Under the pieces are notes generated by a model, which made no database searches, had not been told where the DNA came from, and saw nothing but the letters and a program-made list of their open reading frames with translations. A DNA stretch of 64,000 bases. Origin: Rheinheimera sp. D18. GTDB taxonomy: Bacteria > Pseudomonadota > Gammaproteobacteria > Enterobacterales > Alteromonadaceae. Shown piece by piece: positions 1-64,000 of the stretch (its first letter is position 1; every line of letters begins with the position of its first letter). The stretch lies in NCBI RefSeq assembly GCF_004345025.1, contig NZ_CP037745.1, forward strand, positions 1,550,001-1,614,000, given 5' to 3'. The translations under genes were made by a program, and so were the position numbers.

Positions 1-66
1 CAACTTACCGGCGCGGAGCAAGGCGCATGCAGTTTATTCGGCACCGAGGAGCACCTGCATGGCTAA
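1..66 (+). CDS. edd: 3' end of phosphogluconate dehydratase (partial)
   Basis: Frame 1 is open from the window edge to TAA at 64-66 and encodes the last 21 residues of a protein, including GAEQGACSLF. This resembles the C-terminus of Edd (SGAEQGA...), the Entner-Doudoroff dehydratase that makes KDPG from 6-phosphogluconate. Its stop overlaps the glk start by a few bases, so edd, glk and eda are probably one operon. The rest of the gene lies outside the window. The assignment rests on a short tail plus the context of glk and eda. Confidence 0.7.
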   Translation, partial: QLTGAEQGACSLFGTEEHLHG

Positions 67-1033
67 CTTGCCAACTTATGCCATTGTGGCTGATATTGGT
101 GGTACCAATGCCCGTTTTAGCCGGGTTGATCTGACAACCTTAGCGCTAGATAAGGTGGCGGTGTATGCCTGTGCCGATTTTGCCAGCCTAGCCGCTGCAC
201 TTATACATTATCAAACAGAACAACAGTTGATGCTAATGAAGCATGTCGCTATTGCCATTGCTTGTCCGGTTAACGGCGACCAAATTAGCATGACTAATTT
301 TCATTGGCAGTTTTCAGTAAATGCTATGCAGCGGCAGCTAGGCTTAGAAGCACTACTGGTTATTAACGATTTTACTGCCGTCGCCATGTGTCTGCCCGCA
401 TTAAATGCCGAACAGAAGGTGCAAGTGGGTGCGGGAGAAATACAACAGGGTAAACCTATGCTAGTGCTGGGTGCCGGTACCGGGCTTGGTGTTGCCTATC
501 TATTAAAGATTGACGACACCTTTATTCCATTACCAAGCGAAGGTGGGCATACCGAATTTGCGGTGCAAACTGAGCAAGAATGGTTTATTAAGCAACAATT
601 AGCCAAAGAATACGGCCACGTATCAGCCGAACGAATATTATCTGGCCCTGGGCTGGAAGCAATATTTAACGCCTTGGCACGCTATCGAGGGCAAGACGTA
701 GCACCGACAAGTGCCGCACAAATTGCCGCACAGGCACTGACGGGGAAGTCTGAATTGGCCAAAGACAGTGTTAACCAATTTTTTGCCAGTTTAGGCAGCG
801 TGGCTGGCGATCTGGCATTAACTTTAAGTACCTTTGGCGGCGTTTATATCGCCGGTGGTATTACGCCCAAACTGTTACCACTGATGGCTGATAGTGAATT
901 TAGATCTCGTTTTGAAACAAAAGGTCGATTAAGTGCATTTAATCGCCAGATCGCAACCTATGTTGTTACTGCTGCTCAGCCCGGTTTAGTAGGCGCGGCA
1001 GTGTATTTAAAACAATTTTTGGCGAGTAATTAA
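59..1033 (+). CDS. glk: Glucokinase
   Basis: ATP-dependent phosphorylation of glucose to glucose-6-phosphate in the cytoplasm, feeding the Entner-Doudoroff and Embden-Meyerhof routes. The 324-aa protein is the size expected of the bacterial Glk (ROK-unrelated) family. It has the N-terminal phosphate loop DIGGTN at residues 12-17, the catalytic-Asp segment VINDFTAVA (Asp104), the glycine-rich GAGTGLG near 138-144 and SEGGHTEF at 160-167. A GAGGAG ribosome site at 46-51 precedes ATG 59. The start lies inside the end of edd, and eda begins one base after the stop, so translation is probably coupled. No lesion is seen. Confidence 0.96.
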
Positions 1034-1034
1034 T

Positions 1035-1682
1035 ATGGCATTTAAAAATTGGCAGTTACAACCCCAAACCTTATTTAACCAAGGGCCTGTAGTGCCAGTT
1101 ATTGTGGTTAAAGATCTCGCCGATGCTGTACCTATGGCCAAAGCGCTAGTGGCCGGTGGTATAAAAGTATTAGAAGTAACACTGCGTACACCTATTGCGC
1201 TGGACGCGATCCGTTTACTCGCAAAAGAAGTACCTGACGCCATTGTTGGTGCCGGTACTATAACTACGCCAGAACAGTTACAACAATGCATTGCCGCTGG
1301 AGCTAAGTTTGCAATAAGCCCCGGCCTTACACGTGAATTACTGCAAGCGGGGAAAGACGCCAGTATTCCGCTTATTCCAGGCATTGCCAGTATTTCTGAG
1401 TTAATGGAAGGGGTGAGCTTGGGTTATAGCCACTTTAAATTTTTTCCGGCTGAAGCCGCTGGTGGCGTAAAAACACTAAAATCGATTTATGGTCCATTTG
1501 CTGACGTATGCTTTTGCCCAACGGGTGGCATTAACGACAGTAATTTTATGGATTACTTAGCGTTACCCAACGTGAAATGTGTTGGTGGCTCTTGGATCGT
1601 ACCTGACGACGCCATAATACAAAAAGATTGGCAACGCATTACCGAGCTTTGCCAAGCCGCAGTAATTAAAAGCCGCGCCTAA
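1035..1682 (+). CDS. eda: KDPG/KHG aldolase
   Basis: Cleaves 2-keto-3-deoxy-6-phosphogluconate to pyruvate and glyceraldehyde-3-phosphate, the last Entner-Doudoroff step. The 215-aa TIM-barrel protein has the base-catalysis Glu in VLEVTLRT (Glu47) and the Schiff-base Lys in FKFFPAE (Lys135), matching Glu45 and Lys133 of the E. coli enzyme. PTGGIN near 162-167 forms the phosphate pocket. It is the last gene of edd-glk-eda, one base after glk, and is followed by a strong terminator. In Shewanella-type genomes such operons belong to the HexR regulon, but no promoter of this operon lies in the window. Confidence 0.96.
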
Positions 1683-1705
1683 CCTGTTGCAGCCTAATAA
1701 CCATT

Positions 1706-1735
1706 AACGCCTAGTTTTAACTAGGCGTTTGTTTT
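1706..1735 (+). terminator. Rho-independent terminator after eda
   Basis: AACGCCTAG (1706-1714) pairs with CTAGGCGTT (1721-1729) across a 6-nt loop and is followed by TTTGTTTT. It ends the edd-glk-eda transcript. Confidence 0.85.
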
Positions 1736-1830
1736 GAGTTTACGTTCAAATAAGCGTATAGTAGCGCACTTTTTGCCCTTGGTAGTTTTGTCTACCTAGG
1801 TATCAGTCCTAACCTGTTCTGGAACACACT

Positions 1831-3420
1831 GTGATATCAACTGCTAACATTACAATGCAATTTGGCGCCAAGCCGTTGTTTGAAAATATTTCAATTAAAT
1901 TCGGCGATGGTAATCGCTACGGTTTAATTGGTGCGAACGGCTGTGGTAAATCCACTTTTATGAAAATTTTAAGTCGTGAACTTGAGCCAAGTGCGGGAAA
2001 TGTGTTTGTTGAACCTAATCACCGTGTAGCTAAGCTGCACCAAGATCAGTTCGCATTTGAACAATATTCGGTAATAGATACCGTTATTATGGGGCACGGC
2101 GAACTTTGGGCAGTAAAAGAAGAACGTGATCGTATTTACTCTAGTGCCGAGATGAGTGAAGAAGATGGTATGAAAGTAGCTGACTTAGAAGTTGCTTTTG
2201 GTGAAATGGACGGTTACACGGCAGAATCGCGCGCTGGCGAATTGTTAATTGGCGTCGGTATTCCGGTCGAGCAGCATTTTGGTTTAATGTCAGCCATTGC
2301 GCCCGGCTTTAAATTGCGGGTATTACTGGCACAAGTACTGTTTGCTGATCCAGAAATAATGCTGTTAGACGAACCTACCAACAACTTGGATATTAATACT
2401 ATTCGTTGGTTGGAAAACGTACTAGCTGAGCGCAATAGTACTATGGTTATCATTTCGCATGACCGTCACTTTTTAAATAGCGTTTGTACGCATATGGCTG
2501 ATTTAGATTACGGCGAGTTACGTTTGTATCCGGGTAATTACGACGAATATATGTTTGCTGCAACCCAAGCACGCGAGCGTTTATTGTCAGATAATGCGAA
2601 GAAAAAAGCCCAAATTGCTGAGCTACAAACCTTCGTTAGCCGCTTCTCTGCTAACGCCTCAAAAGCTAAGCAGGCTACATCGCGTGCCAAACAAATAGAT
2701 AAAATTCAGTTAGACGAAGTCAAAGCTTCTAGCCGCGTTAACCCATTTATTCGTTTTGAACAGCAAAAGCAGCTATATCGCTTAGCGCTAGAAGTAGAGG
2801 GTTTAAACAAGAGTTTTGGTGAGCTTAGCTTACTTAAAGATTTAGGTTTAACTATTGAAGTTGGCGAGAAAGTAGCCATTTTAGGTGCGAATGGTATTGG
2901 TAAAACTACGCTACTTAAATGTTTAGTAGGTGATTTAAAACCCGATTCAGGCATGGTGAAATGGTCAGAAAACCATAAGATTGGTTACTACGCTCAAGAT
3001 CATGCGCATGAGTTTAGCGAAGACATCAGTTTGTTTGACTGGATGAGCCAGTGGAAGCAGCCGTCTGATGATGAACAAGCGATCCGAGGTATTCTTGGCC
3101 GGTTATTATTTTCACAAGATGAGATTAAAAAGTCGGTTAAAGTACTATCAGGTGGTGAAAAAGGCCGGATGTTATTTGGTAAATTAATGTTACAACGGCC
3201 AAATATTTTAGTTATGGATGAACCGACCAACCACTTGGATATGGAATCGATAGAATCATTAAACTTGGCATTAGAGCATTATAAAGGCACGTTAATATTT
3301 GTTAGCCATGACCGTGAGTTTGTATCTAGTTTAGCCAGTAGAATCATTGAAATAACCGATAAAGATATTCGTAATTTCGTGGGTACGTACGAAGAGTATC
3401 TCGCGGCACAAACCGTGTAA
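1831..3420 (+). CDS. ybiT: ABC-F family ATPase YbiT
   Basis: Soluble duplicated-ATPase ABC-F protein without membrane segments; the family acts on the ribosome as translation factors. The 529-aa sequence resembles E. coli YbiT along its whole length. The first nucleotide-binding domain has Walker [10 protein letters not shown] at 34-42 and Walker [12 protein letters not shown] charged linker (about 240-300, with [18 protein letters not shown]) forms the P-site tRNA interaction motif. The second domain has [20 protein letters not shown] and MDEPTNHLD. The start is GTG 1831, chosen because it gives the family N-terminus. It is a single-gene unit with its own terminator. Its detailed role is less clear than that of EttA. 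Confidence 0.93.
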
Positions 3421-3428
3421 TAACAAGC

Positions 3429-3465
3429 ATAAAGCCGGGCATTCACGACCGGCTTTATTGTTTTT
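3429..3465 (+). terminator. Rho-independent terminator after ybiT
   Basis: ATAAAGCCGG (3429-3438) pairs with CCGGCTTTAT (3449-3458), a perfect 10-bp stem, followed by TGTTTTT. Confidence 0.85.
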
Positions 3466-3535
3466 CTACTTGAATTTTCTACACAACATCCCCATGTCTA
3501 GTTAGTCCATATTTATTTACGCGCGGTAACACACT

Positions 3536-3557
3536 GTTTTACCTAGAAAGGTAAAAC
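3536..3557. promoter_or_regulatory. Interrupted palindrome upstream of dps, candidate operator
   Basis: GTTTTACC (3536-3543) and GGTAAAAC (3550-3557) are perfect inverted 8-mers around a 6-nt centre. They sit 59 bp before the dps start and just upstream of TATGCT (3571-3576), a possible -10 with no good -35. The position suits a regulator of dps, but I cannot name the factor. Confidence 0.45.
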
Positions 3558-3615
3558 GATATTTCTATTTTATGCTATGTTAAAACGGTGTCCGTGCTCA
3601 TTAAGAGGAAGCGCT

Positions 3616-4083
3616 ATGAAAATTAATATTGGTATTAACGACGTGCAACGTAAAGCCATTGTCGAAGGTTTATCTGTACTGCTTGCCGACACCTATACAT
3701 TATATTTAAAAACGCATAATTATCATTGGAACGTAACTGGGCCAATGTTTCAAACACTACACACCTTATTTGAAACTCAGTATATGGAATTATCAACTGC
3801 GGTTGACGATATCGCTGAGCGTATTCGTGCGTTAGGTGAGTTTGCGCCGGGCTCTTACAAGGCTTATGCCAAATTAACATCAATTAAAGAAGCCGATGGT
3901 ATTCCAAGTGCTGAAGAGATGATTAGAGATTTAGTTAATGGCCAAGAAGCTATTGCTAAAACGGCACGTTCATTGGTTAAAACCGCTGAAGATGCTGAAG
4001 ACGAAGTAACCTTAGATATTTTAACGCAACGCATGACAGTACATGAAAAAACGGCCTGGATGTTACGTAGTTTAGTCGCCTAA
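3616..4083 (+). CDS. dps: Dps-family DNA-binding ferritin-like protein
   Basis: Dodecameric mini-ferritin that oxidises Fe(II) with peroxide, stores iron and protects DNA in starvation or oxidative stress. I chose ATG 3616 because AAGAGGAA lies at 3603-3610; an upstream in-frame ATG at 3577 would add 13 residues without a ribosome site. The resulting 155-aa protein has His37, His49, Asp64 and Glu68 with the exact spacing of the inter-subunit ferroxidase site of this family (His-x11-His-x14-Asp-x3-Glu). It stands alone between ybiT and an HDOD gene, with a palindrome upstream and a hairpin downstream. The N-terminus is short, with few lysines, so DNA binding is not assured. Confidence 0.93.
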
Positions 4084-4090
4084 ATTTAAC

Positions 4091-4124
4091 CTATTACAGG
4101 TCAGTCTGGTCTGGCCTGTAATAG
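4091..4124. terminator. Perfect hairpin after dps, weak terminator
   Basis: CTATTACAGG (4091-4100) pairs perfectly with CCTGTAATAG (4115-4124) around a 14-nt loop. There is no proper T-run after it (CTTGTGG), so it may stabilise the 3' end or be a weak terminator. Confidence 0.5.
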
Positions 4125-4267
4125 CTTGTGGCACGCTAAGCGCATATAAACGACGTTCTAACAAAAAACACTAAGTTTTTCCCAGCAAACCTTGTAAAAT
4201 CGTATCAAGCAGTAACACTTATAGTTAACGCACCATAGTGTGTGTTCGCTACGGGAGATAATATCCA

Positions 4268-5113
4268 ATGAAAGCTTTGCAATATGCTCAGAATGTTGCA
4301 GATCTGTTTGCCTTGCCGGAAGGATATTTACATGCAAAGCAGCTGATGGACTCTGACACCGCAAGTTTGGATGAAGTCGCCGACGTGATCATGTTAGATC
4401 CGGTGTTAACCTCTAAGCTTCTAAAGTTGGCCAACAGCGCCATATACAATTTACCTTACCAAGTAGAAAGCGTCAGCAAGGCCCTTTTAATTTTAGGTAA
4501 AACTCAAGTTTATAACTTGATCCTGAGTATTGGCATTTCATCGGCATGTAGCAAAATTGACACCTCAGCCATTGATCTTGAACGGTTTTGGGAGCAAAGC
4601 ATTAATGCGGCGCTAATCGCTCGCTTTCTTGCGCAGTGCTGCCTGCTAAAACCTACCGATCGGTATTATGTTGCAGGTTTACTGCACAATATTGGCGAGT
4701 TAGTGGTTTTACAAAATAACCCAGTACAAGCACAAAACTGTCAAAATTACACGGCAAGTGAACGGCCATGGCAAGTGCAACAGCGTGAACTCGGTTTTAC
4801 CTATGCCGATTGCGGTGCCGAGTTACTGCATTTATGGCAATTACCCGACAGTATTGTCGAACCTATTGCCTTACAGCATAGCCATAATTTTGTGCAGAAA
4901 AATAAAGCGCAGCTCGTAACATATTTGGCCACACGTTTGGCATTAGCTAACCAGCATCCAGAAATTTATTCGATAAAAGAATTGGTCGATCCTTTTGTGC
5001 TCGAATTATTACAACTAAGCCAACAAGATGTGCTTCGCGCCATTGATTTTTGTAATACGGAAGGCTTATTTATCCTATCGGTACTAAATCCTAGAATTAG
5101 CACCATTTATTAA
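4268..5113 (+). CDS. HDOD domain protein
   Basis: A 281-aa protein made mainly of one HDOD domain (about residues 4-205), a relative of the HD phosphohydrolase fold that usually lacks catalytic residues and works as a signalling or scaffold module. The segments LDPVLTSKLLKLANSA and ALLILGKTQVYNLILS are typical of the family, and HNIGELVVLQ is the HD-like region. There is no GGDEF, EAL or receiver domain. GGAG at 4253-4256 supports ATG 4268. It appears monocistronic between dps and malic enzyme. A specific role cannot be assigned from sequence. Confidence 0.85.
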   Translation: MKALQYAQNVADLFALPEGYLHAKQLMDSDTASLDEVADVIMLDPVLTSKLLKLANSAIYNLPYQVESVSKALLILGKTQVYNLILSIGISSACSKIDTSAIDLERFWEQSINAALIARFLAQCCLLKPTDRYYVAGLLHNIGELVVLQNNPVQAQNCQNYTASERPWQVQQRELGFTYADCGAELLHLWQLPDSIVEPIALQHSHNFVQKNKAQLVTYLATRLALANQHPEIYSIKELVDPFVLELLQLSQQDVLRAIDFCNTEGLFILSVLNPRISTIY

Positions 5114-5169
5114 TTTTAAGCTAGGCAAGGTGCCATAGTGTTACCTTGTCTACTTTCGGATGTCTATTA

Positions 5170-6852
5170 ATGAAAAAACTCCCGCTGTATACCGCATATT
5201 CAGGCTCTGCATTATTAGAAACGCCATTGTTAAATAAAGGCAGTGCTTTTACGCAAGAAGAACGTTTAGCCTTTAATTTGGCAGGGTTATTACCGCCCCG
5301 TTATGAAACGATTGAAGAGCAAGTTAGCCGTGCTTATATGCAATATAAAAGCTTTGACACCGCGATTAACAAGCATATTTACTTGCGGGCCATTCAAGAC
5401 AATAACGAAACTTTATTCCATCGCCTGCTGCAGCAGCATTTAGAGGAAATGATCCCGATTATTTACACGCCAACGGTGGGTGATGCGTGTGAGCAGTTTT
5501 CTGATATTTACCGCAGCGCACGTGGCTTATTTATTAGTTATAACGATCGGCATCAGTTAGATGAAGTACTAAGAAACGCCACTAAACGTAAGGTAAAAGT
5601 GATTGTCGTCACCGATGGTGAACGTGTGCTTGGTCTAGGTGATCAGGGCATTGGCGGCATGGGCATTTCTATTGGTAAATTGTCGTTATATACCGCATGT
5701 GGTGGTATTAGCCCTGCTTATACCTTACCGGTAATGCTGGATGTGGGTACCAACAACGAAAAACTGCTGAACGACCCAATGTATATGGGCCTTAGACAAA
5801 AGCGGGTAGCACAACAAGAATATGATGAATTTGTTGAGTTGTTTATTCAAGCGGTAAAACGTCGTTGGCCCGAAGCGATTATTCAGTTTGAAGATTTTGC
5901 CCAGCCTAATGCTATGCCAATATTACAGCGTTATCGCGATAAAATTTGCTGTTTTAATGATGATATTCAGGGCACTGCAGCAGTGACAGTAGGTACCTTG
6001 CTTGCTGCTTGTCGCAGTAAAAATGCTAAGTTATCTGAACAAAAAGTGGTATTTGTTGGTGCCGGTTCGGCCGGCTGTGGCATAGCAGAGCAGGTTATTA
6101 GCCAAATGGTGGTTGAGGGAATTAGTGAAACTCAAGCGCGTAGCCAAGTGTATATGATTGACCGTTTTGGTTTGCTTACCTGCAGCACCCCCGATTTACG
6201 TGATTTTCAACAAGCCTTAGCACAACCACAAAGTGCCATAGATAGCTGGAGCTATAGCGGTGCGTTTCCAACGCTACTTGATGTAATGAACTGCGCCGCA
6301 CCGGGTATTCTAATAGGTGTGTCCGGACAGCCCGGTTTATTTACCGAAGCGGTAATTCGCGCTATGAAAGCGGGCACCACAACGCCTATTATATTTCCAT
6401 TAAGTAACCCGTCGCGTCAGGTTGAAGCCACACCTGAGCAAGTTATAAATTGGACTGATGGCGATGTCATTATTGCTACCGGTAGCCCCTTTGCGCCGGT
6501 AACCTATAACGGCAAGCAATATGCTATTGCCCAGTGTAACAATAGTTATATTTTTCCCGGTATTGGCCTTGGCGTAATAGCGAGCAAGGCACGGCTTATT
6601 AGCGATGAGATGTTACGCGAAGCCAGTAAAACCTTAGCTGCGGCGTCACCAAGAGCGAATACAGGTAGTGGTGGTTTATTACCCGCATTTACAGAATTAG
6701 CGGCACTAAGTAAGCAGATCGCCTTTAACGTGGCTAAGGTTGCGATACAGCAAGGTTTAGCCTTAGAACTTGACGATGCGCAATTACAGCAGAAAATTGA
6801 TGATAATTTTTGGTTGCCGCAATATCGGCAGTACAAACGGGTTAGTGCTTAA
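5170..6852 (+). CDS. maeA: NAD-dependent malic enzyme
   Basis: Oxidative decarboxylation of L-malate to pyruvate and CO2, linking the citric acid cycle to pyruvate. The protein (560 aa from ATG 5170) is close to E. coli MaeA/SfcA throughout. The N-terminal malic domain contains [13 protein letters not shown] and [10 protein letters not shown]; the metal-site segment is [12 protein letters not shown]; the NAD-binding loop is [13 protein letters not shown]. An in-frame ATG at 5146 would add 8 residues that do not fit the family start, so the start with GGA at 5158-5160 is preferred. The C-terminal [12 protein letters not shown] matches the E. coli end. It is a single gene with no clear terminator. 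Confidence 0.95.
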
Positions 6853-6964
6853 ACCAGTATAAGTTCAAGCCAGACAAAGCTGGTTACAATTAAGGCTTAT
6901 ATTAAAAACCGATTACAGGGTAGGCTGTGTTTAATAACTACTAAAGTAATAAGGACGCGTTTTT

Positions 6965-8821
6965 ATGTATAAGTCTTTGCTTACGCTGGCAATTGCCAGC
7001 GTTATCACAGGTTGCAGCCCTGCAACTGAAACCCCAACCAACAGTGCGGCCAATGTTGTTGCAGAGCAAAAGCAGCAATCAGAGACCGAACGCTTAAATC
7101 AATGGTTTGACATAAAATATAATGAACAACTGCAGCAAAGCCCATTACAAATGACGTTTTTGGGCCGCAAAGATAAGTATGACCAAATTGATGATGTCTC
7201 TATTGCTGCAGAAGATAAACAGCTAGCTTGGTTAGCCGCTACCGTGGCGGAGTTAAAAAGCCAATTTGATTACAGTAAGTTAGAGCCTGAAGCGCAAACC
7301 TCTTATGACATCTGGGTTTATCAATATGAGCAAGCTAAAGAGGGCGTAGCCTTTCGCCACAATGCTTATGTATTTACTCAAATGCAGGGCATACAGAGCA
7401 TGTTGCCGCAAATTCTTATTACCTTTCACAAGGTAGATAATATCGATGATATGCAAGCCTATGTTAAACGTATCGATGGCATTAGCCACGCACTTAACCA
7501 GTTGCTAGAGCGTGCTAAAGACAATGCAAAGCTAAATATACGTGCGCCGCGTTTTGCTTATGAGGGCGTAGTAGCACAAATTAATAATTTGATTACTGGT
7601 GCGCCTTTTATTGATGCCGAGCAAGATGTTCCGCTATGGGCCGATGCCAAAGATAAAATTGATACTCTGGTTAAAGCTGATAAGTTAACGGATAGCCAAG
7701 CTAAACAGCTAGCTGATGATGCAAAGACAGCGTTAGAAACCCAATTTTTACCTGCCTATACCGCACTTAAGCAATGGTTAGAGCAAGACATTCAGTTTAC
7801 TGATGATATAGCGACAGGCGTAGGCAAGCAGCCTAATGGTGTCGACTATTACAATTATCAATTAAAAGTATCAACCACTACCGATTTAACCGCCGAGCAA
7901 ATTCACCAAATTGGCTTGAACGAGGTAGAGCGCTTAACTAATGAAATGATCGCAATAAAAAACAAAGTAGGTTTTACCGGCGATTTAAAAGCCTTCTTTA
8001 AATTTATTAAAGACGATGATCAATTTTACTATCCTGAGACAGATGCTGGGCGTGAAGCATATTTAGAGGATTCACGTCAGTACCTTGCGTTTATTAATCA
8101 GCGATTACCCGAGTTCTTCGGAATTTTACCCAAAGCTGATCTGACAGTGAAAAGAGTAGAAGCGTTTAGAGAAGAGCCAGGTGCAGCACAGCATTATTTC
8201 CCTGGTACCCCAGATGGTGCAAGGCCAGGTATTTACTATGCGCATTTGTCTGATATGCGCTCTATGCCAAAAAATGAAATGGAGGCCATTGCTTATCACG
8301 AAGGTAACCCAGGCCATCATATGCAAATATCTATTGCGCAAGAGTTAACTTCGGTACCCACATTTCGCACTCAAGCTGGCTTTACCGCATATTCCGAAGG
8401 TTGGGGGTTATATGCCGAGTTATTAGCCAAAGAAATGGGTGCTTATCAAAACCCGTATTCCGATTTTGGCCGTTTGATCACTGAAATGTGGCGTGCGGTG
8501 CGTTTAGTGGTCGATACAGGGCTGCATGCTAAAGGCTGGAATGAGCAACAAGCGATAGATTACTTTTTAGAGAAAACGCCCATCGCTCAAGGTGCGGTTA
8601 TTTCAGAGGTACGTCGTTATATTGTTTGGCCTGGCCAAGCAACCGCATATAAAATTGGCATGTTAAAAATAGTAGAGCTACGCAGTAAAGCGCAAACTGA
8701 GCTAGGTGATAAGTTTGATATTCGCGCCTTTCATGACACAGTATTAGGTGGCGGTGCATTGCCACTTAATGTGTTAGAAAAACGGGTTAATAACTGGATT
8801 GCTAGCGTAAAAGCCGCTTAA
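6965..8821 (+). CDS. DUF885 family lipoprotein (putative metallo-dependent hydrolase)
   Basis: The 618-aa protein starts with a lipoprotein signal peptide ending in ITGC (Cys17), so it is probably anchored in the cell envelope. The body is a DUF885 domain, a large helical family thought to contain zinc peptidases. The segment YHEGNPGHHMQ near residue 443 is the family's zinc-motif-like region, and EGWGLYAELL is the second conserved block. Residues 20-45 form a low-complexity linker. It is transcribed alone and ends in a good terminator. The substrate is unknown; peptidase activity is an inference from the family. Confidence 0.85.
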   Translation: MYKSLLTLAIASVITGCSPATETPTNSAANVVAEQKQQSETERLNQWFDIKYNEQLQQSPLQMTFLGRKDKYDQIDDVSIAAEDKQLAWLAATVAELKSQFDYSKLEPEAQTSYDIWVYQYEQAKEGVAFRHNAYVFTQMQGIQSMLPQILITFHKVDNIDDMQAYVKRIDGISHALNQLLERAKDNAKLNIRAPRFAYEGVVAQINNLITGAPFIDAEQDVPLWADAKDKIDTLVKADKLTDSQAKQLADDAKTALETQFLPAYTALKQWLEQDIQFTDDIATGVGKQPNGVDYYNYQLKVSTTTDLTAEQIHQIGLNEVERLTNEMIAIKNKVGFTGDLKAFFKFIKDDDQFYYPETDAGREAYLEDSRQYLAFINQRLPEFFGILPKADLTVKRVEAFREEPGAAQHYFPGTPDGARPGIYYAHLSDMRSMPKNEMEAIAYHEGNPGHHMQISIAQELTSVPTFRTQAGFTAYSEGWGLYAELLAKEMGAYQNPYSDFGRLITEMWRAVRLVVDTGLHAKGWNEQQAIDYFLEKTPIAQGAVISEVRRYIVWPGQATAYKIGMLKIVELRSKAQTELGDKFDIRAFHDTVLGGGALPLNVLEKRVNNWIASVKAA

Positions 8822-8845
8822 GTATTAATTTGTTTTAGGTTAAAT

Positions 8846-8872
8846 AAGGCTGTTGTTATAACAGCCTTTTTA
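8846..8872 (+). terminator. Rho-independent terminator after DUF885 gene
   Basis: AAGGCTGTT (8846-8854) pairs with AACAGCCTT (8860-8868) across a 5-nt loop, followed by TTTATTT. Confidence 0.85.
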
Positions 8873-8891
8873 TTTATACCAAGACAAACAG

Positions 8892-9731
8892 CTATAAATT
8901 GAATGGAATAAAATCAGAGCTATTATGGCGCTCTGGTAGCTGCGCGCCGTCACCAAACGAGCGATTAACTAAGTGACCACGTTTTACCGCTGGGCGCTGT
9001 GCCAGCTGCTTAGCCCAGCGTAAAACATGGCTATAACTTTGCACATCTAAAAATTCTGCCGCGTTATATAGTTGGCCCAACACTAAGCCGCCGTACCACG
9101 GCCAAATGGCCATATCAGCAATACTATATTCATCACCAGCTATATATTCGTGCAGCGCAAGTTGCTTATCTAATACATCTAGCTGGCGTTTTACTTCCAT
9201 GGCATAGCGATTTATTGGGTATTCGTATTTTTCTGGTGCATAGGCATAAAAATGACCGAAGCCGCCACCTAAAAAGGGGGCACTGCCCATTTGCCAAAAT
9301 AACCAGCTCATTACTTCGGTGCGTTTTGCTAAGTCTTTGCTTAAAAATGCATTAAATTTATCGGCCAGATAAACTAAAATCGAACCTGACTCGAATATGC
9401 GCATGCCATTAGTGGTGTCCAATAAAGCCGGAATTTTTGAATTTGGGTTAATCTCAACAAAGCCACTGGCAAATTGATCGCCTTTACTAATATCAATTAG
9501 CCACGCATCGTATTCAGCTGCGCTATGGCCAGCAAGTAGCAGCTCTTCTAACATTATGGTTACTTTCACGCCGTTGGGAGTAGCCAATGAATACAACTGC
9601 AATGGATGTTTACCAACCTGCATTGCTTTGTTATGAGTAGCACCTGAAACAGGGCGATTAATATGGGCAAATTTACCCCCGTTTTCGCTATCCCAGGTCC
9701 ACACTTTGGGCGGGGTATAATTGTTAGTCAT
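8892..9731 (-). CDS. yghU: Glutathione S-transferase-like protein YghU
   Basis: A 279-aa Nu-class GST relative that resembles E. coli YghU throughout: N-terminal KVWTWDSENGGKFA, the thioredoxin-fold glutathione site with NPNSKIPAL and FESGSILVYLA, and a helical C-terminal domain with FLGGGFGHFY and ADMAIWPWYG. The family binds two glutathiones and has disulfide-bond reductase activity. A good AGGAG site precedes the ATG. It is divergent from the diaminopimelate dehydrogenase gene, with 208 bp between them, and convergent with the DUF885 gene. No lesion is seen. Confidence 0.93.
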   Translation of the reverse strand: MTNNYTPPKVWTWDSENGGKFAHINRPVSGATHNKAMQVGKHPLQLYSLATPNGVKVTIMLEELLLAGHSAAEYDAWLIDISKGDQFASGFVEINPNSKIPALLDTTNGMRIFESGSILVYLADKFNAFLSKDLAKRTEVMSWLFWQMGSAPFLGGGFGHFYAYAPEKYEYPINRYAMEVKRQLDVLDKQLALHEYIAGDEYSIADMAIWPWYGGLVLGQLYNAAEFLDVQSYSHVLRWAKQLAQRPAVKRGHLVNRSFGDGAQLPERHNSSDFIPFNL

Positions 9732-9939
9732 AAAAAGCTCCTGATTTGGTTTAATTAAAATTAAAGAGATAATTAATTTATCCGGTATTTTGCTTAGTGT
9801 TCCGGCAAGATTGCGTTATTATTTTGCTGCTAAGCCAATCTCTCAATTAACACTGCGCATTTAAAACGTTTTGTTTTTTTAATGCTGTGCAGTGGTATTG
9901 GCCTGTTTCGTTATTTTTAATGCTATAAGGTAAATTATT

Positions 9940-10926
9940 ATGACGCATCCCATCAGAGTGGCCATTGCCGGTTATGGCAATTTAGGCCGTGGTGTTGAAG
10001 CTGCACTAAAACAAAACCCCGATATGCGCTTAGTTGGCGTATTTAGTCGTCGCGCGCCAACGAGTGTTACCTTACTTGATACTGATGTACCAGTATACGC
10101 TATGGCCGATATTGAGCAGTATCAAGACGAAGTTGATGTGATGATACTGTGCGGTGGCTCTAAAACCGACTTACCCGAGCAGGGGCCGTATTTAGCACAG
10201 TTTTTTAATACGGTTGATAGTTTTGATACTCACGCCAAAGTGAATGATCACTACGCAGCTTTAAATCTATCGGCAGAAAAAACTGGCCATGTTGCCATGT
10301 TGTCTGGTGGTTGGGACCCCGGTTTGTTTTCAATTAACCGTTTATATGGTGAGGCTATTTTACCTGAAGGTAAAACTTACACCTTTTGGGGTAAAGGCTT
10401 AAGCCAAGGCCATTCTGATGCCATACGCCGCATTGCTGGCGTGCAAAGTGCTGCGCAGTATACCTTACCGATTGAAGCGGCGATTACACGCGTACGCAGT
10501 GGTGAGCAACCAGAGCTTACCACTCGAGAAAAACACACCCGCGAATGCTATGTGGTATTAAAAGCCGGTGTTGACGAGGAAACAGTGCGACATACGATTG
10601 TAACTATGCCTGACTACTTTGCCGACTATGACACCAAAGTACATTTTATTGATCAAGCTAGCTTTGATAAAGATCATAGTACAATGCCTCACGGTGGTTT
10701 TGTTATTCGTAGTGGAGTAACCGGCGATAATAATAAACAGACCATAGAGTATGGTTTAACCTTGGACAGTAACCCCGAGTTTACCTCAAGCGTGTTAGTG
10801 GCTTATGCTCGTGCGGTACATCGTTTAGCCTTGTCTGGTGAAGTAGGGGCAAAAACAGTATTTGATATTGCACCTAGTTTGTTATCGGCAAAAAGCCCAG
10901 CGCAGCTACGTGAAGAATTACTATAA
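9940..10926 (+). CDS. ddh: meso-Diaminopimelate D-dehydrogenase
   Basis: NADPH-dependent reductive amination of tetrahydrodipicolinate directly to meso-diaminopimelate (reversible), a one-step bypass of the succinylase route to lysine and peptidoglycan precursors. The 328-aa sequence follows Corynebacterium Ddh closely: Rossmann motif GYGNLGRGVE (11-20), SGGWDPGLFSINRLY, the substrate-site segment GLSQGHSDAIRRI, and MPHGGFVI. AAGG lies shortly before ATG 9940. It is not next to other lysine genes, being flanked by yghU and asnS. No riboswitch-like structure is obvious in the 208-bp leader. The enzyme is patchily distributed in Gammaproteobacteria. Confidence 0.93.
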   Translation: MTHPIRVAIAGYGNLGRGVEAALKQNPDMRLVGVFSRRAPTSVTLLDTDVPVYAMADIEQYQDEVDVMILCGGSKTDLPEQGPYLAQFFNTVDSFDTHAKVNDHYAALNLSAEKTGHVAMLSGGWDPGLFSINRLYGEAILPEGKTYTFWGKGLSQGHSDAIRRIAGVQSAAQYTLPIEAAITRVRSGEQPELTTREKHTRECYVVLKAGVDEETVRHTIVTMPDYFADYDTKVHFIDQASFDKDHSTMPHGGFVIRSGVTGDNNKQTIEYGLTLDSNPEFTSSVLVAYARAVHRLALSGEVGAKTVFDIAPSLLSAKSPAQLREELL

Positions 10927-10960
10927 CAACGCTAATGGCAAATTGTGGTTGCTAAGAAAT

Positions 10961-10990
10961 AGAAAAGGGGCTTTGCCCCTTTTCTTGTTA
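10961..10990. terminator. Bidirectional terminator between ddh and asnS
   Basis: AGAAAAGGGGC (10961-10971) pairs with GCCCCTTTTCT (10975-10985) over a 3-nt loop. A/T-rich arms serve both converging transcripts. Confidence 0.85.
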
Positions 10991-11010
10991 GTGCATAGGC
11001 TTAAGCTGTA

Positions 11011-12411
11011 TTAGAAATCAGCATTACCTGGTGTACGTGGGAACGCGATAACATCGCGAATATTATTAACACAAGTAACGTACGACACTAAACGTTCAAA
11101 GCCTAAACCAAAACCGGCGTGTGGTACGGTGCCATAACGACGTAAATCACGGTACCAACCGTAGTCTTCTTTATTTAAGCCCATTTCTTCTAAGCGCTTA
11201 TCAAATTCTTCTAAACGCTCTTCACGCTGGCTACCACCGATAATTTCACCAATACCTGGTGCTAATACGTCCATTGCTGCAACCGTTTTACCATCGTCAT
11301 TTAAGCGCATATAAAAGGCTTTAATGTCTTTGGGGTAATTTTGCATAATAATTGGCGCGCCAATATGTTCTTCAGCAAGGTAACGTTCGTGCTCTGATTG
11401 CAAGTCAACACCCCATTCCACAGGGTATTCGAACTTTTTGCCACAGCTTTTTAAAATGTCAATCGCGTCGGTATAATCCATACGGACAAAGCTAGAATTA
11501 ACCAGTTTTTCTAAACGAGTTATCGCAGTTGGGTCAATGCGCTCGGCGAAGAACGCCATGTCGTCAGCACGTTCAGTTAGTACGGCTTTGCATACGTATT
11601 TCAGCATATCTTCGGCTAATTGCGCGATGTCTTTCAATTCAGCAAAGGCGACTTCTGGTTCAATCATCCAGAACTCGGCTAAGTGACGGCTGGTATTTGA
11701 ATTTTCGGCACGGAAAGTTGGGCCAAAAGTATAAATTTTTGACATAGCACAAGCGTAGGTTTCGCCGTTTAACTGGCCAGAAACTGTTAAGAAGGTTTCT
11801 TTACCGAAAAAATCTTGGCTGTAATCTACGGCGCCTTTATCGTTACGCGGTAAGTTTTCAAGATCTAAAGTGCTAACACGGAACATTTCACCGGCACCTT
11901 CAGCGTCTGAACCGGTAATAATTGGTGTACTGATCCAGTAATAACCTTGTTCATGGAAGAACCGATGTACCGCTTGAGCTAAACAATGGCGCACCCGAGT
12001 AACAGCACCCATAATGTTAGTGCGCGGGCGTAAATGCGCGTGTTCACGCAGATATTCCATGCTATGACGTTTTGGTGCCATCGGGTAGGTATCTGGGTTT
12101 TCTACCCAACCTAGTACTTTAATATCGCTAGCTTGCAGTTCAAATGCTTGGCCTTGGCCTTCAGATTGCGCAATAGTGCCGGTAACGCTTACTGAACAAG
12201 AACTGGTTAGGCGTTTTACTTCTGATTCATAATTAGGTAATTCAGCAGGTATAACCGCCTGCACAGCATCAAAGCAGCTGCCATCATGAATAGCTAAAAA
12301 GGAAATGCCGGCTTTAGAATCGCGGCGGGTGCGGATCCAGCCTTTAACAGTGACAGTATCACCTATGGCATAGCGACCAGCTAAAACATCTTTAATAACG
12401 GCGTGCGTCAT
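11011..12411 (-). CDS. asnS: Asparaginyl-tRNA synthetase
   Basis: Charges tRNA-Asn with asparagine. This 466-aa class IIb synthetase has an N-terminal OB-fold anticodon-binding domain (about 1-110, with [16 protein letters not shown]) followed by the catalytic core. Motif 2 is visible as [21 protein letters not shown] and motif 3 as [10 protein letters not shown] with FPRTPG at the C-terminus. The length matches E. coli AsnS (466). A GGAG site precedes ATG 12411. It is monocistronic and shares a terminator hairpin with ddh. The short NHIRDVIAF-type end here is [11 protein letters not shown], typical of AsnS rather than AspS. Confidence 0.97.
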
Positions 12412-12587
12412 GCAACAAACTCCAGAGGGTGTAAACTTAGCAAAGTATGTTCACTAATATGTTCACGAACTATGTTTAATAATGGGTTTAAGACTATGTT
12501 TAGTACTGCGCATAGTAAACGATATAAGGCATATAATGATACTGAGCCAAGCGCACAACACAAGTAAAAGTTACTAGGACAATTAAA

Positions 12588-12962
12588 TTGATTTCAGACC
12601 AAGATAAACCAGAGAAATTTGAACGCCGCCAAGGTCCAGATCTACTGTGTAGAGGTTTTAGTTGGCTCGCAATATTGGGCTGGTTATTGTTTATTGCCGG
12701 CCTTGTGCTGGCGCACTATGCCAGTCCAGATCTCGAAACGGGTTTAGTACGTTATTGGGATATCAATATTCGCGCCGATTGGCAGCCGCAGCTTACGCAA
12801 TATTTACGCTACCTATTATGGGCAGCGATATTGAGTAGTAGCTTAAGTTTATTATTAAACAAAATGCGCTTACGCCGCCGTGGTGATCATTTACACTTTA
12901 ACATTATTATATTATTGCTCAGCAGTATTGGCTTATTGCTGTACTTATATTGGCAGGTGTAA
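12588..12962 (+). CDS. Small inner-membrane protein, unknown function
   Basis: A 124-aa protein with three predicted membrane helices: WLAILGWLLFIAGLVLAHYA (about 26-45), YLRYLLWAAILSSSLSLLL (about 71-90) and IIILLLSSIGLLLYLYW (about 105-122). The N-terminus is charged and soluble. A basic loop KMRLRRRGDHLH follows helix 2. The start appears to be TTG 12588, preceded by AGGAC at 12576-12580; no ATG fits better. It is convergent with bioA, 12 bp apart, and divergent from asnS. I do not recognise a named family, and no function can be assigned. Confidence 0.7.
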   Translation: MISDQDKPEKFERRQGPDLLCRGFSWLAILGWLLFIAGLVLAHYASPDLETGLVRYWDINIRADWQPQLTQYLRYLLWAAILSSSLSLLLNKMRLRRRGDHLHFNIIILLLSSIGLLLYLYWQV

Positions 12963-12974
12963 GCATTAGCAAGT

Positions 12975-14246
12975 TTAAACACCAGTAATAACACGCATGG
13001 CGTGGGTTAGCTTGCTTAGCTCTGCTTCAGTAATAATAAACGGCGGCATGACATAAATAAGGTGATTAAACGGCCGGATCCACACACCTAGCTCGACAAA
13101 CTGTTGCTGCAATACGGCTACGTCCACTTTATCGTGCATTTCAAGTACGCCAATAGCGCCTAGCACCCGCACATCTTTTACCTTTGGCGAATTACGACAA
13201 GCGGCTAGCTCACGTTTTAACTGAGCTTCAATGGCTGGCACCTGCCATTGCCAATCGCCATACTCAATAAGTTGTAAACTGGCATTTGCTACTGCGCAGG
13301 CGAGCGGGTTTGCCATAAAAGTTGGGCCATGCATTAAACCGCCGGCGGCGCTTTGGCTAATACCGCGTGCCACTTCATTGGTACACAAGGTGGCGGCCAA
13401 CGAAATGTAACCGCCACTAAGGGCTTTACCAACACACATAATATCGGGCTGAATACCTGCATGCTCACAAGCAAATAGTTTACCGCTACGGCCAAAGCCG
13501 GTAGCAATTTCATCGGCAATTAATAGTATATGATAACGGTCACAGAGTTTACGCGCTTGGCGTAAATATTCAGGGTGGTAAAAACGCATACCACCATAAC
13601 CTTGTACTATAGGTTCAACAATAAGCGCGGCTATATTGGTGTGACATTCAGCTAATAGTTGCTCTAAAGCGCTAATGTCATTAGCAATAAAATCGCCGTC
13701 AAAACGGCTTTCCGGTGCGGGTAAAAAATAGTGCTGCGCTAATAAGCCGGCAAACATATCGTGCATACCATCAACCGGATCGCATACTGCCATCGCGGCA
13801 AACGTATCGCCATGATAGCCCTTTCTTAGGCTTATCAGTTTGGTTTTGCTTGGTTGCTCACTGGCTAACCAATATTGCAAAGCCATTTTTATCGCAACTT
13901 CTACCGCAATAGAGCCACTATCGGCTAAAAAAACTTTGGTTAAATTGCCGGGCATCATCTTTAGTAAACGCTGGCATAGCTCAACCGCCGGCGGGTGGGT
14001 TATGCCGCCGAACATTACATGTGCCATTTTGCTAAGTTGTGTCGTTATGGCGTCATTTAATGTCGGATGGTTATAGCCATGCACAGCAGACCACCAAGAC
14101 GCCGTGCCATCGATAAGCCTCTGGCCGTTTTCTAATATCAACTCACAGCCTTGTGCTGCAACTACTGGATATACCGGTAACGGCTTGAGCATAGAGGTAT
14201 AAGGATGCCAAATATGCTCGCGATCAAACGCTATATTTATGCTCAT
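12975..14246 (-). CDS. bioA: Adenosylmethionine-8-amino-7-oxononanoate aminotransferase
   Basis: PLP-dependent transfer of the SAM amino group to KAPA, giving DAPA in biotin synthesis. The 423-aa class III aminotransferase starts [11 protein letters not shown], typical of BioA. It has [16 protein letters not shown], the PLP Asp in [13 protein letters not shown] and the Schiff-base Lys in [22 protein letters not shown] is the substrate-site segment. It is divergent from bioBFCD with a 106-bp shared control region. That region shows no convincing match to the BirA operator, so regulation by BirA is only an expectation from other species. Confidence 0.96.
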
Positions 14247-14352
14247 TTAATAACCTGTAGTAAAGTTTGGCCTTTTGCTGGCATTGACAAGGCTGAGGTG
14301 GCGGTTAGACTAGCCGAAAATGTTTATAACCTCAATCTGAACAAGGATTATT

Positions 14353-15393
14353 ATGCAGGCAGCAGTGCGCCACGATTGGACCTTGGCCCAAGTTAATGCA
14401 TTATATGCGTTACCATTTAATGATTTATTATTTCAAGCGCAAACCATACATCGTCAGCATTTTACACCGAATGAAGTGCAAGTAAGCACCTTGTTATCCA
14501 TTAAAACTGGCGCTTGTGCTGAAGACTGTAAATATTGTCCGCAAAGTGGTCATTATAATACCGGTTTAGAGCGTGAGCGTTTATTAGAAGTTGAAAAGGT
14601 GCTGACACAAGCAAAAGCGGCGAAAGATCAGGGTGCTACTCGTTTTTGTATGGGCGCCGCGTGGAGTAACCCAAAACAACGCGATATGCCCTACATTATT
14701 GAAATGGTGCAAGGCGTGAAAAATATGGACCTAGAAACCTGTATGACACTTGGCATGCTTGATAATGAACAAGCGAAAACGCTAGCGCAAGCGGGCTTAG
14801 ACTATTACAACCATAACCTAGATACCTCACCTGAGTTTTACGGTGAAATTATTACTACTCGTACTTATCAAGACCGTTTAGATACACTAAGCCACGTGCG
14901 TGATGCCGGCATGAAAGTGTGTTGTGGTGGTATTTTAGGTATGGGTGAAACGGCCAATGATCGTTCCGCATTATTAATGCAATTAGCCAATTTGCCTGAA
15001 CATCCAGAAAGTGTACCAATTAACATGCTGGTAAAGGTCGCGGGAACGCCATTAGAAAATGTTGAAGATTTAGACGCGTTTGAGTTTATTCGTAGCATTG
15101 CGGTGGCGCGTATTATGTTGCCGCAAAGCCATGTGCGTTTATCGGCTGGTCGCTCGCGGATGAATGAACAAATGCAAGCGCTGTGTTTTTTCGCTGGCGC
15201 TAATTCAATATTTTATGGCGACAAATTACTTACTACCGATAACCCTGAAGCTGACGCCGATATGTTGTTGTTTGCCAAGCTAGGTATTAAGCCAGAACAG
15301 CGCCATGATGTATCAGATGAAGCGCATACTTTGGCGTTAACCGAAGCGATAAAAGAGCAAGCTAACCCGCCATTGTTTCACGCAGCGGGCTAA
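14353..15393 (+). CDS. bioB: Biotin synthase
   Basis: Radical-SAM enzyme that inserts sulfur into dethiobiotin. The 346-aa length equals that of E. coli BioB. The [4Fe-4S] cluster motif [11 protein letters not shown] (CxxxCxxC, about residues 53-60) and the [12 protein letters not shown] block are present. Further cysteines in FCMGAAW, CMTLGML and [11 protein letters not shown] provide the [2Fe-2S] site that donates sulfur. AAGGA at 14343-14347 supports ATG 14353. It leads bioBFCD; bioF starts at the base after the bioB stop. Confidence 0.97.
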
Positions 15394-16545
15394 ATGCAAC
15401 CAACGAAAATTGCCCAGCTGCAACAGGCGTTAACCGAACGTGCGCAGCAACATTTGCTACGCACGCCACAAACGCTACAGCAATATAGTGGCCGTTTGGT
15501 GCAAATAGCTGAGCGCAATTATTTAAATTTTTGTGGTAACGACTACTTAGGTTTAGCTAGCGCACCGCAGGTATTGCAAGCTTATGCGGACGGTGCATTA
15601 AAATACGGCGCGGGTAGCTCGGGCTCCCCTTTGGTTACCGGCCAGCATCAGATACATCAGCAACTCACTGAACAATTGTCTGATTGGCTAGGCGTAGAGC
15701 GCGCCTTGTTATTTTCCTCCGGCTTTGCTGCTAACCATGCCATGCTTACGACGTTAGCAGATAAACAAGACACGCTGCTGTTAGACAAGCTTAGCCATGC
15801 CTCGTTAATTGATGGTGCGCTGCACAGCAATGCTAGCTTTAAACGTTTTTCCCACAATGACACTGCCGCATTGGCGCAGCTATTGGCAAAGCATAATGCA
15901 GCAATGGTGGTGACCGAAGGTGTGTTTAGCATGGACGGCGACAGCCCTGATTTAACAAGCATGCTGGCGCTGTGCAATAAGCATAGCGCTATGTTGTTGT
16001 TAGACGATGCGCACGGTATTGGTGTGCTTGGACCACAAGGCGAGGGTTCGGCGGCGGCGCAGGGCGTTAGTAATAATCAGCTACTTTGCACTATGGCCAA
16101 CTTTGGTAAAGCTCTTGGCGTAGCGGGGGCCTTTGTTGCTGGTAGTAAAACGGTAATTGATTACCTAGAACAGTTTGCTCGGCACTATGTTTACAGCACC
16201 GCGTTATCGCCAGCCTTATGTGCGGCAGTACTTAAAAGTATCGGTTTGTGCCGTGTTGAGCATTGGCGCCGCGACAAACTGCAAAGCAATATTGCGCTAT
16301 TTCGCCAGTTAGCTGACGATTTACCTTTGCTGCCATCACAAACTGCAATTCAAGTTGTGGTGCTTGGCAGTAGCGAGCGCGCTTTGGCCGTTAGCCAACA
16401 GTTAAAAACGGCTGGCATTTGGCTTAGTGCTATTCGCCCACCTACAGTAGCTAAAGGCAGTGCTCGTTTACGCATTACGCTTAGTACACAACATACTGAG
16501 CAAGATATACAGCTGTTAGTGCAGCAATTAAGGCAATGGTTATGA
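15394..16545 (+). CDS. bioF: 8-Amino-7-oxononanoate synthase
   Basis: PLP-dependent condensation of pimeloyl-ACP (or CoA) with L-alanine to form KAPA. The 383-aa alpha-oxoamine synthase has NFCGNDYLGLA at the N-terminus, GAGSSGSPLVTGQHQIHQ, the PLP Asp in LLLDDAHGIGVLG and the lysine segment NFGKALGVAGAF. The start abuts the bioB stop and the end overlaps bioC by an ATGA junction, so translation is probably coupled. No lesion is seen. Confidence 0.95.
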   Translation: MQPTKIAQLQQALTERAQQHLLRTPQTLQQYSGRLVQIAERNYLNFCGNDYLGLASAPQVLQAYADGALKYGAGSSGSPLVTGQHQIHQQLTEQLSDWLGVERALLFSSGFAANHAMLTTLADKQDTLLLDKLSHASLIDGALHSNASFKRFSHNDTAALAQLLAKHNAAMVVTEGVFSMDGDSPDLTSMLALCNKHSAMLLLDDAHGIGVLGPQGEGSAAAQGVSNNQLLCTMANFGKALGVAGAFVAGSKTVIDYLEQFARHYVYSTALSPALCAAVLKSIGLCRVEHWRRDKLQSNIALFRQLADDLPLLPSQTAIQVVVLGSSERALAVSQQLKTAGIWLSAIRPPTVAKGSARLRITLSTQHTEQDIQLLVQQLRQWL

Positions 16546-17342
16546 CAGTGGCTATGCAGCCAATATCCGAGCGTTTTATATCACAGGTTGCTAATAGTTT
16601 TAGCAAAGCCAGTGAGCAGTATATTACGGCAGCACGTTTACAGCAGCAGGTTGCACTTGATGCTTTAACGTTGCTACCAGCCGATCGACGCGGGCAGTTA
16701 CTTGATATTGGCTGCGGCCCAGGCTGGATCCATCCCCGTTTTAGTGCCTATAGCACCGGCTTCTCTGCGGTCGATTTAAGCCAAGGTATGTTACAAAAGG
16801 CAGCGCAGCAGCAATTAGCCACACGTTATATTCAGGCTAATGCAGCATCACTGCCGTTACAAAACCAAAGTATTGATAAAGTGTTCTCCAGTTTAATGCT
16901 GCAGTGGTGCCCAGATCCCTCGGCAGTCCTGGCTGAGATTAGCCGAGTGCTAGTACCAGGTGGGCGTGCCGTTATTACCACGTTGATTGATGGCACATTA
17001 ACCGAGCTAAAGCAGGCTTTTGCTAGCATTGACAACCAGCAACATGTTAACTCGTTTTTAGTACAACAGCAGCTTTGTGCTGCGGCCGCACAGGTGCCTA
17101 ATGTGAGCTGGCAATTTACACAGCATAGCTATCAGTTGTATTACCCTGATGTAATAAGTTTAGCTAAAGAGCTAAAAACCTTAGGTGCGAACCAGGTAGC
17201 TAAACGTCATGCTGGCGGCCTTACTGGGAAAAATTACTGGCAACGGTTAGCGACAGCCTATAACCAAAACTGCACTGCATTAGGTTTACCTGCAACCTAC
17301 CAAGTGTTGATTATTAGCGGGGTTAAACATGGCTATGAGTAG
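16542..17342 (+). CDS. bioC: Malonyl-ACP O-methyltransferase
   Basis: SAM-dependent methylation of malonyl-ACP, which disguises it for pimeloyl chain synthesis. This class I methyltransferase has motif I LLDIGCGPGWI near residue 50, VDLSQGMLQKA, and the SLMLQWCPDPSAVLAEISRVL block typical of BioC. I place the start at ATG 16542, overlapping the bioF stop as ATGA; an in-frame ATG six bases upstream is possible. The end overlaps bioD by 14 bases. The partner esterase (BioH, BioG or similar) is not in this cluster or elsewhere in the window. Confidence 0.9.
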   Translation: MTVAMQPISERFISQVANSFSKASEQYITAARLQQQVALDALTLLPADRRGQLLDIGCGPGWIHPRFSAYSTGFSAVDLSQGMLQKAAQQQLATRYIQANAASLPLQNQSIDKVFSSLMLQWCPDPSAVLAEISRVLVPGGRAVITTLIDGTLTELKQAFASIDNQQHVNSFLVQQQLCAAAAQVPNVSWQFTQHSYQLYYPDVISLAKELKTLGANQVAKRHAGGLTGKNYWQRLATAYNQNCTALGLPATYQVLIISGVKHGYE

Positions 17343-18048
17343 GCGCCTAAATACGTCTATTTGCATGGCTAGCAGTTTTATTACTGCTACCGACACTGAT
17401 GCTGGCAAAACGTATATCAGCACTATGTTACTGCACGGTTTTAAGCTGCTTAAACTAACTGCTGTAGGCGTAAAACCAATAGCGGCGGGTGTTGACGCCG
17501 ATGGATACAATAGTGACGCGTTACTGATGCAACAGCATTCCGGTATCGCGTTACCCTATTCGCAGGTTAACCCTATTTGTTATGCACCTCCAGTAGCACC
17601 ACATTTAGCGGCTATTAATACCCTGCAGCCGATAGACGAAGCGGTGCTAAATAGCGCGTTACACCGCTGGCAACAGCTACCAATACAACAGTTAATTATT
17701 GAAGGTGCGGGTGGTTGGTTATTACCTATAAGCGAGCAACGCTATTTAGCGGACTGGGTCGTTGAGCAGCAATTGTCGGTAATATTAGTGGTTGGAGTAA
17801 AGCTCGGCTGTTTAAACCACGCCATGCTAACGGTGCGTGAAATTGAACGCAGCGGCGCAAAGCTAATAGGTTGGATCGCAAACTGTATTGATACAGAAAT
17901 GGCACTGCTTGAGCAAAATATTGCTGATTTACGCCAACGTATTACCGCACCCTGTTTTGCGGTAATACCCTATGCTGCTAATACCGCAGCATATCAGCAG
18001 CTAGCGTTACAACTCGCTAGCCAATTACAGCTAGCGCAACAGCGCTGA
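17329..18048 (+). CDS. bioD: Dethiobiotin synthetase
   Basis: ATP-dependent carboxylation and ring closure of DAPA to dethiobiotin. The protein is up to 239 aa and contains the BioD P-loop variant TATDTDAGKTYIS near residues 19-31, KPIAAG, and the EGAGGWLLPI loop. ATG 17329 lies inside the end of bioC. The first 12 residues are longer than usual for the family, so ATG 17365 (MASSFITATDT) is an alternative start. It ends the bioBFCD operon, and its last 18 bases overlap the convergent pepE. Confidence 0.92.
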   Translation: MAMSRRLNTSICMASSFITATDTDAGKTYISTMLLHGFKLLKLTAVGVKPIAAGVDADGYNSDALLMQQHSGIALPYSQVNPICYAPPVAPHLAAINTLQPIDEAVLNSALHRWQQLPIQQLIIEGAGGWLLPISEQRYLADWVVEQQLSVILVVGVKLGCLNHAMLTVREIERSGAKLIGWIANCIDTEMALLEQNIADLRQRITAPCFAVIPYAANTAAYQQLALQLASQLQLAQQR

Positions 18049-18732
18049 TAAATCAGCTTGTGCTATTAACGGCGTTTTCTTACCACCTTGAAATAAAAAA
18101 CCACCGGCGTCGCCCAATAAAGTTAAATTATCCGCAGTGCACTTAAGTGCGCTACCTTCAGGCAGTGCAATAATAGGCGTGGTTGGCTGCAACTGCATAA
18201 ACTCAGCTAAGCGCATATCTCGGGTTTCACCGTGAAAATCAGCTAGCGTTACATTGCTATAATGCGGGTTTAATTGCAGCGGTAATAAACCTAACGCATT
18301 AAATGAGGCAGGTTGCACAATCGGCATATCATTGGTGGTTTGAATGGTTGCACCGACAATGTTACTGCCAGCACTCCAGCCAATATAAGGGATGCTTTCG
18401 GTTACGCGTTGCTTGATGCTATCTAAGATATCTAATTGATATAACTTATAAAGTAGGTGAAATGTATTGCCGCCGCCGACACAAATAGCTTGGGCATTTT
18501 GCAGCGCTAATTTGGGCTTGGTAGACTGGTGTAAACTACTAACCTTTATCGCTAGCGGCTGTAACGCTTGCTGTACCTTGGCTAAATAAGCATCGTAACT
18601 AATGCTCACACCAGCATAAGGAATAAATAGTAGTTCGGTAATACCCTTTAATGTTTGCTCAATTAATGGCATATAGGGTACAAGATAGTCGCTACCATTG
18701 GCGCGCGAGCTACTTAACAACAGTAATTGCAT
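18031..18732 (-). CDS. pepE: Alpha-aspartyl dipeptidase (peptidase E)
   Basis: Cytoplasmic serine peptidase of family S51 that hydrolyses dipeptides beginning with aspartate. The 233-aa protein resembles enterobacterial PepE: LLLLSSS start, IPYAGVSISYDAY, GGGNTFHLL, the nucleophile elbow YIGWSAGSN (Ser near 120), the TTNDMPIVQP block and NPHYSN. AGGATG just before ATG 18732 is a good ribosome site. The 3' end overlaps bioD by 18 bases on the opposite strand, so the two transcripts converge without a separate terminator. Confidence 0.93.
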   Translation of the reverse strand: MQLLLLSSSRANGSDYLVPYMPLIEQTLKGITELLFIPYAGVSISYDAYLAKVQQALQPLAIKVSSLHQSTKPKLALQNAQAICVGGGNTFHLLYKLYQLDILDSIKQRVTESIPYIGWSAGSNIVGATIQTTNDMPIVQPASFNALGLLPLQLNPHYSNVTLADFHGETRDMRLAEFMQLQPTTPIIALPEGSALKCTADNLTLLGDAGGFLFQGGKKTPLIAQADLSALLR

Positions 18733-18899
18733 GATAACATCCTTTTAAACTACACAACCTTATCCTTTTAGTTTGTCCGATTGTAGCGAATTATCCTACG
18801 CCAGACACCTTTTCTTACAAATTATCGTGTTGCTTGCAATTGAATTAGCAAGATATGCCCATATAGTTCGAAGCAGTATGCCATTTGAGGTAAAGCAGT

Positions 18900-19766
18900 A
18901 TGAAAAGAGTTTTTTTATTTTTACTTACCAACTTAGCGGTAATTTTAGTGCTAAGCATTGTGCTAAATGTTGTATTTAGCTTTTTAGGCATCGATCGCAG
19001 CGGCATTGGTGGTTTGTTAGTGTTTGCCGCCATCTTTGGTTTTGGTGGTTCGTTTATTTCGTTGGCTATTTCAAAATGGATGGCCAAGCGCTCTACCGGC
19101 GCTGTAGTTATTCAGCAACCACGAAATGCTACCGAGCAATGGTTAATGAATACGGTGGCACGCCAAGCTAAAGCAGCCGGTATTGGTATGCCAGAAGTAG
19201 CCGTTTACGACTCGCCAGAGATGAACGCCTTTGCCACAGGTATGAACCGTAACGACGCCTTAGTGGCCGTAAGTACGGGCTTATTGCGCAATATGCGTGA
19301 AGATGAAGTAGAGGCCGTGTTGGCGCATGAGGTATCGCATATCGCTAATGGTGATATGGTTACGCTAACCTTGATCCAAGGTGTGGTAAATACCTTTGTT
19401 ATTTTTCTGGCCCGTTTAATTGCCGGTATGTTGAACAATAGTGGTAATGATAATAATCGTGGCGGTGGCATGGCATATTTTATTACCGTAATGGTACTGG
19501 AAATGGCCTTTGGTGTGCTGGCTAGCATTATTGTGATGTGGTTCTCTCGCCAACGCGAATACCGTGCTGATGCCGGTGCGGCCAAACTAGAAGGTAACCC
19601 AAATAAAATGATTGCGGCATTAGAGCGGTTGAAAAACAACCATGAAAGCCGTTTAGAAGGCAGTATGATGGCATTTGGTATTGCTAGCGGCGCGGCGAAG
19701 TCTGAATTGTTTTTAAGCCATCCACCACTGGAAAAGCGTATTGCTGCGCTACGTAATCAAAGATAA
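18900..19766 (+). CDS. htpX: Membrane zinc metalloprotease HtpX
   Basis: Inner-membrane M48 protease that degrades damaged membrane proteins, acting with FtsH in envelope quality control. The 288-aa protein has two N-terminal helices (about 5-28 and 35-57), the zinc motif HEVSH in [13 protein letters not shown], two further hydrophobic segments, and the third ligand Glu in [23 protein letters not shown] is the family substrate block. GAGG at 18887-18890 supports ATG 18900. Length matches E. coli HtpX (293). It is monocistronic, with a hairpin after it. Confidence 0.96.
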
Positions 19767-19777
19767 AAAGCAAGCTT

Positions 19778-19811
19778 ATAACGCCACTAACTCAAAGGTT
19801 AGCGGCGTTAT
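19778..19811. terminator. Hairpin between htpX and yjdM
   Basis: ATAACGCC (19778-19785) pairs with GGCGTTAT (19804-19811), extended inward by CTAAC (19787-19791) with GTTAG (19798-19802) after one mismatch. There is no strong T-run on either side; it lies between convergent genes. Confidence 0.5.
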
Positions 19812-19832
19812 ATCAACACATTATTCTGGAAC

Positions 19833-20174
19833 TTATTCTTGAACTTTGCGGACAAATTCTGATTTTAAGCTCATCTGACCAAAACCATCAATTTTACAGT
19901 CAATATCGTGATCGCCGTCAACTAGGCGAATATTCTTCACTTTAGTGCCAATTTTTACTACTGACGATGAACCCTTAACTTTTAAGTCTTTAATTACGGT
20001 TACCGTATCGCCATCTTGTAGCACATTGCCAGCAGAGTCACGTATTTGTGTGGCATCATCACTAGTATCCGCGTTAGCAGACCATTCGTTGCCGCATTCC
20101 GGACACATTAGTAACGCGCCATCCTCATAGGTATAGCTCGACTGACATTTAGGACAGGCAGGTAATGTACTCAT
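19833..20174 (-). CDS. yjdM: Zinc-ribbon protein YjdM (PhnA family)
   Basis: A 113-aa protein with an N-terminal zinc ribbon ([25 protein letters not shown], two CxxC pairs) and a C-terminal SH3-like PhnA domain with [17 protein letters not shown] and [20 protein letters not shown]. It resembles E. coli YjdM, formerly called PhnA. That older name suggests phosphonate metabolism, but the family lacks phosphonoacetate hydrolase activity and its role is unsettled. AAGGAG precedes ATG 20174. It is divergent from the aminotransferase gene. Confidence 0.92.
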
Positions 20175-20326
20175 TATAAGGCTCCTTACAAAAGGCGGGA
20201 GTATAGCTTAAACGCGTGCCACTTTGGTGACTATTAATCTGGCGAATAGTCGTAATAGCCGCACAACACTGGCATCGATAGTGGTTTTTGATATTGTAAA
20301 CCGCAAACGCTAGCTATGGAGTCACT

Positions 20327-21457
20327 ATGATTACGCCGCCAACTATTCACGCATTTTTACCACCTAAACGCATTCTTATGGGGCCGGGGCCATCTGATGT
20401 GCACCCGCAAGTATTAGCAGCACAAGCTCGGCCAACAGTGGGGCATTTAGATCCGCTGTTTATTGGCATGATGGATGAGTTAAAACAGCTACTGCAATAC
20501 GCGTTTCAAACTAAAAATGAAATGACGCTTGCGGTATCAGCACCAGGCAGCGCGGGTATGGAAACCTGTTTTGTTAACTTGCTGCAACCGGGCGATACGG
20601 TAATTGTGTGTCGTAACGGGGTATTTGGCGAGCGCATGCGACAAAACGTAGAGCGCTGTGGCGCGATAGCCATTACGGTTGATAATGCTTGGGGTGAGCC
20701 AGTAAACCCACAAGCCGTTGAAGCCGCACTAAAAGCGCATCCTGAAGCTAACTTTGTGGCCTTTGTGCATGCTGAAACCTCAACCGGTGCGTTATCTGAT
20801 GCGAAAACACTGTGCGCGCTGGCACGGCAATACCAGTGTTTATCTATTGTTGATGCCGTTACGTCATTAGGCGGTGTTGAGCTTAGGGTGGATGAGTGGG
20901 GTATTGATGCAATTTATTCTGGTAGCCAAAAATGCTTGTCTTGTGTTCCGGGTTTATCACCCGTGTCGTTTTCGCCAGCAGCAGTAGCGCGAATTCAAGC
21001 GCGAACCCTGCCAGTACAAAGTTGGTTTTTAGATCAAACCTTGGTAATGAGCTATTGGAGCGGTGGCGCTAAGCGTAGTTATCATCATACCGCGCCGGTA
21101 AATGCGCTGTACGCACTGCATGAGTCATTACGTTTATTAGCAGCAGAAGGCTTAGAGCAAGCTTGGCAGCGCCATAACGACATGCATCAGTTGTTAAAAC
21201 TCGGCTTAGAAAGCTTAGGTTTAAAGTTTGTCGTAGCCGAGCACTGCCGATTACCGCAATTAAACGCGGTATATATTCCTGCTGGCGTTGATGATGCAGC
21301 AGTACGTAAACAGTTATTAGAGCAATACAATTTAGAAATCGGTGCCGGTTTAGGTGATTTAGCCGGTAAAGCGTGGCGTATTGGCTTAATGGGTTATGCC
21401 GCAAGACGAGAAAACGTGGCGCTGTGCCTAAAAGCACTAGAAAACGTATTAGCTTAA
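20327..21457 (+). CDS. Class V aminotransferase (alanine-glyoxylate/serine-pyruvate type)
   Basis: A 376-aa PLP enzyme of the AGXT-like branch of fold type I aminotransferases. It opens with RILMGPGPSDVHPQVL, then has SAPGSAGMETCFVNLL, VHAETSTGAL, the PLP Asp in SIVDAVTSLGG and the Schiff-base Lys in YSGSQKCLS. The C-terminus IGAGLGDLAGKAWRIGLMG is typical of the family. Likely amino donors are alanine or serine with glyoxylate or pyruvate as acceptor; the sequence does not settle which. GGAG precedes ATG 20327. No functional partners lie next to it. Confidence 0.9.
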   Translation: MITPPTIHAFLPPKRILMGPGPSDVHPQVLAAQARPTVGHLDPLFIGMMDELKQLLQYAFQTKNEMTLAVSAPGSAGMETCFVNLLQPGDTVIVCRNGVFGERMRQNVERCGAIAITVDNAWGEPVNPQAVEAALKAHPEANFVAFVHAETSTGALSDAKTLCALARQYQCLSIVDAVTSLGGVELRVDEWGIDAIYSGSQKCLSCVPGLSPVSFSPAAVARIQARTLPVQSWFLDQTLVMSYWSGGAKRSYHHTAPVNALYALHESLRLLAAEGLEQAWQRHNDMHQLLKLGLESLGLKFVVAEHCRLPQLNAVYIPAGVDDAAVRKQLLEQYNLEIGAGLGDLAGKAWRIGLMGYAARRENVALCLKALENVLA

Positions 21458-21577
21458 TCAGACCTCTTAATCAGGCATCTACGACACACAATATTGTTAA
21501 TTGGCCGTTTTTGTTTGGCTGTGTTTGTTGCTTCTGGTAAGTTGAAAGCGAAAACAATAAACAATAATGAGGCCAAA

Positions 21578-24500
21578 ATGAAATTGCGTTATTCAATGCT
21601 AAGCACAGCCTTGCTTAGCATTCTTGCGTTACCATTGCATGCTGTTCAGGGATACTACCGCTCACCAACTTTACAACAAGACAACGTGGTTTTTACTGCC
21701 GAAGGCGATCTCTGGCTTGCTAATGCGCAAGGCGAGCCGGCGCGCCGCCTTACCTCGCATTTAGCTGAAGAAACCCAGCCACTGTTATCCGCCGATGGTA
21801 AAACCCTTGCCTTTGTTGCTAACTACGACGGTAGTAGTGAAATTTATACCATGCCGATAAGTGGCGGCGTGGCCAAGCGTATTACCTTTGAAAATAGCCG
21901 AGTTAATATTCAGCAGTGGCTAGCAGATGGCCGTATTTTATATGCTACTGACAGCGCTGCCGGCCCTGCTAATTATTGGTTATTAAAGCTGGTTAACCCC
22001 AATAATATGCAAACCGAAACGATACCGCTGGCAGATGTGTCGGGTGGCAGCATTGATGAAAAAAATGGTGTGCTTTATTTTAGCCGTTTTGGCTTACAGC
22101 TTACCGGAGATAATGCCAAGGTTTACCGTGGCGGTGCTATGGGCGAGTTGTGGCGCTGGACATTAGGCAGTAAAAACGAAGCCACGCGGCTAAGCAAAGA
22201 TCATCAAGGTAGCATTAGCCAGCCGGTGTATCAACAAGGTCGGGTGTATTTTGTTAGTGATGCTAACGGCAATAGCAATATCTGGTCGGCGGCTACTGAT
22301 GGCTCAGATGTCAAAGTACATAGTGCACATACCGATTGGCGTGTTGGTCGTTTAAGCGTATCTAATGGTAAAGCGCTGTATCAGTTAGGTGCCGATTTAC
22401 GCCTACTTGATTTATCAAGCGGTAATGGCCAAACACTAGCACCAAACTTGTCGTCTGATTTAGTGCAGCAGCGCGAACGTGTAATAGAAAACCCGTTACA
22501 GTTTTTTAACTCGGCGTATTTTCAAGCTCAGCAAGCCGATAGTGACAAAGCGGTAATTACCGCACGTGGTCAAATTGCGGTTAGTAGCATTGGCCAGCAG
22601 CGTTTAGTGCATATTAGTACCCCAGAAAATAGTCGTTCTCGCGAAGCTGTGTTATCAAAAGATGGTAAATGGGTCTATGCCATTAATGATCAAAGCGGTG
22701 AGCAAGAAATTTGGCAATTTGCCGCGGATGGTTCAAGCGAGGCAAAGCAGTTAACGAAAGACGGTAAAACCTATCGCTGGCAACTGAATTTATCACCTGA
22801 TGGTGAGTATTTAGCACATGATGATAAAAACGGTGACTTATGGTTGCTTGAATTAAAAACTGGCCGGAATAGTAAAATTTATACGGGGGCTACCGGCTTA
22901 TCTGAATACGAAGATATTACCTGGTCAGCCGATAGTAATTTGCTCGCTTTCACCTTCAATGGTGCCTACAGCGAACGGCCACAAGTTGTGGTTTATAACC
23001 GTATTGATCAACAAAGCGCGCTAGTGACGTCTGAAAAATACCCATCTTACTCACCCGCATTCAGCCCTGATGGGCTTTGGCTATATTTTGCCTCTGATCG
23101 ACATTACAACGCAACACCTGGTCATCCGTGGGGCGATCGCAATATGGGGGCACTATTTAACCAACGGACACAAATTTTTGCGGTGAGTTTAAAGCAGCAG
23201 GCCTGTTTTGCTTTTCGTCCACAGCAAGAGCTGGATAACTGTGACAATGACGCAGCCACCGCCAGCCGTAGTGCTAAAAAAGCCAGTTTAGTTGATTGGG
23301 ATAGTTTATCTACCCGTTTATGGCAAGTTCCGGTTAATCCGGGTAACTACGGTAAATTAGCTGTAAATGATAAACGGCTGTATTTGTTAGAACGAAATAG
23401 TGGCAAGCCGGCGTTAAAACACATTGAGCTAACGCGCAGCGACGCTAAGGTAGAAACTGTTGCCAGCGATATTGCCGATTATCAATTGTCTGCTGATGGT
23501 AAAAAGCTATTTTTGCGCAAAACGGGCAATAATGCCGCCGGTGCAATGTTTATCATTGATGCCGCCGCGAAGACGCCAACAGAAATGGCTAAGTTCAAGC
23601 TTAATATCGACAGCTGGAAACTCAGTATTAACCCAAGTGCTGAATGGCAGCAAATGTTTACTGATGCTTGGCGAATGCACCGCGACTTTTTGTTTGATAA
23701 AGGTATGCGCGGTTTAGATTGGGCGGCAACGAAACAAAAATACCAACCGTTATTAGCACGAGTAACCGATCGCTTTGAGCTAGATGATATTTTAGCGCAA
23801 ATGATGGGTGAACTTAACGCGCTGCACTCTCAAGTGCGCGGCGGTGAATACCGTAATGACGCCCTAGCCAGCAATGGTAGTAGTTTAGGTGCCGAGTTTG
23901 ATGTAACAAAAGCCGGTATTGTTATTCGGCATATTTATCGCACCGACGCTGAATTACCAGAGCAGGCCGCTCCACTGGCCAAGCCGGGGGTAAATGTTAA
24001 AGCGGGTGACACGCTAACGGCGGTAAATGGTCAGGCGGTAACTAACCTTGCTGAGTTAACTCAGGCATTAAATAACCAAGCTGGTAAGCAAGTGTTGCTA
24101 ACCTTACAGCGCGCTAAGCAGCAAATTAAAACCGTAGTTACGCCGGTTAGTAATGGCAGAGATAGCACCTTACGTTACCAAGATTGGGTTACTGCCAATC
24201 AGCAAACGGTAGCTAAAGCCAGTGCGAACCAATTTGGTTATTTACATTTGTACGCTATGGGCGCTAATGATGTGGCCAGCTTTGCCCGTGAGTTTTACGC
24301 TCAGTATAACAAGCAAGGGCTGATTATTGACGTGCGCCGAAACCGTGGCGGTAACATTGATAGCTTGATTATTGAAAAACTGCTGCGTAGAACTTGGGCG
24401 TTTTGGCAACCAACCCAAGGTAATGCCTACGCTAATATGCAACAAACGTTTCGTGGTCAGTTAGTGGTACTGGCCGATCAGCTAACGTATTCTGATGGTG

Positions 24501-24847
24501 AAACCTTTTCTGCTGGTGTAAAAGCTTTAGGTTTAGGACCATTAATTGGTAAGCGCACAGCGGGCGCTGGCGTGTGGTTATCGGGCCGTAACCGTTTGGC
24601 TGATAATGGTATGGCTCGGGTTGCCGAAACAGCACAGTTTGCTATGGATGGTCGTTGGATCATTGAAGGCTACGGTGTGGCGCCAGATCAAGAGGTAGAT
24701 AACTTACCTTATGCCCAGTTTAACGGTCACGATGCGCAGCTAGAACAAGCGATAGCGTATTTACAAACAACGCTGCAGCAGCAACCCGTTGCACCGTTAA
24801 AAGCACAGCCATTAACTGCGCCAATAGCGGAGGATGTTAAGCCGTAA
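21578..24847 (+). CDS. Secreted Tricorn-like S41 protease
   Basis: A 1089-aa exported protein. I set the start at ATG 21578 because TGAGG lies at 21568-21572 and a signal peptide follows (cleavage near LPLHA). The N-terminal two thirds carry WD40/PD40-like beta-propeller repeats (for example SADGKTLAFVANYDGSSEIY and FSPDGLWLYFASDRHYN). A Tricorn C1 domain, a PDZ domain (GVNVKAGDTLTAVNGQAV) and a C-terminal S41 domain follow. The serine nucleophile is in LTYSDGETFSAG. The layout matches archaeal and bacterial Tricorn proteases, which usually act on peptides in the cytosol; here the signal peptide suggests the periplasm. Confidence 0.92.
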   Translation: MKLRYSMLSTALLSILALPLHAVQGYYRSPTLQQDNVVFTAEGDLWLANAQGEPARRLTSHLAEETQPLLSADGKTLAFVANYDGSSEIYTMPISGGVAKRITFENSRVNIQQWLADGRILYATDSAAGPANYWLLKLVNPNNMQTETIPLADVSGGSIDEKNGVLYFSRFGLQLTGDNAKVYRGGAMGELWRWTLGSKNEATRLSKDHQGSISQPVYQQGRVYFVSDANGNSNIWSAATDGSDVKVHSAHTDWRVGRLSVSNGKALYQLGADLRLLDLSSGNGQTLAPNLSSDLVQQRERVIENPLQFFNSAYFQAQQADSDKAVITARGQIAVSSIGQQRLVHISTPENSRSREAVLSKDGKWVYAINDQSGEQEIWQFAADGSSEAKQLTKDGKTYRWQLNLSPDGEYLAHDDKNGDLWLLELKTGRNSKIYTGATGLSEYEDITWSADSNLLAFTFNGAYSERPQVVVYNRIDQQSALVTSEKYPSYSPAFSPDGLWLYFASDRHYNATPGHPWGDRNMGALFNQRTQIFAVSLKQQACFAFRPQQELDNCDNDAATASRSAKKASLVDWDSLSTRLWQVPVNPGNYGKLAVNDKRLYLLERNSGKPALKHIELTRSDAKVETVASDIADYQLSADGKKLFLRKTGNNAAGAMFIIDAAAKTPTEMAKFKLNIDSWKLSINPSAEWQQMFTDAWRMHRDFLFDKGMRGLDWAATKQKYQPLLARVTDRFELDDILAQMMGELNALHSQVRGGEYRNDALASNGSSLGAEFDVTKAGIVIRHIYRTDAELPEQAAPLAKPGVNVKAGDTLTAVNGQAVTNLAELTQALNNQAGKQVLLTLQRAKQQIKTVVTPVSNGRDSTLRYQDWVTANQQTVAKASANQFGYLHLYAMGANDVASFAREFYAQYNKQGLIIDVRRNRGGNIDSLIIEKLLRRTWAFWQPTQGNAYANMQQTFRGQLVVLADQLTYSDGETFSAGVKALGLGPLIGKRTAGAGVWLSGRNRLADNGMARVAETAQFAMDGRWIIEGYGVAPDQEVDNLPYAQFNGHDAQLEQAIAYLQTTLQQQPVAPLKAQPLTAPIAEDVKP

Positions 24848-24872
24848 TAATTTCCAAGCTAGTAATAAAAAT

Positions 24873-24901
24873 AAAGCCCAGTTAAATGCTGGGCTTTTGT
24901 T
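24873..24901 (+). terminator. Rho-independent terminator after Tricorn-like gene
   Basis: AAAGCCCAG (24873-24881) pairs with CTGGGCTTT (24889-24897), followed by TGTTATTT. Confidence 0.8.
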
Positions 24902-24969
24902 ATTTGCTTGTTGGCTTTTACGCTAATGCCAGTTATGTTGAGTAAAACAACCAGAGTAGGAAGTGATAT

Positions 24970-25221
24970 ATGCCAATACCTGAAATAATTAATGCAGAAA
25001 TTCGCGTGCTAACCTTATTTAATCTTGATAGTGCAATGGAAGGAATTAAAGTTCACCAATCCGCAGATGCAGACACACTCGCTGCTATAAAGCGGTTATA
25101 TGATAAAGGGTTAGTTACTCAGGCTGATGGTGGTTACCTAACTGATTTAGGTATTCATTGTGCTGAACATTTACATACTGCGTTACGCATTCTTAATACA
25201 ACCACGCCGCAAAGCGCGTAA
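24970..25221 (+). CDS. TIGR02647 family small protein
   Basis: An 83-aa protein that resembles the conserved family TIGR02647, found in Pseudomonas and other Gammaproteobacteria. Recognisable segments are LTLFNLDSAMEGIKVHQSAD, IKRLYDKGLVTQADGGYLTDLG and AEHLHTALRIL, a compact helical fold like a winged helix. Function is unknown; a DNA-binding role has been guessed for the family. AGGAAG before ATG 24970 is a good ribosome site. Its last 39 bases overlap the convergent transglutaminase gene. Confidence 0.8.
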   Translation: MPIPEIINAEIRVLTLFNLDSAMEGIKVHQSADADTLAAIKRLYDKGLVTQADGGYLTDLGIHCAEHLHTALRILNTTTPQSA

Positions 25222-27132
25222 TTCTTTACTGTGGCGTTTAAGAAGTTGCTGCAACCGTTTAAGCGCCTCAGCCTCATTTTTAAATACGGCTTGCTCGTAA
25301 GTTTTAGCTAATAACAACAGCCAATGTTGATGCACTGGCTGTTGTAAGGCGAGTTGTTGTATAAATGCTGATAGCGTTTGCTCTGGTGCTTTCGCCTGCA
25401 GCAATTTGCCAAGTTTATGCTGTACTAACACTGCAGCCTCTGGCGCTAGGTTAGTAGGCCGGCGTTGCCAGAAAAATAAACCGAAAAGCAGCAGTGTTAT
25501 GCCAACTAATATCGCAAGCACGCTTAAAATAGTCGTAAAATATTGGCGCAAATTACGCCATAATGTTTGCTGACTGTTATCGTTAAACCCTAGCACCCAC
25601 ACCGACCAGTAATAATCTAGATGCATCAGCTGCAGGCGTATGCTTTGCAGTAGCTCAAACTGCGCCCAACCAGAGAACAGTAATTGACGCTGCTCAGCGG
25701 TTAATGCCGACTCCAAGCTATTAAGAATGCGCTCTGGGGCAACGGCTGCGGTAGGGTCAAATAGCTGCCATTGTTCATTATCTAAGTACTCAACCCAAGC
25801 GTGAGCTTCGCGCTGACGTACGGCTAAATAACCTTGTTGAGGATGCCAGTCACCGCCTTGATACCCACCAACTACACGCGCTGGTATACCTGCAGCGCGC
25901 AATATTAATGCGGCGGCTGAGGCGTAGTGACTACAAAACCCAGTGCGACTATCAAACATAAAGCTGTCAACGCTGTTATTGCCAAGTGGCGGTGGTGTTA
26001 AACTATAAAAATAGTGTTGCTGATTAAAGTGTGTGGCAATAGCTTGTACCAATTGTGGTGGCGAAGGGTATTGCTCAGCTAATTGTTTAGCAAATACCTG
26101 CGTTTTTGCATTGCCAACGCCTAGCTGTAAGTTAATGTCGGTTTCAGTATTACCCGACCACGTTACTGGAGCATTAATGCTAGTTACTTGGTAACTGGTA
26201 CGCTGACTTACCGGTTTGTTACTTTTAATTAAGCCGGCAGAGGCGATATAAACTTCATTGCTAACTGTTGTAGGTAGCATTAGCGCAAATAAGTTGTGCT
26301 GCTGGCTGGCTTCAGCAATAACGCGATATTGTAAGCCTATGCCGCTGGCGTTTTGTGGCAACGCTTTATTAAGCTGGCTGCGATGTTGCCGTAGCGGGTT
26401 TACTTGCCAGCTACGGCCATTAAAGTCTTCATATAAATAAGCGCGCCAGTATAGCTGCGTTCTTGTGGGTAATTCGCCGTTAAACTCAACCCGAAAGGCT
26501 AAACTGTCGTCTTTTACTAACTGCTCGATACTGCCAGGATCTAAGGTATCGCTTAACCCTGTGCTGGCCACTTTGGCATTAGGTATTTGCCAAAATGGCG
26601 GTAAGCGCGGAAACAAGGTAAACATTGCTAGCCAAAGCGGTAACACAATTAATATGCTGCGGCTGGTTTGCCGCCAAGAAATATGTAAGCGCGGCGGCGC
26701 AAATAGGCGAAAGTGACTATAAAGATTTAGCGTAAATACCGTAAAGATCAGTAACGCAGTAAACATATCTTGATGAATAACAAAGCAGCTGGCAATCAGA
26801 AAATAATGTACCCAAACCAGCTGACGCGCATCTGCACTGTGTTTAAGCGCAAGTAGCCGACAAGAGGCTGCTAATAGCAAGATTTGCAGCATAAAATGCA
26901 GTACGCCGGCTTGGCGTATATTTACAATTAAAGCCAGTGCGATAGCCGCTGCTAATAGGTTAACTAGCTTAAGGCTAAGTGTCGCTTTGCCTTGCCACGT
27001 CGCGGTTATTTTGTACAGCATTAATAGGATAAACAGCGCAGTGATCCATAGCGCAAACGCCTGTTGTAATAGCAAGACAATACTTAGCTGTATGCCAGCC
27101 CAGAGCATTAATAACCTTGGTGCGACTAACAT
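25183..27132 (-). CDS. tgpA: TgpA-like membrane transglutaminase
   Basis: An inner-membrane protein of about 649 aa: five or six N-terminal helices (DUF3488), then a periplasmic transglutaminase core, another helix (LSVLAILVGITLLLFGLFF) and a short cytoplasmic tail. The catalytic triad is visible as Cys in TGFCSHYASAAALILR, His in EAHAWVEY and Asp in WQLFDPTAAV. The P. aeruginosa homologue TgpA is essential for viability. I prefer ATG 27132; a TTG seven codons upstream is also in frame. It overlaps the DUF58 gene upstream and the TIGR02647 gene downstream. The cluster order MoxR, DUF58, TgpA is widely conserved. Confidence 0.9.
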   Translation of the reverse strand: MLVAPRLLMLWAGIQLSIVLLLQQAFALWITALFILLMLYKITATWQGKATLSLKLVNLLAAAIALALIVNIRQAGVLHFMLQILLLAASCRLLALKHSADARQLVWVHYFLIASCFVIHQDMFTALLIFTVFTLNLYSHFRLFAPPRLHISWRQTSRSILIVLPLWLAMFTLFPRLPPFWQIPNAKVASTGLSDTLDPGSIEQLVKDDSLAFRVEFNGELPTRTQLYWRAYLYEDFNGRSWQVNPLRQHRSQLNKALPQNASGIGLQYRVIAEASQQHNLFALMLPTTVSNEVYIASAGLIKSNKPVSQRTSYQVTSINAPVTWSGNTETDINLQLGVGNAKTQVFAKQLAEQYPSPPQLVQAIATHFNQQHYFYSLTPPPLGNNSVDSFMFDSRTGFCSHYASAAALILRAAGIPARVVGGYQGGDWHPQQGYLAVRQREAHAWVEYLDNEQWQLFDPTAAVAPERILNSLESALTAEQRQLLFSGWAQFELLQSIRLQLMHLDYYWSVWVLGFNDNSQQTLWRNLRQYFTTILSVLAILVGITLLLFGLFFWQRRPTNLAPEAAVLVQHKLGKLLQAKAPEQTLSAFIQQLALQQPVHQHWLLLLAKTYEQAVFKNEAEALKRLQQLLKRHSKELRALRRGCIKNA

Positions 27133-28070
27133 AGTGCTAATGCCTGCAAACAACGTTGTAAATGCAGCGGGCCAACGGCTTGCGCCAAGGTTAAATTAGG
27201 CAACTTTAAACCGTAACGCGTACCGCTTTTCTCTAAAGCTAATAATTGCTGGCAGGCTTGACGCAACGCACGTTCTAACGCATCGCCAGTCAATTTTGGC
27301 ACCACAACCCAGCTCGGTTCGGCTTTAGGCGCTATTAATTGCTGACGCACTACTGGGTTTGCCGGATCGCGCGCCAGGCGCTTCCACACAATATGACGAA
27401 TGCTATCGCCAGCCTGATAAGCCGCTAAGCTATCTCCGCTGGGTTGTATACATTGCGTGGCATCATTATCTGCAGCTGATGAGTTTGCCGCAACGTGATC
27501 TGCAGGTGCAGGGTATACCCAGTAAATTTGCTCAATAGCAATATAGCTCCACACACGCCATAAACCAAACGGATATTGACTGCTTATTTTTACTCGAGGT
27601 AGCTGATATTTTCCGCGTTGAGTTACGGCTAAATTAAAACTGACATTATGCTTAAGCTCGGGTTGTTCAATTAATTCGTTATGTTGCACCAAATTAAACT
27701 GCAACATTTTATGTTGTTTTTGTGACGATAAACTTAGCTGGGTTTTAACGTATTCACCGGCAAAGCTTTCAGCTGGCTTCTGTGCTTGTATGGTGAGGCC
27801 ACTTATATTTTGATAGCTCAGTGCAATGCTGAATAAAAACAGGCTAAGCAGCAAATAACTTAATAACAAGATAAGGTTATTTTGATAGTTGGTGCCAAGT
27901 AAATACAACAACACAATTAATAGCAAAAACCACCAACCATAGCGGGTGGGTAAAATAAATATTAACTTTTGCGTTAAGCTAACTTGGCTGGCAGCAGGTT
28001 GACGTTTATTTAAATACCGCGTCAGTAATCGCCAATACAGCGGATATAGCCGCTGTTTCAGATTAAACAT
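27126..28070 (-). CDS. DUF58 (VWA-like) membrane protein
   Basis: A 314-aa protein with two N-terminal membrane helices (about 37-55 and 58-80, LILLLSYLLLSLFLFSIAL) and a C-terminal DUF58 domain, a truncated von Willebrand A-like fold. The signature GDSIRHIVWKRLARDP lies near residue 222. In the family this protein partners a MoxR ATPase and a transglutaminase-like protein. Overlaps of 13 bases with moxR and a few bases with tgpA indicate one translationally coupled operon. Substrate and process are not known. Confidence 0.88.
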   Translation of the reverse strand: MFNLKQRLYPLYWRLLTRYLNKRQPAASQVSLTQKLIFILPTRYGWWFLLLIVLLYLLGTNYQNNLILLLSYLLLSLFLFSIALSYQNISGLTIQAQKPAESFAGEYVKTQLSLSSQKQHKMLQFNLVQHNELIEQPELKHNVSFNLAVTQRGKYQLPRVKISSQYPFGLWRVWSYIAIEQIYWVYPAPADHVAANSSAADNDATQCIQPSGDSLAAYQAGDSIRHIVWKRLARDPANPVVRQQLIAPKAEPSWVVVPKLTGDALERALRQACQQLLALEKSGTRYGLKLPNLTLAQAVGPLHLQRCLQALALC

Positions 28071-28966
28071 GGCGTAGTGTGCAATAACATTTGGCTTAAC
28101 TGGCTGTTTTGCGCTGATGAGGCCGGATCAAGCCTATGTTCCGCGACAAAAGGAAACACCTGTTTCACATCATCCGCGCTGACATAGTCTCGGTTATCTA
28201 TTAGTGCAAAAGCCTTGGCTGCACGCAGTAGCGCTTTTGATGCCCGCGGTGAAAGTGGCAACATATCATTGCGCTGGCGGCTAGCATCTACTAGCGATAA
28301 TAAATAATCGAGCAGGGCATCTGAAGCATGCACTTTGGGCACCTGTTGTTGAATAAGCTGTAGTTGGTCGAAACTAAGCTGCTCTGTTAATAGCTCTAAA
28401 CGCGAATTACTGGTGTCACGCTGCAGCAGCTGACGCTCTGCTTGGCGATCAGGAAAACCTAAAGATAAACGAAACATAAAGCGATCAAGCTGTGATTCAG
28501 GTAACGCTGAAGTGCCAGCATGAAAAATGGGGTTTTGCGTTGCTATCACAAAAAAGGGTTTGGGCAGGGCGCGGGTTTCTCCGTCAATAGACACCTGTTT
28601 TTCTTCCATCGCTTCAAGTAAGGCACTTTGTGTTTTTGGGCTGGCACGGTTTATTTCATCGGCTAACAGTACTTGGCTAAATACCGGGCCGGCTTGAAAA
28701 CGAAATTGCTGTGAACGGCTATCATATATATTCATACCAACCAGATCGCCGGGCAATAAATCGTTGGTAAACTGCACCCGACGATAACTTAAACCTAAAC
28801 TGTTAGCCAGAGCATGCGCCAACGTGGTTTTACCCATGCCGGGTAAGTCCTCAAGCAACAAATGGCCTTCTGCTAATAGGCAGCATAAGGCTAAGCGTAT
28901 TTGGCTGGCTTTACCCAAAATAACATTATTCAGGCTGCGTTCTACATTTACTAACTGCGTTAACAT
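28058..28966 (-). CDS. MoxR-type AAA+ ATPase
   Basis: A 302-aa AAA+ ATPase of the MoxR family, a chaperone-like group that works with VWA/DUF58 proteins. Walker A is LPGMGKTTLA (about 40-49), Walker B is LLADEINRASPKTQSALLEAMEE and sensor 1 is FVIATQNP. The C-terminal lid has LSPRASKALLRAAKAFA. AAGGAG before ATG 28966 supports the start. It is the first gene of the MoxR-DUF58-TgpA unit and begins 31 bases after the LuxR-type gene on the same strand, so that regulator may be co-transcribed. Confidence 0.93.
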   Translation of the reverse strand: MLTQLVNVERSLNNVILGKASQIRLALCCLLAEGHLLLEDLPGMGKTTLAHALANSLGLSYRRVQFTNDLLPGDLVGMNIYDSRSQQFRFQAGPVFSQVLLADEINRASPKTQSALLEAMEEKQVSIDGETRALPKPFFVIATQNPIFHAGTSALPESQLDRFMFRLSLGFPDRQAERQLLQRDTSNSRLELLTEQLSFDQLQLIQQQVPKVHASDALLDYLLSLVDASRQRNDMLPLSPRASKALLRAAKAFALIDNRDYVSADDVKQVFPFVAEHRLDPASSAQNSQLSQMLLHTTPCLI

Positions 28967-28997
28967 CCTAACTCCTTACAGCAGACGAGCAACAGCG

Positions 28998-29642
28998 CTA
29001 TTTAATTACATTACACCAACGTAATAGCTCTACTCGGTTTCGGGCCTGCGTTTTGCGAAATACCGAGGCTAGATGCGCTTTAACCGTGTGAGCGCTAATA
29101 GCCAAATTTTCAGCAATTTCTTTATTGCGCGCACCTTCTGCAACGAGTTGAATAATACGTTTTTCTTGCTTGGTTAGTAAGTTGTTATCTGGTAGGCAAA
29201 GCGGCGCCTTTTTTTCTAGCCGTTTTTGCTGCAGCAATTCATCTAATAGCTCAGACATTACGGTACGAGCATAATAGAGTTCACCCTGCATCATGGTTTT
29301 TAATGCCGTTAATATTCGGTTCGGTTGCTCGTCGCGGTATATAATACCCCTAAGGCCGGCAAAAACGGCTTGTTGTGCGTTAACTAACAGCCGTTCAGTT
29401 TGAAATAAGCATACCGATGTTTTTTGCAATAAATACTCAAGCTCGGGCGACAAACCATGTTTATTCCAATCAATTGTAGAATACGGATAAGCCACTAAGG
29501 TGCGAGCTTTTATAGTGCCAGAATACAAGATATCTAGTTTGGTTTTTTGCTCTACATCAATGCCTGCCGACCTTGCTAATAACGTAAGACTATGCTGCGC
29601 ATCTTGCTCTGTAAGTACGATAAGTTTCATGAACTTATCCAT
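28998..29642 (-). CDS. LuxR/CsgD-type transcriptional regulator
   Basis: A 214-aa regulator. The C-terminal LuxR helix-turn-helix (about 148-208, LLTKQEKRIIQLVAEGARNKEIAENL and HTVKAHLASVFRK) is complete. The N-terminal 135 residues look like a degenerate receiver domain of the CsgD/VpsT kind: there is no clear phosphoacceptor Asp surrounded by an acidic pocket, so phosphorylation is doubtful. AGGAG eight bases before ATG 29642 supports the start. It sits just upstream of moxR on the same strand and is divergent from the phosphatase pseudogene. Its targets are unknown. Confidence 0.85.
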   Translation of the reverse strand: MDKFMKLIVLTEQDAQHSLTLLARSAGIDVEQKTKLDILYSGTIKARTLVAYPYSTIDWNKHGLSPELEYLLQKTSVCLFQTERLLVNAQQAVFAGLRGIIYRDEQPNRILTALKTMMQGELYYARTVMSELLDELLQQKRLEKKAPLCLPDNNLLTKQEKRIIQLVAEGARNKEIAENLAISAHTVKAHLASVFRKTQARNRVELLRWCNVIK

Positions 29643-29770
29643 CCATAATACTCCTGCCGACTAGCTATATCTTTGCTGCTTATACTGTACTGTGCTTTGT
29701 TTTAATGCAACCGTTTAACCTCTGCTTTAAAGCGTGCTAGCATTGTCAACTGTGTATAGTTGGGGGGTTT

Positions 29771-30234
29771 ATGATTAACAAGGTGTTGTTTGTTTAGGTA
29801 ATATTTGTCGCTCGCCGACAGCACATGCTGTTATGCGACAAAAAGCGGCAATGCGTGCCAAGTATCTTGAAATTGAATCTGCAGGTACTAGTGCATCACA
29901 TCGTGGCGCTAAGCCCGATCCGCGCAGTATTCGCGAAGCGGAGCAGGCTGGCTATCAGTTTGATGGTATTAGTTCAAGGCCAGTTAAAGACACCGATTTT
30001 GCTTACTACGATTTAATTTTAGCCATGGACAATAGCAATCTGCGTGATTTAAAAGCACGTTGTCCTGCACAGCATCAGCATAAATTGCAATTATTTTTGC
30101 ACTATCATCCGCAATTTCAAGACATTCAAGAAGTTCCCGATCCGTATTATGGCGGTAGTCGAGGCTTTGCCTTGGTACTCGAATTAATAGAGCAAGGCTG
30201 TGACGGTTTGTTAGAACATCTAAAACGGCCATAA
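29771..30234 (+). pseudogene. Low-molecular-weight protein tyrosine phosphatase, frameshifted in the catalytic loop
   Basis: ATG 29771, with a G6 ribosome site just before it, encodes MINKVLFV and then meets TAG at 29795. The next bases, read two frames over, give GNICRSPTAHAVMRQK and continue to TAA at 30234 as a normal phosphatase with the general-acid loop PDPYYGG. Adding back one TTTG unit would restore VLFVCLGNICRSP, the family P-loop CX5R. The observed sequence has lost four bases in a (TTTG)n run and with them the nucleophilic Cys. A shorter frame from ATG 29833 lacks the P-loop and cannot be an active phosphatase. A sequencing error is the main alternative. Confidence 0.88.
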
Positions 30235-30383
30235 CCGCACCCTAAGCAAAGCTGATTGAGTGAAAAACAAACAGTTAACAAGGTGCCGCTAAAAATCTGC
30301 TTAGTTATACTAAATTCGTCATTGAATTCACGTCCAGAAGTCTATAACTTGCTGGGGAGTTAATTAACTATAGGACAACCATT

Positions 30384-31733
30384 GTGACCACCTGGACGCC
30401 TCAAAGCTGGCGCAGCTTTCCTATCCAGCAGCAACCAAGCTATCAGGATAAGGAATTGCTTCAACGTATTGAACAGCAACTGCATAAATACCCACCACTG
30501 GTTTTTGCGCAAGAAACACGAGCGCTGTTTAGCCAGCTCGGTCAGGTTGCTGAAGGTCAGGGCTTTTTACTGCAAGGTGGTGACTGTGCTGAAAGTTTTA
30601 ATGACTTTAATGCACCAAAAATTCGCGATACCTTTAAAGTTCTACTGCAAATGGCAGTGGTGCTCACCTTTGCTGGCGGTTTGCCCGTGGTTAAACTGGC
30701 GCGTATGGCTGGGCAATACGCCAAGCCACGCTCAAGTGATCTTGAAGTCATTGATGGTGTGTCACTACCAAGTTATCGTGGTGACATAGTTAATAGTTTT
30801 GAATTTACTGACAGTGCACGTCAGCCTGATCCAAACCGTTTAACTACTGCTTATCATCACTCTGCGGCCACGCTTAACCTGTTAAGAGCCTTTGCTCAGG
30901 GTGGTTTAGCCGACTTACATCAGGTCAGTAAGTGGAATATGGGCTTTGTTGAGTCCAACCCATTAAAAGAACGTTATCAAGACGTTGCTCAGCGCATACA
31001 AGATGCACTACGTTTTATGGAAATTTGCGGTATTACTGGACAAAACTCGCCGTCTATTCGTGAAACGCAACTATTTACCTCGCACGAAGCCTTGTTACTT
31101 AATTACGAAGAAGCGCTAACACGCTGTGATTCATTAACCGGCGATTGGTATGACTGTTCTGCACATATGGTGTGGATTGGTGAGCGTACTCGCCAGCTTG
31201 ATCATGCGCATATTGAATTTTTCCGGGGTATTCATAACCCAGTCGGCGTGAAAATTGGCCCAAGCATGCAGCCAGACGAGCTAATTCGTTTAATTGATGC
31301 CTTAAACCCGAACAACATCGCAGGGCGTTTAACCTTAATTACCCGTATGGGTGCAGACAAGCTAGCGGAAAAACTACCTGCGTTAGTACGAAAAGTACAA
31401 CAAGAGGGCCGCAAAGTAGTTTGGAGCTCAGACCCTATGCATGGCAATACGGTTAAAGCCAGTAACGATTATAAAACCCGTGATTTTGAAGCCATATTGC
31501 GTGAAATTCGTAACTTTTTTGCTGTGCATAAAGCGGAAGGTAGCCATGCAGGTGGAATTCACTTAGAAATGACGGGTGAAAATGTGACGGAGTGTACTGG
31601 CGGCGCCTATGGTTTAAGTGAACATGATTTAGGCCAACGCTACTTTACGCAATGCGATCCGCGATTAAATGCTGATCAGGTACTGGAATTAGCCTTCTTA
31701 ATTGCCGATACTTTACGCACAGCGCGCAAATAA
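30384..31733 (+). CDS. Class II 3-deoxy-7-phosphoheptulonate (DAHP) synthase
   Basis: First step of the shikimate pathway: condensation of PEP with erythrose-4-phosphate. The 449-aa sequence belongs to the class II (plant/Mycobacterium/PhzC-like) family and not to the AroFGH class I. It has [52 protein letters not shown] and [17 protein letters not shown], which supply metal and PEP ligands. The start is GTG 30384 with TAGGAC at 30371-30376. The ketopantoate-reductase-like gene follows after 22 bases and is likely co-transcribed. Any feedback inhibitor cannot be read from sequence. Confidence 0.95.
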
Positions 31734-31755
31734 CCCTGCGCTCAAAGGAGCGTAA

Positions 31756-32823
31756 GTGCAAGTACAGCAACTAAACAAAGATAACGCAGGTCAACTCGGT
31801 ATGGCTGGCCAGCGTTACTGCGTAGGTATTATTGGTGCCGGCAGTGTTGGTTGTTATTTAGGCGCATATCTTTGCCAAGACGTTGCACTTGATGTTAAGT
31901 TTTTTGGCCGAGAGACCACCGCGCTAGAGTTAGCGGCGTATGGATTAACGGCCAGTTCGTATAACGCACCCAGCCAATTTGCGCAGCCGGTAGCGTTTTA
32001 TAGCTTACTTAATAGCTTAATTGAATGTGATGTTGTGCTATTAACCGTAAAAACCACGGCATTAATTCCGATGCTAGCAGAGCTAAAACGCTTTTTACGC
32101 CCAGAAGTACCTATTGTTGCACTGCAAAATGGCATAGGTATTGGTGAAATGCTCAATCAAGACTTAGCCAACCCAATACTAAGAGCCATCGTATCTTTTA
32201 ATGTAGTGAAAAATGGACGAGGTCAGTTTCATCGTGCTACATCAGGTAGTATCGTCTGGCAAAGTAATACGCATAACGTCGTTAATTACCTTATTAACGT
32301 ATTTAATCGCTTAAATTTACCCGTAGAATCTTGTACTGATATTACAGCAGCTGAATACGGAAAATTATTACTTAATTTAAATAATGCCCTTAACGCTATT
32401 AGTGGTTTACCCCTAAAGCAGCAATTGCTTGATAAAAACTATCGCTTATTACTGTCGCGCGCCATGCAGGAATGGTTAGCAATCTGTGATAAAGCCCAAA
32501 TTACGCCAATACCTTATACACGTTTAGCGAATAACTTGATACCTTGGTTATTACGCTTGCCAACGCCGCTGTTTCGTATTCTTGCGAAAAGTATGTTAAC
32601 GCTAGATCCGCAAGCGCGCTCATCAATGTGGGATGATTTACAGGCAAAAAAACGTACTGAAATTATGTTTTTAAACGGCTCGGTAGTTAGATTGGGCATT
32701 GACCATAAGCAAGCAACGCCAGTAAATTCACTACTGGTCGACTATATAAAACGCTTGGAAAGTGGCGAGCCACTGCAGCTGAACGCAATTGAGATATTAC
32801 GCCAGCTACAGCAAAGTGAGTAA
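31756..32823 (+). CDS. Ketopantoate reductase family (PanE/ApbA-like) protein
   Basis: A 355-aa NADP-dependent reductase of the PanE/ApbA family. The Rossmann motif is IIGAGSVGCYLGAYL at about 25-39. The family catalytic Lys segment is EYGKLLLNLNNALNAISG and NADP contacts include VKTTAL and ALQNGIG. It starts at GTG 31756 with AAGGAG at 31745-31750. The family makes pantoate from ketopantoate, but paralogues of this length act on other 2-oxo acids, so I do not use panE. It sits behind class II DAHP synthase, and its 3' end is followed 17 bp later by an IS5-type element. Confidence 0.82.
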   Translation: MQVQQLNKDNAGQLGMAGQRYCVGIIGAGSVGCYLGAYLCQDVALDVKFFGRETTALELAAYGLTASSYNAPSQFAQPVAFYSLLNSLIECDVVLLTVKTTALIPMLAELKRFLRPEVPIVALQNGIGIGEMLNQDLANPILRAIVSFNVVKNGRGQFHRATSGSIVWQSNTHNVVNYLINVFNRLNLPVESCTDITAAEYGKLLLNLNNALNAISGLPLKQQLLDKNYRLLLSRAMQEWLAICDKAQITPIPYTRLANNLIPWLLRLPTPLFRILAKSMLTLDPQARSSMWDDLQAKKRTEIMFLNGSVVRLGIDHKQATPVNSLLVDYIKRLESGEPLQLNAIEILRQLQQSE

Positions 32824-32840
32824 CCTCTGTTAAATACCTA

Positions 32841-33719
32841 GGGCTTGTTGATCTTTCGTGATGGATTATTAGACAGCATGATGGGCTGGTATAATTACTT
32901 TCGCCAAAAACTAACCATGACAACCCATCATGCCAAGAACAATGTTAACAGACGAGTACTGGTCAAAGCTAATCAGATTGATGCTTAAAACGGGCCGCGT
33001 ATATGACAAGCCGGAACACAGAAATACTTTCGAAGGCATTTTGTATCGGATGCGGGTCGGTTGCCCTTGGCGCGATGTGCCAGAAGCTTTTGGAGATTGG
33101 AGCGCCATCTACCGGCGTTTTAACCTGTGGTCTAAGAAAGGCATTCTAATGCAGCTATTCGCAGAGTTAAGGCAATTGGCTGATTTAGAGTGGGAATTTA
33201 TAGACGGCAGCATCGTCAAAGCGCATCAGCATGCGACAGGTGCTCGCTCAGAAGATAAAGAAGCGATTGGGAAAAGTCGTGGTGGTAACACGACGAAAAT
33301 CCATATGGCAGTGGATAGTTGCGGCTTGCCAATAGATTTTATTGTGACAGGCGGTGAGGTTCATGACAGTAAAGCAGCCATAGAATTACTAAAACAACTG
33401 CCTGATGCCGAACACGTTATCGCTGACCGGGGCTATGATAGCGAGAAGATACGAGAGCAGATCCGAGAAAAAAAGGGCGTCCCTAACATACCGCGCAAGC
33501 GTAATTCGAAGATTGGTAATGGCGATATTGACTGGTGTCTGTACAAATATCGCCATCTGGTTGAGAACGTGTTTGCCAGGCTAAAACATTACCGCTCAGT
33601 AGCAACAAGGTATGATAAATTAGCCCGGAATTATGCAAGTACACTGGCCTTGGCTTGCTGCCTTATATGGCTGCCAATGTGGGTTGGCTAAATTATAAAC
33701 AGCAAAGATCAACAGGCCC
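32841..33719 (+). mobile_element. IS5-family insertion sequence, complete
   Basis: An 879-bp element with imperfect terminal repeats: GGGCTTGTTGATCTTT at 32841-32856 and the complement of GGGCCTGTTGATCTTT at 33704-33719. It is flanked by a TA duplication (32839-32840 and 33720-33721) within a CTAG target, as usual for IS427/IS5-type elements. It contains one intact transposase. Its right end abuts the stop codon of ppsR. Confidence 0.9.
32930..33691 (+). CDS. IS5-family DDE transposase
   Basis: A 253-aa intact single-frame transposase. An N-terminal helix-turn-helix-like DUF4096 region (LTDEYWSKLIRLM to RRFNLWSKKG) is followed by the DDE core. The acidic triad is visible as Asp in EFIDGSIVKAHQH, Asp in VIADRGYDSEKIR and Glu in LVENVFARLKHYR. 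Many IS427-group elements split this gene over a frameshift; here it is continuous, so the element is probably active. The start ATG is MPRTMLTDEYW; another ATG lies four codons further on. Confidence 0.92.
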   Translation: MPRTMLTDEYWSKLIRLMLKTGRVYDKPEHRNTFEGILYRMRVGCPWRDVPEAFGDWSAIYRRFNLWSKKGILMQLFAELRQLADLEWEFIDGSIVKAHQHATGARSEDKEAIGKSRGGNTTKIHMAVDSCGLPIDFIVTGGEVHDSKAAIELLKQLPDAEHVIADRGYDSEKIREQIREKKGVPNIPRKRNSKIGNGDIDWCLYKYRHLVENVFARLKHYRSVATRYDKLARNYASTLALACCLIWLPMWVG

Positions 33720-34528
33720 TAGTATTTACGCCGTTTTAAGCCGGTTTTCGCAATAATTTTTGCTGAAATTTCTTCAATAGATAAATGGGTTGAATTTAAA
33801 AATGGAATGTGTTCCTGCTGATATAAGCGCTCTACTTCGTTAAGTTCAAGTTGGCATTGTCGCAACGATGCGTAACGGCTATTTGCTCGGCGTTGTTCTC
33901 GAATATGGTGTAGTCGTTCTGGGGTAATGGTTAAACCAAATAACTTGTTTTTGTTACGTTTTAAAACCTCAGGCAGACGCAGTTGCTCCATATCTTCTTC
34001 AACAAAGGGGTAATTCGCAGCTTTAATACCATATTGCAGTGCTAAATATAAACTGGTTGGTGTTTTACCAGAGCGACTTACGCCAATAAGAATAATATCA
34101 GCTTGATCATAGTTTTTAAGGTTTGAACCATCATCATTTGCTAGCGCATAGTTTACTGCGTCAATACGAAAGTCATAGGTTTGTTCATGAATACTATGTG
34201 TACGGTGAGTTTTGGGTACAGGGTCAACGCCTAATTCACGCTGTACGGGTTCAATAAAACTATGCAGAAAATCGTAACAGACACCATTACTATGGTTAAT
34301 TATTTGCCGTAAATTGTCGTCAACAAAGGTTTGAAAAATAAGCGGGCGCTCTCCTGTAGTTTTATAACGATCGTTAATGCGTTGCTTTACTTGTTCTGCC
34401 ATCTCTGCTGTTTCGACAAAAGGAATGGTTACATGCTCAAATTTAGTAGGAAAAAGAGTAAGTAAGGCTTGGCCAAATACTTCTGCGGTAATAGCCGTGC
34501 CATCTGAAATATAAAAGGCTGTGCGCAC
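33719..34528 (-). CDS. ppsR: PEP synthase regulatory protein (bifunctional kinase/pyrophosphorylase)
   Basis: Controls PEP synthase by ADP-dependent phosphorylation of an active-site Thr and by Pi-dependent removal of that phosphate. The 269-aa DUF299 protein has [20 protein letters not shown] at the N-terminus and the P-loop [14 protein letters not shown] near 150-163. It is divergent from ppsA, as in many Gammaproteobacteria. The stop TAG is formed at the IS5 border: its last base is the final base of the element, but the same TAG existed in the uninterrupted CTAG target, so the protein is unchanged. Its downstream region has been replaced by the IS. Confidence 0.95.
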
Positions 34529-34544
34529 GAGTGCTCCGTTTTGT

Positions 34545-34559
34545 TGTTATTAAATTACA
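34545..34559. promoter_or_regulatory. Candidate HexR operator in the ppsR/ppsA promoter region
   Basis: TGTTATTAAATTACA differs at one position from the palindromic HexR consensus described for Shewanella (TGTARTWWWAYTACA). It lies between divergent ppsR and ppsA, about 105 bp before the ppsA start. ppsA is a known HexR target in Shewanella. This is a match to a remembered consensus, not a scored search. Confidence 0.55.
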
Positions 34560-34664
34560 TTGAAAATTAAGGTTTTAATTCTCATGAGTGCCAGTGTAAA
34601 ATCGGTATTACTGTAGTGCTAACTGTAAGCTTACACGCCACACGACAAAAAATGGAGATTAACT

Positions 34665-37040
34665 GTGCAAGAATTTGTGATTTGGTATGAAAATCTTGGA
34701 ATGCATGATGTAAACCGCGTGGGCGGAAAAAACGCATCTTTAGGCGAAATGATCAGTAATTTGGCCAATGCAGGAGTACAAGTACCGGGCGGCTTTGCTA
34801 CTAGCGCTTATGCTTTCAACCAATTTCTTGAGCAAAGCGGCGTTAACGAGCGTATTTACCAGCTGCTAGATGGCTTAGATGTTGACGATATTCCAGCACT
34901 AAGCAAAGCGGGCGCACAAATTCGGCAATGGGTTATTGATACTCCATTTCAGCCGGAATTAGAGCACGCTATTCGCGAAGCCTATCAGAAATTACACCCT
35001 GATGCGGCGCACGATGTGTCGTTTGCGGTGCGTTCATCAGCAACTGCCGAAGACATGCCAGATGCCTCTTTTGCTGGTCAGCAAGAAACGTTCTTAAACG
35101 TACGTGGTTATGATGCGGTTATTATCGCGATTAAACACGTATTTGCCTCATTGTTTAACGACCGTGCTATTTCTTATCGTGTGCATCAAGGTTACGACCA
35201 CCGTGGCGTTGCGCTGTCTGCTGGCGTACAAAAAATGGTGCGTTCAGATTTATCCTCATCTGGCGTAATGTTTAGTATTGATACCGAATCAGGTTTTGAA
35301 GATGTGGTGTTTATTACCTCATCTTATGGTTTAGGTGAAATGGTGGTGCAGGGCGCAGTTAACCCTGACGAATTTTATGTACATAAGCCAACCTTAGCGG
35401 CCGGTCGCCCAGCTATTGTAAAACGTAATTTAGGCAGCAAAAAAATAGAAATGATTTACTCTGGCGAGCAAGGCCATGGTAAACAAGTAAAAATTGTTGA
35501 TATTGAAGACACGCGTAGCCGTCAGTTTTCATTAACTGACGCCGAAGTTGAAGAGCTAGCTAAACAAGCGGTAACTATTGCCAAGCACTATGGCCGTGCC
35601 ATGGACATTGAATGGGCAAAAGATGGTAACGACGGCAAGCTTTATATTGTACAAGCGCGGCCAGAAACAGTACGCAGCCGTGAAGACAGCAACACCATGG
35701 AGCGTTTTCAGCTAGAAGGCACAGCAGCAATTTTAGTTGAAGGCCGTGCTATTGGTCAGCGTATTGGTAGTGGTACCGCTAAAGTGCTTAAAGGCATTGA
35801 GCAAATGGACCAAATTCAACCGGGCGATGTGTTAGTTACCGATATGACTGATCCTGACTGGGAACCGATAATGAAGCGCGCGTCGGCCATTGTTACTAAT
35901 CGTGGCGGCCGTACTTGTCATGCGGCAATTATTGCCCGTGAATTAGGTATTCCGGCGATTGTTGGTTGTGGTGATGCGACCAGTAAAATTAAAACTGGCC
36001 AGCAAATTACGGTGTCTTGTGCGGAAGGTGATACCGGTTTTGTTTACGATGCCAAACTAGATTATAAAATTGTTAGCAGCCGCATTGATCAAATGCCTAA
36101 GCTAGATTTAAAAATAATGATGAACGTGGGTAACCCAGAGCGGGCATTCTCGTTTGCTAAGTTGCCACATGCCGGTATAGGTTTAGCGCGTTTAGAATTT
36201 ATTATTAACCGCATGATTGGCGTGCACCCTAAAGCGCTTTTAAACTTCGACGCGCAAACACCTGAGCTTAAGGCCACTATTAACGAGATGATAGCCGGCT
36301 ACGCCAGCCCAGTAGAATTTTACATTGCTAAGCTAACGGAAGGCATTGCCACGCTGGCCTGTGCCTTTGCGCCAGAAAAAGTTATTGTGCGGATGTCAGA
36401 TTTTAAATCGAACGAATACGCTAACTTAGTGGGCGGCCGTCAGTATGAGCCGCATGAAGAAAACCCAATGATTGGCTTTCGTGGTGCTGCACGGTATATT
36501 TCACAAGATTTCCGTGATTGTTTTGCACTTGAAGTTGAAGCGTTAAAACGGGTACGTAACGTTATGGGCTTTACCAACATTGAGGTGATGATCCCATTCG
36601 TGCGTACCTTAGAAGAGGCCAGCGCAGTAATTGATCTATTAGCTGAACATGGTTTAAAACGCGGCGATAACGGCCTGCGTGTGATTATGATGTGTGAATT
36701 ACCGTCAAACGCGTTATTAGCCGAAGAGTTTTTAGAGTATTTCGATGGTTTCTCTATCGGCTCTAACGACTTAACTCAGCTAACACTGGGTTTAGACCGT
36801 GACAGCGGCCTAATTGCGCACTTGTTTGATGAACGTAATCCAGCCATTTATAAATTATTAGAAATGGCCATTAAAACCTGTAAAGCCAAAGGTAAATATA
36901 TCGGTATTTGTGGCCAAGGCCCTTCAGATCACGAAGACTTTGCCGCCTGGTTAATGCAACAGGGCATAGATAGCGTATCGTTAAACCCCGATACCGTATT
37001 AGAAACTTGGCTGTATTTGGCTGAAAAATACGGTAAGTAA
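34665..37040 (+). CDS. ppsA: Phosphoenolpyruvate synthase
   Basis: Converts pyruvate and ATP to PEP, AMP and phosphate, the entry to gluconeogenesis. The 791-aa protein has the N-terminal ATP-grasp domain ([33 protein letters not shown]), the swivelling phosphohistidine domain ([23 protein letters not shown]; the Thr before Cys-His is the PpsR target) and the C-terminal PEP barrel ([28 protein letters not shown]). Length matches E. coli (792). The start is GTG 34665 with GGAGA at 34652-34656. It is divergent from ppsR and has a strong terminator. A 12-bp palindrome TGTAAGCTTACA sits 30 bp before the start. Confidence 0.97.
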
Positions 37041-37063
37041 TGAATATTACTCAGCGTTAAAAG

Positions 37064-37096
37064 AAAGCCAGAGCCTATGCTCTGGCTTTTTTGTTT
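37064..37096 (+). terminator. Rho-independent terminator after ppsA
   Basis: AAAGCCAGAGC (37064-37074) pairs perfectly with GCTCTGGCTTT (37079-37089) over a 4-nt loop, followed by TTTGTTTTT. It also faces selO on the other strand. Confidence 0.9.
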
Positions 37097-37118
37097 TTAC
37101 CAATCTACCTTTTGCAGC

Positions 37119-38591
37119 TTACGTACCACAAAAAGTATTAGCAATGCATTGCTCGGCGTTGGGTGCTAAGCCTAAATCCGCATTGGCTTTAGCTAAAGTA
37201 AAAGGGGTAGCCAACGCCTTATGTAAGCGATTAAACAGCGTTAAATCGCCTTGTGCTGTTGCCTGCTCAATGGCGTTCGCAATTTGATGGTTACGGGCAA
37301 TAACCGCTGGATTAGTGCTATCCATCTGCTGTTGCACCTCGGTAGCGTTTATTGCTTGTTCCGCCAGCCGCAGTTGCCAGCGCTCAGCCCAGCTTTGCCA
37401 AGCTTGTTTATCGCCAAATAGCTGCGCAGCGCCGACATTTATGTCGCTAACCGATTGGCTTAATAACCGAAATGCTAGCGTAAAATCGGCTTTGTCTTCA
37501 CTCATTAAATGTAAATAATCGCGTATTAACACCTCATCCGCTGCAGTGGCCTGCTGTAACCCTATTTTAGCTGCCATTAACTGCAAAAATGCGGTTTCAT
37601 TAAGCGTGCTAAATTTCTGTAATACCGCGGTTGCTTCGGCCACCGCCAGCTCTTGCTGTGGGTTTATCAGCGGCAATAAACACTCTGTCAAGCGCGCTAA
37701 ATTCCAGCTGCCTATGCGCGGTTGGTTACCCCAAGCGTAACGGCCTTGTTTATCGATAAAACTAAACACTTGTGCTGGGTTAAAGCTATCCATAAAGGCA
37801 CAGGGGCCATAATCAATGGTTTCGCCGGCAATGCTCATATTGTCGGTATTCATTACGCCGTGAATAAACCCCAAACTCATCCATTTGGCAATTAGGTTGG
37901 CTTGTGCCTCTACCACGCTTTCTAATAATGCTAAGTAGGGCGTATTACTTGCCGCACAGTGTGGATAATGCCGGTTAATAACATAGTCGGCAAAGGTTTT
38001 TAACTGCTCAATATCGCCATGTTCAGCAATATATTGAAAACTACCAATACGAATATGGCTTTTAGCAACACGAGTAATAATAGCACCGGGCTCTGCCGTG
38101 TCACGTTGCAGCCAGTCACCGGTTAATACCGCAGCCAGCGCTCGGGTAGTGGGTACGCCTAACGCGTGCATCGCTTCGCTAACCAAATATTCGCGCAGCA
38201 CTGGGCCTAATGGCGCTCGGCCATCGCCACGGCGCGAAAACGGTGTGCGGCCAGCGCCTTTTAGCTGGATATCAAAGCGCTGGCCGGTTTCATCTAATAC
38301 TTCAGCCAATAGCAAGGCTCGGCCATCGCCTAATTGCGGTACAAAATGGCCAAATTGGTGGCCAGCATACGCATGCGCTGCCGACTGCACCCAATCAGGT
38401 AAGTTATTACCACTAAATAAAGCTAAGCCGGTATCGGTTTGCCAATAGTGTTTAGGTAAGGCTAATTGCGCAGCAAGTTCAGTATTAAAGGCAATCCACT
38501 GTGGTGCAGGCACACTAGTAGGTAAACAGGCTTGGCTATAAGGCGCGCCTAAACGTACCAAGCTATTATCAACCGTAAATTCACTCATCAA
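37119..38591 (-). CDS. selO: Protein adenylyltransferase SelO
   Basis: Pseudokinase-fold enzyme that transfers AMP to Ser, Thr and Tyr of proteins, linked to redox control. The 490-aa protein has AGHQFGHFVPQLGDGRALLL, the QLKGAGRTPFSRRGDGRAPLG block that binds ATP inverted, VMNTDNMSIAGETIDYGPCAFMD with the metal ligands, and NPAVIARNHQI at the C-terminus. The protein ends FCGT: a Cys three residues from the end takes the place of the selenocysteine of eukaryotic SelO. No in-frame UGA is needed. Start is one of two adjacent ATGs (38591 or 38588). It is divergent from the MOSC gene. Confidence 0.95.
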   Translation of the reverse strand: MMSEFTVDNSLVRLGAPYSQACLPTSVPAPQWIAFNTELAAQLALPKHYWQTDTGLALFSGNNLPDWVQSAAHAYAGHQFGHFVPQLGDGRALLLAEVLDETGQRFDIQLKGAGRTPFSRRGDGRAPLGPVLREYLVSEAMHALGVPTTRALAAVLTGDWLQRDTAEPGAIITRVAKSHIRIGSFQYIAEHGDIEQLKTFADYVINRHYPHCAASNTPYLALLESVVEAQANLIAKWMSLGFIHGVMNTDNMSIAGETIDYGPCAFMDSFNPAQVFSFIDKQGRYAWGNQPRIGSWNLARLTECLLPLINPQQELAVAEATAVLQKFSTLNETAFLQLMAAKIGLQQATAADEVLIRDYLHLMSEDKADFTLAFRLLSQSVSDINVGAAQLFGDKQAWQSWAERWQLRLAEQAINATEVQQQMDSTNPAVIARNHQIANAIEQATAQGDLTLFNRLHKALATPFTLAKANADLGLAPNAEQCIANTFCGT

Positions 38592-38678
38592 AAAAGCCTA
38601 GTTATAATGCAATGACCTACAGTGTACTGTGTGGGTATACTAGACACCAAATACTGCGTTAGTTTATTAGGTTATTTA

Positions 38679-39362
38679 ATGACAACACATTACCTTAACG
38701 GCGTTTATTGCGGCAAAATCGCCACACGCTATGGCATTCAAACTGCGATAGATAAACACGGCGTTGAGCAAAGCTTATATTTATCTTTACACGGCTTAGC
38801 AGAGGATGAGTCGGCAGATCCTAAGCATCATGGTGGGCCAGAGCGTGCTCTGCATCAGTATCCGTTAGAGCATTATGCCTACTGGCAACAACAATACCCG
38901 AGCATTAATTGGCAAATACCGGGCATGGGAGAAAACATTAGCTCTATTGGTATGACCGAGCATAACGTTTACTTAGGCGACCGTTACCAATGGGGCGATG
39001 CCATTATAGAGGTAAGCCAGCCGCGCTCACCATGTTATAAGCTGAATAAACGCTGGGGTAACGCGAATATTTCCCTAGATATGCAGCAAAGTGGCCACTG
39101 TGGTTGGTTATATCGGGTTATTCAGCCAGGTACGGTAAGCGTTTCACAACCGTTGATTTTGCAGCAACGTTTAGCAAATGCCCTGAGTGTGGCAAAAACC
39201 AGTCAGCTATTTTTTACTGATCCGCTAAACCCAGAGCATTTAGCCTTATTAAAACAGCAAACCACTTTGTCAGTAAGTTGGATGAGTAAAATAATGCTAC
39301 GCATAGAAACGCAGCAAGTAGAAAATTGGCATTTTCGTTTGCATGGCCCTGACGCTATTTAG
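38679..39362 (+). CDS. yiiM: MOSC domain protein YiiM
   Basis: A 227-aa molybdenum-cofactor-binding MOSC protein that resembles E. coli YiiM, a reductase of N-hydroxylated bases such as 6-N-hydroxylaminopurine. The MOSC core includes DPKHHGGPERALHQYPLEHY, PGMGENISSIGMTE and SQPRSPCYKLNKRWG, whose Cys is the expected Mo ligand. A C-terminal 3-helix extension follows. I chose ATG 38679 (MTTHYLNGVYCG); an upstream in-frame ATG at 38622 adds 19 residues absent from the family. The electron-transfer partner is not next to it. Confidence 0.88.
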   Translation: MTTHYLNGVYCGKIATRYGIQTAIDKHGVEQSLYLSLHGLAEDESADPKHHGGPERALHQYPLEHYAYWQQQYPSINWQIPGMGENISSIGMTEHNVYLGDRYQWGDAIIEVSQPRSPCYKLNKRWGNANISLDMQQSGHCGWLYRVIQPGTVSVSQPLILQQRLANALSVAKTSQLFFTDPLNPEHLALLKQQTTLSVSWMSKIMLRIETQQVENWHFRLHGPDAI

Positions 39363-39386
39363 GCGTATTTAAGCTGGGCTTACCGG

Positions 39387-40277
39387 CTAAAACGCATGCT
39401 TGCGCACCTCATCTAAATTTGCCACCACTATTTGTTGTGCTTCGGGGCGGGCTTCTATTTTGGTTAAATCTAAATTTAATGCCTGCACCGCATAGGGGAT
39501 CAAGGCCGAGCGCACTGGGATCACGCGTTTACCCTGTGTCATATTGTAATCATCGGCAATAATGGTTTGCTGGTAAGCAGATAAACGCGAGTCGGGCACC
39601 AGTATAATATCAACCAAGGTATTCCAGCGTGTATCCTCTGCTTTAGTCATCTGTGCGCTACCTTCAATGTGGTTAATGCTGCGAAAACGGCTGAGCACAA
39701 AATCACGATAATCGCGGTTTTTCTCACAATATGCACGTACATGCCAACGCAGTGGTGTGCATACCAGTGTGTGCGGCGCAATAATTCGACTTTCTTCATC
39801 AGGCGAAGTAAGTGACACATAACCCATATCAATTTTGTTGCCATCTCTGGCAGCTTGCACAAGTGCGCGTAAAATATCGGGGTTTACCTGCCGCACTGGC
39901 GTATTCAGCATTTCAGTATGGGCAAAGCCTAAATCAAGTTGGCTAAAGGTATGAGCGAAGTCTTTAGTGCTTGCCAACGCATGCAAATATTCATCGGCTA
40001 AGCCACTGGTTACCTTGGGCGAAAAATGGCTTGCAGGTTTGTAACCCCGTAACTTGCTGTCATACACCAGATTGTCTGGCGCAACATCACGCAAATAGGC
40101 ATTAATATCTTTAGAGGCCTGCTGGCGGGCAATGCCAAAGCTGTTACATAAATGCTTAGTGGTTAAGCGGCCTTCCCACAGTGCAACAATTTCAATTAGC
40201 CGATAGCGCATCAGTAGCTCCCAGCGCAGCGGCCAACCTTGCTCCTCGTTTTCGCTAACATCATGTGTATTATTCAT
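39387..40277 (-). CDS. WYL-domain transcriptional regulator, BrxR/CapW-like
   Basis: A 296-aa regulator with the layout of the BrxR/CapW group: N-terminal winged helix (RWELLMRYRLIEIVALWEG then LTTKHLCNSFGIARQQASKDINAYL), a WYL domain whose core reads TPLRWHVRAYCEKNRDYRDFVLSRF (WHV in place of WYL, as common in this group), and a C-terminal WCX-like region. Relatives repress phage-defence loci such as BREX and CBASS and bind imperfect inverted repeats near their own gene; two such repeats lie upstream here. I chose ATG 40277 with AAAGGTAACG before it; longer in-frame starts exist. No BREX or CBASS genes are present, so it is an orphan. The ligand is unknown. Confidence 0.85.
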   Translation of the reverse strand: MNNTHDVSENEEQGWPLRWELLMRYRLIEIVALWEGRLTTKHLCNSFGIARQQASKDINAYLRDVAPDNLVYDSKLRGYKPASHFSPKVTSGLADEYLHALASTKDFAHTFSQLDLGFAHTEMLNTPVRQVNPDILRALVQAARDGNKIDMGYVSLTSPDEESRIIAPHTLVCTPLRWHVRAYCEKNRDYRDFVLSRFRSINHIEGSAQMTKAEDTRWNTLVDIILVPDSRLSAYQQTIIADDYNMTQGKRVIPVRSALIPYAVQALNLDLTKIEARPEAQQIVVANLDEVRKHAF

Positions 40278-40303
40278 CGTTACCTTTGCGCTTATCTGTA
40301 GCC

Positions 40304-40324
40304 AAAGCGTACGCATGTTACGCT
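40304..40324. promoter_or_regulatory. Inverted repeat near the WYL regulator start, candidate operator
   Basis: AAGCGTA (40304-40310) and TACGCTT (40318-40324) form perfect 7-bp arms around 7 bases, about 27 bp before the WYL gene start. The related sequence AAGCGTACACTGAATACTT begins at 40424. Autoregulation is inferred from the BrxR/CapW pattern. Confidence 0.4.
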
Positions 40325-40423
40325 TGGTGTAGTCGTTTATTAGGTTACCAGTAGGTTTAAAGTTAAAGCAAAGCCAACCATAACAAAACAACAATTTTCA
40401 TCCAGCCCTTTGATGTGAATGAA

Positions 40424-40450
40424 AAGCGTACACTGAATACTTGCACAGTA
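40424..40450. promoter_or_regulatory. Second copy of AAGCGTAC-type motif with imperfect inverted repeat
   Basis: AAGCGTAC (40424-40431) repeats the first 8 bases of the 40304 site exactly, with TAC again at the same spacing (40438-40440). An overlapping imperfect repeat TACacTG-N8-CAcaGTA covers 40429-40450. It lies midway between the WYL gene and the 103-aa gene and could serve both promoters. Confidence 0.3.
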
Positions 40451-40513
40451 TGGCGTGAATTTAGAAACAACCTAAGATGTATAGCAACGGATGACCTGTC
40501 GCCGATAGTTACA

Positions 40514-40555
40514 GTAAATAGATGACAATAAATAGGTGACAGTAAATGGACAACG
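40514..40555. repeat. Three tandem 14-bp imperfect direct repeats
   Basis: GTAAATAGATGACA (40514-40527), ATAAATAGGTGACA (40528-40541) and the weaker GTAAATGGACAACG (40542-40555) lie head to tail. Copies 1 and 2 share 12 of 14 bases. They sit 64 bp before the 103-aa gene in the 341-bp gap 40278-40618, which otherwise holds only the inverted repeats and no gene. They may be a regulator-binding array. Confidence 0.6.
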
Positions 40556-40618
40556 CTACCGGACGTAGCGAACAGGGAAATGGACAAACAGGCACGGATG
40601 CCAACTTAGGAGACCAAG

Positions 40619-40930
40619 ATGAACTACTTACAGCGCGAGTTATTTTTAATTACCCTACACCAGCAATTTACTGACATGTTTCTGGCTAGTAAAGCCGGTA
40701 AAGATAACGCTGAACAAAAGCTACGCAGCCAAGGCTTTATTCATGCCGGCGAATTGCTAGAGCTATGCAGCCGCCAGGAAGTGCAGCAACTTATGGAACA
40801 AGTGCACCACGAAGTATTCGGCGTCAGCATTGCCGAGCGTAAGCCAAAAGAGCAAACCCGTCGCCAACAGGCGTTAAAGCTGGGTGATTATGATTACTTT
40901 GACGAACCAGCCTTTAACCGGCTTCGCTAA
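40619..40930 (+). CDS. Hypothetical protein, 103 aa
   Basis: I do not recognise this protein. It is soluble, probably mainly helical, with a charged C-terminus (ERKPKEQTRRQQALKLGDYDYFDEPAFNRLR). There is no signal peptide, membrane segment or metal motif. GGAG at 40609-40612 gives a strong ribosome site for ATG 40619, and the reading frame fills the space, so it is probably real. It is divergent from the WYL regulator and starts just after the tandem 14-bp repeats, and the NYN/LOTUS gene follows about 80 bp later on the same strand. Its role is unknown. Confidence 0.65.
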   Translation: MNYLQRELFLITLHQQFTDMFLASKAGKDNAEQKLRSQGFIHAGELLELCSRQEVQQLMEQVHHEVFGVSIAERKPKEQTRRQQALKLGDYDYFDEPAFNRLR

Positions 40931-41011
40931 TGCTTGTTATTAGAAGTTGCAAAGAAAATCTTGCTGCTCTAAAGTCGGAACAAATGCCGTGTGCAGTTAA
41001 GGATAACGAAA

Positions 41012-41755
41012 TTGAAAGATAAGGAAAAAATCGCCGTTTTTATTGATGCTGACAACGCGCCTGCGAATAAAATGGACAAGGTATTATCTGAGTTAGCCCG
41101 TTATGGCGTGGTCAATATCCGCAAGGCGTACGGCAACTGGAAAAGTGCCAAGCTAAAACCTTGGGAAGATATACTGCACGACTTTGCAATACAGCCAATT
41201 CAGCAATTTGATTTAACCAAAGGTAAAAACGCCACTGACATGGCATTGGTTATCGATGTGATGGATGTGCTTTATACCAAAAACGTTGATGTTATCTGCC
41301 TGGTATCGTCTGATTGTGATTTCACCCCTTTAGTTACCCGTGCCTTAGCTGATGGCAAATTTGTTATCGGCTTTGGCGAGCGTAAAGCCCCGTTGGCCTT
41401 TGTAAACAGTTGTTCGCGTTTTCTCTATCTGGATGAGCCTGAAGCCTTGTCAGTGCCGGTGCAAAAAGCCACCAGCAATATCAAGAGTGATACCAAGCTT
41501 ATTAATCTTCTACGCCAGGCTATAGAGGCGGTGGAGGAGGAGGAAGGCTGGGCAATGCTTGGTCCTATCGGCTCGCATATTTCCAATCATGCTTCTTTTG
41601 ATCAGCGTAATTACGGCTTTAAAAAACTTAGTGACTTGTTTATGGCAATCGATCTTTTTGAAATGCGTAAAACCAATGGATCAGTGCTTTGGGTCAGGGA
41701 TAAAAAACGTTCAAAAAACTTCGTTAGGCCAAGTATTTCGAATAATGAAAATTAG
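41012..41755 (+). CDS. NYN-domain nuclease-like protein with C-terminal LOTUS/OST-HTH domain
   Basis: A 247-aa protein. Residues 5-145 form a NYN (PIN-like, LabA-type) domain with the acidic residues in VFIDADNAP, KNATDMALVIDVMD and LVSSDCDFTPLV, where an RNase active site is expected. Residues 165-240 (INLLRQAIEAVEEEEGWAMLGPIGSHI to GSVLWVRDK) match an OST-HTH/LOTUS fold, which binds RNA, including G-quadruplexes in some members. I prefer TTG 41012 because AAGGA lies at 40999-41003; GTG 40991 is also in frame. It follows the 103-aa gene and ends before IS3-family debris. RNA cleavage is inferred from the fold. Confidence 0.85.
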   Translation: MKDKEKIAVFIDADNAPANKMDKVLSELARYGVVNIRKAYGNWKSAKLKPWEDILHDFAIQPIQQFDLTKGKNATDMALVIDVMDVLYTKNVDVICLVSSDCDFTPLVTRALADGKFVIGFGERKAPLAFVNSCSRFLYLDEPEALSVPVQKATSNIKSDTKLINLLRQAIEAVEEEEGWAMLGPIGSHISNHASFDQRNYGFKKLSDLFMAIDLFEMRKTNGSVLWVRDKKRSKNFVRPSISNNEN

Positions 41756-41805
41756 CCAGGCTCCTATATATGAAATTTGCAAAATTTTGGGTAGATCAAA
41801 AAGTG

Positions 41806-41913
41806 ATCCGTACCAACACTTTTGGACACTTTGCTAAGCGAGTACAATCGCTTAACGAGGTGAATAATGTCAACAAAGAAAATCCGCAAAACACATACCG
41901 CTGAATTTTGTTC
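41806..41913 (+). mobile_element. Remnant of the left end of a second IS3-family element
   Basis: ATG 41867, with an AGG ribosome site, begins MSTKKIRKTHTAEF, a typical IS3-family OrfA N-terminus, and then runs into the left end of another IS at about 41909-41914. Upstream, TTTTGGACACTTT near 41819-41831 looks like part of its terminal repeat. The left limit at 41806 is approximate. The rest of the element is missing. Confidence 0.6.
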
Positions 41914-41916
41914 TGG

Positions 41917-42729
41917 TCAAGTCCAACCGGACACTTTCCTAAAGGAGTTTTCATACTCAATGGGTGATTGGTCGCCATTCGACGAATGTAATCGCTCCAG
42001 ATTGTAATATTTCACATATGCCGAAACATCTTGCTTCATATGCTCTCTTGTTGGTTGTGCTACCTTGAACAACCAATCATGTTTTAAACTGCCGAAGAAC
42101 CTTTCAACCACGGCATTATCCCAACACGCACCGACGTCACCCTTGCTAGAGCGGCAATCAAGCCGTTTTAATAGGCTTCTAAAGCGTTTACTCGTGTATT
42201 GCGAGCCTCTATCGCTATGAAATACTAAGCCCCTTGGCGGCTGTCGTAAGCGATGTGCTTTTAAAAATGCCTGCTCAATTAAGTCTGTCGTCATACGTTT
42301 TGATGTGTGCCAACCCACTATGCGACGACCAAATAAATCCATTACAATAGCAAGGTATAGCCAGCCTTCGCCTGTTTTTAAATATGACACATCCCCAGCC
42401 CACACCTGATTTGGGCCTAACGGGTTAAAATTCATGTTCAATAAATTATCCGCTACAGCATCACTGTATTTGCGCTTTGTTGTGACTTTGTAAGCGATAC
42501 GCTGCTTAACGACTAAACCCAATCGTTTCATCAAGCCAATGACACGATGCCGGCTAACATCAAAGCCTTCTTTACGAAGCTTTTTCCCAAGCTCACGGCT
42601 ACCCAGACTGTCTCGACTATCTTCAAAAAGCGCCTTCGCCCTACGATGTAAATTCAGTGTTTGTGCACTGATAATTATCGCGGGACGTTTTCGCCAAGCA
42701 TAGTATGCAGATTTGCTAACGCGCATCAC
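41917..42729 (-). CDS. IS3-family transposase OrfB (DDE integrase domain)
   Basis: A 270-aa product from the internal ATG, with an HTH_21 region (HRRAKALFEDSRDSLGSRELGKKL) and an rve integrase core: Asp in VWAGDVSYLKTGEG, Asp in FHSDRGSQYTSKRF and Glu in NAVVERFFGSLKHDW. The same frame is open upstream across the end of orfA (EIKYSFLKSLGKQYPVAISCKVMRVS), exactly in the -1 frame, so the natural product is probably an OrfAB fusion made by -1 frameshifting at the AAAAG run near the end of orfA. The stop lies in the left terminal repeat. Confidence 0.92.
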   Translation of the reverse strand: MMRVSKSAYYAWRKRPAIIISAQTLNLHRRAKALFEDSRDSLGSRELGKKLRKEGFDVSRHRVIGLMKRLGLVVKQRIAYKVTTKRKYSDAVADNLLNMNFNPLGPNQVWAGDVSYLKTGEGWLYLAIVMDLFGRRIVGWHTSKRMTTDLIEQAFLKAHRLRQPPRGLVFHSDRGSQYTSKRFRSLLKRLDCRSSKGDVGACWDNAVVERFFGSLKHDWLFKVAQPTREHMKQDVSAYVKYYNLERLHSSNGDQSPIEYENSFRKVSGWT

Positions 42730-42785
42730 TTTACACGATATGGCAACTGGGTACTGCTTACCTAAACTTTTGAGAAATGAATATT

Positions 42786-43073
42786 TTATTTCATTTCTTT
42801 TGCGAAAAACGCTGAAGCCTTTTTTAATATTTCGCGCTCCATTAGCAAGCGTTTATTGTCTTTTCTGAGCTGAACGAGTTCAGCCCGCTCATCCTTCGAC
42901 AACTCTGAATCTTCATCTTGTTGTTTAAACTTCGCTACCCAGTTATAAAGTAGCTTATCAGTGATATTCAGTGAGGCGGCAGCCTCAACAACTGAGTAAC
43001 CTTGCTCAATCACCAGCGCCACCGCTTCTTGCTTAAAATCGTTTGGATATTGTTTGTTAGTACGTTTAGTCAT
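42786..43073 (-). CDS. IS3-family transposase OrfA (HTH)
   Basis: A 95-aa DNA-binding subunit from ATG 43073, preceded by GAGG. It has a helix-turn-helix (YPNDFKQEAVALVIEQGYSVVEAAASLNI) and a C-terminal leucine-zipper-like helix (ELVQLRKDNKRLLMEREILKKASAFFAK). It ends at TAA in a region where the orfB frame is already open, as usual in IS3 elements. The gene is intact. Confidence 0.9.
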   Translation of the reverse strand: MTKRTNKQYPNDFKQEAVALVIEQGYSVVEAAASLNITDKLLYNWVAKFKQQDEDSELSKDERAELVQLRKDNKRLLMEREILKKASAFFAKEMK

Positions 43074-43131
43074 TTTATACCTCAATAATTGGATATTATC
43101 CTTTATTGAAGTGTCCGGCTAATTCAACCAC

Positions 43132-43821
43132 AACAAAACTCAAAAGGTGTTGATTAAGGTGCATCCTGATCAACGTGTGGTTGCAACCGCCCCCAAAGAA
43201 GCCAGCGAGCAAGCAATCCATGAAGCCATGCTAAAACGCGCAAGGTGGATTTGGCAAAATCTACAATCGTTCGCTGAACAAAAAAATCACGTGCTACCTA
43301 AGCGTTATATCAGTGGCGAAAGCCAATTTTACTTAGGCAGACGCTATGTGCTTAAAGTGATATCAGATCCTGAGCAAGTTATGTCGGTTAAGCTAAGCCG
43401 AGGCAAGTTAAACGTGGTACTGCGACAAGACAGTAGCGGCATGACAGAGCAACAGCGAGCCAGCAAAGTTAAACCCTTAATTGATAATTGGTATCAACAA
43501 AAAGCCAAAGCGATATTCCACGAGCGATTAAATGAACTACTGCCCAAAGCAACATGGGTAACCGGCATTCCCTCATTTCGTATAATGGCAATGAAAAAAC
43601 AATGGGGCAGCTGCTCAGCGAAAGGCAACTTAATACTAAACCCGCATTTAGTAAAAGCCCCCAAAGAATGCATAGACTACGTAATACTGCACGAGCTTTG
43701 CCATATTGCCGAACACAACCACAGCGAACGCTTTTGGCGCTTACTCACCCAAGTAATGCCTAACTGGAAAGCCGTTAAAGATAAGCTTGATGGCATGGCA
43801 GAGCAGTATTTGAATGAGTGA
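43132..43821 (+). pseudogene. 5'-truncated YgjP-like (DUF45) zinc metallopeptidase
   Basis: The open frame starts right at the right border of the IS3 element (N-K-T-Q-K then VLIKVHPDQRVVATAP) and runs to 43821. It keeps most of the DUF45/SprT-like domain, including the zinc motif HELCHIAEHNHSERFW and the preceding MKKQWGSCSAKGNL. Family members begin with a short segment before the KxxxIxVxPDGxVxVxAP strand; that segment is missing here and is not found to the left of the IS. A GTG at 43147 could still start a 224-aa protein, so partial function is possible. Relatives often sit beside type I restriction genes. Confidence 0.75.
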
Positions 43822-43937
43822 ACATAAGCAAAGTTTTTCTACGGTCATCACTGGCAGGATAGGTTGAGTAGGGGATTTACTTGTAAAGCTTGTTTTAGTT
43901 CAACTTTGTCACAAAACCGCACCCGTTAAAATCACCG

Positions 43938-44086
43938 CCTTAAAAGCCCCTCAATAGCATAAGTTATTAATTACTATGCGTATTTAGTGAGAATTAGCTA
44001 TTGTATTTAATGTCTATTAAGGGCAATTAAAGTATTATTTTGTCACAGAATTCTGTGACAATGCTTTATGGTTGGGGCTTTTAAGG
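43938..44086. repeat. 149-bp segment bounded by 13-bp perfect inverted repeats
   Basis: CCTTAAAAGCCCC (43938-43950) is the exact reverse complement of GGGGCTTTTAAGG (44074-44086). The segment encloses a 22-bp perfect palindrome and no gene. The 427-bp gap 43822-44248 contains these repeats, four TTTGTCACA motifs and a tRNA terminator, but no convincing coding sequence. Confidence 0.8.
44040..44061. repeat. 22-bp perfect palindrome with TTTGTCACA motif family
   Basis: TTGTCACAGAA (44040-44050) is followed directly by its reverse complement TTCTGTGACAA (44051-44061). TTTGTCACA also occurs at 43905-43913, 44039-44047, 44151-44159 and 44162-44170, all in the same orientation. It could be a strong dimeric-protein site, but I cannot name the factor. 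Confidence 0.8.
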
Positions 44087-44190
44087 TAAAGGTCAAAAAA
44101 CAGCTTTTATGGGGAAAAATAAAAATTAGAATTTTGAAACACTGGAAAATTTTGTCACAGATTTGTCACAGAATGACGAATTTCAGGCAT

Positions 44191-44213
44191 AAAAAATTCC
44201 CATTAAAGGGAAT
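44191..44213 (-). terminator. Terminator of the initiator tRNA locus
   Basis: On the minus strand ATTCCC, a 6-nt loop and GGGAAT are followed by a run of T (plus-strand AAAAAATTCCC at 44191-44201 with GGGAAT at 44208-44213). It lies 36 bp after the tRNA 3' end. Confidence 0.75.
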
Positions 44214-44248
44214 GCTTTATTTTTCAATGATTTATGAATCTTGAAAGT

Positions 44249-44325
<77 letters not shown>

Positions 44326-44410
44326 TCCGTATATTACCCTTGAGCAGTGAAGGTAATAGTTTGATTTGCAAGACGTTAATTGATGACCTTTTGAATAAAC
44401 AAGTCACAAT

Positions 44411-44470
44411 TGGTTGCGTAAGCTTGGGGTTAGACCTTCGCCTCGTGGTTATAAAGAGGAGCCCGAGGGC
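44411..44470 (-). other. Possible decayed tRNA-fMet fragment between the two intact copies
   Basis: TGGTTGCG at 44411-44418 equals the 3' end of both intact tRNA genes. It is followed at tRNA-like spacing by TTAGACC, GGTTAT and GCCCGAGGGC, which partly echo the T arm, anticodon arm and stem. The rest does not fold as a tRNA. A chance resemblance is possible. Confidence 0.3.
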
Positions 44471-44498
44471 TTGCTAAATAATCACTACACACTCAATT

Positions 44499-44575
<77 letters not shown>

Positions 44576-44593
44576 TCCGTCACTGCGGGGCGC

Positions 44594-44622
44594 ATATTAG
44601 GGCTTTTGCTTTAAACACGCAA
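44594..44622 (-). promoter_or_regulatory. Promoter of the initiator tRNA genes
   Basis: Minus-strand TTGCGT (44617-44622) and TAATAT (44594-44599) are separated by exactly 17 bp and followed by a GC-rich discriminator (GCGCCCCGC), typical of stringently controlled stable-RNA promoters. Confidence 0.7.
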
Positions 44623-44779
44623 GCACTTAAAGTGGTTTATTTCACATTAGCCGTTCAACCGCTGCTTTATTAAACAAAGCGCGATTTAATACAACAATTT
44701 GGCCGGTGTGTAAAAACTCAAACGTATAAATACTACATTCTGCTATACTAAGCGCCATTTTTGATAAGGGTTGGGTAGC

Positions 44780-46894
44780 ATGCTGGAATTCTGGGCGTTA
44801 ACGTCTAAAGGGGTAGAAGAACTGTTGGCTGATGAGATCCGTCAACACGGTGGCGAAGTTATAAAAGTAACCATGGGAGTAGTGCGTTTTAGTGCTGAAC
44901 TGCGCACGGCGTATCAGTTGTGCTTGTGGTCTCGTTTGGCTACCCGAATTTTGCGTCTTATTCAGTCTGAGCCGATAACGGCAGACAGTGATATCTACCA
45001 AGTAGCCAGTAAAATTGACTGGCCGCAGCATATGTCGCTACGTAATAGTTTAGCGGTAGAGTGCGTTGGTAAACACCCGAAAATAGATAATACCCAGTTT
45101 GGCGCTATTCGTCTAAAAGATGCGATTGTTGATCAGTTTCGTGAAGAAACCGGCAACCGTCCAGATGTCGACCGTATGGACCCTGATGTACGTTTCCAAG
45201 TGCGCTTAGATAAACAGCATTTTCACTTTTTACAAGACTTTTCTGGCCCATCGCTACATCAGCGCGGTTATCGCAGCGGGCAAGGTGAAGCACCATTAAA
45301 AGAACACTTAGCCGCAGCGTTATTGAAACGCTCAGGTTGGCAGGTTGAGCAACCGTTATTTGACCCGTTTTGTGGTAGCGGCACTATTGTTATTGAAGCG
45401 GCGTTAATCGCGCAAAATAAAGCACCGGGTTTAACCCGTGAAAAATTTGCATTTATTGGTTGGCCTGGCCATCGCGATGCCACGTGGCAACAGTTAAAAC
45501 AAGAAGCAGTGGTTGCAGAACGTAGTTTGCCGGAAAAGGTACAATTTTGGGGCTCTGATTTTGATGAACGTAGCTTAGCCAAAGCCAAACAAAATGCGGC
45601 ACGGGCCGGTGTTAGTGCTTTAGTGCAGTTTGACTATGCCGATGCCACCGCCTTAAAGGCTGCGGTTAGTAGTGTTGCCGGTGTTATTGTAACTAACCCG
45701 CCGTACGGCGAGCGTTTAGGTGATTTACCATCACTTATACCGCTATATAGTAAGTTTTCGTTAGCGTTAAAACAGCATTATCAAGGTTGGCGCTTAGCTA
45801 TTATCACCTCAAATGCTGATTTACTGCGTGCGCTTCGTTTATCAAAAAGTAAAACCTATAAATTTACTAACGGTCCGTTAGATTGTGAATTTACGCTGTT
45901 TGATTTAACCGAAAAGCAAGTCGCGGTGAGCTCTGATGCACCAGCACTGTTTTATAGCGAAAGTAGCTCTTTTGGTAATAGGTTAGCGAAAAACCTTAAA
46001 CAATTACAAAAATGGGCCAATAAAGAAGGCCTGAACTGCTATCGCTTATACGACGCTGATATTCCTGAATATAACGTGGCGGTAGATTGGTACGACGGCG
46101 AAGTAGTGGTGCACGAATATGCGGCTCCGGCTACGGTAGATGAGCAGGTATCACAAAAGCGTTTATTTGACGTGGTAAACCAAGTACCACAAGTGCTGGG
46201 TATTAACTCAGATAAAATGATTTTAAAGGTTCGAGAAAAACAAAAGGGTACTTCACAGTATCAGGCCAATGATAAAGTGGGCCGTTATAAAGAAGTTAGC
46301 GAATATGGCGCTAAGTTTTTAGTAAACTTACGCGATTATCTTGATACCGGCTTATTTTTAGATCACCGTATTACTCGGCGGATGATCCAGCAGCAGGCAA
46401 AAGGCAAAACGGTATTAAACTTATTTGCTTACACCGGCACGGCATCGGTACATGCGGCTATTGGCGGCGCAGCAAGTGTCACTACAGTAGACATGTCAAA
46501 TACTTACCTTGATTGGGCTAAGCGCAACTTTACACTTAATGGTTTAGCCGGCAAGCAATACCAGTTTGAACAAGCCGATTGTTTGCAATGGTTAAGCCGT
46601 TGCCGTAATCAGTTTGAATTGATTTTTGTTGACCCACCAACCTTTTCAAATTCAAAACGGATGCAAGATAACTGGGATGTGCAGCGTGATCACGTGATGC
46701 TAATTAATATGCTAACGCCGCGCTTAGCGCCTGGCGGCAAGGTTATATTTTCTAACAACAAACGCCGCTTTAAAATTGATACTCAGGCATTAAACGATGC
46801 GGGTTGGCAAGTTAAAGATATTTCTGCAGCAACCTTACCTGAAGATTATAAACGTAACCCCAATATTCACGTTTGTTTTGAGTTAACCCGTTAA
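44780..46894 (+). CDS. rlmL: Bifunctional 23S rRNA methyltransferase RlmKL
   Basis: Makes m2G2445 (RlmL half) and m7G2069 (RlmK half) in 23S rRNA. The protein of 704 aa matches the E. coli size (702). A THUMP domain (about 45-155) precedes the first methyltransferase, with DPFCGSGTIVIEAA and the NPPY motif IVTNPPYGERLGD. The second methyltransferase has LNLFAYTGTASVHAA and FVDPPTFSNSKRM. ATG 44780 with AAGGG at 44766-44770 is preferred over the in-frame TTG 44771. A glutaredoxin-like gene and uup follow without gaps, an order seen in related genomes. Confidence 0.97.
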   Translation: MLEFWALTSKGVEELLADEIRQHGGEVIKVTMGVVRFSAELRTAYQLCLWSRLATRILRLIQSEPITADSDIYQVASKIDWPQHMSLRNSLAVECVGKHPKIDNTQFGAIRLKDAIVDQFREETGNRPDVDRMDPDVRFQVRLDKQHFHFLQDFSGPSLHQRGYRSGQGEAPLKEHLAAALLKRSGWQVEQPLFDPFCGSGTIVIEAALIAQNKAPGLTREKFAFIGWPGHRDATWQQLKQEAVVAERSLPEKVQFWGSDFDERSLAKAKQNAARAGVSALVQFDYADATALKAAVSSVAGVIVTNPPYGERLGDLPSLIPLYSKFSLALKQHYQGWRLAIITSNADLLRALRLSKSKTYKFTNGPLDCEFTLFDLTEKQVAVSSDAPALFYSESSSFGNRLAKNLKQLQKWANKEGLNCYRLYDADIPEYNVAVDWYDGEVVVHEYAAPATVDEQVSQKRLFDVVNQVPQVLGINSDKMILKVREKQKGTSQYQANDKVGRYKEVSEYGAKFLVNLRDYLDTGLFLDHRITRRMIQQQAKGKTVLNLFAYTGTASVHAAIGGAASVTTVDMSNTYLDWAKRNFTLNGLAGKQYQFEQADCLQWLSRCRNQFELIFVDPPTFSNSKRMQDNWDVQRDHVMLINMLTPRLAPGGKVIFSNNKRRFKIDTQALNDAGWQVKDISAATLPEDYKRNPNIHVCFELTR

Positions 46895-46896
46895 CA

Positions 46897-47136
46897 ATGA
46901 CAAGCCATAGCTTAGTTTTATACAGCACCTGGGGCTGCCATCTTTGCGAGCAAGCAGAACAGCTGCTCGTGGCGGCGGGGTTGGCACAGCAGTTTAGCGT
47001 GGTAGATATTGTTGATGATGAACAGGCGTTTGCACGTTACCGCGTAATGATACCGGTGCTGCGTAACGGCGATAATGAATTGTGCTGGCCGTTTGATGCG
47101 GCGCAGCTTGCAACATGGCTTAAGGATGTAAGATAG
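46897..47136 (+). CDS. Glutaredoxin-like (DUF836) small protein
   Basis: A 79-aa thioredoxin-fold protein with the redox motif STWGCHLCEQAEQLL (CxxC near 14-17) and the cis-Pro segment RVMIPVLRNGD. It belongs to the short glutaredoxin family PF05768 (DUF836). It starts two bases after rlmL and its stop shares a base with the uup start, so the three are one operon. Electron donor and substrate are unknown. Confidence 0.85.
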   Translation: MTSHSLVLYSTWGCHLCEQAEQLLVAAGLAQQFSVVDIVDDEQAFARYRVMIPVLRNGDNELCWPFDAAQLATWLKDVR

Positions 47137-49037
47137 TGGAATTATTACGGTTTCAGCAGGCATGTTTAGCCTTTGGTACACACCCCATTTTAGATCACGT
47201 TGATTTTAGCTTATTTAGTGGCGAGCGAGTGTGTTTGGTTGGCCGAAATGGTGCCGGCAAGTCATCATTTTTAAAATTGTTGACCGGTCAGCAAAATTTA
47301 GATGACGGGCAAATAGTGGTTAATACCGGTGTGGTATTAAGCCGCCTTGAGCAAGACCCGCCAGCGAAAATGGAGGTGAAAATTGCCGACTTTATTCGTG
47401 AAGGCGCCGGCGATTTAGCGCAAATAGCCCAACAGTTTTACACCTTATCAGAAAACTTAGACGGCGCCTCAGATGCTGATTACCGTTTATTTGAACAGCT
47501 ACAAAGCGAAATGGATACGCGCGATGGCTGGGGTTTAGAAAGCCGCGTGGCCGATTTATGCCAGCAGTTTGAAATGGACCCGAATGCCAGTTTAACTACG
47601 TTATCGGGTGGCTGGTTACGTAAAGCGGCATTAGCCCGCGCACTGATTGCTAAACCCGACATTTTGCTACTTGATGAGCCAACTAACCACTTAGACGTAG
47701 CGGCCATTCAATGGCTGGAACAGTTTTTACTTAATTTCTCTGGCGCTATTATTTTTATCTCGCACGATAGAGCGTTTATTCGTGCTTTAGCCAGTCGTAT
47801 TATTGATCTTGACCGTGGGCAGCTAACGTCACACCCGGGTAACTATCAAGAGTACCTTGATCGTAAACAAAAGATGCTAGAAGACGAACAGCAGCACAAT
47901 GCGCTGTTTGATAAAAAGCTAGCGGAAGAAGAAGTGTGGATCCGCCAAGGTATAAAAGCTCGCCGTACGCGTAATGAAGGCCGGGTGCGTGCCTTAAAAG
48001 CGTTACGCCAAGAGCGTGCGCAGCGAGTAGAAACCCTGGGTAAAGTTGACTTTAATATTGAGCAATCTGACCGCTCTGGCAAATTAGTATTTGAAACCAA
48101 AGCCATAAGTGTGGGTTTTGACGGTAAAACCGTTATTAACGGCCTTGATTTATTGGTTATGCGTGGCGACCGAATTGCTTTAGTTGGCCCTAATGGTGTG
48201 GGTAAATCAACGTTAATAAAATTATTGCTTGGTGATTATAAGCACACTAGCGGTGAAATAAAGCGCGGTACCAATATTGAAGTAGCGTATTTTGACCAAC
48301 ACCGCATGGCGCTTGATTTAGAAGCCACGGTGCAAGATAACGTCGCCGAAGGTAAGCAAGAAATCATGCAAAACGGCAGAAGTCGACACGTATTAAGTTA
48401 CTTGCAAGACTTCCTATTTCCGCCGGCACGCGCGCGTACACCGGTTAAAGCCTTATCCGGCGGTGAGAAAAACCGCTTGTTGCTGGCTAAACTCTTTGCG
48501 CGGCCAAGCAACCTGCTGATCCTCGATGAGCCGACCAATGATCTCGACGTAGAAACACTCGAATTACTAGAAGATATTTTACAGCAGTATCAGGGTACGG
48601 TATTACTGGTAAGCCACGACCGAGAATTTGTTAATAATACCGTGACGAGCTCGCTATTATTTGCCGGAGCAGGCCGTATAGTAGAAATTGCCGGTGGTTA
48701 TGATGATGTGATCGCTTATCAGCAACGTCATGCAACGCCAGTGTTAACGCCACAAAAAGTGACAAAGCAAACACAAAGTATTACAGAAGAAACGCCAGTT
48801 CAGGCTTCTGCTGTAAGTACTAAGAAGTTATCATACAAAGAAAAGCGTGAGTTGGAACAATTGCCGGCAATGATTGAGCAGTTAGAAACCGAGCTTAAAG
48901 CCTTACAGCTGGTGGTAAATGACGGTGAGTTCTTCAAAAAAAGCGCAGAGCAAACCCAGAGCACGTTGAACCAATTACAACAGACCGAGTCGAAGCTGGC
49001 GCAAACCTACGCGCGCTGGGAAGAATTAGACGCTTAA
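47136..49037 (+). CDS. uup: ABC-F ATPase Uup
   Basis: ABC-F protein linked to ribosome function and to suppression of transposon precise excision. The 633-aa protein has two nucleotide-binding domains (Walker A GRNGAGKSS near 36-44 and GPNGVGKST; signatures LSGGWLRKAAL and LSGGEKNRLLL; Walker [12 protein letters not shown] and LILDEPTNDLD) joined by a charged linker, plus the C-terminal coiled coil (about 565-633, KRELEQLPAMIEQLETELKAL) that binds DNA in E. coli Uup. The start is GTG 47136, overlapping the previous stop by one base, with AAGGA upstream. A DUF3466 gene follows 26 bp later. Confidence 0.95.
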   Translation: MELLRFQQACLAFGTHPILDHVDFSLFSGERVCLVGRNGAGKSSFLKLLTGQQNLDDGQIVVNTGVVLSRLEQDPPAKMEVKIADFIREGAGDLAQIAQQFYTLSENLDGASDADYRLFEQLQSEMDTRDGWGLESRVADLCQQFEMDPNASLTTLSGGWLRKAALARALIAKPDILLLDEPTNHLDVAAIQWLEQFLLNFSGAIIFISHDRAFIRALASRIIDLDRGQLTSHPGNYQEYLDRKQKMLEDEQQHNALFDKKLAEEEVWIRQGIKARRTRNEGRVRALKALRQERAQRVETLGKVDFNIEQSDRSGKLVFETKAISVGFDGKTVINGLDLLVMRGDRIALVGPNGVGKSTLIKLLLGDYKHTSGEIKRGTNIEVAYFDQHRMALDLEATVQDNVAEGKQEIMQNGRSRHVLSYLQDFLFPPARARTPVKALSGGEKNRLLLAKLFARPSNLLILDEPTNDLDVETLELLEDILQQYQGTVLLVSHDREFVNNTVTSSLLFAGAGRIVEIAGGYDDVIAYQQRHATPVLTPQKVTKQTQSITEETPVQASAVSTKKLSYKEKRELEQLPAMIEQLETELKALQLVVNDGEFFKKSAEQTQSTLNQLQQTESKLAQTYARWEELDA

Positions 49038-49063
49038 AAGAAGTAAAAAATTAGGGGCCCCGA

Positions 49064-50833
49064 ATGAAATTATCACCTATCAGTTTGGCGATACTGCCGC
49101 TGCTAAGTCTGTGTTCTGTACAAGCGGCAGTTTATAGCGTCGTCGACGTTGGTAAAGTACCGGAACTGAAATCTACCTATGCGTCAGCCATTAATGATAA
49201 TGGTGATACCGTGTTTAACGGCGCCGTTAAAGTGGTTAAAAATGATGTTACAAATTCTGGTGTAGTACAGTATCAATATTTTAATTTTCCGATCCAGCTA
49301 AATGCTATCGATTTTGACAATGATAATATTAAAGCGCTATTTACAGCAGAGCAGTTAGCGGATGTAAAAAATGGCATCCTTGATGTAACAACTTTAGGTA
49401 TTTTACTTGGTACAAACCCTGCGGCACAACCTATAGGTAATGCAATAAGCTATGTATTACGTGGCAATGAGCTAGCAAACAATATTAAGTTACGTGATGT
49501 AAACGCAACGCGAACTAACAGTGAATACTTATACGATATTAATAATGCTGGCGTCGCCGTAGGTCAGGCAACAGCTACCTTTACGCAGCAGAGCTTTACG
49601 CCTGCTGCCACCACTGAAAAGCCAGCACCTGCGCCAGAGAAGTTATGGGCACCAGAATTACCCTATCAGTTGGGCGTAGTGGTAGTAGGTAATGACACTA
49701 CAGCGTTAGCACCTCTTTATTCAAGCTACGGCGGCGGTTACAGCGTGGCAAAAGCAATAAACGATAATGGGCTTGTTGCCGGCTACGGCAGCGTTGGCTT
49801 AGTTGCTGAATCTATTGCCAATATAGAAAAACTATGTACCGGAGCTGCAGTACCTATAGATGTTTGTTATTACAACTATCATACCAGTGCCGCAAGAATG
49901 CCAGCCATTAATGCTTATCGGCAAGAATTAAGCGATTTTAGTTATACCCAACGCGGCATATTGTGGTCACAAAATGGTAGTAACGCGGTTACACCTAGGG
50001 TATTAGGTTTTTTAGGTGATAAAAATAGCCAAGTAGCGCATAGCGTTGAGGGTGTTAAAGCGATTAACTACTATAGCCAAGCTTTAGATGTGAACAATTC
50101 AGGTATTGCTGTTGGCCTATCCTTGTACAGTGATTCAGATTTGTACGTTTTCCAAGATGAAATTTATCGCACCGAGCAAGCAACATTATTTGTTGATAAC
50201 GAAGCCTTACCTATGGTTGATCAAAATGAATGGTCTAGTAGTCGAGCTTTGTCTATTAACAACAATAATATTGCTATGGGTTATGCCGTAAAAAACATTA
50301 ACGGTAACGCCCGTGCCAAGTTATTTTATTATGATTACAGCACCAATAAAGCAAATTATGTAACAGGTTTTTTTGCTAGTTCAAATACTCGACCTAATGC
50401 CATTAACGATAATAATCAAATTGTAGGTAATGCCGAAGTTATCATTGATGGTACCTCAACACGGCGAACTCACGGCTTTATGTACGATATCGCCAGCGAT
50501 AAGTTTGTCGATTTAAATACGCTAGTTGGCTGTAATTTGCCGTACCAAATCGTTGATGCTACTGATATTAATAATAACGGTACTATAGTGGCTACGGCAT
50601 TGGTTAGCCGTGAAAAGCGTAACATCAAAGGCGAGCCTGTACTTGATGCTAAAGGTGATCCAGAAATGGAAAGTGTTACCACAGTAATAACCTTGCAACC
50701 TATAGCCAATGGTGAAGTTGAAAGCTGTGGTGGGGAAGATCAGAATAGCTATAAACGTCAAAGTGGTGGCTTTGGTGGCGCAGGCTTAGTTTTAGGTTCA
50801 GTGCTACTCTGGTGGCGCAGACGTGTAATATAA
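49064..50833 (+). CDS. DUF3466 secreted protein with GlyGly-CTERM-like tail
   Basis: A 589-aa exported protein. A signal peptide ends near SVQAA (residue 22). The body holds several NDNGxVVG/NNNGxAVG-type repeats (INDNGDTVFNG, INNAGVAVGQA, INDNGLVAGYG, VNNSGIAVGLS, INDNNQIVGNA, INNNGTIVATA), typical of DUF3466 and beta-propeller-like. The end SGGFGGAGLVLGSVLLWWRRR matches the GlyGly-CTERM design: glycine motif, short helix, basic tail, the target of rhombosortase. Surface display is inferred. AGGGG precedes ATG 49064. It lies behind uup and ends in a strong terminator. Function is unknown. Confidence 0.85.
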   Translation: MKLSPISLAILPLLSLCSVQAAVYSVVDVGKVPELKSTYASAINDNGDTVFNGAVKVVKNDVTNSGVVQYQYFNFPIQLNAIDFDNDNIKALFTAEQLADVKNGILDVTTLGILLGTNPAAQPIGNAISYVLRGNELANNIKLRDVNATRTNSEYLYDINNAGVAVGQATATFTQQSFTPAATTEKPAPAPEKLWAPELPYQLGVVVVGNDTTALAPLYSSYGGGYSVAKAINDNGLVAGYGSVGLVAESIANIEKLCTGAAVPIDVCYYNYHTSAARMPAINAYRQELSDFSYTQRGILWSQNGSNAVTPRVLGFLGDKNSQVAHSVEGVKAINYYSQALDVNNSGIAVGLSLYSDSDLYVFQDEIYRTEQATLFVDNEALPMVDQNEWSSSRALSINNNNIAMGYAVKNINGNARAKLFYYDYSTNKANYVTGFFASSNTRPNAINDNNQIVGNAEVIIDGTSTRRTHGFMYDIASDKFVDLNTLVGCNLPYQIVDATDINNNGTIVATALVSREKRNIKGEPVLDAKGDPEMESVTTVITLQPIANGEVESCGGEDQNSYKRQSGGFGGAGLVLGSVLLWWRRRVI

Positions 50834-50835
50834 AT

Positions 50836-50862
50836 AAAAAAGCTGCTTCGGCAGCTTTTTTT
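50836..50862 (+). terminator. Rho-independent terminator after DUF3466 gene
   Basis: AAAAAAGCTGC (50836-50846), a TTCG tetraloop and GCAGCTTTTTT (50851-50861) form a classical terminator. Confidence 0.92.
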
Positions 50863-51097
50863 ATGTTTCAGCAACTTATGCAATAAGCTATAACAAGCAG
50901 CGTATTTACACAAATAAAGTATAACAACGTTTATAAGTAAATCTTAAGAGCCATCAGTTCTTTAGCTATTGTCAAGCTATTAATTTAGGTTTAGTCGATT
51001 GAACCTTTAGTGCATGTCAGCTATCAATAATAGGGTAGTCGCAAGCAACATTGCGATTACTTTAATTACATAAAAAGTTATTGAGGAAGACTGCCGT

Positions 51098-51280
51098 ATG
51101 AAAAGACAAAAACGTGATCGTCTGGAACGTGCTCATGCTCAAGGTTATCGTGCCGGTGTTACCGGACGGTCAAAAGAAATTTGCCCTTATCAAAGTTTAG
51201 AAACGCGCTCACAATGGTTAGGAGGCTGGCGCGAAGCCCTAGAAGACCGAGGTACTGGACTGTTTAATAAAGGTCCATAA
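51098..51280 (+). CDS. rmf: Ribosome modulation factor
   Basis: Small basic protein that dimerises 70S ribosomes into inactive 100S particles in stationary phase. The 60-aa product shares the KRQKRDRLERAHAQGYRAG start and the SKEICPYQSLETRSQWLGGWREA core with E. coli RMF; the tail is a few residues longer. GAGGAAG 8 bases before ATG 51098 is a strong ribosome site. The 264-bp leader has a small hairpin (TCGCAA 51039-51044 with TTGCGA 51051-51056). It is convergent with fabA, the same neighbour as in E. coli. Confidence 0.95.
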   Translation: MKRQKRDRLERAHAQGYRAGVTGRSKEICPYQSLETRSQWLGGWREALEDRGTGLFNKGP

Positions 51281-51304
51281 TTTATCGTGAATGGTTAATG
51301 TATT

Positions 51305-51343
51305 AAAAAAGCCCCGTTTAGGTAAACCTACGGGGCTTTTGTC
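51305..51343. terminator. Bidirectional terminator between rmf and fabA
   Basis: AAAAGCCCCG (51307-51316) pairs with CGGGGCTTTT (51331-51340), extended by AGG/CCT with a small bulge. T-rich on both ends when read from either strand. Confidence 0.85.
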
Positions 51344-51381
51344 ATAGTAGAGCGTAGCTAATTAAAAGTAGAAACCGCTAA

Positions 51382-51894
51382 TTAAAAACTAGAGGTATCT
51401 TGAAATAAGCCTACTTTTAAATCAGTAGCGGCATAAATGTCTCGGCCATCAACGCTAACAACACCATCGGCAATACCCATAAATAGTTTACGTTTAATAA
51501 CGCGTTTCATATTAATGGTATAGGTCACTTTTTTCGCGGTAGGTACAATTTGGCCAGTAAATTTAACTTCGCCAACGCCAAGCGCGCGACCTTTGCCTGG
51601 GCCACCAGACCAACCTAAGAAAAAGCCAACCAATTGCCACATGGCATCTAAGCCTAAACAACCTGGCATTACGGGGTCACCTTTAAAGTGACAGGCAAAA
51701 AACCATAAATCAGGCGTGATATCAAGCTCGGCAATAATTTGACCTTTACCGTATAAACCACCTTCTTCAGAAATATGAACAATGCGATCCATCATTAGCA
51801 TATGATCTGAAGGCAACTGGCTGTTACCTTCACCAAATAATTTACCTTCGCCGCAGGCGATTAAATCTTCTTTTGTAAAGCTATTCTTAGTCAT
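51382..51894 (-). CDS. fabA: 3-Hydroxydecanoyl-ACP dehydratase/isomerase
   Basis: Dehydrates 3-hydroxydecanoyl-ACP and isomerises trans-2 to cis-3-decenoyl-ACP, the branch point to unsaturated fatty acids. The 170-aa hotdog-fold protein resembles E. coli FabA closely: [29 protein letters not shown] contains the catalytic His and the Asp comes from the same block, followed by [15 protein letters not shown] and [13 protein letters not shown] FabR-type operator fills its promoter spacer. It shares a terminator with rmf. fabB is not in the window. Confidence 0.97.
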
Positions 51895-51924
51895 GTATGT
51901 TTAATCCAGTAAAAATGCTGGGCC

Positions 51925-51953
51925 ACTTTAGCGAACACTTGTACGCTAGACAA
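51925..51953 (-). promoter_or_regulatory. fabA promoter with FabR-type operator
   Basis: On the minus strand the palindrome AGCGTACAAGTGTTCGCT (51930-51947) closely matches the FabR (YijC) operator of E. coli fabA/fabB. TTGTCT (51948-51953) and TAAAGT (51925-51930) make a -35/-10 pair with a 17-bp spacer that the operator fills exactly, so binding would block transcription. Confidence 0.75.
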
Positions 51954-52036
51954 GTCCGATTTGTGTGAAGTTCAATTATACTTACTTAACTCGCTTACCT
52001 AAGTGGGTAACAGTGTTATTGCCAAAGAGTGACAAC

Positions 52037-52294
52037 ATGACTAATACCAGTAAAAAAGCCTTAACTAATGCAGAAAAACAGCAACGTTATCGTGAACGGC
52101 AAAAGCAATCAGGCAAAAAGGAATTACGCGGTTATCTTACGCCTGAAGCATTAAGTTGTTATGAAGAAATTCAGCAAAAAACGCAGTGGAGCGATAGCCT
52201 GTTATTAAGCAATGCTATTCGTTTAATGTATGCCGCACACAAGTGTGGTCAAGTTGGCATTTTAAACAGCTGGCTGACCGAGCATAAGCGTTAA
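52037..52294 (+). CDS. Small protein, possibly ribbon-helix-helix type
   Basis: An 85-aa protein from ATG 52037, chosen because GAG precedes it and the upstream 24 in-frame codons look non-coding. A basic segment (LTNAEKQQRYRERQKQSGKKELRGYLTPEA) is followed by helices (LSCYEEIQQKTQWSDSLLLSNAIRLMYAAH), suggesting a ribbon-helix-helix-like DNA-binding fold. In E. coli the matP gene lies near fabA, but this protein is too short and too different to be called MatP. Divergent from fabA, followed by the PTPS-like gene. Function unknown. Confidence 0.6.
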   Translation: MTNTSKKALTNAEKQQRYRERQKQSGKKELRGYLTPEALSCYEEIQQKTQWSDSLLLSNAIRLMYAAHKCGQVGILNSWLTEHKR

Positions 52295-52371
52295 TTTACC
52301 GTCTTGCTGGCTGTTGCCTGCAGCGGTTCAGCGCTATAATACGCGCTGTTTATAGTAATAGAGAGCCACTG

Positions 52372-53229
52372 ATGATTTTGTTTGTTCGGGATTTAACGGT
52401 TATTGATTTTTCTTACCTATGTGAAAAACGTGGCATGTTAGGCGAAAGCTATATTGTTGATGTCGAGTTGCATGGTGGCTTAGATCAAACGTCTATGGTG
52501 TTAGATTTTAGCCATGTAAAAAAGCTGATAAAACGTACTATCGATGAGCTTGTTGACCATAAGTTAGTATTGCCAGAGCAATCAGCTGCCTTATCATTAA
52601 GCGTGATAGATCAAACGCATATTCTGCGCTTTAACAGCCAACGTGGCTTAATTCAAATGGCTGCACCGGCACAAGCCAGTGTGGCTATTGCAACAACAGC
52701 AATAAATGAGCACAGCATTACTGAATTTTTGCAGCAGGTGCTAAAACCTTTATTACCCGACAATATCGACCAAGTTATTTTCACTTTACGGCCAGAAAAT
52801 AGCACTAGCTTCTATTATCACTATAGCCATGGCTTAAAAAAACATGATGGCAATTGCCAACGTATCGCCCATGGTCATCGCTCTACCATTCAAATTTATA
52901 CTGACGGTATGTTAGCGCCACGATTAAACAAATATTGGTCTGAGCGCTGGCAAGATATTTATTTGGCTACCGCTGAGGATGTCTGCGACGCTGCAGCAAT
53001 GCAACATTTACGCGCCGGAAACGATGATTACAGTTTTCGCTATCAAGCGGCGCAAGGCTGGTTTGAGTTAACTATGCCCAAAGCGCATTGTGAAATTGTG
53101 TCGTGTGACACTACAGTGGAATGCTTAGCTGATTACATTGCGACTGAACTTAAACTGCTAGACCAAACTAAACAATATAAGGTTGTTGCTTATGAAGGTG
53201 TGGGCAAAGGCGCTATTGCTTTTAGCTAG
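52372..53229 (+). CDS. Double T-fold 6-pyruvoyl-tetrahydropterin synthase-like protein
   Basis: A 285-aa protein made of two PTPS/QueD-like units. The N-terminal unit (about 1-70) keeps VLDFSHVKKLIKRTIDELVDH (the DF and DH motifs) but lacks zinc ligands, having GESY where HGH is expected. The C-terminal unit (about 135-270) keeps the zinc and cysteine motif HYSHGLKKHDGNCQRIAHGHRS (His153, Cys162, His167, His169) and the glutamate block CDTTVECLADYI, but lacks DF/DH. Relatives in Vibrio and Shewanella are annotated as 6-carboxytetrahydropterin synthase. Whether it acts in queuosine synthesis is open. Its end overlaps the M23 peptidase gene. Confidence 0.75.
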   Translation: MILFVRDLTVIDFSYLCEKRGMLGESYIVDVELHGGLDQTSMVLDFSHVKKLIKRTIDELVDHKLVLPEQSAALSLSVIDQTHILRFNSQRGLIQMAAPAQASVAIATTAINEHSITEFLQQVLKPLLPDNIDQVIFTLRPENSTSFYYHYSHGLKKHDGNCQRIAHGHRSTIQIYTDGMLAPRLNKYWSERWQDIYLATAEDVCDAAAMQHLRAGNDDYSFRYQAAQGWFELTMPKAHCEIVSCDTTVECLADYIATELKLLDQTKQYKVVAYEGVGKGAIAFS

Positions 53230-54034
53230 TGTTAGTGGTGTTGCACTAGCACAATCTCAGACCCAATTATCTGAGCTGAAATTACCCGCGTTTGAATTAA
53301 AAGGCCAGTTAATCCAAGGTAGTTTATTACTTGGAAAAACCGCACCTGGCAGTACGGTATTTTTTAATAATATTGAACTGCCACTTAGTGTTGATGGCCG
53401 CTTTGTATTTGGTGTTGGCCGAGATGCGCCGTTAAAGCATCAACTTAAGGTGCAAATTAACGACCAGCAGCTAGTAAAAGAGCTGGTTTTTTCTCCGCGT
53501 GAATATGATGTGCAGTACGTTACGGGCGTAGCACAAAAGTATGTTACGCCACCGAAAGAGGTTACTGAGCGCATCAGCAAGGATAACCAACGAGTACGTA
53601 AAGTACGCGAAACGGTGTCTGGTTTAGTTTATATTTTTGCTACACCAATAATGCCAGCAAACGGGCGCATTTCTGGTGTTTATGGTAGCCAGCGCGTATT
53701 TAACGGTGAGCCGCGTAATCCACATTATGGGCTGGATATCGCCGCACCGACAGGAGCAAAGGTTATTGCCCCGTTCAGTGGCAAAGTACTGTTAGCAGAA
53801 GATTTATATTTTTCAGGTTTAACCCTAATTGTTGATCACGGTTTTGGTATTAGTTCTACCTTTATGCACCTGAGTAAATTTGATGTTGCAGTGGGGGATA
53901 CCGTACAGCAAGGACAAAAAATAGCAGAAGTAGGCGCCAGCGGCCGTGTTACGGGGCCGCATTTAGACTGGCGTATTAACTGGCAGCAAGAAAGATTGGA
54001 TCCTGCGTTACTGCCTGGCCTTATTATTCCATAG
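53192..54034 (+). CDS. Secreted M23 (LytM-type) zinc endopeptidase
   Basis: A 280-aa protein with a signal peptide (MKVWAKALLLLASVSGVALA), an N-terminal beta domain with TAPGSTVFFNNIEL (about 30-110), and a C-terminal M23 domain. The zinc ligands are visible in HYGLDIAAP, HGFGISSTFMHLS and GPHLDWRINW. It probably cuts peptidoglycan cross-bridges in the periplasm or activates amidases. ATG 53192 is preferred; a TTG three codons upstream is in frame. It overlaps the PTPS-like gene by 38 bases and is convergent with the M61 gene. Confidence 0.92.
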   Translation: MKVWAKALLLLASVSGVALAQSQTQLSELKLPAFELKGQLIQGSLLLGKTAPGSTVFFNNIELPLSVDGRFVFGVGRDAPLKHQLKVQINDQQLVKELVFSPREYDVQYVTGVAQKYVTPPKEVTERISKDNQRVRKVRETVSGLVYIFATPIMPANGRISGVYGSQRVFNGEPRNPHYGLDIAAPTGAKVIAPFSGKVLLAEDLYFSGLTLIVDHGFGISSTFMHLSKFDVAVGDTVQQGQKIAEVGASGRVTGPHLDWRINWQQERLDPALLPGLIIP

Positions 54035-54040
54035 TGATTA

Positions 54041-55810
54041 TTAATTGGCGTTAAGCCAACTATCACATAAACCTTGTTCAGTTATTGAAAGCATAGCAAC
54101 CTGCTGCACTGATGCGGCTAACGTTAGCGTGCAGTGTAATAGCCGGTCTTTACGGTAAAAATGTACGGTAACGCTACTATTTGTCGCATAACGTTGCAGC
54201 AGCTGGCTAAAGTTACTCGCAGTGATCTTGCGTTGTTCCAATGCTAATAGCTGATCTCCGACCATTAAACCGGCACTATATGCTGCGCCAGCATGATAAA
54301 CATGAGTTAGTTGCAATAAACCATTATTTACTTTGGTTAATGCACCAATAAAAATCTGGCTTTGCTCGTTAAGCTCACCGCCCATATCGTCAGCATGTTG
54401 CATGGGTCTAAATATTAAATTAAGCCCAAGTTTCACTGCAGCATCGGTTAAAGGTAAGGCTGCAGAATCGATTAACCAGCGCTGGCTTAACAGTGCTAAT
54501 TCAGCAAAACCTAGTTGGGTTAGTATCACACTTAACGCATTGTCGGGGGTGCCGCTAGTTAGGTATTCTTGCCATAATTTTTGCACCACTAACTGCAATG
54601 AGCTGCCTTGCTCACGTAATGTGGCATCAAGGCAAAGCGCTAATAATGCCCCTTTAGTATAGTAACTCACTACGGCGTTAACCGCGTTTTCATCTTGCTT
54701 GTAAAACTTGGTCCAAGCGGTAAAGCTACTATCTTTAAGGCTTTGTGCTTTGTCACTTGGGTTACGCGTGACTCTGGATATAGTTTTTTCAAGTGTTTTA
54801 ATATAAGCCGTTTGCGAAATTATGCCCGATTGCACTAAGGCCAAATCATCAAAATAGGAGGTAAAACCTTCGTATAACCAAAGTTGCGTGGTGTACTGTT
54901 CAGATGCGAGTTGGTAGCGCGCAAAATTAGCCGGTTTTAAACGCTTAACCCACCAAGTGTGAAAATATTCATGGCTACATAAAGCCAATAAGTTTTGGTA
55001 GTTGTCATCTATGGTGCTGATATTTGGTGCCGGCAAATCAAAGCGACTGCACAGTAACAAGGTGGAGTTAAGGTGCTCCAGTCCGCCGTAACCCTCTTCG
55101 GTTACCCAAAGCAAAAACCAATAGCTTGTAAGATCATCTGGCAGGGCGCCAAACACCTTAACTTGCTGTTGGCATATTTTGATTAAATCATCAGTAAAAC
55201 GCGTTAAATCCGTTAAGTTATCACCGGTAACCACAAGATAGTGCGGAATATCGTTAATAGTAAATTCACGCAGTTCAAATTGTCCTAACAGTATTGGACT
55301 ATCGATAAGCGCTGCGTAGCTATTGGCATTGTACTGACCAAAATCTAGAAAATCGGTATTTTTATTACGGCTTAAACCGGTAGCAACGCGCCAATGTTGC
55401 GCTAAGGCTGATACCGGTTTTATTATTTTTATCTGATGGGGTAAATCGTGTAATTGGCTAATACCAAGACACAAACAAGCTGGGTTAAGTACGGCTACTT
55501 CATCATCTACGTAGGCAGCTCTAACGGATAAATCATAGGCATAAACGTGATAACTAACACTAACTTCATCGGTATTACAGTGTAGCTGCCAAGTTTGTTT
55601 ATCTAGTTGAGTTAGCGCTAAGTTACCCAAGTTGTCAGTAGCTTCAATGCTAATAATATTACGGGCAAAATCTCTAATCATATAGCTGCCGGGGATCCAC
55701 GCTGGCAAGCTAAGTTCATGTATCGCTTGAGTTGGCACAAAGCGTAAGGTTACTGAAATAAGATGAGCAGTAACGTCGGTAATATCCACATGATAATAAA
55801 TAGAATTCAT
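54041..55810 (-). CDS. M61 family (glycyl aminopeptidase-like) metallopeptidase
   Basis: A 589-aa M61 peptidase. An N-terminal beta-sandwich (about 1-160, with SLPAWIPGSYMIRDFARNI) is followed by the gluzincin domain with HEYFHTWWVKRLKP (HExxH near residue 280) and the downstream ligand region LWLYEGFTSYFDDL. A C-terminal PDZ domain (AGAAYSAGLMVGDQLLALEQRKI) completes the usual order. No signal peptide is evident, so it is probably cytoplasmic. Family members prefer N-terminal Gly or Ala. It is divergent from the thioesterase gene. Confidence 0.9.
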   Translation of the reverse strand: MNSIYYHVDITDVTAHLISVTLRFVPTQAIHELSLPAWIPGSYMIRDFARNIISIEATDNLGNLALTQLDKQTWQLHCNTDEVSVSYHVYAYDLSVRAAYVDDEVAVLNPACLCLGISQLHDLPHQIKIIKPVSALAQHWRVATGLSRNKNTDFLDFGQYNANSYAALIDSPILLGQFELREFTINDIPHYLVVTGDNLTDLTRFTDDLIKICQQQVKVFGALPDDLTSYWFLLWVTEEGYGGLEHLNSTLLLCSRFDLPAPNISTIDDNYQNLLALCSHEYFHTWWVKRLKPANFARYQLASEQYTTQLWLYEGFTSYFDDLALVQSGIISQTAYIKTLEKTISRVTRNPSDKAQSLKDSSFTAWTKFYKQDENAVNAVVSYYTKGALLALCLDATLREQGSSLQLVVQKLWQEYLTSGTPDNALSVILTQLGFAELALLSQRWLIDSAALPLTDAAVKLGLNLIFRPMQHADDMGGELNEQSQIFIGALTKVNNGLLQLTHVYHAGAAYSAGLMVGDQLLALEQRKITASNFSQLLQRYATNSSVTVHFYRKDRLLHCTLTLAASVQQVAMLSITEQGLCDSWLNAN

Positions 55811-55987
55811 AACAATACTCTTTACGGCGTATTCAAGTCGCTATTATGCCGTTTTATCTAAATAAGGAAAATGATCTGTTTAGCCGCTTAAGCGGTAACA
55901 GGCGTCAGCGTTAATTCTGTGTATAATGTTGCAATTGCAAGTAACTCTTATAAAATTCATGCCTTAGCATGATCAGCAGAGACGAAG

Positions 55988-56386
55988 ATGAATAATGAAG
56001 CTTTAATTGCCAAACGCATGGAGCATGCCGTTACTCGGGTTACGCAAACCGTGTTTCCAGGGCGCACCAACCATCACAATACACTGTTTGGTGGTGAAGC
56101 ACTGGCATGGATGGATGAAGCAGCGTTTATCGCAGCGACGCGATTTTGTCGCAAGCCTTTAGTTACAGTAAGTTCAGACCGTGTAGATTTTAAAGAGTCG
56201 ATTCCGGCTGGTTCTATTGTTGAATTGGTAGCAAGAGTAGAGCACGTTGGTCGTACTAGCCTTCGAGTACAAGTTGACATTTTTGTTGAAAATATGTATA
56301 GCGACGATCAGCATAAAGCTATTTCTGGTAGCTTTACCTTTGTTGCGCTGGGGCCAGATCGTAAACCTACACCCGTGTTGGGCTAA
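55988..56386 (+). CDS. Acyl-CoA thioesterase (hotdog fold)
   Basis: A 132-aa hotdog-fold thioesterase of the YciA/BFIT type. Characteristic segments are FPGRTNHHNTLFGGEALAWMDEAAFIAATRF (with the catalytic Asp and Asn region), VDFKESIPAGSIVELVARVEHVGRTS and SFTFVAL. It hydrolyses acyl-CoA esters; chain-length preference cannot be read from sequence. GAGAC precedes ATG 55988. It is monocistronic, 124 bp before the sensor kinase gene. Confidence 0.88.
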   Translation: MNNEALIAKRMEHAVTRVTQTVFPGRTNHHNTLFGGEALAWMDEAAFIAATRFCRKPLVTVSSDRVDFKESIPAGSIVELVARVEHVGRTSLRVQVDIFVENMYSDDQHKAISGSFTFVALGPDRKPTPVLG

Positions 56387-56510
56387 AGATTGACACTAAA
56401 GCAGCCAATTATGCGATTAAAGCTTGGCCAAACAAGTTCAGCGCGTAGCGGCTTTGTTACCGGTTTAGTTATAATTAGAGCATTATTAAATTTGCCTGCG
56501 GGTTATTGTT

Positions 56511-57593
56511 TTGTATAAGTTATTTGAAGATCGCACCCGTCAGTTTTGGATCCTGCATACCTTGGGCTGGCTTGGCTTTGCCATTGTTAACTACCTAAAC
56601 TCGTTAGTGCAAGAAACACGCGATGCCTATCTTATCGTGGTGGCACTTGATGCGTATATCGGTTGGCTGTTAACTATTCCACTGCGTTATACCTATCAAA
56701 AGGTAGGGCAGTGGACGCCATGGAAGATGGTGCTAACGGTATTAGTATTAGCCTTTACCGTTGCGGCGGTTTGGACTGCGGTACGAAATTTTAATTACTG
56801 GGAAATATACCGGCACGGCGCACGCCCTGATCATTGGATAAAATATATTCGGGAAACACCATTTGCCTTTTATGTAATGCTAAGCTGGAGCGGCTTATAC
56901 TTTGGTATAAAATACTATCAGACGTTACAAGAAGAAAAACAAAAATCGCTTACCGCGACTAATAAGGCCCATGAAGCACAGCTAAAAATGCTGCGCTATC
57001 AGCTTAACCCACACTTTTTATTTAATACCTTAAATGCTATTTCTACTTTGGTGTTAATCAACGAAAGTGATACCGCGAATAAAATGCTGACTCGGCTTAG
57101 TGACTTTTTACGCTATTCGTTGTACAAAGATCCTATTAATAAGGTACCGCTTGAGCAAGAGGTGTATGCCGCTCGGTTATATCTTGAAATTGAAAAGGTG
57201 CGCTTTTCTGAGCGCCTATCAGTGATCTTTGATTTAGAACCTGGCACAGAGAAAGCTTTAGTACCGAGTTTAATTTTACAGCCCATTATAGAGAACGCCA
57301 TTAAGTACGCTGTTGCTAGCCAGATTAACGGTGGTGAAATAGCCATTACAGCAAAGAAGTTTGGTCACGATTTACTACTAGAAGTTGCCGATAATGGCCC
57401 GGGTATGAGCATTAACGATGGTCTACCCAAAAGCAGCGATAGCGGTGTAGGTTTAGTCAATACGAAAGAGCGGTTGTCAGCCTTATATGACAATAATTTT
57501 GCGCTGGTATTAACGCATAATCAGCCTCAGGGGCTGAAAGTAAATATTAGAATTCCATTACAATTAGAAAAAACGGAACATGAACATGCTTAA
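56511..57593 (+). CDS. LytS/YehU-type sensor histidine kinase
   Basis: A 360-aa inner-membrane kinase. Four hydrophobic helices (about 10-30, 42-62, 72-92 and 115-135) make up the sensor, and a short coiled linker (EEKQKSLTATNKAHEAQLKMLRYQ) leads to the His_kinase domain PF06580: the phosphoacceptor is in LNPHFLFNTLNAIS. The ATPase region has IIENAIKYA and DNGPGMSI. The start is TTG 56511, which gives the MYKLFEDRTRQFWILHTLGW start typical of the family. It overlaps the LytTR regulator by 14 bases, so the two are a cognate pair. The signal is unknown. Confidence 0.93.
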   Translation: MYKLFEDRTRQFWILHTLGWLGFAIVNYLNSLVQETRDAYLIVVALDAYIGWLLTIPLRYTYQKVGQWTPWKMVLTVLVLAFTVAAVWTAVRNFNYWEIYRHGARPDHWIKYIRETPFAFYVMLSWSGLYFGIKYYQTLQEEKQKSLTATNKAHEAQLKMLRYQLNPHFLFNTLNAISTLVLINESDTANKMLTRLSDFLRYSLYKDPINKVPLEQEVYAARLYLEIEKVRFSERLSVIFDLEPGTEKALVPSLILQPIIENAIKYAVASQINGGEIAITAKKFGHDLLLEVADNGPGMSINDGLPKSSDSGVGLVNTKERLSALYDNNFALVLTHNQPQGLKVNIRIPLQLEKTEHEHA

Positions 57594-58404
57594 GGTAATA
57601 GTAGTTGACGACGAGCCTTTAGCCCGCAAGGGAATGTTAGTGCGTTTGCGGGAATTTCCAGAATTAGAAGTAATTGCAGAATGCAGTAACGGCCAGCAAG
57701 CCGCTGACGTTATTGCTGAGTTAGAACCTGATTTAGTATTTCTCGACGTAGAAATGCCGGGCATGGACGGCTTTGCTGTGCTGAAAAAATTGCAAGCGCA
57801 GCAGGTTACCTTACCCTATGTTATTTTTGTTACTGCCTATGATCACTATGCGTATAACGCCTTTGAAGTGAACGCATTAGACTACGTACTTAAGCCAGTT
57901 GAACCTGAGCGGCTAAAACAAGCAGTAGAAAAAGTATTACGTATTCACCAGGCGCAGGATACGCAAAAACATAAGGGCCAACTAGCAGAAGCCGTAGCGA
58001 AATTAACCGGCGACGAAGCGGGAAATATTCTGCAACGGTTAGATAATGCTGAACCGGTGGTAAATGATCGCTTTCCTGATGCCATTAGCATTAAAGATAG
58101 TGGTGAAATTACTCGAGTGCCGGTGGCAGCTATTGAATGGGTGGACGCAGCTGGCGATTATATGTGTATTCATACTCGTGATGGCCAAACCCATATTTTA
58201 CGCCGCACCATGAAAGAACTAGAGCAAGAGCTTGATCCTAAAGTGTTTGTGCGGGTACATCGCTCAGCTATTGTTAATGTACAAACTATTGCAAAGTTAC
58301 AAATGCTTGCCAATGGCGAACATCAACTTATGCTGACTAACGGCCAAGCGGTGAAGGTTAGCCGTAGTTATAAAGATCGTGTTAAACAAGTATTTAATCA
58401 ATAA
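57580..58404 (+). CDS. LytTR-family response regulator
   Basis: A 274-aa regulator with an N-terminal receiver domain (VIVVDDEPLARKG, phosphoacceptor Asp in LVFLDVEMPGMDG, Thr in VTAYDHYA, Lys in VLKPVEPER) and a C-terminal LytTR DNA-binding domain (about 165-270, IEWVDAAGDYMCIHTRDG, FVRVHRSAIVN, VKVSRSYKDRVKQ). It overlaps the kinase gene and is its likely partner. ATG 57586 is an alternative start. Convergent with pfkA, 7 bp apart. Confidence 0.94.
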   Translation: MNMLKVIVVDDEPLARKGMLVRLREFPELEVIAECSNGQQAADVIAELEPDLVFLDVEMPGMDGFAVLKKLQAQQVTLPYVIFVTAYDHYAYNAFEVNALDYVLKPVEPERLKQAVEKVLRIHQAQDTQKHKGQLAEAVAKLTGDEAGNILQRLDNAEPVVNDRFPDAISIKDSGEITRVPVAAIEWVDAAGDYMCIHTRDGQTHILRRTMKELEQELDPKVFVRVHRSAIVNVQTIAKLQMLANGEHQLMLTNGQAVKVSRSYKDRVKQVFNQ

Positions 58405-58411
58405 GTGATGC

Positions 58412-59401
58412 TTAATCGCTGGCAATAAGTTGTTGCCAGCGCACTAAATAAGGATCAATGGGTTTTTTCTTATCACCGGTTTGACCCAGCGGGTATAACA
58501 CTGCTTGTTGGTTAACTTCACCGGCCATCATTAAATTAGCCCCCGCAACCAGCTGCTCTACTGCGTACGAACCTAACTTAGTGGCAAGTATTCTATCTGC
58601 GCCTACAGGGCTGCCACCGCGTTGTATATGGCCTAAAATACAAGCTCGGCAGTCGATGCCTAATTCTTCGCTTAATGCTTCAGCTAATGCCGTTGTGCCG
58701 CCAGGATAGCTATTTTCAGCGACGACAATAATATAACTGCTTTTACCTCTAAGTAATTGCGCATGCTTAATGGGTGTGATTACTTCTTTTAGCGAACCCA
58801 GTTGCAATGTGCCAAATTCAGGGCAGATAATTTGCTCAGCGCCAGCGGCAATGCCGGCAGCTAAGCTAATATGGCCGGAATGACGGCCCATTAGTTCAAC
58901 TAAAAAGATGCGCTCAAACGCATCAGCGGTATCACGAATTTTGTCTATGGCATCCAGCGCGGTATCTATGGCAGTAGCAAAACCAATAGTGTAATCGGTA
59001 CCATCTACATCGTTATCAATAGTGCCTGGCACGCCAATAATTTGGCCGCGATAGTATTTGGCTATCGCTAGTGCGCCGCGAAAACTACCATCGCCGCCAA
59101 TAACAATTAATGCATCAAGCTGTAACTGCTCTAATGCCATTGCTGCTTGTTTTGCCCCCTCAGCGGTGTGCAAAGTTTTACAGCGGGCACTTTTCAAAAT
59201 AGTGCCACCACGTTGAATAATATGTTGCACGTGCTGGGGTAATAAGGTTTGGTAATCGTTATCTAACAAACCATTAAAACCATAGTGAAAACCAATAACA
59301 TCAATATTATGTACCGACGCCGTTAACACTGCAGCACGTATAGCCGCGTTCATGCCTGGTGCGTCGCCACCAGAAGTAAGGATCCCAATACGTTTAATCA
59401 T
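58412..59401 (-). CDS. pfkA: ATP-dependent 6-phosphofructokinase
   Basis: Phosphorylates fructose-6-phosphate, the committed step of glycolysis. From ATG 59401 (MIKRIGILTSGGDAPGMN) the protein is 329 aa, near E. coli PfkA (320). It has IVIGGDGSFRGA, PGTIDNDVDGTDYTIGF with the catalytic Asp, and LGHIQRGGSPVGADRIL. Gly in GGDGS and Gly in PGTIDND point to ATP and not PPi as donor. A TTG four codons upstream is possible, but GAGA 8 bases before the ATG supports 59401. A 9-bp hairpin (58417-58441) lies in its last codons. Present alongside edd-glk-eda. Confidence 0.96.
   Translation of the reverse strand: MIKRIGILTSGGDAPGMNAAIRAAVLTASVHNIDVIGFHYGFNGLLDNDYQTLLPQHVQHIIQRGGTILKSARCKTLHTAEGAKQAAMALEQLQLDALIVIGGDGSFRGALAIAKYYRGQIIGVPGTIDNDVDGTDYTIGFATAIDTALDAIDKIRDTADAFERIFLVELMGRHSGHISLAAGIAAGAEQIICPEFGTLQLGSLKEVITPIKHAQLLRGKSSYIIVVAENSYPGGTTALAEALSEELGIDCRACILGHIQRGGSPVGADRILATKLGSYAVEQLVAGANLMMAGEVNQQAVLYPLGQTGDKKKPIDPYLVRWQQLIASD
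58417..58441. repeat. 9-bp perfect hairpin within the last pfkA codons
   Basis: CGCTGGCAA (58417-58425) and TTGCCAGCG (58433-58441) are perfect inverted arms with a 7-nt loop, in the junction between the convergent response regulator and pfkA genes. No T-run follows, so termination is uncertain. Confidence 0.5.
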
Positions 59402-59575
59402 TATTTGTCTCAAAATAAGAAATTATAGCCGGTAGCTAATAAAGCAGCTTGATATAGCGCAACACTAGGTGAATTTGTCGATATTTAGCATTGAGTTGCA
59501 GACAAGCTTAGATGAAATAGAGGAAAATGCTAAGGTTTTTACTGACCTCAGTATTACTAGCATTGGAACCACATT

Positions 59576-60547
59576 ATGCATCAAACCACGGGTAAAAGCT
59601 TAGTTGGCCTTTTACTGGCTTTAACCACTGCCATTTTATGGGGCATGTTACCTATAGCACTTAAAGTGCTGCTCGATGTTTTAACCGCTAATACTATTAC
59701 CGCAATACGTTTTTTAGTCGCGGCAGTGATGGTGGGTATTTGGCTTGGTGTTGCTGGTAAGCTACCCCAAATAGCCTCACTGGCCAAAGCTAACGTAAAA
59801 ACCTTAATGTTTATTGCTGTTGCCGGCCTATTGTCTAATTACATTATGTATTTAAGTGGCTTAAATTATTTAACTGCAGAAACAGGGCAGGTAGTTATTC
59901 AGTTAGCGCCGTTTTTAATGATGATTGGCGGCGTGGTGGTGTTTAAAGAGCGCCTGTTATTATGGCAACAAGTTGGCGCCTTACTGCTGGTTATTGGCTT
60001 ATTGCTATTTTTTAATGAGCGTTTGGTACAGCTTATTACCCAAGCCAGTAATGAAACGGTTGGCGTACTATTAATTATTGCCGCTGCCATAACCTGGGCC
60101 GCGTATGCGTTGGCGCAAAAGCAATTGCTCGTGCATTACAGCTCAAAGCAAATTATGTATTTGCTGTATGCCGCTGGCAGCATCGCATTTTTACCTGTGG
60201 CTGACTATGCGCCGTTACTTACGATGAGCGTTTTACAATGGTCGTTACTGATTTTTTGCTGTTTGAATACCGTTGTCGCTTATGGTGCCTTCGCTGAGGC
60301 TTTACATCACTGGGAAGCGTCAAAAGTCAGTGCAGTATTGGCGATTACGCCACTATTTACTATTTTCTTTGCGCAGTTATTAGGTTGGCTGTATCCGGGC
60401 TTTTTAGCGCCTCAAGCGTTAAATATTTGGTCGTGGCTTGGCGCGGCGTTGGTGGTGCTAGGCTCAGCGCTTACCGCACTGGCGCCGCAGTTTGTTGAAT
60501 ATCGTGCGGCGCGTAAAGTGCGTAAGTTACAGCGTGATGTGTTTTAA
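59576..60547 (+). CDS. EamA-family (DMT) transporter
   Basis: A 323-aa inner-membrane protein with ten predicted helices in two EamA repeats (about 10-145 and 165-300). GMLPIALKVLLDVLTANTITAIRFLVAA marks the first repeat and TWAAYALAQKQLL with AILAITPLFTIFFAQLLGWLYP-like segments the second. The drug/metabolite transporter superfamily exports amino acids, nucleosides or other metabolites; the substrate cannot be told. It is divergent from pfkA and convergent with the ABC exporter. The C-terminal basic tail is cytoplasmic. Confidence 0.88.
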   Translation: MHQTTGKSLVGLLLALTTAILWGMLPIALKVLLDVLTANTITAIRFLVAAVMVGIWLGVAGKLPQIASLAKANVKTLMFIAVAGLLSNYIMYLSGLNYLTAETGQVVIQLAPFLMMIGGVVVFKERLLLWQQVGALLLVIGLLLFFNERLVQLITQASNETVGVLLIIAAAITWAAYALAQKQLLVHYSSKQIMYLLYAAGSIAFLPVADYAPLLTMSVLQWSLLIFCCLNTVVAYGAFAEALHHWEASKVSAVLAITPLFTIFFAQLLGWLYPGFLAPQALNIWSWLGAALVVLGSALTALAPQFVEYRAARKVRKLQRDVF

Positions 60548-60568
60548 GCTAGCGCTAATTAAATAAAC

Positions 60569-62416
60569 TTACTCAACACCAATATAACCACCGGTTTGAT
60601 GCGCCCATAATTGGGCGTATATACCACCAGAGGCAATTAACTCGTGGTGTGTGCCTTGTTCAACAATGTTGCCATGCTCTAACACGATTAGCCGATCCAT
60701 TTGTGCAATAGTGGATAAGCGATGGGCAATAGCAATAACTGTTTTACCGGTCATTAGTTTATTTAAACTTGCTTGAATGGTGGCTTCTACTTCAGAATCT
60801 AACGCTGAAGTGGCTTCATCTAGAATAAGAATGGGTGCGTTTTTCAGCAATACCCGCGCAATAGCAATACGCTGACGTTGGCCACCCGATAGCTTAACGC
60901 CGCGTTCGCCCACTTGCGCATCTAAACCACGGTTGCCTTTAGCATCAATCAGCTCAGCAATAAACTCGGTAGCTTCCGCTTGCTCGGCTGCTAATAACAA
61001 TTCAGTTTCAGTAGCGCTAGGTTTGCCATAGCTTATATTGTCCCGCACCGAGCGATGCAGCAACGACGTATCTTGCGTTACCATGGCGATATGCTGACGT
61101 AGGCTTTCTTGGCTGACTAAACTTATGTCTTGGCCATCAATTAAAATTTTTCCGCTTTCTACATCATAAAAACGCAGCAGTAAATTAACCAGTGTTGATT
61201 TACCTGCGCCCGAGCGGCCAACCAAACCTACTTTTTCACCCGGTTTAATGTTTAACGTAAGCTGTTGCAGCACTGAGGTTTTAGTGTTATCGGTGTCAGC
61301 TTTGCCGTAATTAAAACTGACGTTGTCAAAGCTAATTGCACCTTGTGTTATCTGTAACGGTTTGGCGTTAGGTGCATCAACTACTTGTGCAGCTTGTGAT
61401 AGCGTAGTAATACCATCTGCCACAGTGCCAATGTTTTCAAATAGGCTGCTTATTTCCCACATGATCCACTGTGACATACCATTTAAGCGCAAAGCTAAAC
61501 TCACGGCTATAGCAATGGCGCCTACGCTTATTGCGCTATCAGTCCACAGGTAAATAGATAACGACGCAATACTAAACACCAATAAATAATTTAATGTTTG
61601 CACCGATACGCTAAGCCCAGTTGCTAAACGCATTTGCCGATATACAGGTTTTAAAAACACTTCCATGCTGTCTTTAGCGTAGGCTTCTTCACGGTTAGTA
61701 TGAGAAAACAGCTTAATGGTTGTAATGTTGGTGTAGCTATCAACAATACGGCCGGTCATTTCTGAGCGTGCATCGGCTTGGCGGGTAGACGCCGCTTTTA
61801 AACGCGGAACAAAATAAAACTGCATACCAATATAGATAGCAAGCCAGCCCAGCATCGGTAAAATTAAGCGTAAATCGGCTTCAGCAATAAAAAACAACAT
61901 TGAACCAAAATACACCAATACATATACCATCACATCAAGCAGTTTCATTACGGTTTCGCGCACAGCTAACGAGGTTTGCAATACCTTGGTTGCTATACGA
62001 CCGGCAAAATCATTTTGATAAAAACTGATACTTTGGCGTAGTAAATAACGATGTGCTAACCAGCGGATTGACATCGGGTAATTACCCAATAAGGTTTGAT
62101 GCACAATTGCCGCATGGAAAAAGCTTAATGCAGGTAAAAAGATAACCGTTACTAGCGCCATTTTTATTAAAGTGGCGCGCTCGGCAAGGAACAAGCTTTG
62201 CGGATCGTTTTTTACCAGCCAATCAACCAGCTGACCCATAAAGCTAAATAATGACACCTCTAGAATAGCTAATAACGCGGTGCTTAGAGACATTAAAAGC
62301 AGTGAGGTTTCCATGCCCTTGGTGTAATGCCGACAAAATGCCCAAATACCTTTTGGTGGTTGTGTCGGTTCGGTTGCAGGAAAAGGTTTAATAATACGTT
62401 CAAAAAAACTCAACAT
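60569..62416 (-). CDS. ABC exporter (fused membrane and ATPase domains)
   Basis: A 615-aa half-transporter of the ABCB/MsbA-like type. Six helices lie in residues 35-330 (for example LLLMSLSTALLAILEVSLFSFMG). The ATPase domain has Walker A GRSGAGKSTLVNLLL, Q-loop VTQDTSLLHRSVRDNI, signature LSGGQRQRIAIAR, Walker B ILILDEATSALDSE and the switch His in AHRLSTIAQ. It probably works as a homodimer exporting a lipid, drug or peptide; the substrate is unknown. No partner half-transporter is adjacent. It is divergent from the antiporter. Confidence 0.92.
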   Translation of the reverse strand: MLSFFERIIKPFPATEPTQPPKGIWAFCRHYTKGMETSLLLMSLSTALLAILEVSLFSFMGQLVDWLVKNDPQSLFLAERATLIKMALVTVIFLPALSFFHAAIVHQTLLGNYPMSIRWLAHRYLLRQSISFYQNDFAGRIATKVLQTSLAVRETVMKLLDVMVYVLVYFGSMLFFIAEADLRLILPMLGWLAIYIGMQFYFVPRLKAASTRQADARSEMTGRIVDSYTNITTIKLFSHTNREEAYAKDSMEVFLKPVYRQMRLATGLSVSVQTLNYLLVFSIASLSIYLWTDSAISVGAIAIAVSLALRLNGMSQWIMWEISSLFENIGTVADGITTLSQAAQVVDAPNAKPLQITQGAISFDNVSFNYGKADTDNTKTSVLQQLTLNIKPGEKVGLVGRSGAGKSTLVNLLLRFYDVESGKILIDGQDISLVSQESLRQHIAMVTQDTSLLHRSVRDNISYGKPSATETELLLAAEQAEATEFIAELIDAKGNRGLDAQVGERGVKLSGGQRQRIAIARVLLKNAPILILDEATSALDSEVEATIQASLNKLMTGKTVIAIAHRLSTIAQMDRLIVLEHGNIVEQGTHHELIASGGIYAQLWAHQTGGYIGVE

Positions 62417-62613
62417 AACAGGCTCAAAATAACGGCAAATAGGCGTATATTGTACCTTAGTTATTTAAAAAATCCTGTTCAGCACAGCCTGTAGTTTGGT
62501 ATTAGTATCGAATAATATTGGGATTATTATTTTCGCTGTGTATTATTGTGCGCTTGTTTGTATCGGCGCCAGTGCGTTATTTAATAAGATTGTGAATTTT
62601 TAACAGGACACTC

Positions 62614-64000
62614 ATGGAAAAAATTTCTGCCACGTTGGCACTGCTTGGTATTTTGTCCCTGTTTTGTCAGTGGCTAGGCTGGAAGCTTAGACTACCGGCC
62701 ATTTTACCTTTACTGATTGCCGGCTTAATACTTGGCCCGGCGTTAGGCGTTTTAAACCCAGATGAGCTATTTGGTAATTTGTTATTTCCTATTATCTCAT
62801 TGGGTGTTGCCGTCATTTTATTTGAAGGTTCGCTAACGCTAAATTTTAAGGAAATAAAAAACCACGGCCGAATGGTCACCAGTTTAGTTACCGTTGGTGC
62901 AGCGGTTACCTGGGTATGCGTAACTTTAGCGGCGTATTGGTTAGTGGGTTTTAGCTTTGAAATTGCCATGCTGTTTGGTGCTTTAGTAGTCGTTACTGGG
63001 CCAACGGTAATAGTGCCAATGCTGCGCAGTGTTAAGCCTACGTCTAAGCTTGCCAGCATTTTACGCTGGGAAGGTATAGTAATAGATCCGTTAGGTGCGC
63101 TACTTGCAGTGTTGGTATTTGAGTATATTGCTTACTCATCTGAGTCTGGTAATCATGTACTCATGGCGCTGGGCTTAATGTTATCGGTTGGCTTTGGTTT
63201 AGGTGCTTTGTCGGGTTATGTTGTCGGTACGGTGCTGCGTAAAAATATGCTTCCGCATTATTTACAAAATACCGCCGTGTTAACCATCGTTTTAGCGGTG
63301 TTTGTTGGCTCTAACTTATTACGCGAAGAGTCGGGTTTATTAACCGTTACGGTAATGGGTATTTGGCTAGCGAATATGCGCGGTGTTGATATTGCCGAAA
63401 TCCTAGAATTTAAAGAAACCCTTACCGTATTGCTTATTTCTGCACTCTTTATTCTGCTCGCGGCAAGATTAGACTCTAGCGCGATGTTAGATTTAGGCTG
63501 GGGTGGGCTTGGCTTGCTGCTGGTAGTAATGTTTATTGCTCGGCCGCTTAGTATCTGGATATCAGCAATTGGTTCCTCGTTACAAAGTAACGACAAGTGG
63601 TTTTTAAGTTGGGTAGCACCACGGGGTATTGTTGCTGCCGCGGTATCTTCTTTATTCGCCATCAAATTAGAAAACTTAGGCTACGAAGGCGCGCAGCATA
63701 TCGTACCCTTAGTGTTTTTAGTTATTATTGGTACAGTGGTAGTGCAAAGTTTAACTGCTGGTAGATGGGCTAAGTGGTTAGGTGTGGCTGCGGGCTCAAA
63801 CCAAGGTGTACTTATTTTTGGTGCATCACCTTTTGCTAGAGATTTAGCAAAGGTGCTACAAGCTAGGCAGTTTCGTACTGTTTTGGCTGATACCAACTGG
63901 GACAATATTCGTTTAGCCCGAATGGATAATATACCGGTCTATTTTGGTAACCCTGCGTCAGAACATGCCGAAAACTATTTAGATTTAACCGGCATTGGCC
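62614..64000 (+). CDS. CPA1-type Na+(K+)/H+ antiporter with TrkA-N domain (partial)
   Basis: The frame is open from ATG 62614 to the window end (462 codons) with no stop. The N-terminal 390 residues form the cation/proton exchanger domain with about 12 helices, including LPAILPLLIAGLILGPALG, ILFEGSLTLNF, VVTGPTVIVPML and WEGIVIDPLGA (Asp in the ion site). A cytosolic TrkA-N nucleotide-binding domain begins near residue 395 (GVLIFGASPFARDLAKVL). It probably exports Na+ or K+ against H+. The C-terminus is outside the window. Confidence 0.88.
   Translation, partial: MEKISATLALLGILSLFCQWLGWKLRLPAILPLLIAGLILGPALGVLNPDELFGNLLFPIISLGVAVILFEGSLTLNFKEIKNHGRMVTSLVTVGAAVTWVCVTLAAYWLVGFSFEIAMLFGALVVVTGPTVIVPMLRSVKPTSKLASILRWEGIVIDPLGALLAVLVFEYIAYSSESGNHVLMALGLMLSVGFGLGALSGYVVGTVLRKNMLPHYLQNTAVLTIVLAVFVGSNLLREESGLLTVTVMGIWLANMRGVDIAEILEFKETLTVLLISALFILLAARLDSSAMLDLGWGGLGLLLVVMFIARPLSIWISAIGSSLQSNDKWFLSWVAPRGIVAAAVSSLFAIKLENLGYEGAQHIVPLVFLVIIGTVVVQSLTAGRWAKWLGVAAGSNQGVLIFGASPFARDLAKVLQARQFRTVLADTNWDNIRLARMDNIPVYFGNPASEHAENYLDLTGIG

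Follow-up and report, generated by a model that had tools for sequence, protein, structure and literature searches.

A BrxR/CapW-type WYL regulator and a divergent small protein as a recurring defence header in Rheinheimera and relatives, with a NYN-LOTUS gene as its putative surviving cargo

The window that we analysed, a 64,000-nucleotide stretch of the Rheinheimera sp. D18 genome, carries a WYL regulator gene divergent from a gene for a 103-aa protein (P103), behind which lies a gene for a NYN-LOTUS protein. We read this locus as a defence header with exchangeable cargo, from which the NYN-LOTUS gene has survived and other cargo has been lost, and in which RNA cutting would be switched by the WYL regulator and ssDNA; we assign this reading a probability of roughly 0.6. 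Sequence comparison establishes the family of the regulator, the conservation of the header, the exchange of its cargo, the linkage of the NYN gene and the remnant state of the locus. The conserved unit is WYL plus P103 and not all three genes together, the NYN gene being an exchangeable part. Loci and genomes are cited below by our own numbers (L and G).

The regulator gene (39387–40277, minus strand) encodes 296 aa; its open reading frame spans 39387–40394 on the same strand, with the ATG at 40277 as the likely start. The initial annotation had recognised a BrxR/CapW-like WYL protein here, and this assignment held. Besides the Pfam WYL match (1e-12), residues 19–289 of 296 align to BrxR (7t8k, phmmer 9e-56) and residues 16–293 to CapW (7tb6, phmmer 2.8e-38), and by these near full-length matches, which cover the wHTH-WYL-WCX architecture of the solved members, the protein is a BrxR/CapW-family repressor. 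At the positions of the CapW ligand-site residues Y145, R183, F185 and R189 and of W170, a list taken from PMC9122588, the aligned window protein has the identical residue in every case. The description of the regulator as an orphan was wrong, however, since related genomes have this regulator at the head of defence loci.

WYL, a conserved non-coding element of about 80 bp and divergent P103 recur as a header in Arsukibacterium, Alishewanella, Rheinheimera and Alkalimonas. An intact WYL gene divergent to P103 was present at 16 of the 21 loci with P103 of at least 62% identity, was broken at two (L116 and L119) and was absent from the flanks of three; the intact copies in the 16 named header loci are 77–87% identical. 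WYL and P103 distances were correlated over 17 loci (r = 0.74, 0/5000 permutations), a value which may partly reflect species history. A divergent intact WYL gene was found at none of the 14 loci whose P103 identity is 51% or less, and each of the 14 distant named loci has P103 but no WYL, which counts against the header model. The initial annotation had named as refuting the case that the NYN and P103 genes are core genes found without the regulator in all relatives; P103 does occur without the regulator in more distant relatives, and so, for the most part, does NYN-LOTUS.

The non-coding element (40420–40502), a putative operator region, was present at 16 of the 17 WYL–P103 loci and is 74–85% identical to the window copy in the 15 loci compared. 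It was not found at header locus L123, which counts against the header model, nor at the WYL copies of L078–L081 and L084–L086, nor at the second WYL gene of the host genome. The L108 copy used as query across the family gave six sites in 4/196 genomes, each next to a WYL gene, either complete or broken, and the element seems to be limited to one genus. A small open reading frame across it (cluster c3) was rejected because of in-frame stops in 6 of 20 sequences and the lack of codon-position bias. Within the element, an imperfect inverted repeat (40427–40452; 9-bp arms, 8-bp spacer) is a candidate site for a WYL dimer. Its arm complementarity over 20 aligned sequences was 0.73, a value reached in 0/500 column shuffles (95th percentile 0.65). 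The repeat arrays reported for the shared promoter amount to one 14-bp tandem unit in 2.6 copies (40511–40547, TRF score 60), recovered by find_repeats as well (D1–D2); the repeat is real but modest, and the notable feature of the region is the conserved element, which the initial annotation did not name. No sigma-70-like promoter was found at 40200–42000, which also counts against the header model.

Of the 17 WYL–P103 loci, 13 carry a defence-type gene no more than 5 kb behind P103, in agreement with the proposal that the divergent unit occupies a slot for defence genes. The kinds of cargo are Gabija (L106: GajA 3e-272, GajB 3e-247), type I restriction (REase at 1e-263 in L107 and E=0 in L111), MZA (L110: MzaA/B/C 3e-59/7e-181/1e-304), type IV restriction (L120: REase 6e-221), Mrr (L108: Mrr_cat 1e-32, with the same cluster in L104, L105, L118 and L124), Shedu (L124: SduA 1e-160), AbiE (L112: partial AbiEii 2e-60) and Ssp (L185: SspC E=0, SspD 4e-108); L114 carries HsdM. 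The WYL proteins of L112, L114, L118 and L120 are 98–99% alike, yet their cargo differs. Such near-identical headers with unlike cargo in related species indicate that header and cargo exchange separately. Four header loci without a clear defence gene count against the model: L109 gave only a partial AAA match, no defence gene was found behind P103 in L113 and L115 (the latter not profile-scanned), and the sequence of L123 stops roughly 1.2 kb past P103. Three further WYL-headed defence loci count for the model by their cargo and against it by their lack of P103, namely a type I REase locus in which a 53-bp P103 remnant is left (L075), a DdmD/DdmE locus (L081) and a locus with DdmD by match and DdmE by cluster membership (L078).

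The divergent unit begins with P103 (40619–40930, plus strand). As initially noted, P103 belongs to no recognised family, with no significant match in Pfam, NCBIfam, PADLOC or PHROGs (best 0.05), but it is a real conserved protein with matches in 35 of 147 family genomes. R36, G39, F67, P97 and R101 are invariant in an alignment of 23 sequences, and the AlphaFold2 model (pLDDT 86) predicts three main helices. Fold searches, in which only residues 1–75 were effectively compared, were uninformative (Foldseek best E 2.2 in PDB and 0.29 in BFVD; the top VIA match, an unrelated helical protein, had Z 8.8). A P103 profile found nothing among solved-structure sequences (best E 0.91), and there was no match in phage and plasmid records at E 0.01. 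Because P103 stays with WYL and the operator while the cargo changes, it most likely works with the regulator, by feedback or by licensing of expression, but any role for it is a guess. P103 could instead belong to the immune output, as an adaptor or small effector for many defence systems. It stands ahead of very unlike systems, and in L017 it lies between genes that look by eye integrase-like and HsdR-like, and its 1.5-kb flanks gave no WYL match. We nevertheless consider this role somewhat unlikely, given the type I REase and DdmDE loci that WYL heads without P103 and the solitary P103 genes that adjoin housekeeping-type genes in other genomes (neighbours read by eye).

The third gene (41012–41755, plus strand) encodes, as first described, an N-terminal NYN nuclease domain (residues 7–142, Pfam 1.9e-41) and a C-terminal OST-HTH/LOTUS domain (residues 160–227, 6.6e-17). 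The protein matches phrog_37744 at 1.5e-53, its NYN domain matches PDB 2qip and its OST-HTH domain 2kzv and 2kpm. The N-termini of relatives begin near MKDKEK, so that TTG at 41012 is the likely start rather than GTG at 40991. D13, D15, D77, D83, D102 and D104 are invariant in 12 aligned sequences, and we take these acidic residues to be the catalytic residues of the nuclease fold. P103 lies within 1 kb of NYN genes in 3 of the 35 P103-bearing genomes, the query genome included; G088 holds a NYN-LOTUS pseudogene at this distance, and in G134 a different NYN gene follows about 150 bp behind P103. The co-occurrence of all three genes was a check to which the initial annotation had pointed. Within the sets searched, WYL, P103 and an intact NYN gene came together at no locus besides that of the window, which counts against the header model, but five other loci retain the first ~10 NYN codons, and no more, directly behind P103. 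These remnants indicate that the P103–NYN linkage is older than the window genome.

They also bear on whether the NYN-LOTUS gene serves RNA processing in general, on its own, and came to lie behind P103 by chance, neither controlled by WYL nor involved in defence. NYN-LOTUS is sporadic (37/147 family genomes, weak partial matches included), and no WYL or P103 homologue was found within flanks of about 8 kb at the 20 NYN-LOTUS loci examined. Many of the genes adjoin ordinary-looking genes, and the window protein has no significant match to an anti-phage model in PADLOC-DB (best 0.01); both observations count against the header model. According to excerpts of PMC2848206 (2010), bacterial NYN-LOTUS proteins have no conserved linkage with other known RNA-processing systems, and a stand-alone enzyme is suggested there. 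Against a chance landing stand the five 5' remnants, the G088 pseudogene and the NYN gene of G134, as well as the NYN-LOTUS gene of L155, whose immediate downstream neighbour is HsdM (MTase_I 5e-247), and Mrr-like and other defence-like genes nearby in L150, L151 and L156, and we hold it to be improbable. The neighbour scan covered 10 hand-picked proteins from 8 of the 20 loci; those of L145 gave only 2e-4 matches and those of L154, L161 and L163 none. Among the matches listed in a literature search, titles and abstract openings mentioned neither NYN-LOTUS in phage defence nor a P103-like protein.

Behind the NYN gene, the insertion sequence debris and tRNA locus reported earlier were recovered. 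A 107-bp fragment (41802–41908), 97–100% identical at two other places in the host genome, probably stems from the end of a different insertion sequence. An IS3-type element (approximately 41913–43131, minus strand; rve and HTH_Tnp_1, transposase reading frames at 41917–43085, end repeats read by eye), of which a partial 99% copy exists elsewhere in the host genome, separates NYN from a ygjP-like metallopeptidase gene (43147–43821, plus strand; YgjP-like 6.6e-58) that lacks about 50 N-terminal residues. Two tRNA-Met genes follow (44249–44325 and 44499–44575). The truncated ygjP is 96% identical to a gene behind HsdR in G479, and at the DNA level the match begins at 43134, next to the end of the element; the gene probably closed a type I restriction operon that has since been lost. 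Since the IS3-type element adjoins a gene that ends such an operon in a relative, the locus is a remnant, as the initial annotation had allowed in suggesting the remains of a larger module. No HsdR, HsdM or HsdS was recognised by eye among the reading frames at 36000–46000, which were partly scanned against profiles. An empty insertion site was looked for and not found. The neighbouring MOSC gene has a close homologue (76%) in 1 of 30 other genomes of the genus, followed by a different gene than in the window, and distant ones (38–39%) in three.

The truncation of ygjP, the absence of recognisable hsd genes nearby and the broken WYL copies in L116, L119 and the host genome itself would also fit a regulatory wreck, in which the type I restriction body is gone and WYL, P103 and NYN decay without a present role in defence. 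We regard this as unlikely, however, as none of the three genes is broken, nor is the promoter element, and the acidic residues of NYN and the ligand residues of WYL are kept.

Under the header reading, a BrxR/CapW-type repressor, a shared operator and divergent P103 would precede a variable set of defence genes, and an IS-linked deletion would have removed other cargo genes, most likely those of a type I restriction system with ygjP as its last gene. A WYL dimer bound to the candidate inverted repeat would keep P103–NYN transcription low. ssDNA from infection or DNA damage would bind the WYL domain and release the repressor, as suggested by analogy to BrxR and CapW, and P103 and the NYN-LOTUS protein would then be made. 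From the domain families, the LOTUS domain would bind RNA and the NYN domain cut it, so that phage growth would be blocked or the cell stopped, and the locus may thus serve phage defence.

The locus shares with BrxR the near full-length match, an imperfect inverted repeat in the promoter as a candidate binding site, and adjoining diverse defence systems, which excerpts of PMC9122601 give for 48% of BrxR homologues. In contrast, the window regulator is divergent to a small conserved P103, no BREX genes were recognised at the locus, and the pEFER BrxR repeat has 11-bp arms and a 5-bp spacer (PMC9122601, in excerpt) where ours has 9 and 8 bp. With CapW it shares the key tryptophan and the residues proposed for the ligand site, whereas no CBASS genes were recognised. 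Release of BrxR/CapW-type WYL repressors by ssDNA is stated in an excerpt of PMC13373217. Bacterial LK-nuclease (DUF88/NYN) proteins with OST-HTH have the same two-domain architecture (PMC2848206, in excerpt), but the window gene lies behind a defence-associated repressor, a promoter element and P103. CapK+CapS are likewise small regulator genes ahead of diverse immune operons (PMC13373217, in excerpt), and RptR a small regulator ahead of type I restriction systems; judged by excerpts of their descriptions, P103 differs as a helical bundle without a significant domain match.

We tentatively propose, as a possibility short of even odds, that P103 is an undescribed BrxR/CapW partner in a portable phage-sensing header that swaps whole defence systems, and that NYN-LOTUS proteins, bacterial relatives of the germline protein MARF1/Limkain, form a branch of phage defence, so far unrecognised, that cuts RNA and is delivered through this header. 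BrxR/CapW regulators are known beside many defence systems, and the header bears on how one control unit serves many. It singles out a small protein that has had no study and, with it, a promoter element, both directly testable, and its context gives bacterial NYN-LOTUS proteins a possible setting in defence.

The WYL regulator gene of the BrxR/CapW type (39387-40277, minus strand) is divergent from the gene for P103, a 103-aa protein (40619-40930, plus strand), behind which lies a gene encoding a NYN nuclease domain plus an OST-HTH/LOTUS domain (NYN-LOTUS, 41012-41755, plus strand). Further right are a 107-bp repeated fragment, an IS3-type element, a ygjP-like gene and two tRNA-Met genes. In phmmer searches the regulator matched BrxR (7t8k, 9e-56) and CapW (7tb6, 2.8e-38) over nearly the whole protein, and the CapW residues Y145, W170, R183, F185 and R189, named in an excerpt of PMC9122588, are all identical in the alignment. 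CapW/BrxR proteins are stated to repress until ssDNA is bound (PMC13373217, excerpt), and diverse defence systems are reported to adjoin BrxR homologues (PMC9122601, excerpt).

A genome scan with P103 as query yielded 35 loci. Where P103 was at least 62% identical (21 loci), an intact WYL gene was divergent to P103 in 16 within the flank covered, broken in two and absent in three; the intact copies were 77–87% identical. At 51% identity or less, WYL was found in 0 of 14 loci. With one further locus (L185), 17 loci besides the window carry this header of WYL and divergent P103. Loci that came up twice (L113 = L076, L114 = L074 and L116 = L077) were counted once. WYL lies 6.6 kb from P103 in L111 and at most 2.7 kb away in the others. 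WYL and P103 protein distances were correlated (r = 0.74, 0/5000 permutations, n = 17, 16 loci of the scan plus the window), and species history may contribute to this. Genome G049 speaks against a sharp border: at L019, P103 at 38% identity adjoins WYL at 42%, co-directionally and with an integrase-like gene alongside. The pairing may thus be older than the header described. This distant pair is located at C1:5178094-5179247 (L019, L089).

The promoter element (40420-40502) was matched at 15 of the 16 header loci of the scan with 74–85% identity, and also at L185; no match was found at L123. In seven loci (L105-L108, L110, L111, L124) the alignment continues from the element through P103 at 69–75%, and in others the element is a separate block. 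Its best conserved inverted repeat, 40427-40452, showed a pairing of 0.73 over 20 sequences, a value reached by 0 of 500 column shuffles. When the L108 copy was the query, six sites were recovered in 4 of 196 family genomes, all of one genus, and each site lies next to an intact or broken WYL gene. For the WYL copies of L078-L081 and L084-L086, a match to the element was not found. Coding sequence was ruled out for the element, and no sigma-70-like promoter was found at the window locus. Second copies of the element were observed within L104 (5758-5857 and 7898-7957) and L109 (6460-6541 and 15629-15722), so one repressor may govern more than one promoter.

Behind P103, 13 of the 17 header loci carry a defence-type gene within 5 kb and on the same strand as P103. 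PADLOC identified Gabija in L106 (GajA 3e-272, GajB 3e-247), type I restriction in L107 (1e-263) and L111 (E=0), MZA in L110 (3e-59, 7e-181, 1e-304), type IV restriction in L120 (6e-221), Shedu in L124 (1e-160), a partial AbiEii in L112 (2e-60) and Ssp in L185 (SspC E=0, SspD 4e-108). L108 encodes an Mrr-type endonuclease (Pfam, 1.4e-32), with members of the same cluster in L104, L105, L118 and L124, and L114 has HsdM behind P103. Header loci without a counted defence gene include L115, which lay outside the scan, and L123, which stops at a contig edge. L109 gave only a partial AAA match behind P103, and L113 no match for the one protein scanned. The WYL proteins of L112, L114, L118 and L120 are 98–99% alike and their cargo differs. 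WYL also heads loci without P103. One is L075, a type I restriction locus that retains a 53-bp piece from the 3' end of P103; L078 and L081, which carry DdmD/DdmE, are two more. It is therefore likely that this is an exchangeable defence slot under BrxR/CapW control. The L081 copy, a broken second WYL in the window's own genome (C1:2822838-2823682), adjoins DdmD and DdmE.

That P103 remains with WYL and the putative operator as cargo is exchanged suggests a regulatory partner, whereas some WYL-headed loci lack it, which indicates that it is not essential. R36, G39, F67, P97 and R101 are common to 23 aligned relatives. The predicted fold has three helices and a weak tail (pLDDT 86, pTM 0.66), and a search for its structural relatives gave no informative match. 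Ten of 14 distant members adjoin asnS (5) or ndh (5), as named by eye. In Alishewanella L116, L117, L119 and L122, P103 precedes a gene that by eye looks sirtuin-like (cluster c11), WYL is broken or missing, and matches of only 39–49 bp to the promoter element are left. A second small protein (cluster c2, 'WRYADL' type, 92–112 aa in most loci) adjoins WYL, either between WYL and P103 or behind WYL, in L104-L108, L110, L112, L113, L115, L118, L120 and L124. Its L105 and L112 copies matched no Pfam family, and the window has no called copy between WYL and P103. A third type occurs near P103 in L104 (5970-6230) and L114 (8200-8571; cluster c57) and, by eye, in L185 (8791-9060), whose copy matched no Pfam family.

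A search for NYN-LOTUS gave matches in 37 of the 147 family genomes, counting weak partial ones, and in none of the five further genus members that this sample included. The acidic residues of the window protein are intact. L104, L105, L108, L118 and L124 keep the same leader and the first 9–11 NYN codons after P103, beyond which the sequences differ and lead into the Mrr gene; the start peptide is unchanged in L105 and L124 and substituted in L104, L108 and L118. These codons are NYN's own, since the same ones open the G023 NYN-LOTUS gene, which has no P103 nearby. All five remnant loci carry the Mrr gene and may derive from one event. G088 has a NYN-LOTUS pseudogene less than 1 kb from P103, and G134 a different NYN gene about 150 bp behind P103.

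The flanks of about 8 kb at 20 NYN-LOTUS loci showed no homologue of WYL or P103. Neighbours were scanned as ten proteins from 8 of these 20. In L155 the gene next to NYN is HsdM, and a Dsr1-like SIR2 gene follows two genes beyond it; L156 has an Mrr-like gene one gene away from NYN. Nearby genes in L150 (LmuA, 2e-18) and L151 (PDC-M60A, 1e-24) matched less strongly; L145 reached only 2e-4, and the neighbours scanned in L154, L161 and L163 gave no match. Adjoining genes look ordinary in several other loci. In L161 and L163 NYN-LOTUS has a similar-looking trio close by (64–72, 179–183 and 624–673 aa), and the two members scanned had no PADLOC match. The window gene also matches phrog_37744, of unknown function (1.5e-53), which places relatives of it in bacterial or archaeal viruses. 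In G082 (L162) NYN-LOTUS is flanked by DAHP synthase and PSRP, with PPDK next (named by eye), a neighbourhood equivalent to window 30384-37040, a few kb left of the locus.

In G479 the gene after HsdR (PADLOC E=0) shares 96% identity with the window ygjP, and the G479 map also has HsdS and a fragmented HsdM, both identified by eye; HsdR-like genes likewise precede ygjP in G126 (L184) and G469 (L187), by eye. The window copy is without about 50 N-terminal residues and its DNA identity begins at 43134, adjoining the IS end. On its left the IS is bordered by the 107-bp fragment and NYN rather than by the lost ygjP start, and inspection by eye showed no target duplication. The arrangement is consistent with the loss, through an IS-linked deletion, of a restriction operon that stood between NYN and ygjP, and we infer that a single operon once joined NYN, restriction genes and ygjP in the window.

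According to an excerpt of PMC2848206, bacterial NYN-LOTUS proteins were not found in conserved linkage with other known RNA-processing systems, and among the papers listed in literature searches no title or abstract opening made a link to defence. That the surviving NYN-LOTUS is an RNA-cutting defence protein under BrxR/CapW control is a tentative proposal, slightly short of an even chance, and this effector step is the weakest part of the whole. Taken together, we give a probability of about 0.6 to a header with exchanged cargo, in which repression would be released by ssDNA and NYN-LOTUS would act in defence by cutting RNA.
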